Assembly (NCBI GenBank): GCA_024343425.1
Contig: BRLC01000014.1
Location: 248,001 to 312,000 of the forward strand
Length of the DNA stretch: 64,000 nucleotides
Reading direction: 5' to 3'
From: Rhizobiaceae bacterium MnEN-MB40S
GTDB lineage: Bacteria; Pseudomonadota; Alphaproteobacteria; Rhizobiales; Rhizobiaceae
Positions 1-64,000 of this stretch are shown here, piece after piece; the first letter of the stretch is position 1; every line of letters begins with the position of its first letter. A model generated the notes under the pieces. That model was not told where the DNA came from. It saw only the letters and a list, made by a program, of their open reading frames with translations, and did no database searches. Position numbers and translations under genes: made by a program.

Positions 1-23
1 TAAATGAACGTTTGTTCAATTAA
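1..23. promoter_or_regulatory. TetR-type operator, copy 1 (left edge)
   Basis: An AT-rich element at the window edge contains the inverted repeat TGAAC-GTTT-GTTCA (bases 5-18). Read on the minus strand, the 23-bp element shares its first ten bases (TTAATTGAAC) and its last bases (ATTTA versus TTTA) with the element at 7337-7359 in front of the acyl-CoA synthetase operon. It lies beyond the 3' end of livF, so it probably controls a gene outside the window. The half-site spacing is typical of TetR-family regulators of acyl-CoA metabolism; the regulator itself is not visible here. Confidence 0.6.
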
Positions 24-69
24 TAGCGAGCCGGCTTGCGCAGGTCAACCCCTCCCAACATCCATTCCG

Positions 70-894
70 CTATGACAGCCAACGCTTGCGCCGCTTGTAA
101 TGCTTGACGTCGCGGAAGGACTTTCGGCCTTCTCCGCCAACGCCGAGGTAAAATTCCTTCACGTCCTCATTCTCGCGCAGCTCATCCGCCTTTCCGTCGA
201 GAACAATCCGTCCGGATTCCAGGATATAGCCGTAGGTGGCGTATTTAAGCGCGATATTGGTGTTCTGCTCGGCGAGCAAAAACGAGACGCCTTCGTTGCT
301 ATTCAAGCTCTTGACGATCTCGAAAATCTCCTCGACCAGTTGCGGCGCAAGTCCCATCGACGGCTCATCGAGCAGGATGGTTGAAGGCCGAGACATCAGC
401 GCCCGGCCGATGGCGCACATCTGTTGCTCGCCGCCCGAGGTGTAACCAGCCAGCGATTTGCGGCGCTCTTTCAGCCGTGGAAAATAGGTATAGACCATCT
501 CCAGATCGTCCTGGATCTTGGCTCTGCCGTCGCTACGGGTATAGGCGCCGGTCATGAGGTTTTCCTCGATCGTCAGATGGCCGAAGCAATGGCGGCCTTC
601 CATCACCTGAATACATCCCCGTTTTACGAGGTCCGACGGCGACAGTTCCTGTATCTCGTTTCCCTCGAACTGAATATCGCCCTTCGTCACTTCGCCGCGC
701 TCAGCCTTGAGCAGGTTCGATACGGCCTTGAGCGTCGTCGTCTTGCCGGCGCCGTTTGCGCCGAGGATAGCCACGATGCCGCCGCGCGGCACGGTCAGGG
801 AAACACCCTTCAGCACCAGGACCACGTGATTGTAGATGACCTCGATATTGTTGATTCTGAGGATCGGCGCTGTGTCGTCGACTTTCTGAAGCAT
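70..894 (-). CDS. livF: ABC transporter ATP-binding protein, LivF type
   Basis: This is one of the two cytoplasmic ATPases of a branched-chain amino-acid/amide-type (HAAT) importer. Residues 45-52 form the Walker A motif GANGAGKT, SGGEQ at 153-157 is the ABC signature, and ILLDEP at 173-178 is Walker B. At 274 residues it is about 30 longer than a usual LivF because of a basic C-terminal tail rich in Lys and Arg. It is the last gene of the leftward operon acyl-CoA synthetase-livG-livH-livM-livK-livF. With an acyl-CoA ligase as first gene, the cargo may be a carboxylic acid that is activated on entry rather than leucine. Family assignment is secure; substrate is inferred. Confidence 0.93.
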   Translation of the reverse strand: MLQKVDDTAPILRINNIEVIYNHVVLVLKGVSLTVPRGGIVAILGANGAGKTTTLKAVSNLLKAERGEVTKGDIQFEGNEIQELSPSDLVKRGCIQVMEGRHCFGHLTIEENLMTGAYTRSDGRAKIQDDLEMVYTYFPRLKERRKSLAGYTSGGEQQMCAIGRALMSRPSTILLDEPSMGLAPQLVEEIFEIVKSLNSNEGVSFLLAEQNTNIALKYATYGYILESGRIVLDGKADELRENEDVKEFYLGVGGEGRKSFRDVKHYKRRKRWLS

Positions 895-964
895 GGCCTT
901 GCGAGTCCCGCATTGTGTCCGGTAGCGGCCGGCGATTTCTCGCCGGCCGCGGTGTCAGGGGCTG

Positions 965-2254
965 CTAGTTGCAGCGCTCTTCTATGTTGTTTTCCTGCGC
1001 GTAAGCCGAAGAGTCCTCGGCAATCAGCGGATCGACGATATCGCGATCAGCCGAAATCCAGTCGGTGATGACCTTCCACTCACCGGCGCTCGCATCCCAT
1101 TGCTGGATCTTGCCGACGCCTGATCCGCCGTGGTTTTCACAGGACACCGCGAATTCCGGACCGAATTCCGGAAGACCGAGTTCCGTCATTTTGGCCGCAG
1201 TGATCTCCAGGGCCTCCATGCCATCGCGCATCATCGAAGCGTCGATCTGCTTGGTGTCGTGGATCTCCTGGGCCTTCTTGGCGGCCTCGACGGCGAGAAG
1301 CGCAGCATACATGCCGCGATTGTAGAGGACTTCCTTCGTATGGGTTCCGTCACCGGCCGACTTGCCAGCGTCGTAGACATATTTCTGAAGATCCGCGTAG
1401 ATCGGATAGTCGCCGCCTGGGTTGGCGAGAGCCAGCGCCTTGTAACCGTTGGCGCCGTCGCCGGCAGGCTCGACGTCGTTCTCGGATCCCGACCACCAGA
1501 TTCCGATGAAGCGATCCATCGGGAAACGGATATTGGCGGCTTCCTGGACGGCGACCGAGTTCATCACGCCCCAGCCCCACATCAAAACATAGTCAGGACG
1601 TTCGCGGCGAATCTGCAGCCACTGCGATTTCTGCTCCTGCCCCGGATGATCGACCGGGATCAGCATCAGCTCGAAACCGTGCTTCTTGGAAAGCTCCTCA
1701 AGGGTGCGGATCGGCTCCTTGCCGTAGGCGGAGTTGTGATAGACGAGCGCGATTTTCTTGCCGCTGAGATCGCCGCCTTCCTGATCCATGATGTGCTTGA
1801 CGGCGATCGATGCGCCGTCCCAATAGGTGGCCGGATAATTGAACACCCATTTGAACACCTTGCCGTTGGCGGCAGAGGTGCGGCCATAGCCCATGGAGTG
1901 CACCGGAATGCCGTCCGCGGTCGCCTTGGGGATGAGCTGGTAGGTGATGCCCGTGGACAACGGCTGATAGATCAGAGCGCCTTCGCCCTTGGTGGATTCA
2001 TAGCATTCCACGCCCTTTTCCGTGTTGTAGCCGGTTTCGCACTCAACGAGGCGAATCTTTTCGCCGTTGATGCCGCCGTCGCGTTCATTGATCAGCGTCA
2101 GGTAGTCGGCGTAGCCGTCGGCGAAGGGGATGCCGTTGGGCGCGTAGGGGCCGGTTCGGTAGCTGAGCGCCGGGAAAACCAGATCGGCCATCGCCGGCGG
2201 GGCACTGACCAGGGCGGCAAGCACACCGGCCATGGCGATTTTTGTCAATTTCAT
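965..2254 (-). CDS. ABC transporter periplasmic substrate-binding protein, LivK type
   Basis: This 429-residue periplasmic binding protein has a Sec signal peptide at about residues 1-23, ending in AMA. The start was placed at 2254, directly before the signal peptide and behind a GGAGGAG ribosome-binding site; a longer reading to 2314 would add a non-hydrophobic leader. The mature part has the Peripla_BP_6 layout seen in HAAT-type receptors. It lies between livM and livF in the operon. Receptors of this larger size in acyl-CoA-ligase operons tend to bind aromatic or other carboxylates, but the ligand here cannot be read from sequence. Confidence 0.9.
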   Translation of the reverse strand: MKLTKIAMAGVLAALVSAPPAMADLVFPALSYRTGPYAPNGIPFADGYADYLTLINERDGGINGEKIRLVECETGYNTEKGVECYESTKGEGALIYQPLSTGITYQLIPKATADGIPVHSMGYGRTSAANGKVFKWVFNYPATYWDGASIAVKHIMDQEGGDLSGKKIALVYHNSAYGKEPIRTLEELSKKHGFELMLIPVDHPGQEQKSQWLQIRRERPDYVLMWGWGVMNSVAVQEAANIRFPMDRFIGIWWSGSENDVEPAGDGANGYKALALANPGGDYPIYADLQKYVYDAGKSAGDGTHTKEVLYNRGMYAALLAVEAAKKAQEIHDTKQIDASMMRDGMEALEITAAKMTELGLPEFGPEFAVSCENHGGSGVGKIQQWDASAGEWKVITDWISADRDIVDPLIAEDSSAYAQENNIEERCN

Positions 2255-2327
2255 GTCTCTCCTCCTGGGGTTTACAGACATTTCGCTATTCCCTTCCTCC
2301 CGAAAGGAATTCATTCGGCGCGCGCCC

Positions 2328-3404
2328 CTAATAGGGAAACGGCCACAAACGCAGTTTCTCCTTGGTCAATCGCCAGAGCTGCGCCAGCCCGTGCGGCTCC
2401 ACGATCAGGAAAAATATGATGAGTCCGCCGATCAGCATGATCTGAAGATGAGCGGCCACGTCCGTTGGCCAGCCGAATTGGTTGACCATGATGTTCTTGA
2501 AAAGCACCGGCAGAAGCACCAGGAATCCGGCTCCAAGGAAGGAGCCCAGAATCGAGCCCAGACCGCCAATGATCACCATGAAGAGCGCAAGAAACGATTT
2601 GTCGATGCCGAAGGCCTCGGTGACTTCCGCCGCGCCCAGGTAGACCGAGAAGAAAAGCGCTCCGGCCATGCCGATATAGAAGGACGATACAGCGAAAGCG
2701 GACAGCTTCGCCCTCAGCGGCGACACGCCAATGATTTCGGCTGCTATATCCATGTCCCTGATCGCCATCCAGGAACGTCCCATGCGGCCGCGCGTCAGGT
2801 TGCGCGCCACCCAGGCGAACACGAAAACGATTGCCAGACAGAACAGATAGGTCGCCCAGGGCAATGAGTTCGGACCTGTCACCGCGATTCCGAGGATGGT
2901 TCGTTCAGGCGCCGTGATCTGCCCGGACGCCGAGTAGTTGTAGAACCATGGAAACTTGTTGAAGACCCATATCAGGAAGAACTGCGCCGCAAGCGTCGCC
3001 ACCGCGAGATAGAATCCCTTGATGCGTAGCGACGGCAGACCGAACAATATTCCGACGCCGGCGGTCACGAAGCCAGAAAGCACGACCACGATGAACATGT
3101 TGAGGTCGGGAAACGCCGTCATGATCTTGTAGCATGCAAACGCCCCGACGGCCATGAAACCACCCGTGCCAAGCGACACCTGGCCGCAATAGCCCGTGAG
3201 GATGTTCAACCCCAGCGCCGCCAGCGCCCACACAAGGAAGGGCACCAGAACCGCCTTGTTCCAGTAGTCGTTGATGAAGAAGGGAACGACGGCGAAGGCA
3301 AGCACCATCACTGTCCAGAACAGCCAGCGTTCCGACCGGATTGGAAAGGTCTGCTCGTCGGCCCGGTAGGTGGTCTTGAAGTCGCCTGCTTCACGATAGA
3401 GCAT
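2328..3404 (-). CDS. livM: ABC transporter permease, LivM type
   Basis: A 358-residue inner-membrane permease with about ten hydrophobic segments. It has the LivM hallmark stretch LNILTGYCGQVSLG near residue 65 and the coupling-loop region around MAIRDMDIAAEIIGV. A hydrophilic N-terminal leader of about 25 residues precedes the first membrane segment. It sits between livH (12 bp upstream) and livK in the same operon and pairs with LivH to form the translocation pore. Confidence 0.93.
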   Translation of the reverse strand: MLYREAGDFKTTYRADEQTFPIRSERWLFWTVMVLAFAVVPFFINDYWNKAVLVPFLVWALAALGLNILTGYCGQVSLGTGGFMAVGAFACYKIMTAFPDLNMFIVVVLSGFVTAGVGILFGLPSLRIKGFYLAVATLAAQFFLIWVFNKFPWFYNYSASGQITAPERTILGIAVTGPNSLPWATYLFCLAIVFVFAWVARNLTRGRMGRSWMAIRDMDIAAEIIGVSPLRAKLSAFAVSSFYIGMAGALFFSVYLGAAEVTEAFGIDKSFLALFMVIIGGLGSILGSFLGAGFLVLLPVLFKNIMVNQFGWPTDVAAHLQIMLIGGLIIFFLIVEPHGLAQLWRLTKEKLRLWPFPY

Positions 3405-3416
3405 TGTTCCCTCCCG

Positions 3417-4418
3417 CTATATCCGCTCGATGATCCGGTCGCCAAACAGGCCCTGCGGTCTGAACAGCAGGAAGGCGAGCGCCACGACATAAGCGAACCA
3501 GTTCTCGATGGCGCCACCCACCATCGGCCCAATATAGGCTTCGGCAAGCTTCTCGCCGACGCCAATGATCAGACCACCGACGATTGCGCCCGGTATGGAG
3601 GTAAAGCCTCCGAGGATCAGCACCGGCAGAGCCTTGAGCGCAATCAGCGACAATGAGAACTGCACGCCGGATTTCGAGCCCCACATGATGCCCGCGACCA
3701 GCGCCACGAACCCGGCGATCGACCAGACGATCACCCAGATCTTGCGCAGGGAAATGCCGACGGACAGAGCCGCCTGATGGTCGTCGGCGACGGCGCGCAG
3801 CGCCCTGCCGGTCGCGGTGTACTGGCTGAACAGCGAAAGAGCCGTCACAAGGATCACCGCAATGATGGTCGCGCTGATGTCCAGCTTGTCGATATACATG
3901 CCCCAGTAGTCGGCGTCTTCCGGCGCCCACGTGCGCGTCACGTCCTCCCACCAGAAGGACCCGCCGGACGGCAGCCCGACATCGAGGGTCTTGACGTCAG
4001 ACCCCCACATCAGGTCGCCGAAGCCTTCCAGGAAATAGGCAAGCCCGATCGTCGCCATGAACAGAATGATCGGCTCCTGGTTGATCAAATGATTGAGAAC
4101 GAATTTTTCGAGAAGCCAGGCAAGCGCGATCATCACGACCAGGGTCAGAAGGATCGCGAGAAAGGTCGGCAATCCCGGTCCCCAGTCATGGATGTCCGTG
4201 CCGAAGATCGCATTGATGAGATGGGAAAACGGAACCTGTCCAGTCTGCAGGCCGACCAGCGTCAACGCCGCGAAGAGCGCCATGACGCCCTGTGCGAAAT
4301 TGAAGATGCCGGAGGCCTTGAAAATCAGAACAAAACCAAGAGCGACGAGGGAATACATGATCCCGGCCATCAGGCCGTTGATGAAGATCTCGATGAAATT
4401 CAGGAATTGCGTGCTCAC
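3417..4418 (-). CDS. livH: ABC transporter permease, LivH type
   Basis: A 333-residue permease whose N-terminus (YSLVALGFVLIFKASG then FNFAQG) is the classic LivH signature, followed by the coupling loop ALRAVADDHQAALSVGI. It is somewhat longer than the usual 290-300 residues because of an insert between the third and fourth membrane segments (about residues 115-165) containing several Trp and charged residues. It is the partner of LivM. The ribosome-binding site (AGGAGGAGC) lies just upstream of 4418. Confidence 0.93.
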   Translation of the reverse strand: MSTQFLNFIEIFINGLMAGIMYSLVALGFVLIFKASGIFNFAQGVMALFAALTLVGLQTGQVPFSHLINAIFGTDIHDWGPGLPTFLAILLTLVVMIALAWLLEKFVLNHLINQEPIILFMATIGLAYFLEGFGDLMWGSDVKTLDVGLPSGGSFWWEDVTRTWAPEDADYWGMYIDKLDISATIIAVILVTALSLFSQYTATGRALRAVADDHQAALSVGISLRKIWVIVWSIAGFVALVAGIMWGSKSGVQFSLSLIALKALPVLILGGFTSIPGAIVGGLIIGVGEKLAEAYIGPMVGGAIENWFAYVVALAFLLFRPQGLFGDRIIERI

Positions 4419-4445
4419 CTGACTGCTCCTCCTGTCTGGCGCCGG

Positions 4446-5282
4446 TCAATCATGGCTGACCCCGAGATAGGCGTCGATGACATCCTGGTGGTTGCGCACC
4501 TCGTCCGGTGTTCCGTCGCCGATCTTCCGGCCGTAATCGAGCACCACGACCCGGTCGGACAGATCCATGACCACGCCCATATCGTGCTCGATCAGGGCGA
4601 TGGTCGTGCCGAATTGCTGGTTCACGTCGAGGATGTATCGGCTCATGTCCTCCTTTTCCTCGAGGTTCATGCCGGCCATCGGCTCGTCGAGAAGAAGAAG
4701 CGACGGCTCAGCTGCCAGCGCGCGTCCGAGTTCGACCCGTTTTTGCAGGCCATAGGGCAGCCGCCCGACCGGGGTCTTTCGAATATGCTCGATTTCCAGA
4801 AAATCGATAATGCGTTCGACAATCTCGCGGTTCTCAATTTCCTCTGTTTCCGCCGGTCCGCGCCACAGGGCCTGCCAGAGCATATTGCGCTTCATCAGCG
4901 TAATGCGCCCGGTCATGATGTTGTCGAGCACGCTCATGCCGTGAAACAGCGCAATGTTCTGGAAGGTGCGGGCAATGCCGTGATTGGCGGCCTCGTGCGG
5001 GCGCATGCGGCTGCGCTTCTGGCCACGAAAGGTGATCGTGCCCTTTTGCGGGTGATAAAAGCCGTTGATGACGTTGAGCATCGAGGTTTTGCCAGCGCCG
5101 TTCGGGCCGATAATCGCGCGAATCTCGCCCTTCAGGATGTCGAAGGATATGTCGGTGATCGCCTTTACGCCGCCGAATGACAGCGAGATATTGTCGACGA
5201 CCAGCAGCGGATCGCCTTGTTTGATCCCGTCATCAGGCCGCATGAACCGGAATTCCTGCGTCGGGTGAACATGAACGTTCAT
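4446..5282 (-). CDS. livG: ABC transporter ATP-binding protein, LivG type
   Basis: The second ATPase of the importer, 278 residues. It has Walker A GPNGAGKT, the divergent signature typical of LivG (LPYGLQKRVELG), Walker B LLLLDEP and the downstream MAGMNLEE stretch. A leader of about 28 residues precedes the ABC domain. Its start overlaps the stop of the acyl-CoA synthetase by 4 bp (ATGA), so the two are probably translationally coupled. It pairs with LivF encoded at 70-894. Confidence 0.93.
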   Translation of the reverse strand: MNVHVHPTQEFRFMRPDDGIKQGDPLLVVDNISLSFGGVKAITDISFDILKGEIRAIIGPNGAGKTSMLNVINGFYHPQKGTITFRGQKRSRMRPHEAANHGIARTFQNIALFHGMSVLDNIMTGRITLMKRNMLWQALWRGPAETEEIENREIVERIIDFLEIEHIRKTPVGRLPYGLQKRVELGRALAAEPSLLLLDEPMAGMNLEEKEDMSRYILDVNQQFGTTIALIEHDMGVVMDLSDRVVVLDYGRKIGDGTPDEVRNHQDVIDAYLGVSHD

Positions 5283-7258
5283 TCCGCAGCCTCCTTCGCA
5301 AAGCTGGGTGCGTGTTCCTTCATTTCGCGGATCTCCACGGTCGCGGCGATCTTGCCTTTTCGGCCGTCCTCGAAGACGACTTCCGTCTCGACATGCTTGG
5401 AGGTCGAGCCGTCGTAAAGCGCCTCGATCAACGGCTCGTAACGTTCCGATATGAAAGAGCGCCGCACCTTCTGGGTCCGGGTGAGCTCGCCGTCATCGGC
5501 GTCGAGTTCCTTGTGAAGCACGAGGAAGCGATGGATCTGCGAACCGGCCATCATTTCCTCGGCGGCCAATTCGCGATTCACCTGATCCACATGCTCCTCC
5601 ATCATCCGGTAGACCTCCGGATGAGCGGCGAGTTCCTGATAGGACCCGTAGGAGATATTGTTGCGCTCCGCCCAGCTCGCGACGGACGTCAGGTCGATAT
5701 TCAGGAAAACCGTGCAATAGGGGCGACCGTCGCCAAAGGCTACGGCTTCCTTGATGTTCGGGAAGAATTTCAGCTTGTTCTCGATATATTTCGGCGCAAA
5801 CAGATTGCCGTTGGCGAGCTTGCCGACATCCTTGGCCCGGTCGATGATCTTGAGGTGGCCTTCCTGATCGAAAAAGCCCGCGTCGCCGGTATGGACCCAG
5901 CCCTCTTCCGTCTTGGTCGTGCGGGTCGCCTCGTCATTCTTGTAGTAACCGAGGAACACGCCTGGCGAGCGATACAGCACTTCTCCGGAGGCATCGTCGA
6001 TGCGAATCTCGACATCCGGCGACGGCCTGCCAACGGTGTCGGCGCGGATCTCGCCATCGGGTTGGGCGGTTATGTAAACGGATGCTTCCGTCTGCCCGTA
6101 GAGCTGCTTCAGGTTCAGCCCAAGCGCACGATAGAAACGAAAGATTTCCGGACCGATTGCTTCACCGGCGGTATAGCCGACCTTCAGGCGGCTGAACCCC
6201 ATGCGGTTTTTCAGCGGACCATATACAAGAATTTCTCCGATCCAGTACTTTATCCGGTCCGCCAGCCCCACGGGCTCGCCGTTCAGGATCGGTTCGCCGA
6301 CCTTGCGCGCATGCGCCATGAAACTGTCGAACATCCGCTTCTTGGGCTTACCGGCGTCCTCCATGCGCACCATGATCTGTGTCAGCAGGATCTCGAAAAC
6401 GCGCGGCGGGGCAAAGAAGTAAGTCGGCGCGATCTCCCGCCGGTCTTCCGTCACGGTATCGGGACTTTCCGGGCAGCAAACGCAATATCCGGCTGTGTAG
6501 GCCTGGGCGTAGGAAAAAATATGATCGCCGACCCAGGCAAGCGGAAGATAGGCGATCGTCTGCTCATGCTCATCCAGATGATCGAACGCGTTTCCGTTAA
6601 GCGCGGAAATCACCAGATTGTCGAAAGAAAGCATCACGCCCTTCGGCCGTCCGGTCGTGCCTGATGTGTAAAGCATGACCGCGAGTTCCGTCCCCTCTCC
6701 CTGGTCGATCGCCTCCAACCAGTCGGCGTCGCCGGAGGATTTGAAAATCTCCCCGCCGCGGGCCTGAATGGAATCGATGGAAAACAGATGCTCCTGGTCG
6801 TAGTCGCGCATGCCGCGAACTTCGTCGTAAAGGACGCGCTGCAGCGAAGTAAGCTTGTCCTGCATCGTTAGAACTTTGTCGACCTGCTCCTGATCCTGAC
6901 AGATCGCCATGACGACTTCGGCGTGTTCGAGGACATAGACCATCTCCTCGGCGACTGAATCGGCATAGACAGGCACCGGCACGCCGCCAATCGCCTGTAT
7001 CGCGCAGAAGGACCAGTAAAGGCGCGGCCGGTTGGAGCCGACAATAGCGACCTTGTCGCCTTTTTTCAGGCCGAGCTCGCGCAGCCCCAGCGAGAACGCC
7101 CTGATCTCCTCAAAAAGTTCGGCCCAGCTCCAGCTTTGCCAGATGCCGTAGCTTTTATGGCGCATCGCCGTGCGATCGGCGTAACGCTCTGCATTCAGCA
7201 CAAGATATTGCGGAAAGGTAACCGGCTTCCGGCCGGCCTTTTGGCCCGACTTTGGCAT
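5279..7258 (-). CDS. Long-chain acyl-CoA synthetase (AMP-forming)
   Basis: A 659-residue member of the ANL adenylate-forming superfamily. The phosphate-binding motif LYTSGTTGRPKG lies near residue 200, GYTAGEAIGPE and LYGQTEAS near 385-410, and the adenylation/hinge motif TGDAG near 475. It should convert a fatty or aromatic acid plus ATP and CoA into acyl-CoA. It is the first gene of the operon and is followed by a complete Liv-type importer, so uptake and CoA activation are probably coupled. A GGGAGGAG ribosome-binding site precedes 7258, and the likely operator is at 7337-7359. Exact acid specificity is unknown. Confidence 0.92.
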   Translation of the reverse strand: MPKSGQKAGRKPVTFPQYLVLNAERYADRTAMRHKSYGIWQSWSWAELFEEIRAFSLGLRELGLKKGDKVAIVGSNRPRLYWSFCAIQAIGGVPVPVYADSVAEEMVYVLEHAEVVMAICQDQEQVDKVLTMQDKLTSLQRVLYDEVRGMRDYDQEHLFSIDSIQARGGEIFKSSGDADWLEAIDQGEGTELAVMLYTSGTTGRPKGVMLSFDNLVISALNGNAFDHLDEHEQTIAYLPLAWVGDHIFSYAQAYTAGYCVCCPESPDTVTEDRREIAPTYFFAPPRVFEILLTQIMVRMEDAGKPKKRMFDSFMAHARKVGEPILNGEPVGLADRIKYWIGEILVYGPLKNRMGFSRLKVGYTAGEAIGPEIFRFYRALGLNLKQLYGQTEASVYITAQPDGEIRADTVGRPSPDVEIRIDDASGEVLYRSPGVFLGYYKNDEATRTTKTEEGWVHTGDAGFFDQEGHLKIIDRAKDVGKLANGNLFAPKYIENKLKFFPNIKEAVAFGDGRPYCTVFLNIDLTSVASWAERNNISYGSYQELAAHPEVYRMMEEHVDQVNRELAAEEMMAGSQIHRFLVLHKELDADDGELTRTQKVRRSFISERYEPLIEALYDGSTSKHVETEVVFEDGRKGKIAATVEIREMKEHAPSFAKEAAE

Positions 7259-7541
7259 TACCCCAGATTCTCCTCCCAGTCCGGCCGACTCCTCAATCGA
7301 CCGATGAAGCTTATAGCTTCAACAGACGCTCAACGATTAATTGAACGCTCGTTTATTTATTCATATTCCCCGAATCTTGCAAGCAGACTTTGGTTGAATG
7401 CCCACAGATTCATTTTTGTGGAGGCAGGCTATGGAATTTGACCAAGCCTGTAAATTGGAATTTGTAAGGCAACTTGAAACGGCCTTCAGTCAGCCAATCT
7501 GTCCACTGGACCATTGATCGATCGGCGATAGAGAAAAACAA
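7259..7541. promoter_or_regulatory. Divergent promoter region, acyl-CoA synthetase operon and alpha/beta hydrolase
   Basis: This intergenic stretch serves the leftward acyl-CoA synthetase/liv operon and the rightward hydrolase gene. It contains the operator copy at 7337-7359 and an AT-rich core around 7335-7375. A short inverted repeat (GAAGCTTATAGCTTC, 7306-7320) lies just downstream of the operator with respect to the synthetase. I could not assign -35/-10 boxes with confidence. Confidence 0.5.
7337..7359. promoter_or_regulatory. TetR-type operator, copy 2
   Basis: TGAAC-GCTC-GTTTA (7342-7355) is an imperfect inverted repeat embedded in a 23-bp element that matches the one at 1-23 in reverse orientation. 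It lies about 80 bp upstream of the acyl-CoA synthetase start, where a repressor would block the operon promoter. Confidence 0.6.
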
Positions 7542-8387
7542 ATGACGAAAATCCTGCGAAGCATCATCTACCTTATCGTGATTGCGGTTGTGCTCTACGC
7601 AGCGGCGGCAGGCTTCATGTACGCGACACAGCGCGACCATGTCTTCGTCCCTTCCGGCGTGTTGGCCGATCCGGTCGACGAAGGCCTTCAAGGGGTGATC
7701 GTCGAGGATGTGACAATGGCGGACGGCGTTGTGGTGACGGTGTGGCGCGCAGAGCCTGCACGACACGACCTGCCGACGGTTCTCTACTTCCAGGGCAACG
7801 GGGGCAACATTTCAACCCGTGCGCCGCGTTTCCGACAAATCATGGAAAGCGGGCTTGGTTTCTACGCGCCCGCCTATCGCGGCTATCCCGGCAGCGGAGG
7901 GTCGCCCTCGGAAAAAATGTTTATTTCCGACGCGCTTCATCATTTCGACCGCGCGGACGCCATCTCTTCGGGTGTCGTTCTGCACGGCGAATCCCTCGGC
8001 ACAGGAGTGGCCACTGCGGTGGCCGCTGAAAGGGACGCGGAAGCGCTCATCCTTGAGGCGCCGTTCACGGCGACGGTCGACATCGCCGCCGACGCCTATC
8101 CCTGGCTTCCGGTCTCGTTTCTCATGAGGGACCAGTTCCGAAGCAGGGACCGTATTATCGATGTGATGGAGCCTGTACTCATCCTGCACGGGACGGATGA
8201 CAGAGTGGTTCCGTTTTCTCATGGCGAAGCGCTGTTCGCTCGTGCAAATGACCCGAAAGAGTTTGTTGCATTCGATGAGGCCGGACATACGTATTTGTGG
8301 AGACTTGGATTGCGCGACCAGATGCTGGAATTTCTCACAGAACACGATCTGATTGAAAGGTCGAACCTGCCTGCCGGGGATAGTTGA
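7542..8387 (+). CDS. Membrane-anchored alpha/beta hydrolase (BEM46/YfhR-like)
   Basis: A 281-residue alpha/beta hydrolase with one N-terminal membrane segment (about residues 5-27), so the catalytic domain probably faces the periplasm. The nucleophile elbow GESLG places Ser151, Asp219 is in HGTDD, and His249 is in EAGH, giving an intact triad. The oxyanion region is YFQGNGGN. This arrangement is typical of the BEM46/YfhR group of serine hydrolases of unknown substrate. It is a single gene, divergent from the acyl-CoA synthetase operon. Confidence 0.85.
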   Translation: MTKILRSIIYLIVIAVVLYAAAAGFMYATQRDHVFVPSGVLADPVDEGLQGVIVEDVTMADGVVVTVWRAEPARHDLPTVLYFQGNGGNISTRAPRFRQIMESGLGFYAPAYRGYPGSGGSPSEKMFISDALHHFDRADAISSGVVLHGESLGTGVATAVAAERDAEALILEAPFTATVDIAADAYPWLPVSFLMRDQFRSRDRIIDVMEPVLILHGTDDRVVPFSHGEALFARANDPKEFVAFDEAGHTYLWRLGLRDQMLEFLTEHDLIERSNLPAGDS

Positions 8388-8489
8388 CGTCGAGCGATGG
8401 AATGTCATGTGCGCCAAGCATGTATTGCCGACCAACCGCCCCGTTAATCCTGCGGTTGGATCCATCTATTTGCAACTTGAAGAAAAGTC

Positions 8490-8519
8490 GGTCCGGATGG
8501 TAGGTCTTTCGGACCTTTT
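8490..8519 (+). terminator. Probable Rho-independent terminator after the hydrolase gene
   Basis: GGTCCG (8490-8495) and CGGACC (8510-8515) form a stem with a 14-base loop, followed at once by TTTT. It lies 100 bp after the hydrolase stop and just before the next start codon, so it may also act in the leader of the following gene. Confidence 0.4.
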
Positions 8520-8536
8520 CGTATCGTCGAGCTCCC

Positions 8537-9256
8537 ATGCGCTTTGCCTTCATCACACTTCTGATTGCTTTGTTGGCCGCCGTTCTTATCGCGATTGTTG
8601 TGGTGCCGCCGGGAGACTTGCGCCGTTTCCAGAACCGGGTTGAAGTGATTGTCGCAAATGTCCGGGCCCGGATTGAATCAGCCGGGGGCGGCGATGCGGT
8701 CACTGCTTCCAGTGAGGCCAAAATCGAACCTGCTGCACAAAAGACAGGATTGAGCAGACCCGCGAGCCAGGCGTCGCGGACCACGCAAACAACGCGCACC
8801 ACTGCGTCCCGCGTCGCCCCGGAAAATCCTGCGGAAATTCGGGTTGGCCAACCGATCGGCGCCTGGGATTACAGTTGCACGGACGAACCTGCATCCGCCA
8901 GACAGTGCAGCATCAGCCAGAGCGTAACGGAAGGCGCCAACGGTTCGCTTGCCTTTGCCTGGACGATTACCGCCGATCCGGAAGGCAATATGAGCGCGGT
9001 ATGGCGAACCCGCACCGGCGTGAAGGTCAGCCGCGGCATCATCATCGAAGCGGGAACTCCGAAACCCATTGTCCTGCCTTTTGAGGATTGCACGCCCCGC
9101 TTTTGCCTGTCCCGCGCCAACCTGGCTCCCGATTTCGTGACGACGCTGAAATCGGCGACGACGGCCAGCGCAACGATCACATCGGTCAATGGCGCGCCGA
9201 TGACGTTCCAGATCGACACGGACGGTCTTGCCGACGGTTTGACGCTGCTGCAATAG
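8537..9256 (+). CDS. Invasion-associated locus B (IalB) family protein
   Basis: A 239-residue protein with an N-terminal membrane anchor or uncleaved signal (residues 4-24), a Thr/Arg/Ala-rich linker to about residue 100, and an IalB domain at about 105-238. The domain has the family features: a WDYSC entry motif, paired cysteines (CTDE, RQCSISQ, FEDCTPRFCLS) and a C-terminal strand ending QIDTDGL. IalB proteins are common in Rhizobiales and act in the periplasm; their molecular role is not known. The gene stands alone. Confidence 0.82.
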   Translation: MRFAFITLLIALLAAVLIAIVVVPPGDLRRFQNRVEVIVANVRARIESAGGGDAVTASSEAKIEPAAQKTGLSRPASQASRTTQTTRTTASRVAPENPAEIRVGQPIGAWDYSCTDEPASARQCSISQSVTEGANGSLAFAWTITADPEGNMSAVWRTRTGVKVSRGIIIEAGTPKPIVLPFEDCTPRFCLSRANLAPDFVTTLKSATTASATITSVNGAPMTFQIDTDGLADGLTLLQ

Positions 9257-9511
9257 CAGCGCATTCATCGAGTTACGGCAGCTAGCCCTCGCAGGGCAGA
9301 CTTGGCCGAACCCCTGGCGGTGGATTCCGGGATTGCGCCGCTCTTCCCGCACGTTCGAGGACGCAACCGAAACCTAAAGTATTCGACTAAATTTTTATTT
9401 AATTTATACTTACATAATTTCACCATATTGACGTTTAAATTTAACTGGTATTTGCGAATTCTATAGAACTGAAATAAATGTGCGCCGACATTATTCTGCC
9501 GGGGCGCGTGT

Positions 9512-10342
9512 ATGTACATGTTTCTGATCACTGCAATCGCGATTGCAACCTATTTGCTGGTTCTTACCGCTGCACTGCATATCCTTGCGCGCCTTGGCCC
9601 TTCGGGTGGACGTATCCTCGACGCGCTCTCCAAGGCGCCCGCGCTCGATGGCGTGATCGTCGCCTATCAGATTCTGCCGCTTGCCGCCGGCGCGATCCTT
9701 GGCGGTTGGGCCGGACTGGCCGGCGCGCTTGCCGGTTGCCTGATCGCCTATTTCGTGTGGGTGATCGCGCACGAATACCACCATCGAGAGATCATCAGAA
9801 ACAGGCCGCGTATTGTCACAACTTTGAATCGCATCGTCGGCAGCAGCTTCCGTCAGCAGACCGCGCTTTGGACGACGACGCTTGCTTTTCCGGCTTTCTG
9901 GCTGATCCGCCTTGCCGAAATCGTCGTTTATCCGGTGCTTGTCTGGGGCATCAATCTGCCGCCTTACAAATCCGGTGACTGGGTGGCGATCAGCCGGCAC
10001 AAGTTCGAGGGTCTGGTGGGGCACGATCGCCTGTGGTGTCTTTACTGCGATTGGATGACGGGGGTCTATTCTCTCGGCGCGGAAATGCTGCGAAATCTGG
10101 AATCCTTCTGGTGCCCGATCAAATTTCAGTCGGGTTCGAAATGCGCCAACTGCAAGCTCGATTTTCCCGATATCGAAAAGGGTTGGATACCGCATGACGG
10201 ATCAATGGAGGATGTCGTGGGTCTGCTGGAGAAAAAATACGGGAATGCAGAATCAAACCGTTGGTTTGGTCATGAGGACCGGAAAGAGAACGAAAAGGCC
10301 GTTCGCGAGCTCGCAAACCCAAAAGAAAAAGTGATCTCGTAA
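9512..10342 (+). CDS. Conserved membrane protein with HExxH-like and CxxC motifs, function unknown
   Basis: A 276-residue protein I do not recognise as a named family. Hydrophobic segments lie at about 4-28, 48-85 and 122-148. At the end of the second hydrophobic block is HEYHH (87-91), which fits HExxH. The cytoplasmic half contains C176-LY-C179, C201 and C211-AN-C214, a pattern suited to binding a metal ion. The C-terminus is strongly charged. A second start codon lies two codons downstream (9518). It stands alone, between an AT-rich gap and a terminator-like hairpin. Confidence 0.7.
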   Translation: MYMFLITAIAIATYLLVLTAALHILARLGPSGGRILDALSKAPALDGVIVAYQILPLAAGAILGGWAGLAGALAGCLIAYFVWVIAHEYHHREIIRNRPRIVTTLNRIVGSSFRQQTALWTTTLAFPAFWLIRLAEIVVYPVLVWGINLPPYKSGDWVAISRHKFEGLVGHDRLWCLYCDWMTGVYSLGAEMLRNLESFWCPIKFQSGSKCANCKLDFPDIEKGWIPHDGSMEDVVGLLEKKYGNAESNRWFGHEDRKENEKAVRELANPKEKVIS

Positions 10343-10385
10343 CCTGGAGGACTGGAAAAGGCGCCCGAAAACGGACGCCAGTTCC

Positions 10386-10408
10386 TGGATGAGCGTCATC
10401 CAAGTTTT
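10386..10408. terminator. Hairpin with T-tract between convergent genes
   Basis: TGGATGA (10386-10392) and TCATCCA (10396-10402) form a 7-bp perfect stem with a GCG loop, followed by AGTTTT. It lies between the 3' ends of the rightward membrane-protein gene and the leftward Gly-rich gene, so it could terminate transcription for both. Confidence 0.5.
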
Positions 10409-10955
10409 AACGCATGGACAGTGCGATGCGGCACAGTTCAACGGTTGTGGTATCGTGCCGCCCTGGGTACTGAACAACGCTGTGACAGCGTTTGCGCAGT
10501 TTTATGCGGTCGCCATGACTCATGGAGGCGACCGAGGCTGCGACCGATTGCGCGCCTCCACCGGAACCACCGCTTCCTCCGGCGCCGGATCCTGTTCCCG
10601 AGCCGGTTCCGGTTCCAGCGCCGCCAACGCCGACGCCGACGCCTACCCCGGCGCTTGCATCACCGGCGCCAACACCTGCGCCTACGCCCGCGCCAACACC
10701 CGAAGAGCCTACGCCTGCGGCTGCGCCAACTCCGGCGCTCGCATCACCCACGCCTACCCCAACGCCAGCGCCAACGCCTGCACCAGAAGAACCGACGCCC
10801 GCGCCAACGCCGGCGCTGGCTCCAACGCCACCCACGCCGACGCCTGCGCCTACACCGGCGCCAACTTGAGCGAGCGCGGGTCCGGACACAGCACACAATG
10901 TGACGATTGCGACTGCGGACAGCATGCGTTTGATGTATTCTCCACTAGTAATCAT
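10407..10955 (-). CDS. Exported Gly/Ala/Val-rich low-complexity protein
   Basis: A 182-residue protein with a credible signal peptide (about residues 10-30, ending PALAQ) followed by about 100 residues built from GVGAG/GVGVG/GASAGVG units. The end is a conserved-looking acidic-basic tail of about 40 residues with two Cys (RKRCHSVV and VELCRIAL). A GGAAGGAG ribosome-binding site lies 5 bp before 10955. The opposite strand reads as a Pro/Thr/Ala-rich ORF without a signal peptide or start signal, so the minus strand is preferred. Tails of this type occur on small exported rhizobial proteins of unknown role. Confidence 0.7.
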
Positions 10956-11329
10956 GCTTTTCTCCTTCCAGTTTCATATCAATCTCAGATATTCATATAA
11001 AAAAGTATTTTTTTATTATTGCATGAAAGTATTAATACCTCAAAAAATCATTTGTATCTCTCGATTCACAAAAGATCGATTGATTACTTGATATAACGAA
11101 ACGGAAGCCGGAAAAGTTGCAAAAGTAAAAATTTTTCTTTCTAAATAGTTGTAACTTCGAACAAAAGTTCTCCAGATGCCCACTACAACACCGTCGCGCG
11201 TAATTCGCCGGGGTCTGTTCATTTGCAGCTATGAATACGCCACATTCCTGTGGTAGCTTTGGCTGGAAAGCGCGTCCTGTGCTGTTGCAATGAAAACAGC
11301 GATTCTCGGACGATGGAAACAAAGCGCCC
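10956..11329. other. AT-rich intergenic stretch
   Basis: A stretch of about 370 bp with no convincing gene. It is markedly AT-rich between 10975 and 11160 and presumably carries the promoter of the Gly-rich protein gene. Short ORFs on both strands lack protein-like composition. Confidence 0.5.
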
Positions 11330-11518
11330 ATGAACAGGCTCGTCATAAGCGAAATCTTTGCACGCCTTAATGAGAAGGGCGAGGATACTGTCCGCCTTGA
11401 AATGGACGGCGGCTTGTACAACGAGCAATTGGAACGTCTGGCTATAAAATGGTTGGCGAGAGCGCAGGCTGTACGGCGGAAACAGCAACTTCAGCCGGTT
11501 CCACTTCCCCGCGCCTGA
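11330..11518 (+). CDS. Small hypothetical protein (62 aa)
   Basis: A predicted small soluble protein with a charged helix followed by an amphipathic segment (LERLAIKWLARAQ). Its composition and codon choice look coding, and the layout (polar N-terminus, then a helix ending in WL and basic residues) resembles small rhizobial hypothetical proteins. The ribosome-binding site is weak, and a competing reverse-strand ORF of 102 residues overlaps it, so the call is uncertain. Confidence 0.4.
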   Translation: MNRLVISEIFARLNEKGEDTVRLEMDGGLYNEQLERLAIKWLARAQAVRRKQQLQPVPLPRA

Positions 11519-11640
11519 TTTTCTCAACGATCCAGACTGGGCGCCTCAAAGTTCAAGCAGCGCACCCGCGCCGTGTCACGTCGACGAAGGGCGAATGCGC
11601 GCATTTGATATCTGTTTGTTCAAACCGCCAGCTTGCCGGA

Positions 11641-12213
11641 TTAACTGGCTGGCGTCTCTTTACCGGCAGCCATCGCCATGAAGACGTAGGCCCATCCGGA
11701 GGAAATCAGATTGATCCCGGCCAGCAATCCGATCGCCCAGGCGGCGGAACCCGGCAATTCGAGAAAGATCAATACGCCGACGACCAGCGCCAGTATTCCG
11801 GCGACCAGCACCCAGCCCCAACCGCTGTTGGGGCGCAGTCGAAATCCCATCGCGATTTCAAGCACGCCCTGCACGATGAACATCGCCGAAAGCAGGATCG
11901 TCAGCGTCAAGATGCCGGCCAGCGGCAGGAAAGCCAGCCACGCGCCAACAACGATATAGAGAATGCCGACGAGCAGATTGAAGAAAAACGCGCTCCACTT
12001 GGCCGTCGAAAAAGCATGAACAACCTGCACGACGCCGCCAATCAGGAACAGCCAGCCCAGGAACGTCTTGGCGACGATCGTTCCCAGAAACGGAAAGATG
12101 ATTGCCAGAATGCCGAGTATGATCAGGCATACGCCGAGCACCGTGAACCACGTCTTGTGTTTCGCGATGGTCTCCCGAACGCCGGAAGCTGCAGTCATTG
12201 GATTATCGGTCAT
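11641..12213 (-). CDS. hdeD: HdeD family inner-membrane protein
   Basis: A 190-residue protein with six predicted membrane helices arranged as three hairpins. The polar N-terminus (about 18 residues) is followed by WFTVLGVCLIILGILAI. The repeated hairpin pattern with Gly-rich turns (GGVVQVVHAF, GILYIVVGAWL) is that of HdeD, known from acid resistance in enterobacteria. In alphaproteobacteria these proteins are common and usually lack hdeAB, as here. Confidence 0.87.
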   Translation of the reverse strand: MTDNPMTAASGVRETIAKHKTWFTVLGVCLIILGILAIIFPFLGTIVAKTFLGWLFLIGGVVQVVHAFSTAKWSAFFFNLLVGILYIVVGAWLAFLPLAGILTLTILLSAMFIVQGVLEIAMGFRLRPNSGWGWVLVAGILALVVGVLIFLELPGSAAWAIGLLAGINLISSGWAYVFMAMAAGKETPAS

Positions 12214-12579
12214 TTCCCTATCCCCCTATAAGGCCAGGGACGACATGCCCCCGACTCGAAGTCGCTTGCGCGCGCATGGCTGGCGCAGATGTTGAACCGG
12301 ATGGAGAATTTGTCAAGTAAGAAGCATAGTTAACTTCGGCCGCACTCAATCTTTGATAGATGATTTATAGAAATACTAACTTATAGAATGCAGGCAAATG
12401 CATCCCGCTTCAGATCGTCGACAATCGAAGCAAGCGGCGACAGTCGGTGCTGCTTTGCGGCGGTGAACGATACATGGCCGTCGTGTTCATCCTTGTGGCG
12501 AAGACAGTGACGCTCTACCAGTAGACGGTAGCCGTCCAGACCAGGGTTTCTCCCTGGGCTCCGCAACCGGAGAACCAGT
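12214..12579. other. Intergenic region with a possible small reverse ORF
   Basis: A stretch of 366 bp between hdeD and the cupin gene. An AT-rich part (12310-12385) is probably promoter DNA. From about 12540 down to 12381, the minus strand reads a protein-like segment ending in HRLSPLASIVDDLKRDAFA with good codon use, but without a clear start or ribosome-binding site. It may be a short gene or the 3' end of a lost one. Confidence 0.35.
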
Positions 12580-12882
12580 ATGTCAGAACGCAAGGAATAT
12601 CCATCCGCCACGGCAACCATTCAGGCAGAGAATGAACGCGTTCGCGTCACGCGCTGGACGTTTCCGCCCAACACGGCGACGGGCTGGCATACCCACGGCC
12701 ATGATTACGTCGTGGTACCGACGATGAGCGGCAAACTTCTGCTTGTTTCTCCGGATGGTGCGGAGAACACGTACGATATGGTCGCCGGCGAATCCTATTT
12801 CCGCAAGGCCGGCGTCGAGCACAACGTCGTCAATCCCGGTCCGGGAACGGTCGAGTTCGTCGAAACCGAACTGCTCGAATAG
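12580..12882 (+). CDS. Small cupin-domain protein
   Basis: A 100-residue single-domain cupin. Metal-binding cupin motif 1 is seen as GWHTHGHDYVVVP (about residues 36-48) with three His, and motif 2 as AGVEHNVVNPGP (about 78-89). It probably binds a divalent metal. Such small stand-alone cupins may be isomerases, dioxygenases or ligand sensors. It converges on the malonyl-CoA synthetase gene, leaving a 37-bp gap. Confidence 0.82.
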   Translation: MSERKEYPSATATIQAENERVRVTRWTFPPNTATGWHTHGHDYVVVPTMSGKLLLVSPDGAENTYDMVAGESYFRKAGVEHNVVNPGPGTVEFVETELLE

Positions 12883-12919
12883 CGTCAGCCCGGCGGCGCG
12901 AGAAATCGGCTGGTGATGC

Positions 12920-14434
12920 TCAGGCGCTGAAATCCTTGCCGAACTGATCGCGCAGAAGGTTCTTCTGAACCTTGCCCATGGTGTTTCGCGGAAGTTCCGG
13001 GACGATGTGAATGCGTTTCGGTTGCTTGAAGCGGGCGATCTTGTCGTGGATCGCTTCCAGAATGTCCGTCTCTTCGACTGCCGCCCCCTTTTGCGGGACG
13101 ACAGCGGCTACCACCGCCTCGCCGAAATCGGGATGCGGCACGCCGATAACGGCGGATTCCAGCACGCCTTGCTGTTCGTCGAGCAGAAGCTCGACTTCCT
13201 TCGGATAGATATTGTAGCCGCCTGATATAATCAGATCCCTGGCGCGTCCGACGATATGCACGTAGCCGTCCTCATCGATCAGTGCGAGATCGCCGGTGAT
13301 GAAGAAGCCGTCGTCGCGGAATTCCTCCTTCGTCTTTTCAGGCATCCGCCAGTAGCCCTTGAAGACGTTCGGCCCTTTCACCTCGATAACGCCGATATCG
13401 CCTTGCGGCAGTTCCTCGGCAGTTTCAGGGTCACAGATGCGGAGACTGACGCCCGGCAGCGGGAAGCCGACGGTTCCCGCCCGGCGCTCGCCGTCATAGG
13501 GATTGGAGGTGTTCATGTTCGTCTCGGTCATGCCGTAACGCTCGAGGATGCGATGGCCCGTCCGCTCCTCGAAGGCGACATGGGTTTCAGCAAGCAGCGG
13601 CGCGCTTCCGGACGTAAATAGCCGCATATGACTGACGAGGTCCTGCGTGAAGCACGGGTCGTCCAGCAGCCGGGTGTAGAAGGTCGGCACCCCCATCATC
13701 GACGTCGCTTGCGGCAGGTTTTCGATCACTGCGTCGATCTGGAAACCGGGCAGCCAGATCATCGCGCCGCCGGCAAGCGTCAAAGTGTTCGCCGCGACGA
13801 AAAGGCCGTGCGTGTGAAAAATCGGCAAGGCGTGCAGGAGGATATCGTCCCCGGTAAAGCGCCAGGCGTCCACAAGCGAGACAGCGTTGGAAAGCAGATT
13901 GTCGTGCGTGAGCATCGCGCCCTTGGAACGCCCGGTGGTGCCGGACGTGTAGAGGAATGCGGCGAGGTCGTCAGGACCGCGATCGACGGTCGGGAAAGAC
14001 GTGGGCTGGTCCTTCGCCAGATCCGTCAGCGAGCCCGATCCATCGCCTGCGAGCGTCTTCAGTGCGGCTCCGGCCGCCGCCGCGATGGACGCCAGGGCGT
14101 CGACGGACGCCGGATCGCAAACGACCAGTTTCGGTCCGGCGTTTTCGACAAAATATTCTATCTCGGAAGGCGTATAAGCGGTATTCAGCGGCAGGAATAC
14201 CGCGCCCGCCTGCACCGACGCGATATAAAGCGCGAGCGCTTCCGGCGACTTGGCGATCTGCACTGCGACCCGGTCGCCGGGCTCCACGCCGCAGGAACGC
14301 AATGCATGGGCCGTGCGCGCCGCCATCGCCAGAAAATCCGAGTAGGTAATGCTCGCCCCGTCGGGTTTGAAGATATACGTCCGGCTGCTGCCCCGGTGCT
14401 GTTCGAACAAAGCGTCGTAGAGGGCATTAGGCAT
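12920..14434 (-). CDS. matB: Malonyl-CoA synthetase
   Basis: A 504-residue ANL-superfamily ligase converting malonate, ATP and CoA to malonyl-CoA. The P-loop LYTSGTTGRSKG is near residue 165, the MatB-type motif ERYGMTETNM near 305 carries the Arg that binds the distal carboxylate, and TGDLALID near 385 and the terminal PRNTMGKVQKN provide the adenylation/hinge residues and the catalytic Lys. Being last in an operon with a TRAP transporter and malonyl-CoA decarboxylase makes the malonate assignment firm. Confidence 0.93.
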   Translation of the reverse strand: MPNALYDALFEQHRGSSRTYIFKPDGASITYSDFLAMAARTAHALRSCGVEPGDRVAVQIAKSPEALALYIASVQAGAVFLPLNTAYTPSEIEYFVENAGPKLVVCDPASVDALASIAAAAGAALKTLAGDGSGSLTDLAKDQPTSFPTVDRGPDDLAAFLYTSGTTGRSKGAMLTHDNLLSNAVSLVDAWRFTGDDILLHALPIFHTHGLFVAANTLTLAGGAMIWLPGFQIDAVIENLPQATSMMGVPTFYTRLLDDPCFTQDLVSHMRLFTSGSAPLLAETHVAFEERTGHRILERYGMTETNMNTSNPYDGERRAGTVGFPLPGVSLRICDPETAEELPQGDIGVIEVKGPNVFKGYWRMPEKTKEEFRDDGFFITGDLALIDEDGYVHIVGRARDLIISGGYNIYPKEVELLLDEQQGVLESAVIGVPHPDFGEAVVAAVVPQKGAAVEETDILEAIHDKIARFKQPKRIHIVPELPRNTMGKVQKNLLRDQFGKDFSA

Positions 14435-15764
14435 TCTCGGAACTCCGTTGTGTCTTTCGCGCCGGACGGTCGCGCAGCAAGGCTCTGATCGGCCGGGCGA
14501 CGATCACTTGATTATTCTGGGCATAGGCTTCGTGATTGTCCTCGACCGTGTTCAGGTCATACAGATAGTTGACCATGACGCCACTCGATGCGGCCAGTCC
14601 TTTCTGCGACAGGTCGCCCTGCGGATTGATCCGCTCGAGCCGGGCGCCGTTGCCGAGATGGAAGCGCGCAACCGGATCAGCGGGTCGCCCGTCCGGCCGC
14701 TTGGCAAGGCAGACATATTCTGCGGCCAAGCGCGTCAGCGCGGTCGAATATTCAGAAAGTTTCCCGCCGTCCCCTGCCTCGAGAATGGCGAGGATCTCAT
14801 CGTGATCGGCGCGCGCCTCATCAGCTTCCAACGCCGCCTGCCCGCGAAGCCAGTCGTTGAAGCCCGGAACCGGCGACAGGGTGACGAAAGTTTTGAGATT
14901 CGGCAGGCTTTGCTGCAGGTCCGTCGCCACCTGCTTGATCAGGAAATTGCCGAAGGAGACGCCGGCGAGCCCCTTTTGGCAGTTGGATATGGAATAAAAA
15001 ACCGCCGCAGTCGCCTCGTCCTCGTCGACGTGCTTCCGGTCTTCGCTCAGCACATCCTGGATCGAGCCCGGAATGCCGGTCGCAAGCGCCACCTCGACGA
15101 AGATCAGCGGCTCGTCGGGCATCGACGGGTGGAAGAAGGCGAAGCAGCGCCGGTCTTCCGGGGCCAGCCGGCGGCGCAGGTCTTCCCAGTCGTCAATCGC
15201 GTGAACAGCCTCATATTCGATGATCTTCTCGAGAATATTCGCCGGCGTCATCCAGTCGATGTGCCGGAGGACGAGAAATCCCCTGTTGAACCATGAAACG
15301 AACAGATGGTCGAAATCGATATCGGCCCGCCGGAATTCGGGATTTTCCTTCAAGAGCGACAAGAGGTCGGCGCGCATGCGCACAAGTTGGCCGGTAGCGC
15401 CGGGCGCGCGATTGACCCGCCGAAGCAGTTCCTGTCGTTTTGGCTCGGCTTCTTCCAGCAATATTGCAAGATCCGCGCTGTCCCTGCTGTCGCCATAGCT
15501 GGCGGCGGCCGCAGCCACCTTGTCGGTGTCGACGTCGTATTCCTCGACAAGCAGGGCAAAGAAACGCTTCCTGGCTTCGTCGTCGAGTTCCGCGTAACGG
15601 TCGAGGATGGCGCCGGCCAGGCGTGTCCCGGAAGATTCTCCGCTTTCTGACAGGAGAGCCTTGCACAATTCCTCAATCGACCGGCTGTCGCGGCTGACGA
15701 AACGCCGCTGCCCGCGCTCGAAGACCGAGGACAGAAGATCTGCAAGGAAGTTCGAACGTGTCAC
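14427..15764 (-). CDS. matA: Malonyl-CoA decarboxylase
   Basis: A 445-residue enzyme releasing CO2 from malonyl-CoA to give acetyl-CoA. The GNAT-like catalytic half contains FYSISNCQKGLAGVSFGN (about 265-282) and the FHLGNGA motif that carries the catalytic His. The N-terminal half is the helical MCD_N domain. The start is a GTG at 15764 whose GTGA overlaps the TRAP permease stop. The open frame runs on to 16313, but that part is the shadow of the permease gene. It overlaps matB by 8 bp. Confidence 0.92.
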   Translation of the reverse strand: MTRSNFLADLLSSVFERGQRRFVSRDSRSIEELCKALLSESGESSGTRLAGAILDRYAELDDEARKRFFALLVEEYDVDTDKVAAAAASYGDSRDSADLAILLEEAEPKRQELLRRVNRAPGATGQLVRMRADLLSLLKENPEFRRADIDFDHLFVSWFNRGFLVLRHIDWMTPANILEKIIEYEAVHAIDDWEDLRRRLAPEDRRCFAFFHPSMPDEPLIFVEVALATGIPGSIQDVLSEDRKHVDEDEATAAVFYSISNCQKGLAGVSFGNFLIKQVATDLQQSLPNLKTFVTLSPVPGFNDWLRGQAALEADEARADHDEILAILEAGDGGKLSEYSTALTRLAAEYVCLAKRPDGRPADPVARFHLGNGARLERINPQGDLSQKGLAASSGVMVNYLYDLNTVEDNHEAYAQNNQVIVARPIRALLRDRPARKTQRSSENA

Positions 15765-17077
15765 AGGGCAGGTCCCATCAGCGCCGTCGGCAACCAGGTA
15801 ACGATTCCCGGAAAGATACACAGGATAACGATCGCAAGCACCATGCACATGACATAGGGCAGCGAACCGCGCAGGATAGTCTGGAGACGGATATCCGGGG
15901 CAATGCCGTTGATGACGTAGAGATTGAGCCCGACCGGCGGCGTGATCAGGCCGATCTCCATGTTGATGGTGAGGATCACGGCGAACCAGTAGGGATCGAA
16001 ACCGGCCTGCAGGATGATCGGCAGCAGGATCGGCGCCGTCATCAGGATCACGGCCACAGGCGGCAGGAAAAAGCCTGCGACCAGCAGGAAGGCGTTGATC
16101 ATCGCCATCAGCACCCAGCGATTGACGTCGAGCATCGAGATCCACTCGGCGATGGACTGGGTGACGAACGTCAGCGACAGGGTGAAGGCGAACAGTTCGG
16201 ACGCCGCGATGATCATCATGATCATCACCGATTCCTTGGCCGTGTCCCGGAACATGGAGATAATGGGCTTTGCCCGGAACATCCGGTAGATCACCACCAC
16301 CAGAACGAGACAAAACAGAGCGCCGACGCCGGCCGCCTCGGACGGCGTCGCCACGCCGCCGTAGAGCACATAGAGGATGCCGGCGATGATCGCCAGGAAG
16401 GGCAACACGCGGGGCAGAACCTCGAATTTCTGCTTCCAGGAATAGCGGTCGGCCATGCTCTTGAGCGACAGGCCCTGCCGCCAGCAGGAATAGATCGACC
16501 AGAGCATGAACAGCCCGGTCAACAGGAGGCCCGGCAGGATGCCGGCGATGAACAGCCGCCCGATCGACGTCTCCGTAGCGATGCCATAGACGATCATGGT
16601 GATCGACGGAGGAATCAGGATGCCGAGCGTTCCGCCCGCGGCGATCGAACCCGTGGCGATTTCCGGCGGATAACCCCGCTGCCGCATCTCCGGGATGCCC
16701 ATCTTGCCGATCGCCGCGCAGGTCGCCGGCGACGAGCCGGACAGCGCAGCGAAGATGGAACAGGCGCCGAGATTGGACAGGACGAGGCCGCCCGGAACGC
16801 GGTTCAGCCAGCGGTCCAGCGCTTCATACAGGTCCTTGCCAGCCGGACTGGACGCAACCGCCGCCCCCATCAGGATGAACATCGGGATCGAGACGAGGGT
16901 GAAGGAATTCAGCCCTGCGAAAAAGGTTTCGCCCAGTATGTCGAGCGAACTCGGTCCTTCCGTAAACAGCAGGGCAGCCACCGATACGGCGCCCAGAGCG
17001 AATGCGATGGGCATGCCGCTGGCGAAAAGCGCCATGAGCGCGATAAAAATGTATAGTCCGATCTCGAGGGGGCTCAT
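15761..17077 (-). CDS. matM: TRAP transporter large permease (malonate), DctM family
   Basis: A 438-residue inner-membrane protein with about twelve hydrophobic segments. It has the DctM signatures GSSPATCAAIG near residue 115, GGTLGILIPPS near 155, and the C-terminal TINMEIGLITPPVGLNLYV. The start at 17077 forms an ATGA overlap with the small permease stop. The sodium-driven TRAP system should import malonate, judging by the downstream matAB genes; this operon layout matches the rhizobial matPQMAB system as I recall it. Confidence 0.92.
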   Translation of the reverse strand: MSPLEIGLYIFIALMALFASGMPIAFALGAVSVAALLFTEGPSSLDILGETFFAGLNSFTLVSIPMFILMGAAVASSPAGKDLYEALDRWLNRVPGGLVLSNLGACSIFAALSGSSPATCAAIGKMGIPEMRQRGYPPEIATGSIAAGGTLGILIPPSITMIVYGIATETSIGRLFIAGILPGLLLTGLFMLWSIYSCWRQGLSLKSMADRYSWKQKFEVLPRVLPFLAIIAGILYVLYGGVATPSEAAGVGALFCLVLVVVIYRMFRAKPIISMFRDTAKESVMIMMIIAASELFAFTLSLTFVTQSIAEWISMLDVNRWVLMAMINAFLLVAGFFLPPVAVILMTAPILLPIILQAGFDPYWFAVILTINMEIGLITPPVGLNLYVINGIAPDIRLQTILRGSLPYVMCMVLAIVILCIFPGIVTWLPTALMGPAL

Positions 17078-17577
17078 CCGCTGAACGCCTCCGATTGCGT
17101 CGGTTCGAGCGGCTTCATGATCTGGACGACGTACTGCAAGCAGGTCATGATCATTCCGAGCGGCAGGGGGAGCAGCGGAATCCAGAGCGGAATCTTCCAG
17201 ACGGTTTCCGTGGTCCAGCCCTTCGAAAAGGCCTCGTACCAGAAATGCCCGCTCGTCCACGCCACCAGAGCGCAGAAGGCCAGCGCTATCAGCGACGCGA
17301 CGATGTTCATGAGGCGCGCAGGCCTGCGCGCCAGCGCGTTCGGCAGCAGGTCGACGCCGACATGTCCATGCAGAAGCAGCACATAAGGCGCTCCGATGAA
17401 GGTCGAGGCGATGATCGAATAGATCACGAATTCGGTCTGCCAGATGGTGGAGTGGCCGAGCACGTAGCGCACGAAGACCATTTCGGACACGACGATGACC
17501 GCCGCGGCAAGCAGGACCATTGATACGAGACCGCACAGTCGCGATGCAGCCTCGACGGCGCGAATGAAAATGTTCAT
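17074..17577 (-). CDS. matQ: TRAP transporter small permease (malonate), DctQ family
   Basis: A 167-residue membrane protein with four predicted helices, the standard DctQ architecture. It includes the conserved ETVWKIPLWIPLLPLPLGM stretch before the last helix. It sits between the periplasmic receptor gene (55 bp upstream) and the large permease gene (4-bp overlap). Confidence 0.9.
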   Translation of the reverse strand: MNIFIRAVEAASRLCGLVSMVLLAAAVIVVSEMVFVRYVLGHSTIWQTEFVIYSIIASTFIGAPYVLLLHGHVGVDLLPNALARRPARLMNIVASLIALAFCALVAWTSGHFWYEAFSKGWTTETVWKIPLWIPLLPLPLGMIMTCLQYVVQIMKPLEPTQSEAFSG

Positions 17578-17632
17578 GGCTTTTCCGGAAACGCCGGACG
17601 CCCTGCGTGAGGCGCCCGGCGACGTTGGAGGA

Positions 17633-18625
17633 TCAGTCTACCGCGAGGGCTTTTTCGATCAGTTCCTGACCGCCGTCGACATTGGCGAATTCCTTGTAGG
17701 AAGTCTCCTTGGCGATGGCGAGCCACTGCTCGTAGTCTTCCGGAGACATTTCGGTGATCTCGACCCCGGCGTGCTTGAACGTGTCGACCATCCGGGCGTC
17801 CAGATCACGCGCCTGGCTGTCGAAATATTCTTCAGCTTTCTCACCAGCGGCGAGCACCGCGGCCTTCTGCTCGTCATTGAGTTTGTTCCAGGTATCCTTG
17901 GAGACGAGCAGCGGCTCGTACATGAACCAGAGCGCGTTTTCTCCCGGCGCCGTCAGACACTTCACCTGTTCGAACAGCCGGTAGGAGACAAACGATCCCG
18001 ATGAGGTGTTCGCGGCGTCGAGCACCCCCGTCTGCATGCCCGTATAGATCTCGGAAGACGGCATGGAGGCGATCGAGGCGCCTGCTCCGACGAGCATCTG
18101 TTCAAACGCCGGTCCGGCGGCGCGCGTCACCTGCCCGGAGATGCTTTCAGGCGAGGTGATGCAGTTGCTTTTCGAAGCGAAGGCGCCGCTCAACCAGGCG
18201 TCCGCTATCACCATTGCGCCGTTTTCCTCGATCAGCGCCTTGATGTCGTCCATGAACGGAGAATCGTTGAGCCGCTTCGCCCTGTCATGGTTGCGCACCA
18301 GACCGGGCATCAGCGTGACGGAAAACTGCGGCACGCGGCCGGAAGCATAGTCCAGCGGGAACGACGTGAAGTCGAGTTGTCCCTTGGTCAGGGCGCCCCA
18401 CTGTTCGCGGGCCTTGTAGAGCGACTGGCCCGGATAGACCTGCACCTTCAGGCCGACGTCGGCGGCCTCGATTTCCTTGGCGAGGATCTGCACCATCTCG
18501 TCGCGCGCATCGCCCTTGCCTCCCGGGAACTGATGCGACGCCTTCAGGGTCATGTCCTGTGCGACCGCGCTTAGTGACACGGACATAAGAATGGCGCCGG
18601 CGAGACCGGCGGTAAAAATTTTCAT
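17633..18625 (-). CDS. matP: TRAP transporter periplasmic receptor (malonate), DctP family
   Basis: A 330-residue receptor with a signal peptide at residues 1-22 (ending AVA-QD). The start at 18625 is directly before this signal and behind a GGGAGG ribosome-binding site; the frame continues upstream but only through non-coding DNA. DctP-type features include the segment IWFMYEPLLVSKDTWNKL-like region in the C-terminal third and the GEKAEEYF helix. It is the first gene of the malonate operon, facing matR across an operator. Confidence 0.9.
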   Translation of the reverse strand: MKIFTAGLAGAILMSVSLSAVAQDMTLKASHQFPGGKGDARDEMVQILAKEIEAADVGLKVQVYPGQSLYKAREQWGALTKGQLDFTSFPLDYASGRVPQFSVTLMPGLVRNHDRAKRLNDSPFMDDIKALIEENGAMVIADAWLSGAFASKSNCITSPESISGQVTRAAGPAFEQMLVGAGASIASMPSSEIYTGMQTGVLDAANTSSGSFVSYRLFEQVKCLTAPGENALWFMYEPLLVSKDTWNKLNDEQKAAVLAAGEKAEEYFDSQARDLDARMVDTFKHAGVEITEMSPEDYEQWLAIAKETSYKEFANVDGGQELIEKALAVD

Positions 18626-18770
18626 GATTTCCTCCCTTGGCGCCGGGGCGCCGTGTTGATCATCGTGATCAATTGACGATCGGATGACAACACCAATTGC
18701 ATGCATTGTCAATATTCTTGTATACAAGATACGGATTGTAGAATGCTTGCAGCAGAAATAGTGTCTGGAC
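18626..18770. promoter_or_regulatory. Divergent matP/matR control region with GntR operator
   Basis: The region contains a perfect 14-bp palindrome, TCTTGTATACAAGA, at 18716-18729, in front of both matP (90 bp) and matR (41 bp). Its TTGTATACAA core is typical for FadR/FCD-type GntR regulators. It closely resembles the MatR-binding sequence reported for Rhizobium leguminosarum (TCTTGTA/TACACGA, from memory). A second TTGTC half-site lies at 18707-18711. Confidence 0.75.
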
Positions 18771-19430
18771 ATGACGGAACGAACAGCAGACAGGATTCGC
18801 GAGGAACTGGAACAGGCCATCATCGGCGGGGCATTCGCCGACGGTGAACGGCTGGACGAAGTCTCGTTGTCGGAACAGTTCAACGTGTCGCGCACGCCGG
18901 TGCGCGAGGCTCTTCACGCCCTCTCGGCGTCCGGCCTGGTCGAACAGCTTCCACGTCGCGGAGCCTTCGTGCGCTATCCGAGTTTCCGGCGCACGATCGA
19001 GATGTTCGAGGTCATGGCGGAACTGGAAGGCATGTGCGGACGTCTCGCCGCCCGCCGGATCACCGACAGCGGCATTGTCGCCATCGAAAAGGCGATGCAG
19101 GGATGCGAAGCGGCGCAACTGGCCGGAGACACCGACCAGTATTACCGGGAGAATGAAACGTTCCATCATCTGATCTACACTGCGAGCGGCAACACCTTTC
19201 TGAGCGGCGAGGCTTCGAAACTGCATCGGCGCCTGAGGCCTTTTCGACGGCTTCAGCTCCGCGTGCGCAATCGCATGCGGCAATCCCTGAACGAACATCG
19301 CGAAATCGTTGAAGCCATCCGTTCCGGAGACGCCGACCTCACCGGTCGCCTGATGCACGACCACGTCGCCATCCAGGGCGAGAAGTTCAACGATCTGATG
19401 GCCAGTTACGACGAGGCCAGAGCGGGATAA
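18771..19430 (+). CDS. matR: GntR/FCD-family regulator of the malonate operon
   Basis: A 219-residue regulator with an N-terminal winged helix-turn-helix (about 5-72; the SRTPVREALHALSASGLV recognition-helix block is diagnostic) and a C-terminal FCD ligand domain (about 78-205). The FCD metal/ligand residues appear as E..FH in YRENETFHHLIYTASGN and as H in NEHREIVEAI and MHDHV. It is divergent from matPQMAB and probably senses malonate or malonyl-CoA at the palindrome in between. Confidence 0.88.
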   Translation: MTERTADRIREELEQAIIGGAFADGERLDEVSLSEQFNVSRTPVREALHALSASGLVEQLPRRGAFVRYPSFRRTIEMFEVMAELEGMCGRLAARRITDSGIVAIEKAMQGCEAAQLAGDTDQYYRENETFHHLIYTASGNTFLSGEASKLHRRLRPFRRLQLRVRNRMRQSLNEHREIVEAIRSGDADLTGRLMHDHVAIQGEKFNDLMASYDEARAG

Positions 19431-20981
19431 CTATTCCTTTCCATCTTCTACCCTGACGAATGTCCCGGTCCCGTAGGCGTTGAGAAAATCGAGCGTGACG
19501 GCGCGCGCCTGCTTGCCGTCCGGCACAGTGAAGGTGACGCCGACCGTCCTTCCGCCGTCGTCGCCATGCGTCAGGAACGTGAAATTGAAGACATCCCGAT
19601 CCCAATGTGTCAGCGGAAACGGACCCAGACCATTGCCGAGACGGATGGCGAGGCCGTCGCCGTCTTCCGCAATCTGCAGATCGCCGAAATAGGCGTTGGC
19701 GTATTGGCCAGCATAGGCGGAGGCGGAAAGTCCCGGCGACACTGCATCCGGCGGCGTCGAAAAATCGTACCCGGCTTCGGCGTCCAGCATCTGCTGAAAC
19801 AGGCCTTCGAACAGGGGCAGCCAGTCGCGCTGGGGCTCGCCGCGAAGCAGGATGTCGAAGAAAGTGTTGGTCACGGCTTCCGGCAGGCCTGTCGGAAAGG
19901 CGTTGGCGAGCACGATGATTCCCACTTCCTCGCCGGGCAGGAAGGATACGACCGAGCGCGCGCCGGTGAAGAAGGCGCCGGAATGGGAAAGCCGGATCAG
20001 GCCGTTCGTGTCGTAATTGACGATCCAGCCGAGGCCGTAGAACTCCGCTCGGCCGTCTTCATGACTGGTTCCGCTGGTGATCTGCGGGCGGAACGTCTCG
20101 CCAAGGGCGTCCCCGTCGATGATCTGCCGGCCCTCGAAGCTGCCCTTGTTGATCAAAAGGGTCAGCCACTTCGCCATGTCCCGTGCGCTGGAACTGACCC
20201 CGCCCGCAGGCGCCTGGGCGTCGGGATTGCGGTCATATCTGGCGAGCGCCTCTCCGTTCTCTATTGCATGGATCGAGGCGCGGTTTTCGGCCGCCAGATA
20301 GTCGGCGTGGCGCGCGCTGCTCGCCGTCATGCCAAGCGGTTCGAAGACGCGAGCGTCGACGAGATCTTCCCACGACGTATTCAGCGTCCGGGCCGCCGCG
20401 ACGCCGGCCTCGGTAAACAGGAAATTCGTATAGGCGTATTGCGAGCGAAAGCTGCTCGAGGGTTCGAGGAAACGCAGACGGTATAGGATTTCCTCGCGAT
20501 CGTAGCCGAGGTCCTCAAGCAGATCGCCGGCGTGATCGGGCATGCCGCTCCTGTGTGACAGTAGATCCCGGATCGTGACCTGGCTCGACACCCACGGCTG
20601 GATCAGGCGGAAACCGGGGTCGAGATCGGCGATCCGGCTATCCCACGCCACTTCGCCCGTTCCCACGACCGAGGCGATCGCCGACGAGGTGAGCGGCTTG
20701 GAAACCGACGCGATCTGGAAGACGGTGTCGGGATCGACCGGCGCCTCTTCCCCGACCTTGCGGACGCCGAACCCCTTGAGATAGACGACCTCATCGCCGA
20801 CGACCACGGCGACGGCGACGCCCGGCACTTCCGTCTGCTCCATGGCGTCGTTGACGATGGCGTCCAGCCTCGGCAGGGCCGCCTTGACGGATTGCGCGGT
20901 TATCTCCGCCGCATGGGTTGATGTGAAGGGAAATACCGTCGCGACGGCTATGCCGATTGCCGCCAATGTCCTTGAGATCAT
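19431..20981 (-). CDS. Secreted serine hydrolase, beta-lactamase class C-like
   Basis: A 516-residue periplasmic or secreted enzyme with a signal peptide (residues 1-24, ending THAA). Catalytic motifs are S92-V-S-K95, Y184-T-N186 and HSG in RLSHSGAFFTG. This places it with the penicillin-binding-protein/EstB/AmpC-like group; a C-terminal beta domain of about 100 residues follows. It is probably a peptidase or esterase rather than a resistance beta-lactamase. The start was moved from 21062 to 20981 to sit before the signal peptide. Its stop abuts the convergent matR stop. Confidence 0.85.
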   Translation of the reverse strand: MISRTLAAIGIAVATVFPFTSTHAAEITAQSVKAALPRLDAIVNDAMEQTEVPGVAVAVVVGDEVVYLKGFGVRKVGEEAPVDPDTVFQIASVSKPLTSSAIASVVGTGEVAWDSRIADLDPGFRLIQPWVSSQVTIRDLLSHRSGMPDHAGDLLEDLGYDREEILYRLRFLEPSSSFRSQYAYTNFLFTEAGVAAARTLNTSWEDLVDARVFEPLGMTASSARHADYLAAENRASIHAIENGEALARYDRNPDAQAPAGGVSSSARDMAKWLTLLINKGSFEGRQIIDGDALGETFRPQITSGTSHEDGRAEFYGLGWIVNYDTNGLIRLSHSGAFFTGARSVVSFLPGEEVGIIVLANAFPTGLPEAVTNTFFDILLRGEPQRDWLPLFEGLFQQMLDAEAGYDFSTPPDAVSPGLSASAYAGQYANAYFGDLQIAEDGDGLAIRLGNGLGPFPLTHWDRDVFNFTFLTHGDDGGRTVGVTFTVPDGKQARAVTLDFLNAYGTGTFVRVEDGKE

Positions 20982-21109
20982 GTCGCCCACCCCTGTCCGG
21001 ATCGCCGGGAAAGACGATCCTTCCGGCGGTTCACTCTTATCCGAATCCGGGCGCTTGAACAAATTTTCAACGTCCGGGTTCCTCGAAAACGAAAGCGCCT
21101 GAACAAACG

Positions 21110-21790
21110 TCAGCGCAGCGCCGACAGCACCGCGTCCGTCGACGCCGCCGCCCCGAAGACGCCGCCCTTGAGCCCGATCTGCTCCATCATCCGCTCATGA
21201 ACGGACGCGAAGCCCGCCGCGCTGGCGTCCGAAACCGTCAGGCAATCGAAACCGCGGTCCAGCGCCTCCTGCACGGTCTGGTGCACGCAGCAATCGCTTG
21301 TGACGCCACAGACGACCAGATTGGCGACGCCTTTGGCGCGCAGGCGGCTGTCAATGTCCGTGGAGACGAAGGTTCCGTAGGACGGTTTGTCGAGAACGGT
21401 TTCGCCTGCAACCGGCGCAACCTCCGGCATGATTTCCCAGCCGGGTTCGCCGCGGATCAGGTAGCGGCCGTGCGGCCCTGCGTCGCCGACGGCCGGCTGG
21501 TCGCCGCCCCTTCCCTTCCACAGGCGATTGGGCGGGGCGTCCGAAAGATCCGCCGCGTAGCCTTCCCGCGTATGGATGACGGCGAAGCCGCCAGCGCGCG
21601 CCGCTGCAAGCAGCCGCGCCGCGTTGCCGAGACCAGACGCAAGCGCCGTGACATCCAGCCCCTGCGCGTCCATGAACCCGCCCGGACGGCAGAAATCGCC
21701 CTGCATGTCGATGAAGAGGAAGGCGGTCTTTTCAGCCGACAGGGCGCCTGCAAGCGGAAACGGATAGGGTTGAGACTCAACGGATTTCAT
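21110..21790 (-). CDS. Cysteine hydrolase, isochorismatase fold (biuretase/amidase-like)
   Basis: A 226-residue enzyme with the family triad: Asp28 in FIDMQGDF, Lys135 in LDKPSYGTF, and Cys168 in VTSDCCVHQT. An insertion at about 76-115 (rich in Gly, Pro and Trp) makes it longer than the average 190 residues and is characteristic of the group containing biuret amidohydrolase and ureidoacrylate-type hydrolases. It should hydrolyse a linear amide or carbamoyl group. No pathway partners adjoin it. Confidence 0.82.
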   Translation of the reverse strand: MKSVESQPYPFPLAGALSAEKTAFLFIDMQGDFCRPGGFMDAQGLDVTALASGLGNAARLLAAARAGGFAVIHTREGYAADLSDAPPNRLWKGRGGDQPAVGDAGPHGRYLIRGEPGWEIMPEVAPVAGETVLDKPSYGTFVSTDIDSRLRAKGVANLVVCGVTSDCCVHQTVQEALDRGFDCLTVSDASAAGFASVHERMMEQIGLKGGVFGAAASTDAVLSALR

Positions 21791-21824
21791 CAGGCAGGAC
21801 CTTCGTCATACACAGGTGCGCCCC

Positions 21825-22037
21825 TCAACGCCGCGTCCATCTGGGCGGCTCGCCGGTGAGATCCTCCACCGTCTCGTTGACTTCGCGCGTCAGGTTGCTC
21901 AGTCGCCGGTAGTGATGATCGGTGGGGCGCAGATTGCACATCAGCCACTGCAGCGCGTGGAAAAACTCCGCCGAGGCTTCGACGAGCCTGCGCTCCTCCG
22001 CAGCCCGGAGTTCGGAATGGCGTTTGTGTCTTGGCAT
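21825..22037 (-). CDS. Small helical hypothetical protein (70 aa)
   Basis: A 70-residue charged protein (ERRLVEASAEFFHALQWL as central helix) with no family that I recognise. The start at 22037 has a GAGGAG ribosome-binding site 8 bp upstream, better than the in-frame 22064 start. It lies just upstream of the cysteine hydrolase gene on the same strand, with a 34-bp gap, so the two may be co-transcribed. Confidence 0.6.
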   Translation of the reverse strand: MPRHKRHSELRAAEERRLVEASAEFFHALQWLMCNLRPTDHHYRRLSNLTREVNETVEDLTGEPPRWTRR

Positions 22038-22168
22038 GGCGCGGCTCCTCGCATGATGTTTCAACGATGTGCCGCATGACTGAACTCGTACCGGATTCGC
22101 CGCTTTCGGGAAATCGCCTACGGGTTGTGTTTTGCCGCTGATCAGACCTAAAGTCTGGTTTCTGTCCC

Positions 22169-22771
22169 ATGGTAAAAGCGCCGATTATTATGCAAATTAT
22201 TGACAAGACCGACGCTGCAATGCGCCCCGCTTCGTTATCAGGCTTTCTCGCCCTGGCATGCTGCCTGCTTATCCTGGCGGGCTGCAGCACAAGCGGTGTG
22301 TCCACGACCTATTACGACGTGCCCGGGGTGACCACCGGGCAGATTTTACAACAGGCGGAACGGCGTTCAAAATACGCCTTCAGCGTAACGACAAAAATGA
22401 CGCCGGTAATAGGGACTGCGAGTTCCGCCAAGTCGTGCCGCGTGTCGTACGCAAGAATCAAGACCGATATCGAAGTCGATCTGCCGCGGTGGACTGAACT
22501 TGGCAAGGCCGACCCTGAGACCCGCAGAACTTTTCGTCAGTTCAGCAGATATTCTGAATGGTACACACAACAACGCATCGATATTTATGAACGGCATCGA
22601 AGAAACATCATAAGGGACATTGAAGCCATCAAACCTCAGCCCAGTTGCGATCTCACGATGAAAAAGGCCAAGATGATCTTTAAAGAGGGATGGCGAAAAC
22701 ACGAGCAGGAGCAACGCGCCTTTGAACGAAAGGAAGACGCGCAGTTTGAAAAGCGACTTGCATCCATGTGA
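22169..22771 (+). CDS. DUF922-like lipoprotein lacking the HExxH motif
   Basis: A predicted lipoprotein of about 200 residues: the hydrophobic leader ends in the lipobox LAGC (Cys about residue 39). After it the sequence follows DUF922, a predicted secreted zinc-peptidase family: TTYYDV, SCRVSYARIKTDIEVDLPRW, then a long helix and PSCDL. At the place of the family HExxH helix it reads WYTQQRIDIYERH, so the metal ligands are absent. Starts at 22190 or 22219 would put the signal peptide closer to the N-terminus and are equally likely. Confidence 0.65.
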   Translation: MVKAPIIMQIIDKTDAAMRPASLSGFLALACCLLILAGCSTSGVSTTYYDVPGVTTGQILQQAERRSKYAFSVTTKMTPVIGTASSAKSCRVSYARIKTDIEVDLPRWTELGKADPETRRTFRQFSRYSEWYTQQRIDIYERHRRNIIRDIEAIKPQPSCDLTMKKAKMIFKEGWRKHEQEQRAFERKEDAQFEKRLASM

Positions 22772-22789
22772 AACAGAACGGCGGAACAC

Positions 22790-23479
22790 ATGTGCGGACG
22801 CTTCATAACAACCGGAACCTGGGCGGAGTATCGGCGATACCTGAACATCCTGCCGGCGGAGGTCGACGCCCGCAACGGGCCGGAGCCCAACTACAATGTC
22901 GCGCCGACGTCCGAGCTGGAAATCATTGTTCGCGACGGTGACGACAACGTCATTGCGCCTGTCGTGTGGGGACTGATCCCGCTCTGGGCCAAGGACAGCA
23001 AGATCAGGGCGCAGATCAATGCGCGCGGCGAGACCGTCGCCGAAAAGCCGTTCTTCCGGACGGCGTTCGAGCACCGCCGCTGCCTTATCCCTGCGACCGG
23101 CTATTACGAATGGCGCACAGAGAACAAGGTCAAGCAGCCCTATCTGATCCACCTGCCCGGCGACGCGCCGACCTTCGAGCCTTTCGCCTTCGCCGGCGTC
23201 AGCGCCTACAACAAGGCGCTCGACACGACGACCTTCGCGATCGTCACGCTGGACGCCGACAGGTCCGTGACCGAGATCCACAACCGCATGCCGGTGATCC
23301 TGAAACCGGATGCTCTGGAAGCGTGGATGGACCCGGCGACCGGCAAGGACGACGCGCTGGACCTGCTCCAGCAAAATCGCGGACCGGACCTGGCCTATTA
23401 CGCAGTCGACAAGGCGGTCGGCAATGTCCGCAACAAACAGCCGGAACTGATCGAACCGGCGGCCGACGGCGAGAGCTGA
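22790..23479 (+). CDS. yedK: SOS response-associated peptidase YedK (HMCES family)
   Basis: A 229-residue SRAP-domain protein that forms a covalent thiazolidine link to abasic sites in single-stranded DNA. The invariant residues are present: catalytic Cys2 exposed after Met removal, Asn36 in YNVAPT, NARGE at 77-81, Glu107 in GYYEWR, and His164 in EIHNRMPVIL. It begins 18 bp after the DUF922-like gene. Confidence 0.92.
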   Translation: MCGRFITTGTWAEYRRYLNILPAEVDARNGPEPNYNVAPTSELEIIVRDGDDNVIAPVVWGLIPLWAKDSKIRAQINARGETVAEKPFFRTAFEHRRCLIPATGYYEWRTENKVKQPYLIHLPGDAPTFEPFAFAGVSAYNKALDTTTFAIVTLDADRSVTEIHNRMPVILKPDALEAWMDPATGKDDALDLLQQNRGPDLAYYAVDKAVGNVRNKQPELIEPAADGES

Positions 23480-24053
23480 AGCCTGGTAATTTCTTTTATT
23501 AAATAATATCAATATCTTAATTTATTTGGCTTTGTTTCGGGAATTCAGGATTTCCACGCCCGGGAGCGATCTGGCTTCGTTTCGGTAAATCGGGTTTTCA
23601 CCGTCCAGTAGCCATCTGGCTTTGTTTCGGTAAATAGGGTTTTCATCGCTCAGCGGGCATTTGGCTTGGTTTCGGGAATCGCGCTCATTCACGCATTCAG
23701 CGCCTTGGCGCTGCGTAACCTCTCATCACCACATGGTAGCACAAATTGCGATGAAATGCATCAATGTTCTATATATGTTCCGGAGGCTTAACTGCAAAGA
23801 ATAAAACTTGCCCACAATAGCATTATACTTTGATATATATTTAAAACACTCAGAAAAGTAATCGTAGTACTTCGTATACTAGGGCGAGGAATTTGGCACG
23901 GCCAATCCGGTCAGGAAGCGCATAAGTCTGTTTTAGTTATATAAAGCGGCAAATTTATGTGATCAATTCTATTTTGTACAACTTAAAGATGTTTAATTGT
24001 TGATGTTGGTGTAAATTTAGTAAATTATATTCAAAGCATTGGGAGGAAAAACA
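23480..24053. other. Gene-free stretch with tandem repeats
   Basis: About 570 bp with no coding evidence. The first part carries the 45-bp repeats listed separately. From about 23750 the base composition becomes clearly AT-rich, which continues into the next gene and marks the left border of an accessory patch. Confidence 0.6.
23527..23706. repeat. Four imperfect 45-bp tandem repeats
   Basis: Units start at 23527, 23572, 23617 and 23662, exactly 45 bp apart. Each opens with TGGCTTnGTTTCGG followed by (T/G)(A/G)AATnnGG-like sequence and a (T/C)TTTC(C/A)(A/C)CG centre; the second halves diverge. Units 2 and 3 are the most alike. There is no ORF through the array and no spacer structure, so this is neither coding nor CRISPR. 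Confidence 0.75.
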
Positions 24054-25181
24054 GTGTTTAGAGAACTGGTGTTTGCTTTCGTCGCCCTGGGAACGACCCA
24101 CGCGTACGCCTTTATGGAAGATAGCTTTAACAAAGAATTTATTGATAAGCGTCTTTGGCAAACTGACGACGTTAGAGATCCCGATAACCAAATTGAATTC
24201 TCAAAACACAGTAGATGTGGTCCCAAATCAATTCGGGTCACACTCCACCCCGGCGACCCGAGCAATAATTGCGATGAAGGAAAATGCGAACGTGTCGAAA
24301 TTCGCAATCATCGTGATTTGAGACAATCATTCTTCAGCGAAGAGTCTGAATGGTATGGTTTCAGTTTCAAGGTAGGAGGCTACACCGGATTTTTTAAGAA
24401 AATTCCTCGTGTTGTTGTCGGGCAATGGAAGCAACCATACGATGACAATCCTGTATTAGCACAACGCTATTCGGACGGATTTTTCAGAATCACCACTCAA
24501 GACGGTCCGGTGAGGGTAACAATTGCATCTCAACGATTGACACCTGACGACCTCCAGAAAGTCCAATCGTTATTCTCGCAACTCGATCGAACCAATAAGA
24601 GCCATGTCGCCACCTTAACCAGCATTACTGAAGCATCCCGATTGCGAAAAAAAGTACATACATTGGATACTGATAATAAGAATCTCTTTAATTCAGAAAC
24701 AGAAAAGTTTCTAGCTGACGCAGTCCGCCAACTCGATTTAGAAATCCCGACGGTTATGTTGAAAGACGACAACAGTATAGATTGGGATTTGATCGGTGAG
24801 ATAGATGGTTACGAGGATTTGACCGAATACTTCGGCACATCGAACATTGATTTTTCGGGGACTGAAAAACTACCTGATCCTGCCAAGAAATGGGTAGATA
24901 TGACCTATCGTATTTTACCCGGTCGAAGCGACTATGATGACGTCAATGGCCCTTCAAGAAGTGGTGAATTTGAAATATGGGCAAATGGCAAGCAAATCGT
25001 GACAGCGAAAGGCGATTTCGGGTACCCGGGAGAAGTCGGAAAGAAGCCCGACAACCCAACGGTGTATTTTAAGTTTGGTGTATATCGAGATCCCTATTTC
25101 GCCAAAACCTATATGAGGTTTGACGATTATAAGCACGGTCAGAGCCGTTCCTCAGTGCAACCGGATTGCCCTCCATTTTAG
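24054..25181 (+). CDS. Secreted polysaccharide lyase-like protein
   Basis: A 375-residue protein with a signal peptide (about residues 1-19, ending HAYA). The start is a GTG at 24054, preceded by GGGAGG. The beta-jelly-roll features match the bacterial polysaccharide-lyase family Pfam PF14099: WYGFSFKV, VVGQWKQP, WVDMTYRI, GEFEIWANGKQIV, VYFKFGVYRD and a final MRFDDYKHG. An insert of about 100 residues rich in Asp, Lys and Leu lies at about 170-275. It would cleave uronate-containing glycans outside the cytoplasm. It is AT-rich compared with flanking genes, which suggests transfer. Confidence 0.72.
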   Translation: MFRELVFAFVALGTTHAYAFMEDSFNKEFIDKRLWQTDDVRDPDNQIEFSKHSRCGPKSIRVTLHPGDPSNNCDEGKCERVEIRNHRDLRQSFFSEESEWYGFSFKVGGYTGFFKKIPRVVVGQWKQPYDDNPVLAQRYSDGFFRITTQDGPVRVTIASQRLTPDDLQKVQSLFSQLDRTNKSHVATLTSITEASRLRKKVHTLDTDNKNLFNSETEKFLADAVRQLDLEIPTVMLKDDNSIDWDLIGEIDGYEDLTEYFGTSNIDFSGTEKLPDPAKKWVDMTYRILPGRSDYDDVNGPSRSGEFEIWANGKQIVTAKGDFGYPGEVGKKPDNPTVYFKFGVYRDPYFAKTYMRFDDYKHGQSRSSVQPDCPPF

Positions 25182-25481
25182 AAAAACGCCACAACAGGCC
25201 TGAGGAGCTAGGATGAATGCTCTGCTAGTACAAACCTTGAACGATAGGCCGCATGAAATTAAAAGTAACGGATATTCCGGCTGCGAGCATAAGCTATAGG
25301 ATTTTATTATGTATGTCTATCAAAGTGATAACAGCTAAAGATATGAATTCTTTGCAATTATTTAAAGAAACCTCACTGTATGTCAGAAAAAGATTCGCTC
25401 TTTGGATGAGTTGATCACGCATCCAATTTGATTTCTATCCAGTTTCTTCGACGATACCGATCCGGTCAAACGCCTGACATC
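25182..25481. other. AT-rich intergenic region with a possible 28-codon ORF
   Basis: This 300-bp gap contains one short ORF at 25213-25299 (+), preceded by GAGGAG at 5 bp, encoding a 28-residue peptide starting MNALLVQTLND. I cannot tell whether it is translated. The rest is AT-rich with no recognisable site. Confidence 0.3.
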
Positions 25482-26261
25482 ATGAAATACGATTACTGGA
25501 ACGAATACTATGTGGAAGCTTCTCGCGGCGACCTGCCAAGTGTCTTCGTTATTCCACATCCGTTTGTCGACATCGGCGCGATGAGTCTTCCGAACTATTT
25601 CGACCACTGTATTGAATGGGAAGACATACCAGAACAACATCCCTTCCGCGTCCAGTTTACAAAGGATCAATGGGATTTCGATATCTATGCAAAGCAGCAA
25701 GGAACTCCCGTCGCCTGGAAGGAAGTTGCTGACCGCTGCGGCTTCAGAAGCATCGCCGAGACCTACCACGCCGTTCTGTCTCAGGCGATTACACTCAAGA
25801 ATGAGCTTCGATTGCCGGAGCTGGCGAAAAAACTCTATTCCATTGTGCAACGCGATGGCTTGCTCATGCCCGAACCGGACGCATTCCCCGCCATTTTGGA
25901 GAAACCGTTGGGTGAGTTATTCGAGGCGCTCGGCAAGGATCAGATTATCATAGAGAGCCAGACCCAGCAGGAAACGAGAGAGGCTCGAACCGCCGACCTG
26001 AAAGCACCGGATCGAACGGTCTGGCAAGTTGGCGGACCTACTCCGAACTACCTTTATCCAAAAGACATGTCGGTCGTTGTCGTTTCTCTGTGGGAGTCGC
26101 ATCATTCCATGATCTGCCTGAATGAAGCGAACGCTGGCCGCGTCAACCCTTCGAGATGGTTTGAAGGCTTCTGGGCAACTAAACATACCGGTCCTGATTG
26201 GTGGCAGGAACAACCTTGGCAGGATATTGTGAGGGACAACCGCAATCAGGCGCTGCTCTAG
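25482..26261 (+). CDS. Hypothetical protein, possibly DUF2711-like
   Basis: A protein of about 259 residues without signal or membrane segments. The start at 25482 is chosen because the frame upstream is not protein-like. The C-terminal block (LYPKDMSVVVVSLWESHH, then WFEGFWATKHTGPDWW) and the N-terminal HPFVD resemble the pattern of Pfam DUF2711, a family of unknown function seen mainly in Firmicutes. I give that match moderate weight. It converges with a leftward pair of unknown genes inside the AT-richer patch. Confidence 0.6.
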   Translation: MKYDYWNEYYVEASRGDLPSVFVIPHPFVDIGAMSLPNYFDHCIEWEDIPEQHPFRVQFTKDQWDFDIYAKQQGTPVAWKEVADRCGFRSIAETYHAVLSQAITLKNELRLPELAKKLYSIVQRDGLLMPEPDAFPAILEKPLGELFEALGKDQIIIESQTQQETREARTADLKAPDRTVWQVGGPTPNYLYPKDMSVVVVSLWESHHSMICLNEANAGRVNPSRWFEGFWATKHTGPDWWQEQPWQDIVRDNRNQALL

Positions 26262-26289
26262 CACCCAATTCACCCGACACTTCTGTTCT

Positions 26290-26877
26290 TCACGCCAGCG
26301 CCGGACGGATTGGTTTCATGTCTGTTACCGTTACCAGTCGCCCGTTGTACCGGCCTTCAAGAGCGTCAAAAAGACATCGGGAGTTCTTCTGAAATGCGAG
26401 CGTTATTCTTTCCGCAGTGGCGTCAACATCCTGGAGTTCCCGCTTCTTGTAGAGAAATCCCGTTCGTAGCGTGAAGGGATTCCAACTGTTTCCGGCCATT
26501 AAGTGAAAAGTCTGGCGCGGCTGTCTCATAATCATGTCATTCCATTTGCCGGAATCGTCTGTCAGGCTCGCGACACTGGAAATGCCGAAAACGTTTTTGG
26601 TGCGCGTAACTTTAAAGTAAAAGGCTTTGAATTTTGGATAGTACAGGATGTCGAGTTCATCCACGTACCGGGACACATCGTCTCTGATCATTTCAGCGCT
26701 ATAGGCTTGATTTGCGGGATCCCAACCCGGTTCCGGAAAAACCGTATGCTCCCGAAAACCTTCCGCCGCACAGATTTCGGAGACACTTGAAACGACTTTA
26801 AGAAACAGCTTTTTGGTTGGTCTTACGTTCAGCCAAACCCAATTTCCGTCAGCGCCTGCGGCCTAACACAGTGACAT
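26290..26877 (-). pseudogene. Hypothetical protein gene with an in-frame amber codon at codon 5
   Basis: From an ATG at 26877 the frame reads Met-Ser-Leu-Cys-TAG and then continues open for 190 more codons to 26290. The 62 codons before the first internal Met (26691) have protein-like content (NWVWLNVRPTKKLFLKVV, VFPEPGWDPANQAYS), so they appear to belong to the gene. Either the gene is broken at codon 5, starts elsewhere, or is expressed from 26691 as a 133-residue protein. It follows the 184-residue gene by 12 bp. I do not recognise the family. Confidence 0.5.
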
Positions 26878-26889
26878 GGACCTTTAATT

Positions 26890-27444
26890 TTACGCGCATT
26901 CGAATTCAGCAAGCACATCTTCGAACCCGCACGTATCGCAGCTTCCGATGACCGACGTCCAAGAAAAGAGATCCGCCTCCCGGCCGATCAACTCGTCGAT
27001 TGGATAATCGAAGTTATCACTTGAAAACTCGAAACGCACGGTAAGCTGAAATTTCTCTGCGCGACACCGGTTGCAATTGCAAAGCGCCGGCGCGGCGCCG
27101 TCTTCGGTCAATCCATGATACGTTGATACGGGACCTCCAACGGCCACAGGGTCGTAGCCATGCTTGTCGGTGTCGAGCAGCAGGGTTTTCCCATTACAAC
27201 TCGTGCATTGGGCATGAAGCGGGCTGATGAACACCATTCCATAGTTCGGCGCATAATAGTCGTAGCCGTGCAAGAAAAAACTCTCGTTCCCGCAGGAACA
27301 GCGAAGCAACCAGAACGTGTTGATGTTGTCGCCGGCGTGACCATCGATAGGTATATCGGGAGCAGGAATCGCAACCGCCTGGAATTGCTCGATACACTTC
27401 GGAGGATGCGTTTCGTAATAAGCGACCTGCTCATCAAAAGTCAT
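26890..27444 (-). CDS. Hypothetical protein with Cys-rich (zinc ribbon-like) motifs
   Basis: A 184-residue soluble protein of unknown family. Cysteine pairs appear at LRCSCGNES, QCTSCNGK, LCNCNRCRAEKF and GSCDTCGFED, a pattern consistent with two zinc-binding ribbons, separated by Asp/Tyr-rich beta segments. It is the first gene of a two-gene leftward unit with the amber-containing ORF, within the AT-richer patch. Confidence 0.65.
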   Translation of the reverse strand: MTFDEQVAYYETHPPKCIEQFQAVAIPAPDIPIDGHAGDNINTFWLLRCSCGNESFFLHGYDYYAPNYGMVFISPLHAQCTSCNGKTLLLDTDKHGYDPVAVGGPVSTYHGLTEDGAAPALCNCNRCRAEKFQLTVRFEFSSDNFDYPIDELIGREADLFSWTSVIGSCDTCGFEDVLAEFECA

Positions 27445-28005
27445 GATTCAATTTCCCAGGTTTTCGACTATCAAATTCACATCGCCAATGAAACAGTTTT
27501 ACGAGAAACTGGCCAGAGACATAAGTTACACCAAAGCAGCAATTCATCTTTATCGACTCGTCAATACTCCGGCGATATTCGCTTCATATTGTCCGTTCTC
27601 TTCAACCGCGTCTGTCGACATCGTTTCTCGGCGCAGGCGGCCGCGTTGCTTGGGACCGGTCTTGCAACCGTCGCCCTGTCGTCGCCTGGCGTTTGTGGCC
27701 ATCGCCCGGCACGCTGGAGCTCGCGCACGATCTGAATCACAGCTGGCCCGAAAAGCACCAGGCGGCAACGAAAGATTTCGTTGGCGGCGCCGGGTCTGAA
27801 CCGTTCCTGACGACTGCGAAGCTTTAAAATCGGATGATATCCACAGCGGAATCAACTCCCGATCGATTGATTCAGCGCAACCGGCCTATAAGACTCTCAC
27901 GCCGGAACCGCCGCGCTTTGCGGGCGTTCATTGTGCCGGGAGGTCAAGGTCTGAAATCGACCGTCGCCGGGCTTCGCCCACGATCAGGACAACAGGATCG
28001 ATTGA
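27445..28005. other. Degenerate intergenic region, remnants only
   Basis: About 560 bp with no intact gene. It holds the MFS-transporter remnant at 27589-27690. A second coding-like tail on the plus strand (about 27730-27827) ends in the protein-like string SEPFLTTAKL and a stop. The latter is in a different frame and I cannot assign it. The composition returns to GC-rich here, marking the right border of the AT-rich patch. Confidence 0.5.
27589..27690 (+). pseudogene. Remnant of an MFS transporter N-terminus
   Basis: The plus-strand frame reads an RFSAQAAALLGTGLATVAL-type segment after FNRVCRH. This is the N-terminal first-helix signature of a large group of MFS efflux permeases (pattern YRxLFxAQxxALxGTGLATVAL). 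It then breaks: a +1 frame continues with LAFVAIARHAG, and no further MFS sequence follows. It is a short decayed fragment rather than a gene. Confidence 0.45.
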
Positions 28006-28311
28006 ATGTACGGAATGCAAACTCTTCTCACATGGGCCGAATCCTGGAATCGCCTGAGCTCCGCCTATGTGAATTTGGGGCTGGCCTCTCACGAAGTCAT
28101 CTGGCGCAGAAGCGTCAAGCTGGCGAACGGTTCACTGACGCCGGTGGAATTGACCAGAATGGTCTTCGAAAAACCCTCGGCCTTCGCCAAGGCGGCTGAA
28201 CGCGCCGCCGCCGCCGCAACCCGGCAAGACCCGCTCCTTGTGGCCGAGGCGCTGGTCCAACCTATCGGGGCCGCGGCGCGGAAAAACGCCATGCGGCTCA
28301 GGCGCGGCTAA
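28006..28311 (+). CDS. Small conserved hypothetical protein (101 aa)
   Basis: A 101-residue helical protein with the layout WAESWNRLSSAYVNLGLASHEVIWRR, then LTRMVFEKPSAFAKAAERAA and a C-terminal ANxxRLRR-like end. Proteins of this shape are widespread in Rhizobiales and Rhodobacterales, sometimes named phasin-like or antifreeze-like without evidence. Its function is unknown. It stands alone between the remnant region and the catabolic island. Confidence 0.6.
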   Translation: MYGMQTLLTWAESWNRLSSAYVNLGLASHEVIWRRSVKLANGSLTPVELTRMVFEKPSAFAKAAERAAAAATRQDPLLVAEALVQPIGAAARKNAMRLRRG

Positions 28312-28597
28312 ACGGAAAGACAAGCATTGTCCGGAAACTGCAGTCATCGGCGTTCAGAGTAGCGACGACGATTTTTTCGCGTCAAAGCAGCGTCGATCCA
28401 TTCCGTAGCCGGAAAATCATTTTCGGCGCGGTGATTGTCATACGCACTTCAAGTGTTGTTGCGATAGACATTGCTGTAGCGCCTCTCGTTTTCGGTATTG
28501 TGGCGCGGCAAGGGTGGCTCGCTTCGCGCCTGCGGGCCACCCTTACTTTCATATTCTTCATGATCGTATGCGGCCTGCGGCGCCAGTCGGCGTCCCG

Positions 28598-29371
28598 TTA
28601 GTGGCTCGGATTGCGCTGCAGCTCCATGGAATAGGTGAAACTGTCGCCGGGATGCCAGTTATACGAGGCGATCAGCGTGCCTTTGCGGGACGAATAGCGT
28701 CGCAACAGGCGAAGCGCCACGGCGCGAGGCTCCCGGCCCAGCGCATTGGCGATCGCCTTTGTCATCGGTTCGGCGCCGATTTCCTGGGAGGCGTTCGTGA
28801 TCGTCTCGCCGGAGCGTTCCTCAAGCAGCGCGTAAAGCGGTCCGACGCAGTCCGGAATGTCCGGTTCGATCGCGGCAAGCCGGTCGGGTATGTAGGAATG
28901 CGTGACGCAGATCGGCTCGCCGTTCTTGTGGGTCCGGCGCACGCTCTTGATTTCGAGCCATTGCGACCCGGCCTCGCCGCCGACCGCGGTCGCGATCTTC
29001 GCAGGCAGACGTATCTTCCTGATCGCGCGGATATCGAGGTGCGTGTCGAGCGCATACTGGAACAGGTCCGCCAGCGACCGGACCTGATGGACGAAATTGC
29101 GATGCGGCTCCGTGGCGATGATTTCGCTGCCGGAGCCCTGTCTGCGCGCGAGCATGCCCTGATCGACGAGGCGGCGCAGCGCCTCGCGCACCGTGTAGCG
29201 GCTGACGTTGAACTCGTCGCAGAACTCCACCTCCGTCGGCAGGTTGCTGCCGATCGGATAGGCGCCCGAGCTGATACGTTCACGCAGCATCGCATAGATC
29301 TGCTGGTAGCGCGGGCGGTCCGGCCCGCCCGTATCGATGTCCTGAATGACCATCTGTTCCATATCCGTCAC
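28598..29371 (-). CDS. GntR/HutC-family (UTRA) transcriptional regulator 1
   Basis: A 257-residue regulator. Residues about 20-90 form the GntR winged helix (SRYTVREALRRLVDQGMLARRQGSGSEI), and about 105-250 form a UTRA effector domain ending SYNWHPGDSFTYSMEL. The GTG at 29371 is the longest start; ATGs at 29362 and 29353 are alternatives. It closes the HMG-CoA-lyase-like operon and is clearly paralogous to the regulator at 50790-51575. It is a candidate reader of the TTTGTC-type operators across the island. Confidence 0.88.
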   Translation of the reverse strand: MTDMEQMVIQDIDTGGPDRPRYQQIYAMLRERISSGAYPIGSNLPTEVEFCDEFNVSRYTVREALRRLVDQGMLARRQGSGSEIIATEPHRNFVHQVRSLADLFQYALDTHLDIRAIRKIRLPAKIATAVGGEAGSQWLEIKSVRRTHKNGEPICVTHSYIPDRLAAIEPDIPDCVGPLYALLEERSGETITNASQEIGAEPMTKAIANALGREPRAVALRLLRRYSSRKGTLIASYNWHPGDSFTYSMELQRNPSH

Positions 29372-29465
29372 TGCCCCGGAAACCCAAACCCGTCGCTTAC
29401 AACGGTTAGAGGAAATCCGTCCGTTCGTCTGCCCCGCTCCACAAGCAATCAGTGGAGAACGCGCT

Positions 29466-30098
29466 TCAGGCTGCGCGGGATTCGCCGAAATGGGCGTAAA
29501 TCTCGCTGCTCTCCATCAGGTCAGCGTATTTCTGACCCATGTCGAACAGGTTGGCGTTGTGGGGTTCAATGGCCCTGTCGCCCACGCAATCGGTCACCAC
29601 GATCGTCCCGAAATTGCTGCTGACGGAATCGATCACCGTCGCGCGGACGCATCCCGAGGTGGTGCAGCCCGTGACCAGCGTGGTGTCGACGCCGCGAAAT
29701 GTCAGCCAGGCGGCGAGCTCGCTGCCGAAGAAGGCAGACGCCTGGCGCTTGCACAGGATGAGTTCGCCCGGTCGCGGCGTCAGTTCCGGCACGATCTGCG
29801 ACAATTCGCTGTCCGGCGTCAGCTTCAGAAGACTGGGCACCTTGCGCGAAAACGCGCCGGCGTCCGATCCATCTTCCTGGTAGACCACGCGCGTATGGAC
29901 GATCGGCCACTCCTTCTTGCGCGCGAAAGCCAAGAGATCCACCGTCTTTTCGATGGCCGGCGGGATATTGCCGCCGCCGAAATGTTTCGCGTCCGTGAAG
30001 CCGATGACGAAATCGACAATGATCAGCGCCGGGCTCTTGCCCATGCCCACCGCATTGCCGAAGCCCTGGTTGCGATAAATTTCCTTTTCGTCGGCCAT
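29466..30098 (-). CDS. Isochorismatase-fold amidohydrolase 1 (N-carbamoylsarcosine/maleamate amidase-like)
   Basis: A 210-residue enzyme with an intact triad: Asp29 (IIVDFVIGF), Lys117 (ILCKRQASAFFG), Cys150 (GCTTSGCVRATV). The TTSGCVRA motif and the D-x-x-x-x-F start are typical of N-carbamoylsarcosine amidohydrolase and maleamate amidohydrolase (NicF) relatives. It therefore probably releases ammonia (and CO2 if the substrate is carbamoylated) from a linear half-amide. It lies 18 bp downstream of the HMG-CoA lyase-like gene. Confidence 0.87.
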   Translation of the reverse strand: MADEKEIYRNQGFGNAVGMGKSPALIIVDFVIGFTDAKHFGGGNIPPAIEKTVDLLAFARKKEWPIVHTRVVYQEDGSDAGAFSRKVPSLLKLTPDSELSQIVPELTPRPGELILCKRQASAFFGSELAAWLTFRGVDTTLVTGCTTSGCVRATVIDSVSSNFGTIVVTDCVGDRAIEPHNANLFDMGQKYADLMESSEIYAHFGESRAA

Positions 30099-30116
30099 GC
30101 GATCACTCCGATCTGT

Positions 30117-31031
30117 TCAGGCGGCTTCGCCTCCCGCCGGTGGAAACATGCCGGCGCGCTGCAGCATGCCGGGCGGACTGACGCCGAGCGTTGCGCCGAG
30201 CCAGTGCGCGGTATCTATCAACGCCTCCGCGTCCACGCCGGTTTCGACGCCCATCCGGTCGAGCATGTAGACGAGGTCCTCGGTGGGGATATTGCCGGTC
30301 GCCGCCGGCGCAAACGGACACCCGCCGACGCCGCCGATGGATGAATCGATGCGGGCAACGCCGGATTCGATGGCGGCCACCACATTGGCGAGCCCGGTGT
30401 TGCGGGTGTTGTGCAGGTGGCATCGCAGCGGAATGCCGCCGGTTTCGCGGGCGACAGCGGAAAATTTGGCCTTGATGTCGCTCGGCGCCGCGACGCCGAT
30501 CGTGTCGGCGAGCGCAATCTCGAAAGGTTTGAGTTCGGCAAGCCTGGCGGCGATCTCCGTGACCCGCTCAACCGACACCTCGCCCTCGAACGGACAGCCG
30601 AAGGCGGCGCCGATCGTGACGCCCATGCGAACTCCGCTGTCATGCGCCATCGCCGCGATGCGGGCGATATCGGCCATCGTATCGTCGACGGCGACGCCCT
30701 GGTTGCGGCGGTTGAAGGTCTCGGTGGCGACGACGACGCAATTGACGTCCTCGAGGCCCGAAAGCCGCGCCCGCTCGAAGCCGCGTTCGTTGAGAACGAG
30801 GCCGATATAGCGCGTATCGGAGCGTTTTTTGAGACCCTGGGCGACCTCGCCCGCATCGGCCATCTGCGGCACGCGCTTCGGATTGACGAAACTGGTGACC
30901 TCGAACGCCCTGACGCCGGCCTCGGTCGCGCGGTCGATCAGCTCGAGCTTGGTTTGCGTCGACAGCAGGGTTTTCTCGTTCTGGATGCCGTCGCGTGGCG
31001 ATACTTCGATGATGTCGACCCTGGTCGTCAT
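30117..31031 (-). CDS. HMG-CoA lyase-family (hydroxyacyl-CoA) lyase
   Basis: A 304-residue TIM-barrel lyase that cleaves a 3-hydroxy-3-carboxyalkyl-CoA ester. Catalytic features: R13-D14 in SPRDGIQNE, metal-binding HLHN (205-208), and the signature SSIGGVGGCPFAP with Cys238. The start at 31031 places the first strand correctly; the longer frame to 31325 has no protein-like content. With a class III CoA transferase in the same island, the substrate may be HMG-CoA, citramalyl-CoA or a related branched ester. Operator site A lies 40 bp upstream. Confidence 0.88.
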   Translation of the reverse strand: MTTRVDIIEVSPRDGIQNEKTLLSTQTKLELIDRATEAGVRAFEVTSFVNPKRVPQMADAGEVAQGLKKRSDTRYIGLVLNERGFERARLSGLEDVNCVVVATETFNRRNQGVAVDDTMADIARIAAMAHDSGVRMGVTIGAAFGCPFEGEVSVERVTEIAARLAELKPFEIALADTIGVAAPSDIKAKFSAVARETGGIPLRCHLHNTRNTGLANVVAAIESGVARIDSSIGGVGGCPFAPAATGNIPTEDLVYMLDRMGVETGVDAEALIDTAHWLGATLGVSPPGMLQRAGMFPPAGGEAA

Positions 31032-31070
31032 GATGTCTCCGCCGCTGTGCGAGAATGCCTTTGGCTTCTC

Positions 31071-31084
31071 TTTGTATGGACAAA
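31071..31084. promoter_or_regulatory. Island operator site A
   Basis: TTTGTATGGACAAA is an inverted repeat TTTGT-N4-ACAAA; on the minus strand it reads TTTGTC-CA-TACAAA. It is one of five copies of the TTTGTC-nn-nnnnAA motif. It lies between the HMG-CoA-lyase-like gene (40 bp) and the rightward coiled-coil gene (144 bp). Confidence 0.6.
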
Positions 31085-31227
31085 TTATAGGTCGAGCGCC
31101 CTTGACAGGCAACATGGATTGGCCCCGAGTTACTGATTGGTAACCAAAAAATGAGATTATCCGACGTGCTGGCGGCTCTGCGCCGCGATTTGATTTCGAA
31201 CGTCGAGGGTACGGGAGTCGGTCAAGG

Positions 31228-32304
31228 ATGTATGCTGCTGAACGGCAGGCCCCCGGAACGGAAGCGGATTTGTCAAAAGATATCGACAAGCTGAGACGCA
31301 AGCTGGAAAAACGCAATGCGCGCATCGACCACCTGGAAAGGCTGGTCGAGCGGCAAATGACGCTGCTCGATCGCTACGACCGGACTGCCGGCCGGCTGAA
31401 GAGCCGGGCCGAGGGTAGCGCGCTTCCGATGCGCGAGTTGTCTTCGCTCGACTACGAGCGCCTGATCGGGCTGCTTGACCGCGCCGTCGCCCGCGCCGAG
31501 CAACTGACCGGCGACAAGCAGAAGCTGCAGTCGAGCCTCGACCATACGCTGGGCCTGCTGGACCGGGCGTTGAGCGCGCAGGAACGCATGTCGAAGGCCG
31601 CCTCTACGCCCTCAACAGACCGCGATATCGACGCCACGGTTTCCAAATATGACGCCATGCTCGATCGATCGCTGGCGGCGCTCGAAGCCGCGCACAAGGC
31701 GAACCACAGCCAGAAGCAGGAGATCGAGCAGCGCGATCGCTATCTGAACCAGACGCTGGACGCCCTGCAAAAGGCAATCAGGATGCAGGAAACGATGTCG
31801 GACCGACTGGCCTCCGCATCCGGATCGACCGCTACGAAAACCGATGACGGCGCGGCCGATGCGACGATTGCGCGTTACGACGCCATGCTTGAACGGTCGC
31901 TCGCGGCCCTTGAAGCCGCGCGGCGGGAAAACGGCGGCTGGAAGCAGGAAATCGAGCAGCGCGACCGGTTCCTGAACCAGACGCTGGAGGCCCTGCAGAA
32001 TGCAATCAGGATGCAGGAGGATCTGTCGCAGCGATATATCTCCGCCCTGCAGTCGCAAGGCGGCGCCGTGAAAACGGATGTCGAGACCGGCGACGTCGAT
32101 GCGACGATCGCCCGCTACGACACCGTGCTGGAGCAGTCGCTTGCAGCGCTCGAAAAAGCCAATCAGTCCAATCAGGACCGAAAGAAGGAGATCGACCAGC
32201 GGGACCGGCTCCTGAGCCGAACGCTGGACGCGCTCCAGAACCTCATCGAGCAGGAAGGCGCGGCGCCGAAGGAACGCGGCGTGTTTTCCCGTTTGTTCGG
32301 CTAG
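31228..32304 (+). CDS. Coiled-coil protein with three internal repeats
   Basis: A 358-residue, highly charged, almost wholly alpha-helical protein without signal peptide or membrane segment. After a leading coiled coil (about 15-115), a 60-residue block repeats three times. The DAT of each block starts at residues 135, 211 and 291, followed by a KYDAML/RYDAML/RYDTVL step, SLAALE, an EIEQRDRxLNQTLDALQ stretch and, in blocks 1 and 2, MQE. It ends with GVFSRLFG, which resembles a C-terminal docking tail. Function unknown; it is the only rightward gene among leftward catabolic genes here. Confidence 0.75.
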   Translation: MYAAERQAPGTEADLSKDIDKLRRKLEKRNARIDHLERLVERQMTLLDRYDRTAGRLKSRAEGSALPMRELSSLDYERLIGLLDRAVARAEQLTGDKQKLQSSLDHTLGLLDRALSAQERMSKAASTPSTDRDIDATVSKYDAMLDRSLAALEAAHKANHSQKQEIEQRDRYLNQTLDALQKAIRMQETMSDRLASASGSTATKTDDGAADATIARYDAMLERSLAALEAARRENGGWKQEIEQRDRFLNQTLEALQNAIRMQEDLSQRYISALQSQGGAVKTDVETGDVDATIARYDTVLEQSLAALEKANQSNQDRKKEIDQRDRLLSRTLDALQNLIEQEGAAPKERGVFSRLFG

Positions 32305-32319
32305 GCCGGCGAAGCGCCG

Positions 32320-32961
32320 TCAGTCGACAGCGTTGCTTTTCCTGATCTCCTCGAAATAGGCGAGAGACTCCTCGAGATCGAGGATGTCGCTGTAGCGGCG
32401 GCCGATGTCTCTGAGATTGTCGCGGTGCGGCCCCTCGTCCATGTCGGCGACGCAGGGTTCGGGAACCATCACCCGGAAGCCGTAGGAAAAGGCGTCGATG
32501 ACGCTGGCGCGGATGCAGCCGGACGTGGTGCAGCCGGTGACGAAGACGGTGTCGACCCGTTCCTTGATGAAGAGCTGGACGACGGCTGTCTGGAAGAAGA
32601 CCGAAGGTCCCGTCTTGCAGAACACCGTGTCGTAGGACGCGTCGTAGGTGCGCGGCTCGAACTCCGTGCCCGGCTTGCCGTGATGGAATTCGTTGACCAC
32701 CGTCGGCACCTTCCAGTAGGGCGCGTCGCGCGCGCTGGAATAAGCGGTGTAAACATTGGCGACCGGCGCGTTCGCCGCCCGCGCGGCCTTCAGCAGCGTC
32801 GCCGTCGCTTCGACGGCGGATCCGATCATCGGGCTCTTGCCGAGCGGAAAACCGGGATCGGTGAAGGCGGTCTGGAAATCGACGACGACGACGCCGGGCT
32901 TCTTGCCGAAACCGACCCTGGCGTCGGGCTGATACCCGAACGTTTCGTATGCATCCGTCAT
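32320..32961 (-). CDS. Isochorismatase-fold amidohydrolase 2
   Basis: A 213-residue paralogue with triad Asp28 (VVVDFQTAF), Lys116 (VFCKTGPSVFF) and Cys149 (GCTTSGCIRASV). It ends the hyuA-hyuB-yrdC-like operon; its ATG overlaps the stop of the yrdC-like gene by 4 bp. Coupling to a hydantoinase suggests that it removes the carbamoyl or amide group from the ring-opened product, as N-carbamoylsarcosine amidohydrolase does after N-methylhydantoinase. Confidence 0.87.
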   Translation of the reverse strand: MTDAYETFGYQPDARVGFGKKPGVVVVDFQTAFTDPGFPLGKSPMIGSAVEATATLLKAARAANAPVANVYTAYSSARDAPYWKVPTVVNEFHHGKPGTEFEPRTYDASYDTVFCKTGPSVFFQTAVVQLFIKERVDTVFVTGCTTSGCIRASVIDAFSYGFRVMVPEPCVADMDEGPHRDNLRDIGRRYSDILDLEESLAYFEEIRKSNAVD

Positions 32962-33692
32962 TGCGCTGTCCTTTCGTCGACGGTCAGCGACACGTCGAAC
33001 CGGTCCTGGAAGATTTCCTTCAGACGGTCGAAACAGACGCCGACGCGCACGACATGGAAATCCCTGAAATCGATGATGGTGCTGGAGCGCCCTTCGGCGT
33101 TGGCGTATTTGCTGAGGCCATGGTCGAGATGCGCATCGGCGGCCTGGCGAACCCGATCCTCGATATCCGTATAGCGGTATTTCGAGCCGGCGAGCGACGT
33201 GTTGGCCGATGAACCGAAGACGGGCTGTCCACGCTCGATCGATTGCCGGGCGACCTCGTTATGCACCAGGCCGGCGTTCAGCAGCATGTCGAGCGTGCCG
33301 GCCTTGGAGGAGTTGGCGAGCACGAAGGGCGCCACCCGGGCGAAGATCGGGTGATCCTCGCGGAAGGGAGCGACCACCGAGAACGGCAGCCGGTCCTCCT
33401 CGATGACGCTTTTGACCATGGCGTGCCGGTCGTCATCCATGATGTGGACTTCGCCGGAAAGCCCCCAGTTGCCGAACATGCCGGACGGCTTGTCGTAGGA
33501 GCGGTTCTTCGCGGTGAAGATCCGCTTGACGCCTTCTTCGCCGGACGCGACGATGGCGTAGGCGACGTCGAGCGGGATGATCGCCACCCCGCCGGCGTAG
33601 AGCGTGTCGAGCACCGACGACACCTCGCCGGCGAGTTGCGCCGGAGAGATAGGATCGTCAGTGCGGGACATTTCTCTCGCCGTCTGCTCCAT
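32958..33692 (-). CDS. Sua5/YciO/YrdC-domain protein in a catabolic operon
   Basis: A protein of about 244 residues with a YrdC fold: GGVAIIPLDVAYAIVAS, AKNRSYDKP (the KxR nucleotide-binding element) and SSANTSLAG are recognisable. Canonical family members make threonylcarbamoyl-AMP for tRNA modification. This one lacks the usual Sua5 C-terminal domain and sits between hyuB and an amidohydrolase, so a carbamoyl- or acyl-adenylate role in the pathway is possible. Start: ATG at 33692 follows a GTG at 33695; an ATG at 33671 has a better ribosome-binding site (GAGAG). Confidence 0.78.
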   Translation of the reverse strand: MEQTAREMSRTDDPISPAQLAGEVSSVLDTLYAGGVAIIPLDVAYAIVASGEEGVKRIFTAKNRSYDKPSGMFGNWGLSGEVHIMDDDRHAMVKSVIEEDRLPFSVVAPFREDHPIFARVAPFVLANSSKAGTLDMLLNAGLVHNEVARQSIERGQPVFGSSANTSLAGSKYRYTDIEDRVRQAADAHLDHGLSKYANAEGRSSTIIDFRDFHVVRVGVCFDRLKEIFQDRFDVSLTVDERTAQ

Positions 33693-33696
33693 CACG

Positions 33697-35598
33697 TCAT
33701 TCGGCGGCCTGCGCCGTCTTTTCGCGCTTCATCCATTTCTGGAAGATGGGCGCGCGCGGCGGATCGAGATGCGTTTCGGCGCGGCACCGCGCTTTCAGAT
33801 CCTCGATGCTGCCGCCGCGATCGAACATCGGCAGTTCGCCGCGGTCGGCCTCCATGCGTTCGCGCAGGCGCCTGGTTTCGCCCTCGTCGAGGGAGAAATC
33901 GTCGCGCAGCACCACGCCGTAGCGTCGCGCTCCTTCGACGGTGACCAGACCGCGCCGGGCGTCCATCGCGACCTTGGAGGCCTCGCGCTTCAGCGGGTCG
34001 CCCCAGCCGCCGCCGCCCCAGGTGTTGAAGAAGAGCGTGTCGCCGGGCTCGACCTTCACCTTGTCGCATTTCGACGGGAGATGCTCCTTCGAGCCGTCCT
34101 TGCGGGCAAGGAGCTTGGTGGAGCGCGCGCCCGGCGTGCCGCCGTTGACGCCCCACGGATAGGTGAGCCAGCGGTCGTCGTGGATCGAGATTTCGCCGGG
34201 TTCGAGGAACTGGTAACCCAGCGACACGCCGTTGCCGCCGCGGTGCAGACCGGCCCCGCCGGAATCCGGAATGGTCTCGTAGGTGACGATCCGAAGCGGG
34301 AAGTAAGCTTCCAGGAACTCGTTCGGCACGTTCATGAAGGCGGGCCACAGCGAGTGTCCGTCCGGACCGTCGCCAACCGGACGACCGGGAATTCCGCCGA
34401 AGCCGATCTGGTAAAGCTGGTACCACTCGCCTTCGGAATTGTAGCCCGAATACATGAAGTGCGGGCTGTCGGAGAAGCCGGCGGCGTTCAGCGCGTCCGG
34501 CGCTCCCTGGCCGAGCAGACCGCCCATGATGTCGAAGATGCGTCCGAGCATGTGGGTTCGGCAGGACAGCGCCGCCGGTCGCACCGGCTTGAGGATCGTG
34601 CCGCGCGGGATGCGGACCTCGACAAGCGGATAGAAGCCGTCATTGAACAGGATCTGCGGGTCGAACAGGTTGATCGTGAAGGCGCCGAGGAACATCTTGA
34701 ACATCTCCTCGTTCAGGAGAAAGTTCACCGAACTCACCGACTGCGGATCGGTGCCCTCGAAGTCGAAGATCGCCACGTCGCCTTCGCGCCACAGGCTGCA
34801 GGCCACCTTGTAGGGACCCATGCCGATGCCGTCGTCGTCGATATAGTCTTCGAAATAGAACTTGTTCGAGGATTCCGGAATCACCATGTGGATGATCGCC
34901 TTCATCGCCTGGAAGTTACGGTCGAGCATGTCTTCCATCGCGGAGTAGAAGGTATCGTCGCCGAAACGGTCGCAGATCTCGTGCACGCGGCGTTCGGCGA
35001 GCCTGAGGGCCGCGACGATGGCGTTGAAGTCCGACTTGTTCCACTCTTCCGTGCGCGTGTTGCGCAGGCACATGTTCAGGACTTCCTGGTTGACCTCGCC
35101 GCGATGGTAGATCTTCACCGGAGGGATCTGGATGCCTTCCTCGAAGATCATGTGCGCATCGGTCGGCAGACTGCCTGGCACCCGGCCTCCAACGTCCGTC
35201 AGGTGGCCGAACATCGCCGCCCATGCGACGTGTCTGCCTTCCCGGAAGATCGGCTTCATCGTCAGCCAGTCATTGAGATGGCTGACCGCCCCGTTACAGG
35301 AATACGGGTCGTTGGTCAGGAAGATGTCGCCATCCTCGATTACCCCGTCATAGCCTTCCGTGAAGCCGTGGATGAAGGAGCCGAACTGGCCGACGACCAT
35401 CTTGCCCGCCGAATTGGCGATCATGGGAAAGGCGTCGTGCTGTTCGCGGATGCCCGGCGACATGGCGGTGCGGAACAAGACAGCGTCCATTTCCGTTCGC
35501 GCGTTGCGCAGGGCGTTCTCGATGATGTCGAGGGTTATCGGTTCGACATCGACCCTGTTGAAGGGGGTGTCGTTTTTCTGAATGATCTTGGCCGGCAT
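33697..35598 (-). CDS. hyuB: Hydantoinase/oxoprolinase subunit B (HyuB family)
   Basis: A 633-residue subunit of an ATP-dependent cyclic-amide hydrolase or related carboxylase. Family marks include DPITLDIIENAL-like start, EQHDAFPMI, TNDPYSCNGAVSHLNDW, SGGAGLHRGGNG near 515, and WGGGGWGDPL near 560. It pairs with HyuA, 25 bp upstream. The family also covers acetophenone and acetone carboxylases, so substrate is open; with isochorismatase-fold amidases alongside, a hydantoin or other cyclic ureide/imide is plausible. Confidence 0.9.
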   Translation of the reverse strand: MPAKIIQKNDTPFNRVDVEPITLDIIENALRNARTEMDAVLFRTAMSPGIREQHDAFPMIANSAGKMVVGQFGSFIHGFTEGYDGVIEDGDIFLTNDPYSCNGAVSHLNDWLTMKPIFREGRHVAWAAMFGHLTDVGGRVPGSLPTDAHMIFEEGIQIPPVKIYHRGEVNQEVLNMCLRNTRTEEWNKSDFNAIVAALRLAERRVHEICDRFGDDTFYSAMEDMLDRNFQAMKAIIHMVIPESSNKFYFEDYIDDDGIGMGPYKVACSLWREGDVAIFDFEGTDPQSVSSVNFLLNEEMFKMFLGAFTINLFDPQILFNDGFYPLVEVRIPRGTILKPVRPAALSCRTHMLGRIFDIMGGLLGQGAPDALNAAGFSDSPHFMYSGYNSEGEWYQLYQIGFGGIPGRPVGDGPDGHSLWPAFMNVPNEFLEAYFPLRIVTYETIPDSGGAGLHRGGNGVSLGYQFLEPGEISIHDDRWLTYPWGVNGGTPGARSTKLLARKDGSKEHLPSKCDKVKVEPGDTLFFNTWGGGGWGDPLKREASKVAMDARRGLVTVEGARRYGVVLRDDFSLDEGETRRLRERMEADRGELPMFDRGGSIEDLKARCRAETHLDPPRAPIFQKWMKREKTAQAAE

Positions 35599-35623
35599 GG
35601 CGTTGTTCCCTTGCAGGTTTGAT

Positions 35624-37828
35624 TCAGTTCACGGGGCGGATCAGCAGGCTGCCGACGGCGTCGACCTCCGCATAGTGATCCGGCAGGATGAGGGTAGTGG
35701 AATCCATCTCCGTCACGATGGCGGGTCCGTTGATGCGGTCACCCGTTCTCAACTTTTCGCGGTCGTAGATGGCGGCCTTCCGATCTTCCCCGTCACAGAA
35801 CACCGTAGTCTCGGCGGTTTTCGCCCGGGACGGATCGCCGCCGCCCGTTTCGAGCTTGCGCGCCGTCACCATGGTTTCCTTGCCCTGAACCACGGCCCTG
35901 AGATTGACCAGTTCGTGCGGCTGGTCGAGGTTGAAGGTGAACATCTGGTGATGCATGTCGTCAAAGTGCTTCGTGACGCCCTTCAGGCCCTCGCGGTCGA
36001 AATGTTCCGGCGTCACCGGAACCGAGAGCGAGGTGCCCTGGCCGGCGTAACGCAGGTCGATTTCGTAAGCCACGGTCTGATCGTGACGCTCGACGCCTTC
36101 GCCCTCGAGGCTCTTGGCGGCCTGGCTCGCCAGTTCCTCCAGTTCGTCCCGGATTGTCCGGTCGCTGGTGTTTTCCACCCGCACAACGAGCGTGCGCGAG
36201 GCTTCGTCGCGCAGACGGGTTGTCGCGTCGCCGGAGGCGCAAAGCACGCCTGGACCGGGAGGCACGATAACCGGCCACGATCCCATGAGTTTGGCGAGCG
36301 CATTGGCGTGCAGCGGTCCTGCGCCGCCAAAGGCCACAAGCGCAAAGTTGCGCGGGTCGTAGCCCTGCTCGACGGAAACAAGCCGGAGCGCGCCGAACAT
36401 GTTCTCGTTGACGATGTCGTAAATGCCTTCAGCCGCCTTCTTCACCGGCAGGCCGAGCGCATCGGCGTCGGTCCCGACAGCTTTTTCAGCCAGCGAGTCG
36501 TCCATCGCCATGTCGCCGCCGAGACGAGCCGCGGCCGGCAAGTAGCCGAGAACGATATTGGCGTCGGTCACGGTCGGCTCCACGCCGCCGCGGCCATAGG
36601 CGGCCGGCCCCGGATCGGCGCCGGCGGATTTCGGACCGACGCGGAGCGCCTTGGTGAGTTCGGGCACATAGGCGACCGAACCGCCGCCAGCGCCTACAGT
36701 CCGCACATCGATGGAGGGCGCGCGCACCGTCACGTCGGCGACGCGCGTCTCGCGCCGCGTCTGGGCGACGCCGTTCTGGATCAGCGCCACGTCCGTCGAG
36801 GTGCCGCCCATATCGAAGGTCAGCAGATCTTCGTAGCCGGACTGTTTGGCGATCCAGATGGCGCCCGATACCCCGCCGGCCGGACCCGACATCAGCAGGT
36901 TGACCGGCGCCGACTTGGCCGCGTCTGCGGACGACAAGCCGCCGTCGGAACGCAGGATCTGGAGGCGAACGCCGTTCATGCGGCGATCGAGTTCGCCATG
37001 CAGGTTCTCGACATATTTGGCGACGACCGGGCGGATATAGGAATTGACGACGGTCGTTTCCGTCCGCTCGTATTCGTACATTTCCGGCATGACTTCCGAT
37101 GAAATGGACACCGGAATGCCTGGCAGCACGGACTGGGCCACATCACGCACCATGCGCTCGTGTACGCCGTTGGTGTAGGCGTTGTAGAGGCTGACGGTCA
37201 GGGCCTGGATGTCTCCGTCCTTCAGAACCTGAAGATCGCGCCGCAACTGGTCCTCGTCCAGCGGTTCGACCACAGTTCCGTCGGCTGCGATGCGTTCATT
37301 CGCCTCGATGGTGAGTTCCAGCGGGGCGAGCGGATCAGACTTGTTATAGATGACCCAGCCGCCGAGACCGCCCGGCACAAACGACCGGGCGATCTGCAGC
37401 ACCTGCCGGTAACCACGGGTAGTTACCAGTCCAACCAGCGCGCCTGATCCGGTCAGAACGGTGTTGGTGGCGACGGTGGTTCCATGCATCACATAGTTGA
37501 TTTCGGTGGGATCGATGCCGGCCTGGCTACAGATCCGCTCAATGCCGTTGAGAACGCCGATCGAGGAGTCCTTGGGCGTCGAAGACACCTTGGCCACGTG
37601 TGTTTCGCCCGAACGTTCGTCGATGAGCATGAGGTCGGTGAACGTTCCGCCCACGTCCACGCCAAGGCGATAGCCCTCGCCGATGCGCGGAACATTCCTC
37701 CGGGCCGCAATCTGCGTCGCCGGCGGCGTTTCGTCGCCATCCATGAACGCTTCCATGCGGCGCAGCCGCGCTTCCAGTTCGGCGATCCGCTGTTCGTACT
37801 TGCGAACCGAGTCGTCAGAATTACTCAT
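35624..37828 (-). CDS. hyuA: Hydantoinase/oxoprolinase subunit A (HyuA family) with coiled-coil leader
   Basis: A 734-residue ATP-binding subunit: GVDVGGTFTD (56-65) is the N-terminal phosphate-binding motif, HGTTVATN follows, FDMGGTSTDV forms the second half of the actin-like ATPase site, and the C-terminal swivel domain ends near residue 730. Unusually, residues 9-29 are a heptad coiled coil (YEQRIAELEARLRRME) preceding the enzyme. The sugar-type ABC permease of the neighbouring operon carries almost the same leader. The start at 37828 has an AAGGCG ribosome-binding site. Confidence 0.9.
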   Translation of the reverse strand: MSNSDDSVRKYEQRIAELEARLRRMEAFMDGDETPPATQIAARRNVPRIGEGYRLGVDVGGTFTDLMLIDERSGETHVAKVSSTPKDSSIGVLNGIERICSQAGIDPTEINYVMHGTTVATNTVLTGSGALVGLVTTRGYRQVLQIARSFVPGGLGGWVIYNKSDPLAPLELTIEANERIAADGTVVEPLDEDQLRRDLQVLKDGDIQALTVSLYNAYTNGVHERMVRDVAQSVLPGIPVSISSEVMPEMYEYERTETTVVNSYIRPVVAKYVENLHGELDRRMNGVRLQILRSDGGLSSADAAKSAPVNLLMSGPAGGVSGAIWIAKQSGYEDLLTFDMGGTSTDVALIQNGVAQTRRETRVADVTVRAPSIDVRTVGAGGGSVAYVPELTKALRVGPKSAGADPGPAAYGRGGVEPTVTDANIVLGYLPAAARLGGDMAMDDSLAEKAVGTDADALGLPVKKAAEGIYDIVNENMFGALRLVSVEQGYDPRNFALVAFGGAGPLHANALAKLMGSWPVIVPPGPGVLCASGDATTRLRDEASRTLVVRVENTSDRTIRDELEELASQAAKSLEGEGVERHDQTVAYEIDLRYAGQGTSLSVPVTPEHFDREGLKGVTKHFDDMHHQMFTFNLDQPHELVNLRAVVQGKETMVTARKLETGGGDPSRAKTAETTVFCDGEDRKAAIYDREKLRTGDRINGPAIVTEMDSTTLILPDHYAEVDAVGSLLIRPVN

Positions 37829-38134
37829 GTAACGCCTTTCCACTTGCTTGCTTTTGTCCTGGCGCGCCTGCCGCAGCAGATCGCCAACCCTCTCCCTGAC
37901 CTTGCTGCCGATCCGCTTGAGACCGGCGAGGCCAGACGAAAAATCCGGATTTCGTTGGTCGTCACTGGAAATAGGACCTCCTCCGGCTTACCGCGCGCCA
38001 ATACAAATCCCCTCTTGGTTTGCACCCTTATGACTTTGAATAGCACATCAAACGAAGTGATTTGTCCAGACCAATTGTTTGATAAAATTCTCTGTGCTAA
38101 CGTTTGCCTGTCCAGGGGAACAAGGAGAACATCA
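37829..38134. promoter_or_regulatory. Divergent control region between hyuA and the sugar-type ABC operon
   Basis: This 306-bp region separates the leftward hyuA operon from the rightward ABC operon. It contains operator site B (38061-38074), a TGGTTTGCACCC element (38016-38027) also present near site C, and an inverted repeat TAGCACA (38041-38047) / TGTGCTA (38093-38099) that brackets site B. A TAAAAT box at 38083-38088 could be the -10 of the rightward promoter, with site B covering its -35. Confidence 0.55.
38061..38074. promoter_or_regulatory. Island operator site B
   Basis: TTTGTCCAGACCAA, an imperfect inverted repeat (TTnGTC-CA-GACnAA). It is identical over all 14 bp to site C at 45281-45294, and the identity extends to flanking AATT. 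It lies 61 bp upstream of the substrate-binding protein gene. Confidence 0.68.
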
Positions 38135-39232
38135 ATGACTGCATGCAAGGGAATGTGCATTTCGGCATTCGTGGCGCTCGCCGCAACCGCGAGTTTTGCT
38201 GGCGCTGTGAACGCTCAGGACGCCAAGGCGTTGCTCGAAGAGGCAAGCAAACTGCCCACGTTCGAAGCGCCCGGCGAGGCTTTCGACGCCAAGGCCTGCA
38301 TGGCCGACAAGAAGGTCTACGTCATACCACTGACAAGCGAAAATCCGTTCAACGTCGAGATCGCAAAGGCCCAGAAGGAAGCCGCCGACGCGATCGGATT
38401 CGAACTCACCGTGTCTGAAAACCAGCTCAACCTGGACCAGTGGGTCCAGGCCGTGAAGCAGGCTGTCTCGGAAGGCTATGACGTCATCGACATCCAGGGC
38501 GGGATCCCGCCGGAAGCGATCGGCCCTCAGCTCGCCGAAGCCCGCGACGCCGGCGTGAAGATCGTCGCGACCCATCTCTACGACGTCACGCAGACGCCGA
38601 GCGAACTCGTCGACGGCAACTTCGCCATGGACTACACCAAGGCCGGACAGCTGATGGCCGCCTGGGCCATGGAAAAGACCGGCGGCAAGGTCAATGCGGT
38701 GATCATCGGTTCGGATGAGATCATTCCGACCGGACCATTCGTGAAGGCGATCCAGGACTATCTCGACGCCAATTGTCCTGACTGCAAGCACAAATACGTC
38801 AACGTTCCGGTTGTCGAATGGGGCAGCCAGATCCAGCCGGAAGTCCAGTCGGCCCTGGTCGCGGATCCGGGCATCAACTACATCCTGCCGATCTACGATT
38901 CGATGTCGGGTTTCGTCGTTCCGGCGCTCACCCTGTCCAATCGCGAGGACGTGCGCATCGCCAGCTACAACGGCACGCCGTTCATTCTCGACATGATCCG
39001 CGACGGCGATCTGGTGGAGATGGATGTGGGCGAAAGCCTTGCTTGGGTTGGCTGGTCCAGCATCGACGGCACCATGCGCCTGCTCTGCGACAAGGGTGAA
39101 ATCACCCAGCTGAACACGCCACTCTACCTGTTCGACGACAGCAATGTCGAGACAGCGGGCGTTCCGGCCACCTATGGCGGCTATGGCGACGGCGAGATCA
39201 GCGGCTTCAAGACGTTGTGGGGCCTGGAATAG
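38135..39232 (+). CDS. Sugar-type ABC transporter substrate-binding protein (Peripla_BP_4)
   Basis: A 365-residue periplasmic receptor with a signal peptide (about 1-27, ending VNA-QD). The start at 38135 is set by AAGGAG 8 bp upstream; the frame upstream is non-coding. The core follows the ribose-binding-protein group (VYVIPLTSENPFN, YDVIDIQGG, VNAVIIGSDE, SYNGTPFILDMIRDG). It contains extra Cys, including NCPDC. Given the surrounding enzymes, its ligand is probably a heterocycle or branched acid, not a sugar. It is the first gene of a rightward operon extending to the CoA transferase. Confidence 0.88.
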   Translation: MTACKGMCISAFVALAATASFAGAVNAQDAKALLEEASKLPTFEAPGEAFDAKACMADKKVYVIPLTSENPFNVEIAKAQKEAADAIGFELTVSENQLNLDQWVQAVKQAVSEGYDVIDIQGGIPPEAIGPQLAEARDAGVKIVATHLYDVTQTPSELVDGNFAMDYTKAGQLMAAWAMEKTGGKVNAVIIGSDEIIPTGPFVKAIQDYLDANCPDCKHKYVNVPVVEWGSQIQPEVQSALVADPGINYILPIYDSMSGFVVPALTLSNREDVRIASYNGTPFILDMIRDGDLVEMDVGESLAWVGWSSIDGTMRLLCDKGEITQLNTPLYLFDDSNVETAGVPATYGGYGDGEISGFKTLWGLE

Positions 39233-39253
39233 AACCCGCAACAGGCTGGACCG

Positions 39254-40813
39254 ATGCAGAAGACACCAGCGCTGCAGATTACAAATCTGAGCAAGCATTT
39301 CGGAGGCGCCGTCGCACTTGACGGCGTTTCCCTCTCCGTTTCGCGCGGGGAAGTGCACGGACTTCTGGGGCAGAATGGTTCCGGCAAGTCGACGCTGATC
39401 AAGATCCTTTCAGGATTTCTGGCGCCGCAGCCAGGCGCCAGGCTTGTGCTTTACGACAGGGAAATTCCCCTGCCGCTGACGCCCGGCCAGTTCCGCGAAC
39501 TGGGCATGGCGTTCGTCCATCAGCATCTTGGACTGATACCGTCGCTTTCGGTGACGGAGAATATTTGCCTCAGCGATTTCGCGACGCAAAACCGCTGGCG
39601 GATCGACTGGCGCGGCGAGACACAGCGAATCCGCAGAATTCTGACGGACTATGAACTGGCGATCGATCCCACGACGAAGATCCAGGATCTGCCGCAGGTC
39701 GATCGCTGCCTCGTCGCCATTGTCCGCGCGATGGAGGAAGTGCGCTTCGCCCAGGAGGCCCATGGCGGCGAAGGGATCCTGGTGCTTGACGAGCCGACGC
39801 CGTTCCTTCCGCGCATCGGCGTTGAAAAATTGTTCAATCTTGTCAGACAGTTGGTGAAGAAAGACGCCTCGGTGATCTTTGTCAGCCACGACGTCGACGA
39901 AATCATGGAAATCACCGATCGCGCGACCGTCCTTCGCGACGGCCGGGTTGCCGGCGTCATCGAGACCGACCGCACATCACCGGAAGACTTCATCGAACTC
40001 ATCATCGGCAAACGCGTCACCGCCTATCAGGCGACGCACCGGAAAAAACCGGCGGATCGCAGCGCTGTCATTGTCAGCGATCTTTCCGGCGCCACCTGCC
40101 GCAACGTGTCCTTCGATCTTTCCGGTGGCGAGGTGCTCGGCCTGACCGGTCTGATCGGCTCCGGTTTCGACGAAATTCCGTCGCTGATCTATGGCGCCCG
40201 CACGGCGCTCGACGGCATGCTGTCGATTGACGGCAAAGAGACCACGCTGCGCGAAATGAATCCGGAAAAGGCGATTGGCCTCGGCATGGCGTTCCTGCCG
40301 GCCGACCGCATCGGCGCCAGCGGCGCCGGCACGCTGCCGATCAGCGACAACATGACGCTGCCGTCGATGGCGAATTTCGCGCGCAAGCTCGGTCTCGACC
40401 GGCTGGGCATGCGGCAATGGGCGCAGGAAACCGGGGCCGCGCACGACGTCAGGCCCAACAATCCGGATCTCAATCTGGAAAATCTGAGCGGCGGCAACCA
40501 GCAGAAGGTGTTGCTGGCCAAGTGGCTGGAGCTCAAGCCGCGGCTTCTTCTGCTCGACGAACCCACGCAAGGCGTCGACGTCGGCGCCCGCCAGCAGGTC
40601 TTTGCAGCGATCGATCAGGCCGCCAGGGAGGGCGCCTCAATCGTCTGCGCCAGCACCGACGCCGAGCAGCTCGCGCAGATCTGCGATCGCGTCATCGTCT
40701 TTGCCCAGGGACGGCCTGTGATCGAACTCACAGGAGAGCGGGTGACCAAGGAGGAGATTGTTTTTCAATGTTATTCCGCCCTGTCTGTCGATCAGACGGC
40801 GCTGGTCGAGTAA
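39254..40813 (+). CDS. Sugar-type ABC transporter ATPase with two ABC domains
   Basis: A 519-residue duplicated ATPase of the RbsA/MglA/XylG class. N-terminal domain: Walker A GQNGSGKST near residue 41, Walker B GILVLDEPT near 180. C-terminal domain: the usual degenerate first half, LSGGNQQKVLLAKWL near 415 and LLLLDEPTQGVDVG near 435. It energises the single permease encoded immediately downstream. Confidence 0.92.
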   Translation: MQKTPALQITNLSKHFGGAVALDGVSLSVSRGEVHGLLGQNGSGKSTLIKILSGFLAPQPGARLVLYDREIPLPLTPGQFRELGMAFVHQHLGLIPSLSVTENICLSDFATQNRWRIDWRGETQRIRRILTDYELAIDPTTKIQDLPQVDRCLVAIVRAMEEVRFAQEAHGGEGILVLDEPTPFLPRIGVEKLFNLVRQLVKKDASVIFVSHDVDEIMEITDRATVLRDGRVAGVIETDRTSPEDFIELIIGKRVTAYQATHRKKPADRSAVIVSDLSGATCRNVSFDLSGGEVLGLTGLIGSGFDEIPSLIYGARTALDGMLSIDGKETTLREMNPEKAIGLGMAFLPADRIGASGAGTLPISDNMTLPSMANFARKLGLDRLGMRQWAQETGAAHDVRPNNPDLNLENLSGGNQQKVLLAKWLELKPRLLLLDEPTQGVDVGARQQVFAAIDQAAREGASIVCASTDAEQLAQICDRVIVFAQGRPVIELTGERVTKEEIVFQCYSALSVDQTALVE

Positions 40814-40832
40814 AGCGCAAGGAACCCTTTCA

Positions 40833-41921
40833 TTGGACGCTCACAACAACGATCCCATCTCCCAATACGAAGCCCGGCTGGCGGAACTCGAATCGAAAGT
40901 CCTTCGACTGCAGGAAGAACGGTCGAAATCAACGCCGGCGCCCGCCGTGCCGAAGAAATTTCTCGAGCGCTATGCGATTATCGGCATATGGATTCTGCTG
41001 ATCGCCCTGTTCGCCTTCATCGACAGCGGAATTTATGATTCTTCGCGGTTCTTCAGCTGGACCAATTTTTCGACGATTTTCGGCACGCAAGGCGTTCTGA
41101 TCGTCCTGACGCTCGGCCTGCTCCTGCCTCTGACAGCCGGCGATTTCGACCTGTCGATCGCCGCCAACATGACACTGTCATCGCTGGTGGTGGCGATCCT
41201 GATCAGCCAGGGCTCGCCGACGCTCGTCGCCGTCGTCCTCGGACTTCTCGTCGGCGCAGCGATCGGGGCCGCCAATGCGTTCTTTATCGTCTTTTTCCGC
41301 ATTCATTCGCTGATCGTAACCCTTGGCATGGCGACTTTCGTCATCGGCATTTCGAAATGTATCAGCGGATCGCGCACCATCTCGATCTTCGGCGCCAATC
41401 CTACCCTTATCGGCTGGGTCAACCAGACGCGCCTGTTCGAGGTGTCCATGTCGTTCTGGTACGCGCTGATCCTGTGCGCGATCATCTGGTATTTCCTCGA
41501 ATACACGACGCCGGGGCGCAGGCTGCTCTTCGTTGGCCGGGCGCGCGAAGTGGCGCGCCTCGCCGGCATTCGCGTTGACTCTGTGCGCGCGCTGGCGCTC
41601 ATCTGTTCGGGCGCCATTGCGGCGGTCGCAGGCGTTCTCGCCGTGGGACTGAACGGCTCGGCTGATCCGAGTTCCCGCATCGGCCTGCTGTTGCCGGCTT
41701 TCGCGGCGGCCTTCCTCGGCGCCACCAGCATCGTGCCTGGACGGTTCAATCCGGTCGGCTCGCTGATCGGCGTGCTGCTGCTTGCGACCGGAATTTCCGG
41801 CCTGCAGATCTTCGGGATACCGAATTTCGTTCAGGACCTTTTCTATGGCGGCGGCCTGATCCTGGCGGTCGCGGCGTCGCAGCTCGTGCGCCGGCGCCAG
41901 CCGATGGAATTCGGCAGCTAG
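40833..41921 (+). CDS. Sugar-type ABC transporter permease (RbsC class) with coiled-coil leader
   Basis: A permease of about 362 residues. The start is judged to be a TTG at 40833, 19 bp after the ATPase stop, with AAGGA upstream; no ATG fits. Residues 12-30 form a heptad coiled coil (YEARLAELESKVLRLQ), unusual for this family and matching the leader of HyuA. Eight to ten membrane segments follow from about residue 50, with RbsC-type motifs (LLPLTAGDFDLSIAANM, GLLVGAAIGAANAF, LTGxAREVARLAGI-like coupling loop). Only one permease gene is present, so the channel is probably a homodimer. Confidence 0.86.
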   Translation: MDAHNNDPISQYEARLAELESKVLRLQEERSKSTPAPAVPKKFLERYAIIGIWILLIALFAFIDSGIYDSSRFFSWTNFSTIFGTQGVLIVLTLGLLLPLTAGDFDLSIAANMTLSSLVVAILISQGSPTLVAVVLGLLVGAAIGAANAFFIVFFRIHSLIVTLGMATFVIGISKCISGSRTISIFGANPTLIGWVNQTRLFEVSMSFWYALILCAIIWYFLEYTTPGRRLLFVGRAREVARLAGIRVDSVRALALICSGAIAAVAGVLAVGLNGSADPSSRIGLLLPAFAAAFLGATSIVPGRFNPVGSLIGVLLLATGISGLQIFGIPNFVQDLFYGGGLILAVAASQLVRRRQPMEFGS

Positions 41922-41941
41922 CATGACGGGAGCCTCAAACC

Positions 41942-42208
41942 ATGACAGGTCGCTGGCATGTCATGCGCGTCACCATACCGCCGGGCGAGGATCCGGCTCT
42001 GGCGGCCAATACGCTTCGCCGGGTCGAGGCCTGGCTTGCGACGCATCACAGGCCAGTCGCGCTGTTTTCACCGTCCGGAAAACCGCGCAGCCGACACGTC
42101 TGTTTCGCAGCGCCGGCCGAGCAGGCGGAAAAGGCCCTGGCCTTCCGAGTGTTCTGCCGGGAACTCGGTCTGGAGGGCCGGATCGTTCAGTGGAGGATCG
42201 ACGCCTGA
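41942..42208 (+). CDS. Small hypothetical protein (88 aa)
   Basis: An 88-residue protein that I do not recognise. It is compact, with a beta-strand start (RWHVMRVTIPPG), a helix (NTLRRVEAWLATH) and a second strand-helix-strand unit, compatible with a small ferredoxin-like fold. GGGAG lies about 9 bp upstream. Its place inside the ABC transporter-hydrolase-CoA transferase operon argues that it is real and pathway-linked. Confidence 0.6.
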   Translation: MTGRWHVMRVTIPPGEDPALAANTLRRVEAWLATHHRPVALFSPSGKPRSRHVCFAAPAEQAEKALAFRVFCRELGLEGRIVQWRIDA

Positions 42209-42255
42209 GCCGCCATTCGGCGCCGGCGTCGGACATATCCGGATAGGGAGGAGCC

Positions 42256-43086
42256 ATGCCGGTCGCGCGCATCAACGGTCACAACATGTATTACGAGGTC
42301 CATGGCGAGGGGCCGCCCGCCATCTGCATGGGCGGCTGGGGCACCTATTGCCACGGCCAGCACCATCACCTCGCCCGCAGCCTCAAGGACAATTATCAGG
42401 TCGCGATCTTCGATCACCGCGGCATCGGCCAGTCGGATGACGATCCTTCCGTCGCCCCCGGCATGCAGCTCTACGCCGGAGACGTCGCCGGACTGCTCGA
42501 CCATCTCGGCTGGAGCGACGTGCACGTCGTCGGCCTTGTCGGCATGGGCGCCTGTATCGGCCAGGAACTGGCGATTGCCCGGCCGGACCTGGTGCGCTCC
42601 ATGGTCAATATGGGCACCTGGGCGAAGCCGGACGCGCTCTTTCGCCACCAGATGGAAATGCTGCGCGACGTCCACCGCGAGATGGGATGGGAGGCTTTCC
42701 AGAAGCTGGTTTGCCTGTGGTCCTTCGACGAGGACTACTATCTCGCCAATCATGACCGTATTCTCGGGCCGGAGGGGCCGTGGCGCGAACTGCGCGACCG
42801 ATTCGAGGCCCATGACAGGCTCATTCAGTCGTGCCTTTCGCACGACGTGACGGACCGGCTCGGACAGATTTCAGCGCCCTGCCTCATCGTCCATTGCCCG
42901 CTCGACACCGTCACCGGACCGCGGCTGACGAAACCGATCGAGGCGATGATACCGAATGCGCGCGGCTACGTGCTCGAAGGAGCCGCCCATGTGGTGGCGG
43001 GCCCGGAGATGCGCAAACGCTTTTCCGATGTTCTGGGTGAATTCCTCAACGAAACTGACAATGCAATGGAGGTGGCGACACGATGA
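42256..43086 (+). CDS. Alpha/beta hydrolase-fold protein lacking the nucleophile serine
   Basis: A 276-residue alpha/beta hydrolase homologue. The core motifs FDHRGIGQSD (52-61), Asp217 (VHCPLDTVTG) and His245 (EGAAHVV) are those of the carbon-carbon/ester hydrolase group. At the nucleophile elbow, however, it reads VVGLVGMGAC (91-100), where the family has G-H-S-M-G-G; Gly96 or Val95 replaces Ser. It is thus either a binding protein, a cofactor-free lyase-like enzyme, or uses another residue such as nearby Cys100. It overlaps the CoA transferase start by 4 bp. Confidence 0.82.
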   Translation: MPVARINGHNMYYEVHGEGPPAICMGGWGTYCHGQHHHLARSLKDNYQVAIFDHRGIGQSDDDPSVAPGMQLYAGDVAGLLDHLGWSDVHVVGLVGMGACIGQELAIARPDLVRSMVNMGTWAKPDALFRHQMEMLRDVHREMGWEAFQKLVCLWSFDEDYYLANHDRILGPEGPWRELRDRFEAHDRLIQSCLSHDVTDRLGQISAPCLIVHCPLDTVTGPRLTKPIEAMIPNARGYVLEGAAHVVAGPEMRKRFSDVLGEFLNETDNAMEVATR

Positions 43087-44324
43087 GTGCGAGTTTGACA
43101 GGCAAGGCGCGGAAAGCGACCGGATCCGGCCCGCTTTCCGGAATCCGGGCAATCGAGGTCGGCCAGCTTCTGGCCGGTCCCTTCGTCGGTAGCCGGCTTG
43201 CCGATTTCGGCGCCGAGGTCATCAAGGTCGAGCCGCCGGTCAAGGGCGATCCGATGCGCGACTGGGGTCACCACCGCTATAACGGCCACGGCCTGTGGTG
43301 GCCGACGCTGGCGCGCAACAAGAAATCGGTGACGGCCAACCTGCGCGATCCGCGCGGCCGCGACCTGTTGCGGCGGCTTGCCGCCGAGGCGGACGCCATG
43401 GTCGAGAATTTCAAGCCCGGAACACTGGAGAAATGGGATCTCGGGCCGGACGAACTGCACAAGGAAAACCCCGGGCTGGTGATCGCCCGCGTCTCCGGCT
43501 TCGGCCAGACGGGCCCCTATTCGGAACGGCCGGGATTCGCCAGCGTCGGCGAGGCGATGGGCGGGATCCGCTACATCAACGGTTTTCCCGACCAGCCACA
43601 GCCGCGTTTCGGAATCTCGCTCGGCGACACGCTCACGGCGCTTTTTGCATTCGAGGGCCTTCTGATGGCGCTCTACTGGCGCGACGCCGGCGGCGGCGGC
43701 AAAGGCCAGGTCGTCGACGCAGCGATCGTTGAGAGCTGCTTCTCGATGCTTGAAAGCACCCTGCCCGAATATGACAAATGCGGCGTCGTCCGCAAACCGT
43801 CCGGAACGGGTCTGCCCAATGTGGCGCCGTCGAACATCTATCCGACCAACGACGGCGGCTATATCGTGATCGCCGCCAATGTGGACCCGATGTTCCGCCG
43901 GCTTTGCGCCGCGATGGGCCAGCCTGAACTGGCCGAGGATCCGCGCTTTTCCACGCATCTGGCGCGCGGCGACCACGTCGAACTGCTCGACGGCATGATC
44001 GGCGAATGGACGAGCACATTGTCGCCGAAAGACCTCGGCGCAATTCTCGACGAGCACGGCGTCGTCTACGGACCGATCAATTCGATCGCCGAAATCGCCG
44101 AGGACCCGCATTTCAAGGCGCGCGATATGATCTTGCGTGTCGAGGACGAGCGCTTCGGAGACATCGCCGTTCCCGGCATCGCTCCGAAGCTTTCCGAGAC
44201 GCCTTGCGAGGTCAACTGGCTCGGCCGCGACGAGCCGGGCAAGGACAACGAGGCGATCTATGGCGAACTGCTGGGGCTCGACACAAAGGCCCTGTCAGAG
44301 CTGACCGAGGAAGGCGTTATCTAG
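43083..44324 (+). CDS. Class III CoA transferase (CaiB/BaiF family)
   Basis: A 413-residue CoA transferase. The CoA-binding entry (IEVGQLLAGPFVGSRLADFGAEVIKVEPP) and the catalytic Asp182 in GISLGDTLTALFAFEG, equivalent to Asp169 of formyl-CoA:oxalate CoA transferase, are intact. It would transfer CoA from a donor such as succinyl-CoA to an organic acid produced by the pathway, feeding the HMG-CoA-lyase-type enzyme. It ends the rightward operon and converges with the lyase gene (8-bp 3' overlap). Confidence 0.9.
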   Translation: MSASLTGKARKATGSGPLSGIRAIEVGQLLAGPFVGSRLADFGAEVIKVEPPVKGDPMRDWGHHRYNGHGLWWPTLARNKKSVTANLRDPRGRDLLRRLAAEADAMVENFKPGTLEKWDLGPDELHKENPGLVIARVSGFGQTGPYSERPGFASVGEAMGGIRYINGFPDQPQPRFGISLGDTLTALFAFEGLLMALYWRDAGGGGKGQVVDAAIVESCFSMLESTLPEYDKCGVVRKPSGTGLPNVAPSNIYPTNDGGYIVIAANVDPMFRRLCAAMGQPELAEDPRFSTHLARGDHVELLDGMIGEWTSTLSPKDLGAILDEHGVVYGPINSIAEIAEDPHFKARDMILRVEDERFGDIAVPGIAPKLSETPCEVNWLGRDEPGKDNEAIYGELLGLDTKALSELTEEGVI

Positions 44325-45189
44325 CCTTCGCCAGCTTTTCCTCGAAAGCCCATATTTCGGGGAAGCCCATGAGTTCGTTGAACCGGGAGAAGTCGTAGAG
44401 CTCGACGGCGTCGGTGGTTTCACCGTTGGCCTTCAGATCTCCATAGGCTTTCTCGAGCGCGGCGCCCATCGAGAGAAAGCCGATCGCGGGGTGGATGCCG
44501 ATCGCATAACCCAACGCCTTCAGCCGGTCTTCGGACAGGGTCGGGGTCATGCCGCCATTGACCATGTTGGCGAACAGCGGCGCATCGATCGCCTCGGCGA
44601 CACGCTTCATCTCGTCTTCGCTTTCCGGCGATTCGACAAAAACCACATCCGCGCCTGCCTTCGCGAAGGCCTGGCCGCGTCTGATCGCCTCGTCCAGCCC
44701 GTAGCCGGTGCGGGCGTCCGTCCGGGCGATGATCAGGAAATCATCGCTTTGCCGGCTCTCGACAGCCGTCTCGATCTTGAGCAGCATGTCGTCCAGCGCG
44801 ATCACGCGACGATTGGGCGTGTGCCCGCACTTCTTCGGAAACTCCTGATCTTCGATCTGGATGGCGCTGACACCTGCGCGTTCGTAACCGCGAACGGTGT
44901 GACGGACATTGAGCGGGCCGCCGTAACCGGTGTCGGCGTCGGCGATGACAGGCGTCTTCGTCCGCTCGACGATGCAGGCGATACGGTCGATCATATCGGT
45001 GTAGGTCGCAAGCCCCGCATCGGGCAGGCCGAGATAGGAGGCCACGGTTCCGTAGCCGGTCACGTAGAGCGCCTTGAAGCCCATCGAATCGGCGATGAGC
45101 GCCGAAATCAGTTCAAATACGCCGGGTGCGGTGACGAACTCACCCGATTGCAAAGCTCTCCTGAGGGCAGGATCGGCCATTGAGGACAT
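44317..45189 (-). CDS. Isocitrate lyase/PEP mutase-family lyase 1
   Basis: A 290-residue TIM-barrel enzyme. The metal-binding IADADTGYG (82-90) and the catalytic loop KKCGH (119-123) are present; Cys121 marks C-C lyases such as 2-methylisocitrate lyase and 2,3-dimethylmalate lyase rather than PEP mutase. It probably splits a substituted malate or citrate into two acids. It is about 75% identical by eye to the lyase at 48948-49817. Start at 45189 by comparison with that paralogue; 45180 is an alternative. It has its own promoter with site C. Confidence 0.88.
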   Translation of the reverse strand: MSSMADPALRRALQSGEFVTAPGVFELISALIADSMGFKALYVTGYGTVASYLGLPDAGLATYTDMIDRIACIVERTKTPVIADADTGYGGPLNVRHTVRGYERAGVSAIQIEDQEFPKKCGHTPNRRVIALDDMLLKIETAVESRQSDDFLIIARTDARTGYGLDEAIRRGQAFAKAGADVVFVESPESEDEMKRVAEAIDAPLFANMVNGGMTPTLSEDRLKALGYAIGIHPAIGFLSMGAALEKAYGDLKANGETTDAVELYDFSRFNELMGFPEIWAFEEKLAKAR

Positions 45190-45411
45190 TTCTCCAGTTT
45201 GATGTATTGCATGACAGGACGCCCGCCGCCCCACCGGCGGCTACGTCGAATTTGCCCGTACCTGCCACGGCGATGAGCTATTTGTCCAGACCAATTTTAT
45301 GAAATTGGAAATCCACCTGGTTTGCAACCATGAGGACTTTCCATCTCTGATGGGAAACGGGCCTGTCTATGCCGGATAGAACGCCAGCCATTGGCGCTCC
45401 AACCCGGTTTT
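45190..45411. promoter_or_regulatory. Control region of lyase 1 with operator site C and TGGTTTGCA element
   Basis: This 222-bp gap separates lyase 1 from the preceding amidohydrolase gene on the same strand. It holds site C (45281-45294), an immediately following ATTTTATGAAATT region, and TGGTTTGCAACC (45318-45329), which matches an element near site B. This shows that lyase 1 is transcribed separately from the upstream leuCD-type operon. Confidence 0.55.
45281..45294. promoter_or_regulatory. Island operator site C
   Basis: TTTGTCCAGACCAA, identical to site B. It lies 92 bp upstream of the lyase 1 start. Confidence 0.68.
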
Positions 45412-46053
45412 TCACGCGGATATCTTCGTCTTCTCGAAATAGTCGAGAATCTCGTCCTCGCCGACGACGTCACCGTATTTGGCGTCCATGTCGAACAGAT
45501 TGGCCTCGTGGGGAGAGGCATGCCGGTCACCCACCGCTTCGCGCGCGATGATTGGAATGAAACCGTGGGAGCAGCAGTCGACGCAGGTCGCCCGGACACA
45601 GCCGCTTGTGGTGACGCCTGTGTGAATTAACGTGTCGACGCCGAGCGTCGCCAGCGTCGATGCCAGCGACGTGCCGAAGAAGGCGCTGGGATACTGTTTC
45701 GAGATCACGATCTCGTTGTCGGCGACGTCCAGCCCTTCCGGCCAGGCGCCCATGGGGTTGCCTGCAATGAAGTTCCGCAGCGGCCTGGCCTTCTGGAAGA
45801 ACCGCCCGCCATCGCAGCCACCAGCCTGATAGACGACATTGGTCAGGATGACCGGCACGCCGCATTCGCGCGCCTTGTCGCGTATCCTGAGCGCCGATTT
45901 GAGCGTGTCCTCCACGCCGGCGTAAAGCTCGCACTCCGGTTCGAAGTAGGCTTGTACGAAATCGATCATGATCAGCGCGGGTCTGACGCCGAAACCGATC
46001 CGGTTGTCATAGGCCCGCTTGTAGTTGTCGAGAAGGTTTTCGCTGGTGCTCAT
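45412..46053 (-). CDS. Isochorismatase-fold amidohydrolase 3
   Basis: A 213-residue paralogue with Asp31 (IMIDFVQAY), Lys119 (VISKQYPSAFFG) and Cys152 (TTSGCVRATC). It ends the racemase-lyase-SDR-leuC-leuD operon and overlaps the leuD-type stop by 4 bp. The tight link to a hydro-lyase of unsaturated dicarboxylates favours a maleamate- or citraconamate-like half-amide as substrate. Confidence 0.87.
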   Translation of the reverse strand: MSTSENLLDNYKRAYDNRIGFGVRPALIMIDFVQAYFEPECELYAGVEDTLKSALRIRDKARECGVPVILTNVVYQAGGCDGGRFFQKARPLRNFIAGNPMGAWPEGLDVADNEIVISKQYPSAFFGTSLASTLATLGVDTLIHTGVTTSGCVRATCVDCCSHGFIPIIAREAVGDRHASPHEANLFDMDAKYGDVVGEDEILDYFEKTKISA

Positions 46054-46691
46054 CCGATTTTTTCCTGTTCTTCGGCCAGTGCATGCAATTTATCGATGCC
46101 AATCGACATCCAGGGCTGATCCGCTCTCCGCCGCGCCTCGAAAGCCTCAATGGCGTCTCCGTCCTCGGCGAGGATCATGCCGACCTCGTCAAGACCCAGA
46201 AGCAGCAATCTCTTGAGGTTCGGTTCGATGTCGAAACCGATCTCGCGTTCTGACGCTAGGCGGATCGACTGGGCCTCCAGATCGATCTCAATCTCTTCCG
46301 CCGCCTCGGCGGCTTTCTCCACCGCCGCCATGTCGTCTCCGCCAAGGCGGATCGGCAGAACGCCGTTCTTGAAGCAATTGGCGAAAAAGATCTCGCCGAA
46401 GCTGCGCGCGATCACGCAACGAATCCCGAGATCGGCGATGGTCCAGACCGCCTGTTCGCGGCTGGAGCCCGTGCCGAAACTCTCGCCGGTCACCAGGATC
46501 TTCGCCGTGTCGTATGGCGACGTGTCGAGCACGAAAGGCTCGGGCCCGTTGCGGCGTTCGCTGAAAGCGTGGCGGCCAAGGCCCTCGCGATCCAAAAGCA
46601 GCAGGAAGCGCGCGGGGAAGATGACATCGGTGTCGATCGCGTTTTCCAGAAGCGGCGCGGCGACGCTTTTGACTGTGGTGAACTTTTCCAT
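46050..46691 (-). CDS. Aconitase-family hydro-lyase, small subunit (LeuD type)
   Basis: A 213-residue swivel-domain subunit. Start at 46691, two bases after the large-subunit stop. Family marks: IDTDVIFPARFLL (18-30), ILVTGESFGTGSSREQAVW, and the IARSFGEIFFANCFKNGVLPI stretch. With the large subunit it forms a 4Fe-4S hydro-lyase. In this catabolic setting the reaction is more likely hydration of maleate, citraconate or dimethylmaleate than leucine synthesis. Confidence 0.88.
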   Translation of the reverse strand: MEKFTTVKSVAAPLLENAIDTDVIFPARFLLLLDREGLGRHAFSERRNGPEPFVLDTSPYDTAKILVTGESFGTGSSREQAVWTIADLGIRCVIARSFGEIFFANCFKNGVLPIRLGGDDMAAVEKAAEAAEEIEIDLEAQSIRLASEREIGFDIEPNLKRLLLLGLDEVGMILAEDGDAIEAFEARRRADQPWMSIGIDKLHALAEEQEKIG

Positions 46692-46693
46692 GG

Positions 46694-48097
46694 TCACAAC
46701 AGCTCCCGCACGTCGGTGATCTTTCCGGTCACGGCGGCGGCTGCGGCCATCGGCGGGCTCATCAGGTGAGTGCGCCCGCCCTTGCCCTGGCGACCTTCGA
46801 AATTGCGGTTGGAGGTTGAGGCGCAGCGCTCGCCCTCTGTCAGCCGGTCGTCGTTCATCGCAACGCACATCGAACATCCCGCGTCTCGCCATTCGAAGCC
46901 GGCGGACAGGAATATCTCGTGCAGGCCCTCGCGCTCCGCGGCGATCTTGACGGCGGCCGATCCGGGCACCGCGATCGCCTTGACGCTGTCCGCCACCTTC
47001 CTGCCGGAAAGCACCTTCGCAGCTGCCCGCAGGTCTTCCAGGCGGCCATTGGTGCAGGATCCGACGAAAACGCGGTCGACTGCGATGTCGCGAATTGCCG
47101 TTCCAGGCTCCAGCCCCATATAGGCAAGGCTCTTGCGAATCCTCGATTTGCTGTTCTGATCGGGCTCCCGTTCCGGATCGGGCACGTAACCGGTGACGGC
47201 GCATGTGTGCTCCGGGGTCGTTCCCCAGGAGACCTGCGGGGCCAGATCAGCGGTATTGAACGTCACCTCGCGATCGAAAACCGCGTCCGCGTCGCTGTGC
47301 AGACCGGACCATGCTTCCATGGCCTGCTTCCAGGCTTCGCCTGACGGCGCCAGCGGACGGCCTTCGAGAAACGCGAAGGTCTTGTCGTCCGGCGCCACGA
47401 TGCCGACCCGGCTGCCGGCTTCAATCGACATGTTGCAAAGCGTCATGCGCGCCGCCATCGACAGCTCGCGCACGGTGGACCCGGCGTATTCCAGGGCGTA
47501 TCCCACGCCGCCGCCGGTGCCGATTTCCGCGATGAGGGCCAGAATGACGTCCTTGACGGTCACGCCGTCCGGCAACCCGCCCTCCAGATTGACCCGCATC
47601 GTCTTCTGCTTGCGCTGGCGAAGCGTTTGCGTCGCGAAGATGCTGGTGCATTCGCTGGCGCCGATGCCGAAGGCGATGCATCCGAAGGCGCCATGGGTGC
47701 AGGTGTGACTGTCTCCACACACAAGAACGACGCCAGGCAAGGTAAATCCCAATTCCGGGCCGATGACGTGAACGATGCCATGCCGTTCGCCATCCATCGG
47801 CATATAGGCGATGCCGTGTTTCGCGGCGTTTTCCTTGAGGCGTTCGACCTGTGAAAACGCCAGGCCTTCCGCGAACGGCCTGTCGCCGCGCAAGGTCGGC
47901 ACGGCGTGGTCGGCGACGGCGATGTGCGCCTCCGGACAGCGGACCTTCCGTCCATCCTGGTCTAGGGCTGCAAAAGCCTGCGGGCTCGATACTTCCTGCA
48001 CCAGGTGGCGATCGACATAGATCAGGTGCTCGCCATTGCCGCGGTCAGCGACCACGTGGCTGTCCCAGATCTTGTCATAAAGCGTTTGCGCGACCAT
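46694..48097 (-). CDS. Aconitase-family hydro-lyase, large subunit (LeuC type)
   Basis: A 467-residue catalytic subunit. The 4Fe-4S ligands are Cys in VFVGSCTNGR and the pair in GCSMCVA; the substrate loop VCGDSHTCTHGAFG is intact. The length and start (TLYDKIWDSH) are very LeuC-like; I set the start at 48097 to match. Genes for leucine synthesis are absent, while a PEP-mutase-family lyase and an amidase share the operon. This parallels the dimethylmaleate hydratase/dimethylmalate lyase pairing known from anaerobic nicotinate breakdown. Confidence 0.9.
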   Translation of the reverse strand: MVAQTLYDKIWDSHVVADRGNGEHLIYVDRHLVQEVSSPQAFAALDQDGRKVRCPEAHIAVADHAVPTLRGDRPFAEGLAFSQVERLKENAAKHGIAYMPMDGERHGIVHVIGPELGFTLPGVVLVCGDSHTCTHGAFGCIAFGIGASECTSIFATQTLRQRKQKTMRVNLEGGLPDGVTVKDVILALIAEIGTGGGVGYALEYAGSTVRELSMAARMTLCNMSIEAGSRVGIVAPDDKTFAFLEGRPLAPSGEAWKQAMEAWSGLHSDADAVFDREVTFNTADLAPQVSWGTTPEHTCAVTGYVPDPEREPDQNSKSRIRKSLAYMGLEPGTAIRDIAVDRVFVGSCTNGRLEDLRAAAKVLSGRKVADSVKAIAVPGSAAVKIAAEREGLHEIFLSAGFEWRDAGCSMCVAMNDDRLTEGERCASTSNRNFEGRQGKGGRTHLMSPPMAAAAAVTGKITDVRELL

Positions 48098-48113
48098 TAC
48101 CGATACTCCAACC

Positions 48114-48845
48114 TCACGGCATGTATGCGCCGCCATTGACCCAAAGCACCTGGCCGGTCATGTAGGCGCTGTCGGATCCAAGCAGAAAGCGGATCGGCCC
48201 GACGATGTCTTCCGGCTCGGCGACGCGCGCGAGCGGAATGACGCTGACATATTTTTCGAGATCGACTTCGATTTCGGCGGTTTCATCGGAGATGCCCGTG
48301 CCGCCGTGCGAGAACGCCGTGTCGACAAAGCCGGGCGCCACGGTGTTGACCCGCACCTTCGGCGACCATTCGAGCGCCAGCGTATTGGCCAGCGCCATCA
48401 GGCCGGCTTTGGCCGACGCATAGGAAACAAAGCCGGGGCGAATGTAGCGGCCAAGGCCGGAGGCGATCATGACGACGCTGCCGCCATCGGACATCAAAGG
48501 CATGATGGCCTTCGCAGACAGGAAGGCGCCGCGCAGGTTTCCGGAAACAACATTGTCGAAATAGTCCGTTGGCGTGTCGGCCACGGAATGGATCGAGGGA
48601 TTGTAGCCGGCCAAATGGACATATCCGTCAACTGACGGCCAATGGTCGGCGAGTTCACGCGCAGCGGTGTTGATCGCCTCCTCCGACAGCACATCGATCT
48701 CGATCGTCCGCGTCGTGGGGCGATGGCGTTCGATCGATGCCGGAAGGTCGAGAACGACGACATCGTCCCCTGCTTCCGTCAGCGCCGCGACGAGGGCGCG
48801 CCCGATGCCCCCTGCCCCGCCAAGGATCGCGATCCGGCGGCTCAT
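48114..48845 (-). CDS. Short-chain dehydrogenase/reductase 1
   Basis: A 243-residue Rossmann-fold oxidoreductase. The nucleotide motif GGAGGIGRAL (about 8-17) binds NAD(P); HLAGYNP stands for the usual NNAG, so the NAG motif is altered. Catalytic residues are Ser in MIASGLG and Tyr-Lys in SYASAKAG. The start at 48845 has GGAGG 8 bp upstream. It lies between lyase 2 and the LeuC-type gene and should oxidise or reduce a hydroxy/keto intermediate. Confidence 0.87.
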   Translation of the reverse strand: MSRRIAILGGAGGIGRALVAALTEAGDDVVVLDLPASIERHRPTTRTIEIDVLSEEAINTAARELADHWPSVDGYVHLAGYNPSIHSVADTPTDYFDNVVSGNLRGAFLSAKAIMPLMSDGGSVVMIASGLGRYIRPGFVSYASAKAGLMALANTLALEWSPKVRVNTVAPGFVDTAFSHGGTGISDETAEIEVDLEKYVSVIPLARVAEPEDIVGPIRFLLGSDSAYMTGQVLWVNGGAYMP

Positions 48846-48947
48846 CGCACGCGCCTCCAATGCGGAAACTCGAATGTCTTGCGAGACGCTTGCATCTTTG
48901 TCATCTCAAATCTTTCCCGAAGGACCATCGCCCGAACCGCCACTATT

Positions 48948-49817
48948 TCAGGCCGAAACATACTTCTTTTCGAACTCCCAGATATCCGGAAAACCGATCA
49001 GTTCATTGAACTGCTGGAAATCGTAGAGGTCGATCCCCTTGCTGGTTTCCCCGTTCCGGTAAAGATCCGCATAGGCGTTTTTCAGCGCCGCCCCCATGGA
49101 CAGGAACCCGATCGCGGGATGGATGGCGACCGCGAAACCGAGAGACTGCAATGTGTTCGCAGACAACAAGGGCGTCCGGCCGCCATTGACGATATTGGCC
49201 ATCAGCGGCGCGTCGATTTCATCCGCGATGCGTTGCATTTCTTCCTCGGACTCGGGTGATTCCACGAACACGATGTCGGCGCCGGCCTTCGCGAAGGCCT
49301 TGCCGCGTTTGATCGCCTCGTCGAGACCGAGCCCCGTTCGCGCATCCGTTCTGGCGATAATCAGGAAGTCGTCGCTCCGCCTGCTGTCGATGGCGACCTC
49401 GATCTTGCGGATCATGTCCTCCAGCGGCACGACCCGTCGGTTCGGCGTGTGGCCGCACTTCTTCGGAAACTCCTGATCCTCGAGCTGGATTGCGGTGACG
49501 CCGGAATTTTCATAGCCGCGCACCGTGTGACGGACGTTCAAAAGACCGCCATATCCGGTGTCGGCGTCCGCGATGACCGGCGTTTTCGTGCGGCCCGCAA
49601 TGCTTGCGACACGGTCGATCATGTCTGAGTAAGTAGCGATGCCGGCGTCCGGAAGCCCGAGATAGGAGGCAACCGTCCCGTAGCCGGTAATGTAAAGCGC
49701 CTTGAAGCCGACCTCGTCGGCGATCAGCGCCGAAATCATTTCAAAGACGCCGGGCGCCAGGATCAGGTCCCCGGAACGGATTGCATTTTTCAGAGCTGGA
49801 TCGGCCATGGAATTCAC
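48948..49817 (-). CDS. Isocitrate lyase/PEP mutase-family lyase 2
   Basis: A 289-residue paralogue of lyase 1 with the same IADADTGYG and KKCGHTPNR catalytic motifs. The longest start is a GTG at 49817; ATG at 49808 gives MADPAL, the conserved N-terminus of both copies. Differences cluster near the N-terminus and in the last 60 residues, which line the active-site entrance, so the two may act on related but different substrates. It is the second gene of the operon headed by the maleate-isomerase-like gene. Confidence 0.88.
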   Translation of the reverse strand: MNSMADPALKNAIRSGDLILAPGVFEMISALIADEVGFKALYITGYGTVASYLGLPDAGIATYSDMIDRVASIAGRTKTPVIADADTGYGGLLNVRHTVRGYENSGVTAIQLEDQEFPKKCGHTPNRRVVPLEDMIRKIEVAIDSRRSDDFLIIARTDARTGLGLDEAIKRGKAFAKAGADIVFVESPESEEEMQRIADEIDAPLMANIVNGGRTPLLSANTLQSLGFAVAIHPAIGFLSMGAALKNAYADLYRNGETSKGIDLYDFQQFNELIGFPDIWEFEKKYVSA

Positions 49818-49838
49818 TCGTTTCTTTCTGGCGTCGCG

Positions 49839-50585
49839 TCAGTGGCTGGAAAGGAGGCGACCAAATGGCTGGAACCGGTCCTGCAGGCCGACGGCCCGCA
49901 GCATCGACCAGAAGGTCGCCTGATTGGAGGTGACGACCGGCACGCCCAGTTCAGCCTCGAGGCTTTCGACCAGAGGCAGGGTCGGAAAATCGGTGCAGGT
50001 GACAAGAAGCGCGTCACTGCCCGGAACAAAGGCCGCCCTCGCGTGGTCTGCGACGGCGTCGAGCGGCGTCTTCGCGATGCGCGGGTACTCGCTGGGCCCG
50101 CCGGCGCCAATGCCGAGCCCGATCAGCCGCAGCACCTCGAAGCCGTGGGCTTCCAGAAATTCGGTTTCATGGGCGTTCAGGGCGTCGGCATAGGGGGTTG
50201 CGACGGAAAGCTTGACCACGCCGAGCGTTTTCAAGGCGTCCACGATCGCAGCCGACGTCGTGACGCATTGTCGACCGGTGCGTTCGCTCAGCCTGGCGGG
50301 CATCGACTGCGCAGGCGTTATCATGGAGCCGGCCGTGCAGGCATAGGCGATCGCATCGGCGCCGCACTGGGCAAGCATGCCGATCGCCGCATCGAGGTCG
50401 GCGTAGAGCGCGGCTTCGCCGGCTTCAGTATGCGTATCGGAGTGCAGTTTCATCCTGTGGGTGTGGTATGTCACACCGTCTGGAACCATGCGCGCCCACT
50501 CCGCCTCGTTGACGGTGTTCGTCGGCGGAACGATGAGCCCGAGTTTGGCCCGGCTGGAATAGGTGGACTGGTGTTTTGCTTTCAT
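49839..50585 (-). CDS. Maleate isomerase/arylmalonate decarboxylase-family protein 1
   Basis: A 248-residue member of the Asp/Glu racemase superfamily. Both catalytic Cys are present: Cys83 in AYACTAGS and Cys197 in LLVTCTDFPT, as in maleate cis-trans isomerase; the N-terminal LIVPPTNTVNE loop also fits. It probably isomerises a cis-unsaturated dicarboxylate or racemises a ring-derived acid. It is the first gene of a leftward six-gene operon, 50 bp after site D. Confidence 0.85.
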   Translation of the reverse strand: MKAKHQSTYSSRAKLGLIVPPTNTVNEAEWARMVPDGVTYHTHRMKLHSDTHTEAGEAALYADLDAAIGMLAQCGADAIAYACTAGSMITPAQSMPARLSERTGRQCVTTSAAIVDALKTLGVVKLSVATPYADALNAHETEFLEAHGFEVLRLIGLGIGAGGPSEYPRIAKTPLDAVADHARAAFVPGSDALLVTCTDFPTLPLVESLEAELGVPVVTSNQATFWSMLRAVGLQDRFQPFGRLLSSH

Positions 50586-50635
50586 TGCCAGATAATCTAT
50601 AGTTGATAATGACGAATTGGCAAAGGCGAGATGTA

Positions 50636-50649
50636 TTTGTCCGTATCAA
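50636..50649. promoter_or_regulatory. Island operator site D
   Basis: TTTGTCCGTATCAA, with TTTGTCC and CAATTTTAT shared with site C. It lies between the leftward maleate-isomerase-like operon (51 bp) and the rightward UTRA regulator gene (137 bp to the first ATG), so it may mediate autoregulation as well. Confidence 0.6.
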
Positions 50650-50772
50650 TTTTATCTTTGCAGTCTCGCAGCCACTGCCGTATCAGTCATCGAATTCGGT
50701 GGCCGGTTTCGGCGCATTAAAGAGCTATAGTTGCGAACAGGAGCGATTCCGGATCTTCAGAGGAAGATCGCC

Positions 50773-50806
50773 ATGGAGCAGTCACTCAAATGGAGCAGTC
50801 ACTGAA
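50773..50806 (+). repeat. 17-bp tandem duplication at the regulator start, creating a uORF
   Basis: ATGGAGCAGTCACTCAA (50773-50789) is followed directly by ATGGAGCAGTCACTGAA (50790-50806), one mismatch in 17. The first copy has the ribosome-binding site (AGGAAG, 6 bp upstream) but reads out of frame and stops at TGA 50803-50805 after ten codons. The second copy opens the regulator frame without its own ribosome-binding site. Confidence 0.75.
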
Positions 50807-51575
50807 GAAGAACAATCCGAGCGAAGATAGCCAGATGAGCGACGATTCGTCCGGTCCCCGCTATTCCCGGATCCAGAAGGAGTTGGTCGGCCGCATCGCA
50901 GATGGCGTCTATCCCGTCGGAAGGCTTATTCCGACCGAAGCCGAACTGGCTCAGGAATTCGACACCAGCCGCTTCACCATCCGCGAGGCGTTGCGCTGCA
51001 TGACGGAAGACGGCTATGTCGAACGCCGTCAGGGAATGGGCACGCGGGTGATCTCGGCCAAACCGCTGTCCGGCTACTATCAGTCGTTCGAATCGCTGCA
51101 GGAACTGTTCCAGATAGCGCTGGACACCTATCTCGTCGTTCTTGGCAACAGGACCGTCACGCTCGACGCAAAGCTCGCCGAGCGGGTTGGCGGACAGGAA
51201 GGGGAACAGTGGATCCGTGTCGACGGCATACGCTGGACCGAACCCGGCGGCCGACCGATTTGCTATATCCAGAGCTTCATCCCGGAGCGCTTTGAAGCGG
51301 TGATCCCTGAACTGGCGACCTACCAGGGGCCCTTCTTCGATATTCTCGAAGGATATTCGCGCGAAACGATCAAGGAAACGCAGCAGGAAATACGGGCGGA
51401 AGCCATGCCGCCGGAAATCGCCGCGTCGCTGGGACTTCCGGCAGAATCGCGCTCACTTCAGATCCTGAGGCGCTACATTACGGATTCCGGCGTATTGATC
51501 GCCTCCTTCAACTGGCACCCGGCCGACCAGATGACCTATCGGATGCGTATCAGGCGCGGCCGGCAGTCTGCTTAG
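50790..51575 (+). CDS. GntR/HutC-family (UTRA) transcriptional regulator 2
   Basis: A regulator of up to 261 residues: GntR winged helix at about 25-95 (SRFTIREALRCMTEDGYVERRQGMGTRV), then a UTRA domain to the end (SFNWHPADQMTYRM). It is paralogous to the regulator at 28598-29371. The start is ambiguous: ATG 50790 lies in the 17-bp duplication behind a short uORF, and ATG 50835 (MSDDSSG) is an alternative. It faces the maleate-isomerase operon across site D and is the best candidate for the island regulator. Confidence 0.87.
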   Translation: MEQSLKKNNPSEDSQMSDDSSGPRYSRIQKELVGRIADGVYPVGRLIPTEAELAQEFDTSRFTIREALRCMTEDGYVERRQGMGTRVISAKPLSGYYQSFESLQELFQIALDTYLVVLGNRTVTLDAKLAERVGGQEGEQWIRVDGIRWTEPGGRPICYIQSFIPERFEAVIPELATYQGPFFDILEGYSRETIKETQQEIRAEAMPPEIAASLGLPAESRSLQILRRYITDSGVLIASFNWHPADQMTYRMRIRRGRQSA

Positions 51576-51587
51576 CCGCTTCGGCGA

Positions 51588-52466
51588 TCAAACAAATATC
51601 GGCCGGAAACCGCTGACATCGTTTCCTTCAACCCGCATGCCATGGCCGCCGCGCAAATGCGCAGGCATGAGGAGCGCGCCGTCTCCTGCGCATCGTTCCG
51701 CCAGTTGCTGGCGGAGTTCGCCGGCCTGCAAAGCGTCGTGGCAAAAAGCGCTGCTCCAATGGGGTCTGAATATCTGGACCGGGGAATGAAACGCATCGCC
51801 GCAGAACAGCGCATGGCCGCCGTCGCCGCAATTCAGATCCAGCCCGATCTGACCCGGGGAATGGCCGTGGAGCGGAATGATTTCCAGACCTGACGTCAGT
51901 TCGAAACCGTCGTCGACCTCTTCGACAAGGCCCGCTTCCAAAACCGGCAGGACGCTGTCCGCATAGCAACCATGATTGTGCTTGCCGGGTTCACGGCCTT
52001 CCAGATCACGCCAATGATCCAGTTCGGCACGGCCCATGACGTAGCGCGCGTTGGGAAATGTCGGCGCCCAACGGCCGTTCTCAAGTTTGGTGTTCCAGCC
52101 GACATGGTCTGCATGCAGATGCGTGCACATCACGATATCGACGTCCTCTGGCGCCAATCCGGCCGCCGCAAGGCGCGTCAAATAACCGGTGTCGCGTCTT
52201 TGATCCCAGTCCTGCCGGCGCGCGCGCGGTTTGTGCTCGCCGACGCAGGTGTCGATGAGCACCGTCAGTCCACCGATATTGAGCACGAAGCTGTGCAGGC
52301 TCAACAGGATGCTGCCTGTCTTGAAATCCACGTGATCGGGAGCGAGCAATGCGGATTCACCGGCGAGTTCCGCCGGATCACGGCCGGGCAGCAGGAAGTC
52401 GAACGGAAGAACAAAGGGATCGAAGTCGACAATCTTGCTCACGATGGCCGGGCCGAGCTTGAACAT
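51588..52466 (-). CDS. Metallo-beta-lactamase-fold hydrolase
   Basis: A 292-residue MBL-fold hydrolase with the metal motif THLHADHVGW (about 115-124), HGHSPGQIG near 200, FCGDAFHSP near 220 and a final PAHLRGG near 272. It belongs to the lactonase/thioesterase-like branch (AttM/AhlL-like proteins have a similar arrangement). In the pathway it may open a lactone or hydrolyse a thioester. It converges with regulator 2 (12-bp gap) and is the last gene of the monooxygenase operon. Confidence 0.85.
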   Translation of the reverse strand: MFKLGPAIVSKIVDFDPFVLPFDFLLPGRDPAELAGESALLAPDHVDFKTGSILLSLHSFVLNIGGLTVLIDTCVGEHKPRARRQDWDQRRDTGYLTRLAAAGLAPEDVDIVMCTHLHADHVGWNTKLENGRWAPTFPNARYVMGRAELDHWRDLEGREPGKHNHGCYADSVLPVLEAGLVEEVDDGFELTSGLEIIPLHGHSPGQIGLDLNCGDGGHALFCGDAFHSPVQIFRPHWSSAFCHDALQAGELRQQLAERCAGDGALLMPAHLRGGHGMRVEGNDVSGFRPIFV

Positions 52467-52472
52467 GGCGCC

Positions 52473-53300
52473 TCACATTATGGACGGTCGTTCGACATGC
52501 GGTGATCGCGCCGCCGCCGCGGCGGTCTCTGCATCAAGAGCGTCGTCCCACAGACGGGCGATGAACCGCGCGCCGGTGACGCCATTGGACGCGTCCGAAC
52601 ACAGCCAGCCAATCCCGCGACGCATGATCGCCGGCGATAGAAGGTTGCCGTCCGCGCCTTTCTTTGCGGGTCCGGGAGGCAGCAAATCCGTGTCGGCCGC
52701 TCCGCCAGGCAGATAGACATTGACGTCGACGCCCGTGTCTTCAAGGTCTTGCGCCCAGACCCGCGACGCCGCTTCCAGCGCCGCCTTTGACGGTCCGTAA
52801 GGCGAATAGCCGCGTCGGACCATCGTCTGGTCGGACGTCGAGACGTTGATGATCTTGCCGAAACCATTCGCGATCATTGTCGGCGCAACCGCGCGCGCCA
52901 TGTTGAAGGCTCCATTGACATTGATATCCATGATCGCTTTCCAGGATTGCGGATCGGCGTCCCAGAATTTGGTTGGTTTCGTGTTGAATGTCTCGCTGAC
53001 GAGGCGCATGCCGCGGCCGGCGTTGTTCACCAGCACGTCAATGCGCCCGAAACGCGCAATCGTCGCGGCGGCGACGCTTTCGGCGGCTTGTGGATCCGTC
53101 ACGTCCGCGGCCAAGGCCAGCGTCCGATCGGCCGGCATGAGCGCTGCTGTCTCATCCAGCGCAGCAGAACCGGCGGATCCGGTGACGACGAGGTTCGCTC
53201 CGGCTTCCGAGAGTTCCAGAGCCATCTCCTTTCCGAGCCCACGCGAGCCCCCCGTCATGATGACAACGCGGCCGTCGAGAGAAGAATGATGATAGTTCAT
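52473..53300 (-). CDS. Short-chain dehydrogenase/reductase 2
   Basis: A 275-residue SDR with intact motifs: TGGSRGLG (16-23), NNAG near 95, Ser in INVSTSDQ, and Tyr-Lys in YSPYGPSKAAL. A C-terminal extension beyond the core (ARSPHVERPSIM region) is present. It lies 6 bp upstream of the MBL gene and 12 bp downstream of a GntR gene. It probably acts on an alcohol intermediate of the pathway. Confidence 0.88.
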   Translation of the reverse strand: MNYHHSSLDGRVVIMTGGSRGLGKEMALELSEAGANLVVTGSAGSAALDETAALMPADRTLALAADVTDPQAAESVAAATIARFGRIDVLVNNAGRGMRLVSETFNTKPTKFWDADPQSWKAIMDINVNGAFNMARAVAPTMIANGFGKIINVSTSDQTMVRRGYSPYGPSKAALEAASRVWAQDLEDTGVDVNVYLPGGAADTDLLPPGPAKKGADGNLLSPAIMRRGIGWLCSDASNGVTGARFIARLWDDALDAETAAAAARSPHVERPSIM

Positions 53301-53312
53301 TGGCGGATCCGT

Positions 53313-54029
53313 TCAGCTCAACGACACCGCCTTGCGGCGCGGACGTGTGGAAAGGATGTGTCCCGACATCGCGGATTCGGCCCATTCCGGATCGCGCGCC
53401 CGCAGGGCTGCGACGATGTCGCGGTGCTGGTTGTTGGAGCGCGCGATGTTGACCCGCTGCTCCCAGACGAACTGCTTGATCAATTCAAGCGGCAGCGAAA
53501 TCGCCTGCGCGCTCAACGACTGCATCTGTATCGACCGGGTGGCTCCGACGATTGTCGTGTGAAAGCGTGTGTTCAGGTCGGCAAACAGCCGAACCTGAGC
53601 CGGATCAGCGGTGTCTCCGATTTCGTCAATCCGTTCGACGATGCGCTCCAGTTCGGCGATCTCGGCCTCGGTGATCAGTTCGGCCGCGATGCGTGAGGCG
53701 TAACTTTCAAGCCTGGCCCTGATATTGAAGACGATCTTGAGCTCCTGATAGGAGAAGTCGGCGACATAGCGGTGCCTGTTGTCGGCGCGGGCCAGCCCCT
53801 CGGCGACGAGACGGCGCAGCGCTTCTCGGACCGGCGTACGGCTGGTCCCTGTCATCTGGGCGAGCGCTTCCTCCGGAAGGTGCGATCCGCCGGGCAAGGC
53901 GCCGCTCAGGATCGCATGGCGTATTCCCTGGTAGGCCCGCTCCGCCGGCTTCTCGATCGCTTCGAGCTGGAGTTCACCTGCAAGAATTTCTGCGTCGGCG
54001 ACGCCGGAACGGCCATTTCCACTGAACAT
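53313..54029 (-). CDS. GntR/FCD-family transcriptional regulator
   Basis: A 238-residue regulator: helix-turn-helix at about 25-90 (SRTPVREALRRLVAEGLA), FCD domain at about 95-225 with metal residues in LFADLNTRFHTTIVG and QHRDIVAAL. The start at 54029 has AAAGG upstream and lies 2 bp after the deacetylase-family stop. Its position inside the monooxygenase operon and the paired TTGTGTACAA palindromes at the operon's head suggest that it controls that operon and the divergent liv operon. Confidence 0.87.
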   Translation of the reverse strand: MFSGNGRSGVADAEILAGELQLEAIEKPAERAYQGIRHAILSGALPGGSHLPEEALAQMTGTSRTPVREALRRLVAEGLARADNRHRYVADFSYQELKIVFNIRARLESYASRIAAELITEAEIAELERIVERIDEIGDTADPAQVRLFADLNTRFHTTIVGATRSIQMQSLSAQAISLPLELIKQFVWEQRVNIARSNNQHRDIVAALRARDPEWAESAMSGHILSTRPRRKAVSLS

Positions 54030-54031
54030 GC

Positions 54032-54943
54032 TCAACCTTTCGGGGGGATGTGTTCCTGATGATGGTCGAGATACCATGTAGCGATGTCCTCCCGTTTGGC
54101 AAACCAGACGCCATCGAACTGCTTGGCATAGCGAATAAAGTCACGAAGCGCCCGTATGCGAAACGGCTGCCCGATGACATGCGGGTGCAGGCCGATGTTC
54201 ATGAAACGCCCGCTCGTCTCGCTTTCCGCATAGAGCCAGTCGAACTGTTCCTTGAACATCTGGAAGCCGGTGTCCACCGTCAAACCCTGACGCAGGAAAC
54301 TGAAATCATTCACTTCGGAGGTATAGGAAATCGACACCATCGGACGCCCCGACCGGGTCTCCACCAGGTACGGCTGATCGTCGTTGAGAAGATCGGTGAT
54401 AAAAAGCAGCCCCTCTTCGGCCAGAATGTCGATCGTGTTGAGCGTGGAGCGCAAGGAACTCGACAACCAGCCTCTGGCCTTCTTGCCGACCGCCTGTTCG
54501 TAGACGTCCAGCGTGCGGCGGATGACATCCCGTTCGGCCGCCTCATCGAACATGTAGTCCGTCAAAAGTTCATCCTGCACATAATTGTGGGCGACGATTT
54601 CCCAATCCCGCTCCAGCGCGGCGTCAATGACTTCAGGGCGCTCGAGCGCCATTTTCGCGTTCATCGTGCAGCTCGCCGTGACCCCTTCGGCGTCGAGGAC
54701 GTCGAACATCCGCCAGACGCCGACCCGCTGCCCGTATTCACGCCAGGTGAAATTCGGATTGTCGTAGACATTGCCCGGCAGATTGCCGCCGACAATACCC
54801 GGTCCGCCCGGATAATAGGGCTTGTCGGACTCCTGCACCGGATCCCAGTATTCGAAATTGATGGTCAGAAAAATCGCCAGACGCTGGCCATTCGGCCAAC
54901 GCAGGGGATTTCGTTTGGACATCGGCACATAGTCGTAGTGCAT
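54032..54943 (-). CDS. Polysaccharide deacetylase-fold amidohydrolase (PuuE allantoinase-like)
   Basis: A 303-residue NodB-fold protein. The N-terminal LRWPNGQRLAIFLTINFEYWDP and the metal-binding GLHPHVIGQPFRIRAL near 250 are those of the PuuE/allantoinase and cyclic-imide-hydrolase-like branch, not of chitin deacetylases; there is no signal peptide. A role in opening a cyclic amide in the cytoplasm is therefore more likely than glycan deacetylation. It sits between maleate-isomerase-like protein 2 and a GntR regulator. Confidence 0.82.
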   Translation of the reverse strand: MHYDYVPMSKRNPLRWPNGQRLAIFLTINFEYWDPVQESDKPYYPGGPGIVGGNLPGNVYDNPNFTWREYGQRVGVWRMFDVLDAEGVTASCTMNAKMALERPEVIDAALERDWEIVAHNYVQDELLTDYMFDEAAERDVIRRTLDVYEQAVGKKARGWLSSSLRSTLNTIDILAEEGLLFITDLLNDDQPYLVETRSGRPMVSISYTSEVNDFSFLRQGLTVDTGFQMFKEQFDWLYAESETSGRFMNIGLHPHVIGQPFRIRALRDFIRYAKQFDGVWFAKREDIATWYLDHHQEHIPPKG

Positions 54944-54962
54944 GAGGGATACGCGCTCCGGC

Positions 54963-55709
54963 TCAATGATGGGACAGCAGCGACCCGAAGCCTTGAATCT
55001 TGTCTTCGATGCCGTTCATGCGCAGCGCATGCCAGTAGGTCGCCGTATTGATCGCGATGACCGGTTTGTCGAGCCAGAACTCCGCGATTGCTCCCACCCG
55101 CGCCATGGCGAGGTTGGTTCCCGCCTGGATGATGGCCTCGACGGATGGATCATTGACCTCGATGATCGCGTCGCGCAGCGTCTGTTCGCTTTCATGGGCG
55201 ATCAGCATCGGGCTTTTGCATTTCAGTCCCTTCACGGTCACCACTTCGTAGCCGCAATCGGTGAAGAACTTGCGGACCTGTTCGTCGCCGATGGGCATGT
55301 AGGGCGTGATGACCGCGATGCGCTTGACGCCGCCCATCTTCGCCAGAGCCGCCTGGCAGGCGTCGGAGCCCATGGCGACCGGCATGCCCGCCCTCTCCTC
55401 GACCTGGGCCTTCAGCGTGTCGGCTCGTTCCTTTCCGTCCCAGAAGGTTTCCGCGGACATGCCCATGATCATTGCGCCCGGCGAACAGGTTTTCACCGCA
55501 TCGATGGCGTTCATTGTCTCTGCGCGAATGCGCATCACGAGCTCGTTGAAATCCTCGTCCGAATGGACCGGGTCGTCCGGAATGATGATGCGCGAAAAGT
55601 GATTGGTCACACCGACGGGGCGCATATCATCGAATTCGGGCTGAACGGACGTGTTGGTCGACGGGGCAATGACGCCGAATTTCATTCGGTAACCGAGACT
55701 ATCAGTCAT
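54963..55709 (-). CDS. Maleate isomerase/Asp-Glu racemase-family protein 2, without the catalytic Cys
   Basis: A 248-residue superfamily member with the FGVIAPSTNTSVQPE N-terminal loop. At the first Cys position it reads IMGMSAETFW (Ser85) and at the second IIQAGTNLA (Gly197). Both catalytic Cys are therefore missing, so ordinary two-Cys isomerase or racemase chemistry is not possible. The start at 55709 has AAGGA 8 bp upstream. It lies between the flavin monooxygenase and the PuuE-like gene, so it may act on the product of ring hydroxylation. Confidence 0.83.
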   Translation of the reverse strand: MTDSLGYRMKFGVIAPSTNTSVQPEFDDMRPVGVTNHFSRIIIPDDPVHSDEDFNELVMRIRAETMNAIDAVKTCSPGAMIMGMSAETFWDGKERADTLKAQVEERAGMPVAMGSDACQAALAKMGGVKRIAVITPYMPIGDEQVRKFFTDCGYEVVTVKGLKCKSPMLIAHESEQTLRDAIIEVNDPSVEAIIQAGTNLAMARVGAIAEFWLDKPVIAINTATYWHALRMNGIEDKIQGFGSLLSHH

Positions 55710-55733
55710 GATACTTATCCTTGGCAGTTGTAA

Positions 55734-56936
55734 TTATTCGACTTTTTCGAGATCGCGCAGAGACTGGAGCATCGACGATTTCATCAGATACTCCTTGTGC
55801 CGGGCCGGATCGGCGGCAATCGCCCGCAAATCGTCATGGTAGGCCCGGCGTGCTTCCGGATCGTTTTCGGCCATGATCTGCCTGTTGCGCAGTGATTGGG
55901 ACTGGACCGTGTCGATCGCCACCTTGCGGCGCTGCCGTTCATAGCGACCGAGACTTTCCAGAGGCGCGCCGCGCCACACGAGCACCAGCTTTTCAGTCAG
56001 GTTGACGGCGTCGTGAATGCCGCCGTTCATGCCCATGCCGCCCAGCGGATTGTTGAGATGCGCGGCGTCGCCGGTCAGAAAAATCCGACCCTTGACGTAG
56101 GATTTCGCGACGCGCTGGTGCACCCGATAGGCGGTCGAGTGAACGACGTCGTAACGGCCAGGCTTGGGGCAAAGTTTCTGGAGGCGCATCTCCATGTTGT
56201 CGGGCGCCTTGATCTCTTCGTCCGTAAGGTTCGGATCGGTCGGCAAAAGGACGCGCCACAGCGAAGGCGTCCTCAGAAGAACCGCCCATTCGTCCGGATC
56301 CGTAAGATAGGCGATGGGCGCCAGATCCGGGATTGCCTCGCCGAAGTCGAACTCCGTCGACATCGACAGGAAGATTTCCGGAATGGTCAATCCCTCGAAT
56401 TCAATGTCGAGCGACTTGCGGACATTGCTGTGCGCCCCGTCGGCGGCGACCAGGTAGCGCGCGCGCATCTCCCCGATGGAACCATCCGGATTGCGCACCG
56501 TCAGAACAACGCCGTCGTCAGTCTGCGAAACGGACTGGCCCTCCAGCCCGTATTGCAGATCGATCAAATCGGAGTCTTCGATCAGTTCGCGCAGGTGCTC
56601 GGACAGCTTCCACTGCTCGCATTGCAGCCGATAGGGATGATTGGTCTCATCCTTCAGATGTCCGAGATCGAATTCCGCGACGACGCCCTCTGCGCGATCG
56701 CGAAACTGCCATTTCGGACAGATCAATCCGCGCGCGATGAGCTTTTCGGAAATGCCGAAGCGGTCGAGCATGTCTAGGGTCGGAGGATGGAAAGTGGACG
56801 CGCGCAGATCCTTTGGCAGCTCTTCGTGAGCGTCGATGACCGTGACGGGAATGCCTGCTTCGCCGAGGCAGGCCGCCGTCACCAGACCGACCGGACCTGC
56901 GCCCACAACCAAGACCCGTTCCGCACCGTCCGACAT
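55734..56936 (-). CDS. FAD-dependent aromatic/heteroaromatic monooxygenase
   Basis: A 400-residue group A flavoprotein hydroxylase. Dinucleotide-binding VGAGPVGLVTAACL near residue 10, the DG motif YLVAADGAHSNVRKSL near 155, and the FAD ribityl motif GRIFLTGDAAHLNNPLGGMGMNGG near 280. The start at 56936 is best spaced (9 bp) from GGAGG; 56942 is possible. Related enzymes hydroxylate p-hydroxybenzoate, 6-hydroxynicotinate or methylpyridine carboxylates. It is the first gene of the leftward six-gene operon and points to a ring substrate. Confidence 0.9.
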   Translation of the reverse strand: MSDGAERVLVVGAGPVGLVTAACLGEAGIPVTVIDAHEELPKDLRASTFHPPTLDMLDRFGISEKLIARGLICPKWQFRDRAEGVVAEFDLGHLKDETNHPYRLQCEQWKLSEHLRELIEDSDLIDLQYGLEGQSVSQTDDGVVLTVRNPDGSIGEMRARYLVAADGAHSNVRKSLDIEFEGLTIPEIFLSMSTEFDFGEAIPDLAPIAYLTDPDEWAVLLRTPSLWRVLLPTDPNLTDEEIKAPDNMEMRLQKLCPKPGRYDVVHSTAYRVHQRVAKSYVKGRIFLTGDAAHLNNPLGGMGMNGGIHDAVNLTEKLVLVWRGAPLESLGRYERQRRKVAIDTVQSQSLRNRQIMAENDPEARRAYHDDLRAIAADPARHKEYLMKSSMLQSLRDLEKVE

Positions 56937-57258
56937 TTCCATTTGCCTCCGCATATACACTTGACAACTTTTATGATGCTCAGCATTGTGTACAAAAGGT
57001 CAGGACAAATCAACTCTTGATTTTTTGAAATGCATATCAAATCAAGGGTGTTTTGACCGGCGGTCAGAATGCCTGAAAACGCGAGAAATTGGCTCGACAG
57101 AAGAGAATGACCGACTGTTGCGGGAATTTTAGGTGTTGCCCACGGATGCAGGGACTGCGAGCCGCGAACTGGCGACCTGTCCGTTTTCCCTTTGCGCAAG
57201 GCGAAGAAATGGCGATATTTGTGTACAAACATCGCTCGATTATCGCGGGATGTGACTG
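56937..57258. promoter_or_regulatory. Divergent control region, monooxygenase operon and liv operon 2
   Basis: This 322-bp region carries operator site E (56996-57009) and two GntR/FCD-type palindromes, TTGTGTACAA at 56986-56995 and TTTGTGTACAAA at 57218-57229. An inverted repeat ATCAA-CTC-TTGAT lies just after site E. One site set is close to the monooxygenase gene, and the second palindrome is 29 bp before livH. Two regulators thus probably act on this region. Confidence 0.6.
56996..57009. promoter_or_regulatory. Island operator site E
   Basis: On the minus strand it reads TTTGTC-CT-GACCTT, matching sites B and C in 11 of 14 positions. It lies 60 bp upstream of the monooxygenase start and directly abuts the TTGTGTACAA palindrome. 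Confidence 0.58.
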
Positions 57259-58176
57259 ATGCTTCTGATCCAACAACTCGTGAACAGCATCATGCTCGGC
57301 AGCGTTTATGTCACGGTGGCAGTCGCCTTCACCCTGACGATCGGCATTCTCAACTTCCTCAATTTCACCATTCCGACACTGTTCATGCTCGCCGGCATGA
57401 TGGGGTGGGCGCTGTCTTATTATGGTCTGCCGTTCGGACTGTCCGGACCTATGCCCTGGCCCCTGGCGCTTGCCGTGGGCGTCGTGCTGGCCATTCTGGC
57501 CTCGCTGCTGGTCGAGCGGTTCACCTTCCGGTATCTGAAGACGCGCTACGGCGACTCCACCGAGCACGCCATTCCGCTGGTGAGTTCGCTCGGATTTCTG
57601 CTCATTCTCGAAAACCTGGTCCGGATCGGATACGGAACCGAGGAGCGCCGGTTTGTCGGACCGGACGCTGACCTCACGCTCAATGTCGGCGGCCTGTTCA
57701 TTCGCGTTCCGCAGTTGATCAGCCTGTTCGTCACCGTTCTGATCGTGATTTTCCTGACAATGCTGATCCGGCGCACGCGGATTGGTCGCGGACTGAGGGC
57801 GATTGCCGAGAACCCCGATGCGGCCAATATTCTTGGCGTGGACACCAAGCGCGTCGTCCCTGTGGTCTTCATGCTGACAGGGCTTCTCTGCGGCCTGGCG
57901 GGCGCCCTTTTCGCGGTGAACTACGGCGAGGTCTCGCCGCTGATGGGCGAGGATATCGGCACGAAGGCGATCGCGGGAATGGTGATCGGCGGCCTTGGTT
58001 CGATCTGGGGCGCGGTCATCGGAGGACTGATTGTCGGCGTTCTCGAACTGATGACCGTCCACTTCTTCGGCGCGGACACCGTTCAGGTGGTTGTCTGGGG
58101 CGCGCTTCTTCTGACACTCATCGCCTATCCGAGCGGACTGCTCGGCCATAACGCCATCGGCAAGGGGAAACTCTGA
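57259..58176 (+). CDS. livH: ABC transporter permease, LivH type (system 2)
   Basis: A 305-residue permease. LivH marks: NSIMLGSVYVTVAVAFTLTIGILNFLNF at the N-terminus and the coupling loop GLRAIAENPDAANILGV near 175. About eight membrane segments. It is the first gene of a rightward operon livH-livM-livG-livF-livK, closely packed, divergent from the monooxygenase operon. The system presumably imports the ring substrate or an acid derived from it. Confidence 0.92.
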   Translation: MLLIQQLVNSIMLGSVYVTVAVAFTLTIGILNFLNFTIPTLFMLAGMMGWALSYYGLPFGLSGPMPWPLALAVGVVLAILASLLVERFTFRYLKTRYGDSTEHAIPLVSSLGFLLILENLVRIGYGTEERRFVGPDADLTLNVGGLFIRVPQLISLFVTVLIVIFLTMLIRRTRIGRGLRAIAENPDAANILGVDTKRVVPVVFMLTGLLCGLAGALFAVNYGEVSPLMGEDIGTKAIAGMVIGGLGSIWGAVIGGLIVGVLELMTVHFFGADTVQVVVWGALLLTLIAYPSGLLGHNAIGKGKL

Positions 58177-58177
58177 C

Positions 58178-59107
58178 ATGAGCGGCTACATGTCGGGAAT
58201 CCTGGCGATTCTCGCCATAAACATCATCTTCGCCTACGGGATATATCTCTCCGTCGCGACCGGACAGCTCAATCTCGGCGGCGCGGGTTTCCAGGCCGTT
58301 GGCGCCTATGCCGCAGCCTATCTTTCGGCGACCTATGGTTTTCCCGTTTTTCTGACGCTGTTGTCCGGGCTTCTGCTCTCCGGCGTATTCGGTTTCGCCA
58401 TCGCATTGCCGATCCTGAGGACCCGCGGCGTCTATCTTGTCCTGGCGACTTTCGCCTTCGCCGAGGTGATCGCCGGCGCCTTGCTGAATTCCGATACTTT
58501 CGGCGGCGCGATGGGCATATCCGTTCCCGGATACGTCGAATGGTATGTGCCGGTCATCATCGCCGCGGTCGTCACCCTGTTCGTGTTTTACATCATGTCG
58601 ACGCGCTTCGGCCTGAACATGCGCGCAATCCATGACGATGAAGAAGTGTCCGACCTGATGGGCGTCCCGATCCGCAAGGTGAAGGTCATCGCCTTTTCGA
58701 TGGGAGCGGCGCTGGCGGGCCTTGCCGGCGGCCTCTACGCGCATACGTTCACATTCGTGGAAGTTCAGAGCTTCAACGCAATTCTCTCCATTTACGTGCT
58801 GCTCTACGTTCTGCTTGGAGGCACACAGACCGCCTGGGGGCCGCTGGCGGGCGCCACCTTCTTTACCCTGCTTCCCGAGGTATTGCGGGATTTGCTGCCG
58901 GCCACAAAGACCTTCCTCGTCGGCCTTGTCGGCGATGCAGAAAATGTCGCGCCGCCGGACGAATCCTGGCGCTTCGTCATCCTGGGCGTCCTGACGGTTC
59001 TGATGATGGTGTTTCGCCCTGAAGGCCTCATCACCAGACCGATGCTCGCTCATTTGAGGTTGCGCAGGCCGAGCGCACCCAACGCTTCCGGGGAGGCGCT
59101 TGAATGA
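58178..59107 (+). CDS. livM: ABC transporter permease, LivM type (system 2)
   Basis: A 309-residue permease with the N-terminal ATGQLNLGGAGFQAVGAYAAA stretch typical of LivM, the coupling loop MRAIHDDEEVSDLMGV and about nine hydrophobic segments. It starts one base after the livH stop and overlaps the livG start by 4 bp. Confidence 0.92.
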   Translation: MSGYMSGILAILAINIIFAYGIYLSVATGQLNLGGAGFQAVGAYAAAYLSATYGFPVFLTLLSGLLLSGVFGFAIALPILRTRGVYLVLATFAFAEVIAGALLNSDTFGGAMGISVPGYVEWYVPVIIAAVVTLFVFYIMSTRFGLNMRAIHDDEEVSDLMGVPIRKVKVIAFSMGAALAGLAGGLYAHTFTFVEVQSFNAILSIYVLLYVLLGGTQTAWGPLAGATFFTLLPEVLRDLLPATKTFLVGLVGDAENVAPPDESWRFVILGVLTVLMMVFRPEGLITRPMLAHLRLRRPSAPNASGEALE

Positions 59108-59901
59108 GCACCGCTGCGCGTCCCCTGCTATCCGTGAACGCCGTCAGCAAAAGCTTTGGCGGGCTGCAGGTGATCTCGGATGTCAGCTTCGACGTCGAGA
59201 GCGGATCCCGGATTGCGCTGATCGGACCGAACGGGGCCGGAAAGACGACGATCTTCAACCTCATATCCGGCGTCTATACGCCCGACAGCGGCTCCATCAG
59301 CTTCGACGGCGCGGACATTACCGCCGTGCCGTCGCGCAAGCGGATCGGTCTCGGCCTCGCCAGAAGTTTCCAGAATATCAGGCTTATGCCGCACCTGTCG
59401 GTCGTCGAGAACATCATGCTTGGCCAGCAGTCGCATGCGTCCGATCTGAGCGATATGGCGCTGCCGCTGTTTCGCCGGTCGCGCTCGCGCCGGGAAGCCG
59501 AGGACCTGCTCGCCAGCATGGGACTGGGCACCTTTCCCGGCGACGTCGTGGCGACGTTGCCCTATGGCATCCGCAAGAAGATCGAGGTCGTTCGGGCGCT
59601 GGCGGCGAAGCCCAAATTGCTGATGCTCGACGAACCGGCCGCCGGCCTCAACCCGGCGGAAACGGCGAGCCTGCGCGATTTCCTCATCACCATCTCGGAG
59701 ACCGGCACGACCATTCTGATCGTGGAGCACGACATGGGGCTGGTGCGCAGCCTCTGCGAGGACGCAGTTGTCCTCAACTTCGGCAGCAAGATCTACGAGG
59801 GCTCCACCAAATACGTACAGGACGATTCGCTGGTGCTGGAAGCCTATCTGGGTTCGCGTCACGTCAAGGATCACGTTGTCGCCGGAGGCGCAGATGCTTG
59901 A
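59104..59901 (+). CDS. livG: ABC transporter ATP-binding protein, LivG type (system 2)
   Basis: A 265-residue ATPase: Walker A GPNGAGKTT near residue 40, signature LPYGIRKKIEVVRAL near 155, Walker B LLMLDEPAAGLNPAE near 175. It starts with an ATGA overlap with livM. The C-terminal SRHVKDHV tail is short, as usual. Confidence 0.92.
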   Translation: MSTAARPLLSVNAVSKSFGGLQVISDVSFDVESGSRIALIGPNGAGKTTIFNLISGVYTPDSGSISFDGADITAVPSRKRIGLGLARSFQNIRLMPHLSVVENIMLGQQSHASDLSDMALPLFRRSRSRREAEDLLASMGLGTFPGDVVATLPYGIRKKIEVVRALAAKPKLLMLDEPAAGLNPAETASLRDFLITISETGTTILIVEHDMGLVRSLCEDAVVLNFGSKIYEGSTKYVQDDSLVLEAYLGSRHVKDHVVAGGADA

Positions 59902-60637
59902 GGTCGAAGCCCTCAACGTTACCTATGGACGGACGCGTGCAGTCCAGTCGCTCGATATGACAGTTGGCGACAACGAAGTCGTCACGGTTCTTGGCTCCAA
60001 TGGCGCCGGAAAGACATCGCTTTTGCGGGCCCTGCAAGGCGCGGTCGGCACAAGCGGCGGCCGCATCGTGTTCGACGGCAAGAACATAACTGCGAAATCA
60101 CCGGCGGCAAGGGTGAAAGCCGGCATGGTTCTTGTTCCCGAAGGCCGGCAGATATTCGTTTCGATGACCGTGAACGAAAACCTGCTGATGGGCGCCTATC
60201 TGCGCCGTGACGATAATATCGAGAGGGATCTGACGGAAATCTACGACCGGTTTCCCAATCTCGCCGAAAGACGTCACATGAGCGCAAAGACGCTTTCAGG
60301 CGGCGAGCAGCAGATGCTCGCCATCGGTCGCGCGCTGGTTGGGAGACCGCGGCTGATCATGCTTGACGAGCCCTCTCTCGGCCTGTCGCCGCTCTACGTC
60401 GACCGGCTGTTCAATCTTCTTGGCGAACTCAACAAGGACGGGATCGCCATCCTGCTTGTCGAGCAGAACACCAGCATGGCGCTGGACATCGCGTCGCGCG
60501 GATATGTTCTGGAGCTCGGCAGGAAAGTACTCGAGGACCGGGCGGAGGCCCTCGCAACAAACACGGCGCTGACCGAAGCCTATCTGGGAGGCAGTGACGG
60601 CGACGGATCAGCGCGTGTGCTCGATGAGCAACCATAA
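59894..60637 (+). CDS. livF: ABC transporter ATP-binding protein, LivF type (system 2)
   Basis: A 247-residue ATPase. The start at 59894 overlaps the livG stop by 8 bp; the open frame extends further upstream only as livG shadow. Walker A GSNGAGKTS near 36, PEGRQIFVSMTVNENL, signature LSGGEQQMLAIGRAL near 135, and LIMLDEPSLGLSP are all intact. Confidence 0.92.
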   Translation: MLEVEALNVTYGRTRAVQSLDMTVGDNEVVTVLGSNGAGKTSLLRALQGAVGTSGGRIVFDGKNITAKSPAARVKAGMVLVPEGRQIFVSMTVNENLLMGAYLRRDDNIERDLTEIYDRFPNLAERRHMSAKTLSGGEQQMLAIGRALVGRPRLIMLDEPSLGLSPLYVDRLFNLLGELNKDGIAILLVEQNTSMALDIASRGYVLELGRKVLEDRAEALATNTALTEAYLGGSDGDGSARVLDEQP

Positions 60638-60661
60638 ACAATGCAGAAAAGGAACTTCCAG

Positions 60662-61846
60662 ATGAGAAAGAGAACAGCAGGCATCCTCGCCGCTGCCGCG
60701 GCTATCGCCCTCTGCGCCAGCGCGTCATGGGCGCAGGAAACCATCAAGATCGGCAATATCGTCGCAACCGCAGGCGTCCTCAAAAGCGCCGCCGAGCCGA
60801 CGGTCGTCGCAGTCGACATCGCCGTAGACGAAATCAACGCCGCCGGCGGCATCAATGGCAAGCCAATCGAACTGATCCGCTACGATACGGGATCCGACCC
60901 AAAGCAGGCTGCAGTCGCCGCCCGCTCTCTGGCGCAGGACGACAAGGTGCTGGCCATCGTCGGACCGTTCTCGTCCGGCGAAGCTTCCGTGGCGCTGAAC
61001 GACGCCGAGCGCCTCAAGGTTCTTATGATGCCGACGTCGTCCTCGGCGCCGGGCCTGACCGATGGCAAGCGCTACGGCTGGCGCCTGTCGGAAGACGAGT
61101 TCAAGCAGTTCGGTCGTCTGCTTGCCGCCATGAAGAAAGCCGGCATCAAGATGGACACCGCGGAAATCGTCTATATTTCGGAGGAAGTCGTCTCCAACGC
61201 CGCCGGCACCAAGCTCTATCCGGCGCTGCTGGAACAGGCCGGCATCAAGCATGGCGATCCGATCCCGGTCCAGTACAAGAGCTTCGACCTCTCCGCCCAG
61301 GTGGCGAAGATCCTGCAAAGCAACCCGGACATCGTTGCAGTCGCCGCCCTGCCCGGATCTGCTTCCAAGCTGATCGCTGAACTGGATCGCCAGAACTATC
61401 AGGGCCGCGTTATCGGTTCGCAGATCTTCTCCGATCCCAATGTCGTCGAACTCTTCGGTCCCGCCGGCGACCGCACGCTGATGATGGCCGGTTTCTGGAA
61501 AGGAAGAACCCCGGAAAGCCAGGCCTTCAACGACAAGTTCGTCGAACTCGCCAATGAGCGCGGCATCCCGAAAGCCGGCGCTCACCATTCCGACGCACAG
61601 GCCTACGACACCGTCTACCTCATCAAGCAGCTTATGGAAGCGGCCGGAACCACCGGCGATCCGGACAAGCTGCAGGAAGAGCGCGAAGCGCTGGCCGACG
61701 GCATGAAGGGCATCCGCTTCAGCGGAATCCTCGCCGACGATATCTGCTTCGACGGCAACGACGCGGAACTCGCCGGTTACGTCATCGAAATCAAGGACGG
61801 TGAGTGGACGAAGTTCGACGAAGCGCCTGCCGACAAGTGCGACTGA
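60662..61846 (+). CDS. ABC transporter substrate-binding protein, LivK type (system 2)
   Basis: A 394-residue periplasmic receptor with signal peptide (about 1-25, ending SWA-QE). Start at 60662, preceded by AAGGAAC; 60641 is an in-frame alternative. The mature protein begins IKIGNIVATAGVLKSAAEP and shows the HAAT receptor order (INAAGGINGKPIELI, VLAIVGPFSSGEAS, MPTSSSAPGLTD). It closes the liv operon and is followed by a terminator. Confidence 0.9.
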   Translation: MRKRTAGILAAAAAIALCASASWAQETIKIGNIVATAGVLKSAAEPTVVAVDIAVDEINAAGGINGKPIELIRYDTGSDPKQAAVAARSLAQDDKVLAIVGPFSSGEASVALNDAERLKVLMMPTSSSAPGLTDGKRYGWRLSEDEFKQFGRLLAAMKKAGIKMDTAEIVYISEEVVSNAAGTKLYPALLEQAGIKHGDPIPVQYKSFDLSAQVAKILQSNPDIVAVAALPGSASKLIAELDRQNYQGRVIGSQIFSDPNVVELFGPAGDRTLMMAGFWKGRTPESQAFNDKFVELANERGIPKAGAHHSDAQAYDTVYLIKQLMEAAGTTGDPDKLQEEREALADGMKGIRFSGILADDICFDGNDAELAGYVIEIKDGEWTKFDEAPADKCD

Positions 61847-61861
61847 CGGCAGTCGAAACAG

Positions 61862-61886
61862 AACCGCCCCTGCACGGGGCGGTTTT
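61862..61886 (+). terminator. Rho-independent terminator of liv operon 2
   Basis: AACCGCCCC (61862-61870) pairs with GGGGCGGTT (61876-61884) around a TGCAC loop, followed by TT and a pyrimidine-rich run. It lies 15 bp after the livK stop. Confidence 0.75.
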
Positions 61887-61922
61887 CCTCATGCTATGAT
61901 CAGGTTTTAGCGGAGAAACGCC

Positions 61923-63866
61923 ATGGCTTTGAAACCGGTCAAACCCGCCTTTGAAGCACTGGTGTCCGCTTTTTCGTTTCTGGTTCCGGTGACCGCCGTT
62001 GTCTGGGTTTTGTCCGTTCCCCAGAGAATGGGGTTTCTGATCTACCCCGAACAGGTCGCGGCCTTCATGCTGGGCGCCGCCCTGTTTGTCGTTTTCGCCC
62101 GGGACATGAGCGAGAAACGCCCGGCGCGGCAATTGCTCGATTCGGCTCTGGCCATCGCCTCGATGGGGCTCGGCATATATGTCTACATTCGCTTTCCCGT
62201 CCTGACGGAAGACGTCTACCAGTATCCGACCGAAGGCCTCATTCTCGGCATCCTCGTCACCATTCTGGTGCTTGAAGGCCTGCGAAGGGTCGTCGGCTGG
62301 ACGCTTGTCGTCATTACCTTCCTGATGCTACTCTATGCGCTCTACGGCGACTACGTGCCGGGCCCGTTGCGCGGACGCGGCATGGAATTCGGCGACGTGA
62401 TGCGGTTCGTCGGCGCCGACAGCGGAGGAACATGGGGACCGGCGCTGCAGATCGCCGCTTTCGTCGTTGTCATCTTCGTCCTGTTCGGCGGCTTGCTGCT
62501 GGCGATCGGCGGCGGCGAATTCTTCACCCAGGCGGCCATGCGCGTAGCCGGCAGAGGCCCCGGGAACACGGCCAAGGTCGCGGTCGTCGCATCGGGTCTT
62601 TTCGGCTCCATCTCCGGCAGCGCCGTCTCCAACGTGATGTCGACGGGCGTGATGACCATCCCCATGATGAAGCGGTCGGGCTTCAAACCTGCCCAGGCCG
62701 GTGCGATCGAGGCTGTCGCCTCGACGGGCGGACAGCTCGCGCCGCCGGTGATGGGAGCAGCGGCCTTCCTGATGGCCGAACTACTGCAGATGCCCTACCG
62801 GTCGATCCTCCTCGCCGCCATCATACCGGCGATCATCTATTATCTGTCCATTTACGCGCAGATCGACTTCATCGCGCGTCGCGACAAGCACGGCGCCGCG
62901 GACTGGCTGGACCGGGAATCGATGCGGTCCGTCCTGGCGAAGGGCTGGCTGCCCCTGATCGCGATTGTCGTTCTGATCGGAAGCATCTTCACCTGGAACA
63001 AGCGGGCCGAAGTGGCGGCGATCTGGTCCATTGCCGTCATCGTTATCGTATCCGGCAGCCTCTGGCTCGCAGGCAGGGGAAGACCGAAGCTCAGCCCGCG
63101 CGAGATCGCCGCCAACGTCACGAAGACCGGCGGCCAGATTTGCGACATCCTGCTGATTTGCGCCGCGGCCGGGATGATAATTGGCCTGTTGTCCGCGACC
63201 GGCCTCGGATTTTCCCTGTCCTTCTTTCTGATCGGTTTTGGCGGAAAGAGCCTCTTCGGGCTGCTGGTGATAACGGGGCTTGTCGGGATCGTGCTGGGCC
63301 TTGGTCTGCCAACCACGGGCGTGTACCTGCTGCTGGCGTCCATGGCCGCACCGGCGCTGGTGCAACTTGGCATCGAACCGCTCTCCGCGCACATGTTCGT
63401 CTTCTATTACGGAATGCTGTCGATGATCACGCCGCCGATCGCGCTCGCCGCCTTCGCCGCGGCCTCGATTGCAGGCGCGCCGCAACTACAGACCGGCGTG
63501 CAGGCGCTGCGTTTCGGATGGGTCGCCTATCTCCTGCCCTTCCTTTTCGTCTACAAGCCCGGCTTGCTGATGGAAGGCCACTGGTACGAGATCGCTTATG
63601 TCTTCATCAGTTCGCTGACGGCGCTGCTGCTGGTGTGCGGCGGCATGGTCGGCCACGCGCTCACGCCGCTGCGCTGGCCCATGCGGGCGCTCTGGATTAT
63701 CGTGGGGCTGCTGATCATAGCGCCGTTGCGGCAGATCGGCCCGGCCTTTCTGGAATTCTCCGTCTCCGGCCTGGGCCTGGCGATCCTCGCCATCTACTTT
63801 ATTCAGACCCGCACGGTCGCCGAGGCGGCCCGGGGCGAGAAAGTGGCGACAGCTTCGGACACTTGA
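61923..63866 (+). CDS. TRAP transporter fused permease (4TM/12TM type)
   Basis: A 647-residue membrane protein in which the small (four-helix) and large (twelve-helix) TRAP permeases are fused, the form that works with TAXI-type receptors. Marks: ALQIAAFVVVIFVLFGGLLLAIG, GSISGSAVSNVMSTGVMTIPMM near 240, GGQLAPPVMGAAAFLMAE near 275, LGLGLPTTGVYLLLA near 465, and the end MITPPIALAAFAAASIAG. A TAXI-family receptor gene lies just downstream on the opposite strand. Confidence 0.92.
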   Translation: MALKPVKPAFEALVSAFSFLVPVTAVVWVLSVPQRMGFLIYPEQVAAFMLGAALFVVFARDMSEKRPARQLLDSALAIASMGLGIYVYIRFPVLTEDVYQYPTEGLILGILVTILVLEGLRRVVGWTLVVITFLMLLYALYGDYVPGPLRGRGMEFGDVMRFVGADSGGTWGPALQIAAFVVVIFVLFGGLLLAIGGGEFFTQAAMRVAGRGPGNTAKVAVVASGLFGSISGSAVSNVMSTGVMTIPMMKRSGFKPAQAGAIEAVASTGGQLAPPVMGAAAFLMAELLQMPYRSILLAAIIPAIIYYLSIYAQIDFIARRDKHGAADWLDRESMRSVLAKGWLPLIAIVVLIGSIFTWNKRAEVAAIWSIAVIVIVSGSLWLAGRGRPKLSPREIAANVTKTGGQICDILLICAAAGMIIGLLSATGLGFSLSFFLIGFGGKSLFGLLVITGLVGIVLGLGLPTTGVYLLLASMAAPALVQLGIEPLSAHMFVFYYGMLSMITPPIALAAFAAASIAGAPQLQTGVQALRFGWVAYLLPFLFVYKPGLLMEGHWYEIAYVFISSLTALLLVCGGMVGHALTPLRWPMRALWIIVGLLIIAPLRQIGPAFLEFSVSGLGLAILAIYFIQTRTVAEAARGEKVATASDT

Positions 63867-63867
63867 A

Positions 63868-63893
63868 AAAACCGGGGTTGTAGCCCCGGTTTT
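63868..63893. terminator. Bidirectional terminator between convergent TRAP genes
   Basis: AAAACCGGGG (63868-63877) and CCCCGGTTTT (63884-63893) form a ten-pair stem with a TTGTAG loop. The A-run on one side and T-run on the other allow termination in both directions, serving the fused permease and the receptor gene. Confidence 0.8.
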
Positions 63894-63920
63894 CAACGTC
63901 TGTCTGAACTGGTGTTCAGG

Positions 63921-64000
63921 CTATTGTTCGAGCCCCTTTTCCTTGAAGAACGCGATTGCGCCCGGATGATAGGGAATGTCGGCCTTCTTGCCGATCGTCT
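63921..64000 (-). CDS. TAXI-family TRAP receptor, C-terminal fragment (cut by window edge)
   Basis: The last 26 codons of a leftward gene are visible: the reading ends DIPYHPGAIAFFKEKGLEQ and a TAG stop. The PYHPGAIxFYKEKG end is characteristic of TAXI-type periplasmic receptors, the partner of fused TRAP permeases. The gene continues beyond the right edge and is convergent with its presumed permease. Confidence 0.75.
   Translation of the reverse strand, partial: TIGKKADIPYHPGAIAFFKEKGLEQ

Follow-up and report, generated by a model that had tools for sequence, protein, structure and literature searches.

Gene organization of the YrdC locus

The window analysed here, a 64,000-nucleotide stretch of a contig of Rhizobiaceae bacterium MnEN-MB40S, encompasses a block of minus-strand genes in the order hyuA (37828-35624), hyuB (35598-33697), a YrdC-like gene and a gene for an isochorismatase-fold hydrolase (32961-32320). 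An earlier note on this DNA had placed a YrdC-domain protein at 32958-33692, giving no strand. We found at this position an intact minus-strand open reading frame that starts with the ATG at 33692 (or, alternatively, with a GTG at 33695), ends at 32958 and encodes 244 amino acids; plus frame 1 of the same interval is broken by a stop, the coding strand being the minus one. In Pfam, PF01300 is the sole domain of the product at E <= 0.01 (41.9 bits against a cut-off of 25.1, E 1e-10).

The coupling of this gene into a hydantoinase-amidase operon, as described in the same note, is borne out by the Pfam assignments of the neighbours (HyuA, HyuB, Isochorismatase) and by the junctions. The TGA of hyuB is followed, after one base, by the GTG/ATG of the YrdC-like gene (a gap of 1-4 nt), and the TGA of the latter shares 4 nt (ATGA) with the start of the gene for the isochorismatase-fold hydrolase, so that the suggested stop-start overlap exists at the downstream junction, whereas hyuB is close without overlapping. 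The description of the protein as shortened applies in comparison with Sua5, given that the SUA5 domain is lacking, but not in comparison with E. coli TsaC (244 vs 190 aa). The gene order of the operon is repeated in the same-genus genome G001 and in loci L019-L022, of which L019 is from Flavimaribacter sediminis. The window and G001 copies of the YrdC-like gene differ by 35 synonymous and 11 non-synonymous substitutions (dN/dS 0.09), and dN/dS relative to L020 is 0.20; another same-genus genome, G002, encodes a copy that is 93% identical at the protein level, as found by protein search. The genes of the window discussed here are the following.

28598..29371, minus: GntR/UTRA-type regulator (PF00392, PF07702)
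29466..30098, minus: second isochorismatase-fold hydrolase (PF00857)
30117..31037, minus: HMG-CoA-lyase-like protein (PF00682; PRK05692 at 310 bits, cut-off 246)
32320..32961, minus: isochorismatase-fold hydrolase, N-carbamoylsarcosine amidohydrolase-like (PF00857; 26st, E 1.7e-36)
32958..33692, minus: YrdC/TsaC-like protein, 244 aa (PF01300, AlphaFold2 model, Foldseek)
33697..35598, minus: HyuB, hydantoinase B/oxoprolinase (PF02538, 488.5 bits)
35624..37828, minus: HyuA, hydantoinase A/oxoprolinase (PF01968, PF05378, PF19278)
43083..44324, plus: presumed CaiB/BaiF-type CoA-transferase (named by the look of the sequence; CaiB query for the neighbourhood counts)
44317..45180, minus: PEP-mutase/isocitrate-lyase superfamily lyase (PDB relatives)
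45412..46053, minus: third isochorismatase-fold hydrolase, N-carbamoylsarcosine amidohydrolase-like (PF00857; 26st, E 6.9e-45)
46694..48136, minus: aconitase-family large subunit, LeuC-like (blast cluster with a Variovorax CP063167 gene)
49839..50585, minus: arylmalonate decarboxylase/maleate isomerase family protein (PF17645, 113 bits)

When the hydrolase adjoining the YrdC-like gene is aligned to its best solved relative, the N-carbamoylsarcosine amidohydrolase 26st, D28, K116 and C149, which we take to be the catalytic triad, fall on identical residues. The best solved relative of HyuB is the N-methylhydantoinase 7hk5 (E 4.4e-65); neither HyuB (215 vs 1000 bits, beta model) nor HyuA (545.5 vs 1000 bits, alpha model) reaches the cut-off of the respective caprolactamase model. 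Judging by its position, the GntR/UTRA-type regulator possibly controls the YrdC cluster. The cluster is split by a plus-strand gene (31228-32304) for a 358-aa coiled-coil-like protein with 'KQEIEQRDRxLNQTLDALQ'-like repeats, for which no Pfam family exceeds its cut-off; G001 has a counterpart in the equivalent position (L016).

A second catabolic block spans 43083-50585 and contains two PEP-mutase-family-like lyases along with CaiB-like, CSHase-like, LeuC-like and SDR-like genes and the maleate-isomerase/arylmalonate-decarboxylase relative, some of these names being assigned by eye. The lyase at 44317..45180 matches the petal death protein in PDB (3.8e-56) and also methylisocitrate lyase and 2,3-dimethylmalate lyase; the LeuC-like gene shares a blast cluster with an annotated 3-isopropylmalate dehydratase large subunit of Variovorax CP063167, and the small subunit, by the look of the sequence, is presumably encoded directly downstream; and the protein at 49839..50585 matches arylmalonate decarboxylase (1.9e-21) and a putative maleate isomerase (2.8e-20). 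Judged purely by family resemblance, this block suggests breakdown of substituted maleate or malate.

Extent and phylogeny of the YrdC-like family

A contig scan yielded 138 stretches with the pattern, among which 102 were relatives and 80 were kept, 96 to 42% identical; by their titles, the kept relatives come mostly from alphaproteobacteria, with some from beta- and gammaproteobacteria. With the window genome included in each sample, the family is present in 2 of 397 order-level, 31 of 385 class-level and 2 of 398 phylum-level genomes; the searches of these samples were not uniform, with either a single protein at E 1e-8 or alignment A2 at 1e-15. Five of the class genomes (G463, G591, G688, G728 and G794) contain weaker matches only, with the best E values ranging from 4.0e-35 to 3.7e-29.

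A phylogeny of the operon-linked YrdC proteins, proposed as a check in the earlier note, places them in a clade of their own: in an 86-row tree, a branch with SH-aLRT 100 and length 4.19 separates 69 family rows from 14 alphaproteobacterial Sua5. E. coli YciO, the single YciO in the tree, also falls outside the clade, but on a long branch; the tree comes from a quick search in which E. coli TsaC, YciO and HypF all have long branches, and it does not place the sister group. Two deeper relatives (L125 and L126), 24-28% identical, adjoin genes that look like TENA/THI-4/PqqC; their context differs from that of the family, and perhaps so does their function.

A phage or plasmid origin of the gene was considered and rejected: a search of 50,697 phage records at E 1e-5 came out empty, two queries of viral contigs gave no confirmed relative, and the plasmid records contain a single match, in a 2.5-Mb Variovorax replicon.

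The YrdC-like gene as a paralogue beside the housekeeping TsaC/Sua5

The earlier note held that its proposal would fall if this were the only TsaC/Sua5 of the genome and hence the housekeeping enzyme, which at first sight seems to be the case. The window assembly (G000) indeed has no PF01300 match besides the YrdC-like gene, but this assembly, in 26 contigs, is 79.31% complete and lacks the region in which Sua5 would be expected: the 20-kb Sua5 region of G001 finds in it only four short, weak matches (63-79% identity), so that the Sua5 block is missing as a whole. Sua5_C is likewise absent from the 79% complete assembly, and PF00814 has one match there, partial (covering 24-131 of the 264 model positions, within a frame of 241 aa), which we read as TsaB rather than TsaD. 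Both other genomes of the same genus that we found, G001 and G002, are 99% complete and encode, in addition to the YrdC-like gene, a Sua5-like protein (356-aa frame) that gives a strong, full-length match to PF01300.

More broadly, 31 of the 32 genomes with the family or its deeper relatives, a set that includes the five with weaker matches, contain a stronger PF01300 match elsewhere (E 8.1e-34 or better). Only in G638 (98% complete) was no stronger PF01300 match found; two genomes with the same genus code, G727 and G804, do have one. The YrdC-like gene is thus a paralogue, given the coexisting Sua5-like gene in both same-genus genomes and the stronger PF01300 match in 31 of the 32. The protein itself does not reach TIGR00057 (threonylcarbamoyl-AMP synthase), scoring 41.2 bits where 123.2 are required, and no C-terminal SUA5 domain was found in its 244 residues by Pfam at E <= 0.01.

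In G002, the PF01300 search skipped the 93% identical family member that the protein search detected, so Pfam under-reports this clade.

Conserved ATP site and altered threonine site

The AlphaFold2 model of the YrdC-like protein, built from a 53-row alignment, has a pLDDT of 95.9. Its best Foldseek match is S. tokodaii Sua5 with threonine and AMPPNP (E 5.8e-13), and it matches Sua5/TsaC2 complexes holding threonine, ATP, N-carboxythreonine or TC-AMP. By structural Z score, SMU.1377c (PDB 3l7v; 22.4) is tied with Sua5/TsaC2 (21-22), followed by 1k7j (18.8), which we take to be YciO; E. coli TsaC, then HypF (13.5-16.2) and TobZ (about 10), are weaker matches. SMU.1377c is also the nearest solved sequence (phmmer 7.3e-6), although only about 18% identical, and keeps the threonine in 'PTKVGY'.

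In PMC10321239, roles are assigned to an ATP-binding tetrad, KxR/SxN, and to the threonine-site residues T33, S181 and R195 (Pa-Sua5 numbering). The TsaC type is further recognized by Thr/Ser138 (E. coli TsaC numbering), where Sua5 has Pro. We counted the corresponding residues in 67 family rows, excluding L125 and L126, and in 14 Sua5 sequences and E. coli TsaC, YciO and HypF. The tetrad (K62, R64, S162, N164) is invariant in all 67 members. So are S161, which is of the TsaC/HypF type and is replaced by Pro in 14/14 Sua5, and K68, which is Lys in TsaC and HypF and Asn in 14/14 Sua5. Within the threonine site, the residue at the S181 position (S204) is kept in 65/67 and that at the R195 position (R216) in 67/67; given that E. 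coli HypF likewise has Arg in the R195 column, these residues are no proof of an amino-acid site. The T33 column (residue 41 of the window protein), by contrast with the Thr of 14/14 Sua5, E. coli TsaC and YciO (Gly in HypF), is occupied in the family by Leu (43, including the window protein), Val (8), Met (8), Asn (5), Ile (1), Phe (1) and Thr (1), so that the T33/S181/R195 set is incomplete. The only member with Thr in this column is L120, from genome G638, the one family-bearing genome of 32 in which no stronger PF01300 match was found. The Arg of the 'AVR' motif (position 137 of the window protein), kept in 14/14 Sua5, E. coli TsaC and YciO (Met in HypF), is found in 0/67 members (Leu 66, Val 1). 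Together, the invariant tetrad and the loss of both the T33-type Thr and the AVR Arg indicate that, as far as the alignment underlying our statements on the pocket goes, the family has conserved the ATP-handling side of the site and remodelled that for threonine.

The family thus has the fold, the KxR/SxN tetrad and the threonine-site Ser and Arg in common with TsaC and Sua5 (TsaC2), but differs from them in the loss of Thr and Arg, the lack of a SUA5 domain, the failure to reach TIGR00057 and the catabolic neighbourhood. With the YrdC domains of HypF and the O-carbamoyltransferases (TobZ, GdmN), as represented by E. coli HypF, it shares the Thr/Ser preceding SxN, Lys68 and the absence of the threonine-site Thr and of the AVR Arg; unlike HypF and TobZ, which are YrdC-Kae1 fusions and the weaker structural matches, the YrdC-like protein is stand-alone, with no Kae1 domain. 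YciO is, like the family, a TsaC paralogue, but E. coli YciO has RxL/SxM and retains both Thr and Arg in our alignment. In PMC12506659, YciO is presented as an unsolved TsaC paralogue with largely conserved active-site residues and a conserved basic surface patch; in E. coli, it sits beside rnm (PMC12506659).

Catabolic neighbourhoods across the family

Among 50 non-redundant loci, taken from 69 non-redundant sequences after omission of the window itself and of short loci, the genes located within 6 kb of the YrdC-like gene include isochorismatase-type hydrolases (18 loci), MmgE/PrpD (18), HyuB (13), CaiB (13), PEPM (11), PF01425-type amidases (11), HMGL (9), HyuA (9) and LeuC (3). These counts are lower bounds because many flanks are incomplete; 10 of the 50 loci have none of the tested partners within 6 kb. 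In 20 control Sua5 loci from family-bearing genomes, one of them only 7 kb long, CaiB was found within 6 kb in 4 and the other partners in 0; at 10 kb, HyuA (2), HyuB (2) and isochorismatase (1) also appear. The theme common to the family is broader than that of the window operon: C-N bond hydrolysis side by side with dehydratases, lyases and CoA enzymes that act on di- and hydroxy-acids.

Typical gene orders were read from locus maps drawn with a home-made ORF caller (some long ORFs are antisense artefacts); the labels derive from blast clusters and are in part supported by Pfam. The order hyuA-hyuB-YrdC-isochorismatase is found in the window genus and in Aquibium, and several marine alphaproteobacteria have hyuA-hyuB-PEPM-isochorismatase-YrdC facing HMGL and CaiB. 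Other arrangements are PrpD-YrdC-isochorismatase-TRAP and YrdC accompanied by TRAP genes and a PF01425 amidase. In Variovorax, a tandem pair of YrdC genes precedes an annotated CoA ligase gene and LeuC/LeuD, and a Roseovarius MAG combines a CoA-ligase-like gene with a TRAP-type transporter, YrdC, LeuC and another YrdC copy. Some loci also contain amidase-like genes (by Pfam on one representative) and genes that, by the look of the sequence, are presumably D-hydantoinase- and creatininase-like. Of the 44 families of 36 scanned neighbours, the 25 listed include neither a Kae1-like nor a carbamoyltransferase family, and no Kae1-type protein showed up among the neighbours with a label.

Several loci encode two YrdC copies. 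We compared five such pairs (L090, L093, L097 and L105 also have two copies and lie outside this comparison). Four pairs are strongly diverged (L047, 37%; L096, 36%; L103, 36%; L098, 35% identical), with Leu/Val at the T33 column in one copy and Met/Asn in the other; the copies of L013 (13986-15480), 54% identical, both have Asn. The pairing suggests two substrates or a heteromer.

Possible functions of the YrdC-like protein

We tentatively propose that the YrdC-like protein is a catabolic adenylate-forming, TsaC-like enzyme with a substrate other than threonine, a candidate function to which we assign a probability of about 0.45. A different small molecule is probably activated because the ATP site is kept whereas the threonine-handling residues are lost. 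Under this scheme, ATP and a pathway acid would bind in the TsaC pocket, and a carboxylate, or an N-carboxylate formed from CO2 and an amine, would be adenylated to yield an acyl- or carbamoyl-adenylate and pyrophosphate. The substrate would be a pathway intermediate from the breakdown of amides, hydantoins or dicarboxylates, and the activated product would be handed to partner enzymes of the same cluster. The proposal builds on the fold, the separate clade, the invariant ATP tetrad, the lost threonine-site residues, the tight spacing and catabolic linkage of the genes, the stronger PF01300 gene elsewhere in related genomes and the dN/dS values, whereas active adenylation, substrate choice and hand-over are inferred. 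Known YrdC enzymes (TsaC, HypF, TobZ) feed a Kae1-type protein, and that none was seen among the labelled neighbours and listed families counts against the scheme, as do the 10 loci with no tested partner within 6 kb, the partners that control loci also pick up at 10 kb, and G638. As a more specific case within it, the protein could represent a new class of adenylate-forming enzymes on the YrdC fold that adenylates dicarboxylates (citramalate-, methylisocitrate- or dimethylmalate-like) for CoA/amide chemistry. N-carboxythreonine, the species adenylated by TsaC, is isosteric with a 2-substituted succinate, with CH2 in place of NH, and a pocket in which the polar Thr and Arg are replaced by Leu could take dicarboxylates. 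Such an activity would account for the genes found nearby, PrpD, LeuCD, PEP-mutase-type lyases, CaiB, HMGL and CoA ligases as well as amidases; as formulated, we nevertheless consider it unlikely.

The setting closest to the earlier note is a ureide-specific one, in which a carbamoyl-type adenylate, made from carbamoyl phosphate (as by HypF and TobZ) or from an amino acid and bicarbonate, would act alongside HyuAB and the CSHase-like hydrolase in breaking down hydantoins and N-carbamoyl amino acids. Locally, this frame is reasonable because HyuB and the hydrolase (as well as the one at 45412..46053) have N-methylhydantoinase and N-carbamoylsarcosine amidohydrolase, respectively, as their best solved relatives, that is, both types of enzymes of the creatinine/N-methylhydantoin route have relatives in the operon; we know of no YrdC protein in that route. 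The HypF-like residue pattern, with S161 and Lys68 invariant, and the D-hydantoinase-, creatininase- and amidase-like genes of some loci point the same way. The ureide-directed look of the window partners does not, however, extend to the family, in which HyuB was found within 6 kb in only 13/50 loci, while PrpD and isochorismatase-type genes reach 18/50 each; this favours a broader carboxylate/amide role over one confined to ureides. Furthermore, re-carbamoylation of the hydrolase product would presumably be futile, and no carbamoyltransferase or Kae1-like family is among those listed for the neighbours, so that we regard the ureide-specific version as rather unlikely.

Two further readings dispense with a new adenylation activity. 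A conserved YrdC pocket need not imply catalysis: the protein could have lost adenylate formation and act as a ligand-binding sensor or as a chaperone for the partner enzymes. The replaced threonine-site residues and the paired diverged copies, which could form a heteromer, are compatible with this, but the invariance of the ATP tetrad, Lys68 and R216 in 67/67 members, compared to E. coli YciO, which differs at 3/4 tetrad positions, makes it unlikely. That the protein is the threonylcarbamoyl-AMP synthase of the genome, or a spare one, might be argued from its being the only PF01300 match in the window assembly, from the intact ATP-site residues and from G638 without a stronger match. The sub-threshold TIGR00057 score, the lost threonine-site Thr and AVR Arg, the Sua5-like genes coexisting in G001 and G002, the stronger PF01300 matches in 31/32 genomes, the Sua5 region missing as a block from the window assembly and the presence of the family in only 2/397 genomes of the order render this highly improbable, and we dismissed a housekeeping TsaC/Sua5 role on these grounds.

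Two other ideas were discarded. HyuA, which has an actin-like fold, could have been a Kae1-like acceptor of the adenylate, but is not supported as a general one, being found within 6 kb in only 9/50 loci. A title cited in PMC9654439 refers to a hydantoin form of the tRNA ct6A base; breakdown of this form was dropped because the neighbours with a label include no conspicuous gene for nucleoside handling.

Relation to previously described YrdC proteins

YrdC-fold enzymes make carbamoyl-type adenylates in tRNA modification, hydrogenase maturation and antibiotic carbamoylation. We found no description of a catabolic YrdC clade in the open-licence papers searched, among which none combines YrdC with hydantoinase or N-carbamoylsarcosine with Sua5, and none of the matches listed combines MmgE with Sua5; YrdC or Sua5 occurs together with isochorismatase in three papers that, by title and abstract, deal with biofilm growth, SigB regulation and ribose transcriptomics. 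The PF01300 similarity network in PMC12506659 hides clusters under 40 nodes, and the YciO section of that paper mentions no catabolic group. A clade with an intact ATP site, a rebuilt substrate site and catabolic gene clusters would extend carbamoyl-adenylate chemistry to catabolism. The 'Sua5/YciO/YrdC' annotations in such genomes are not to be taken as denoting t6A enzymes, and the clear operon contexts make the question of the substrate testable.
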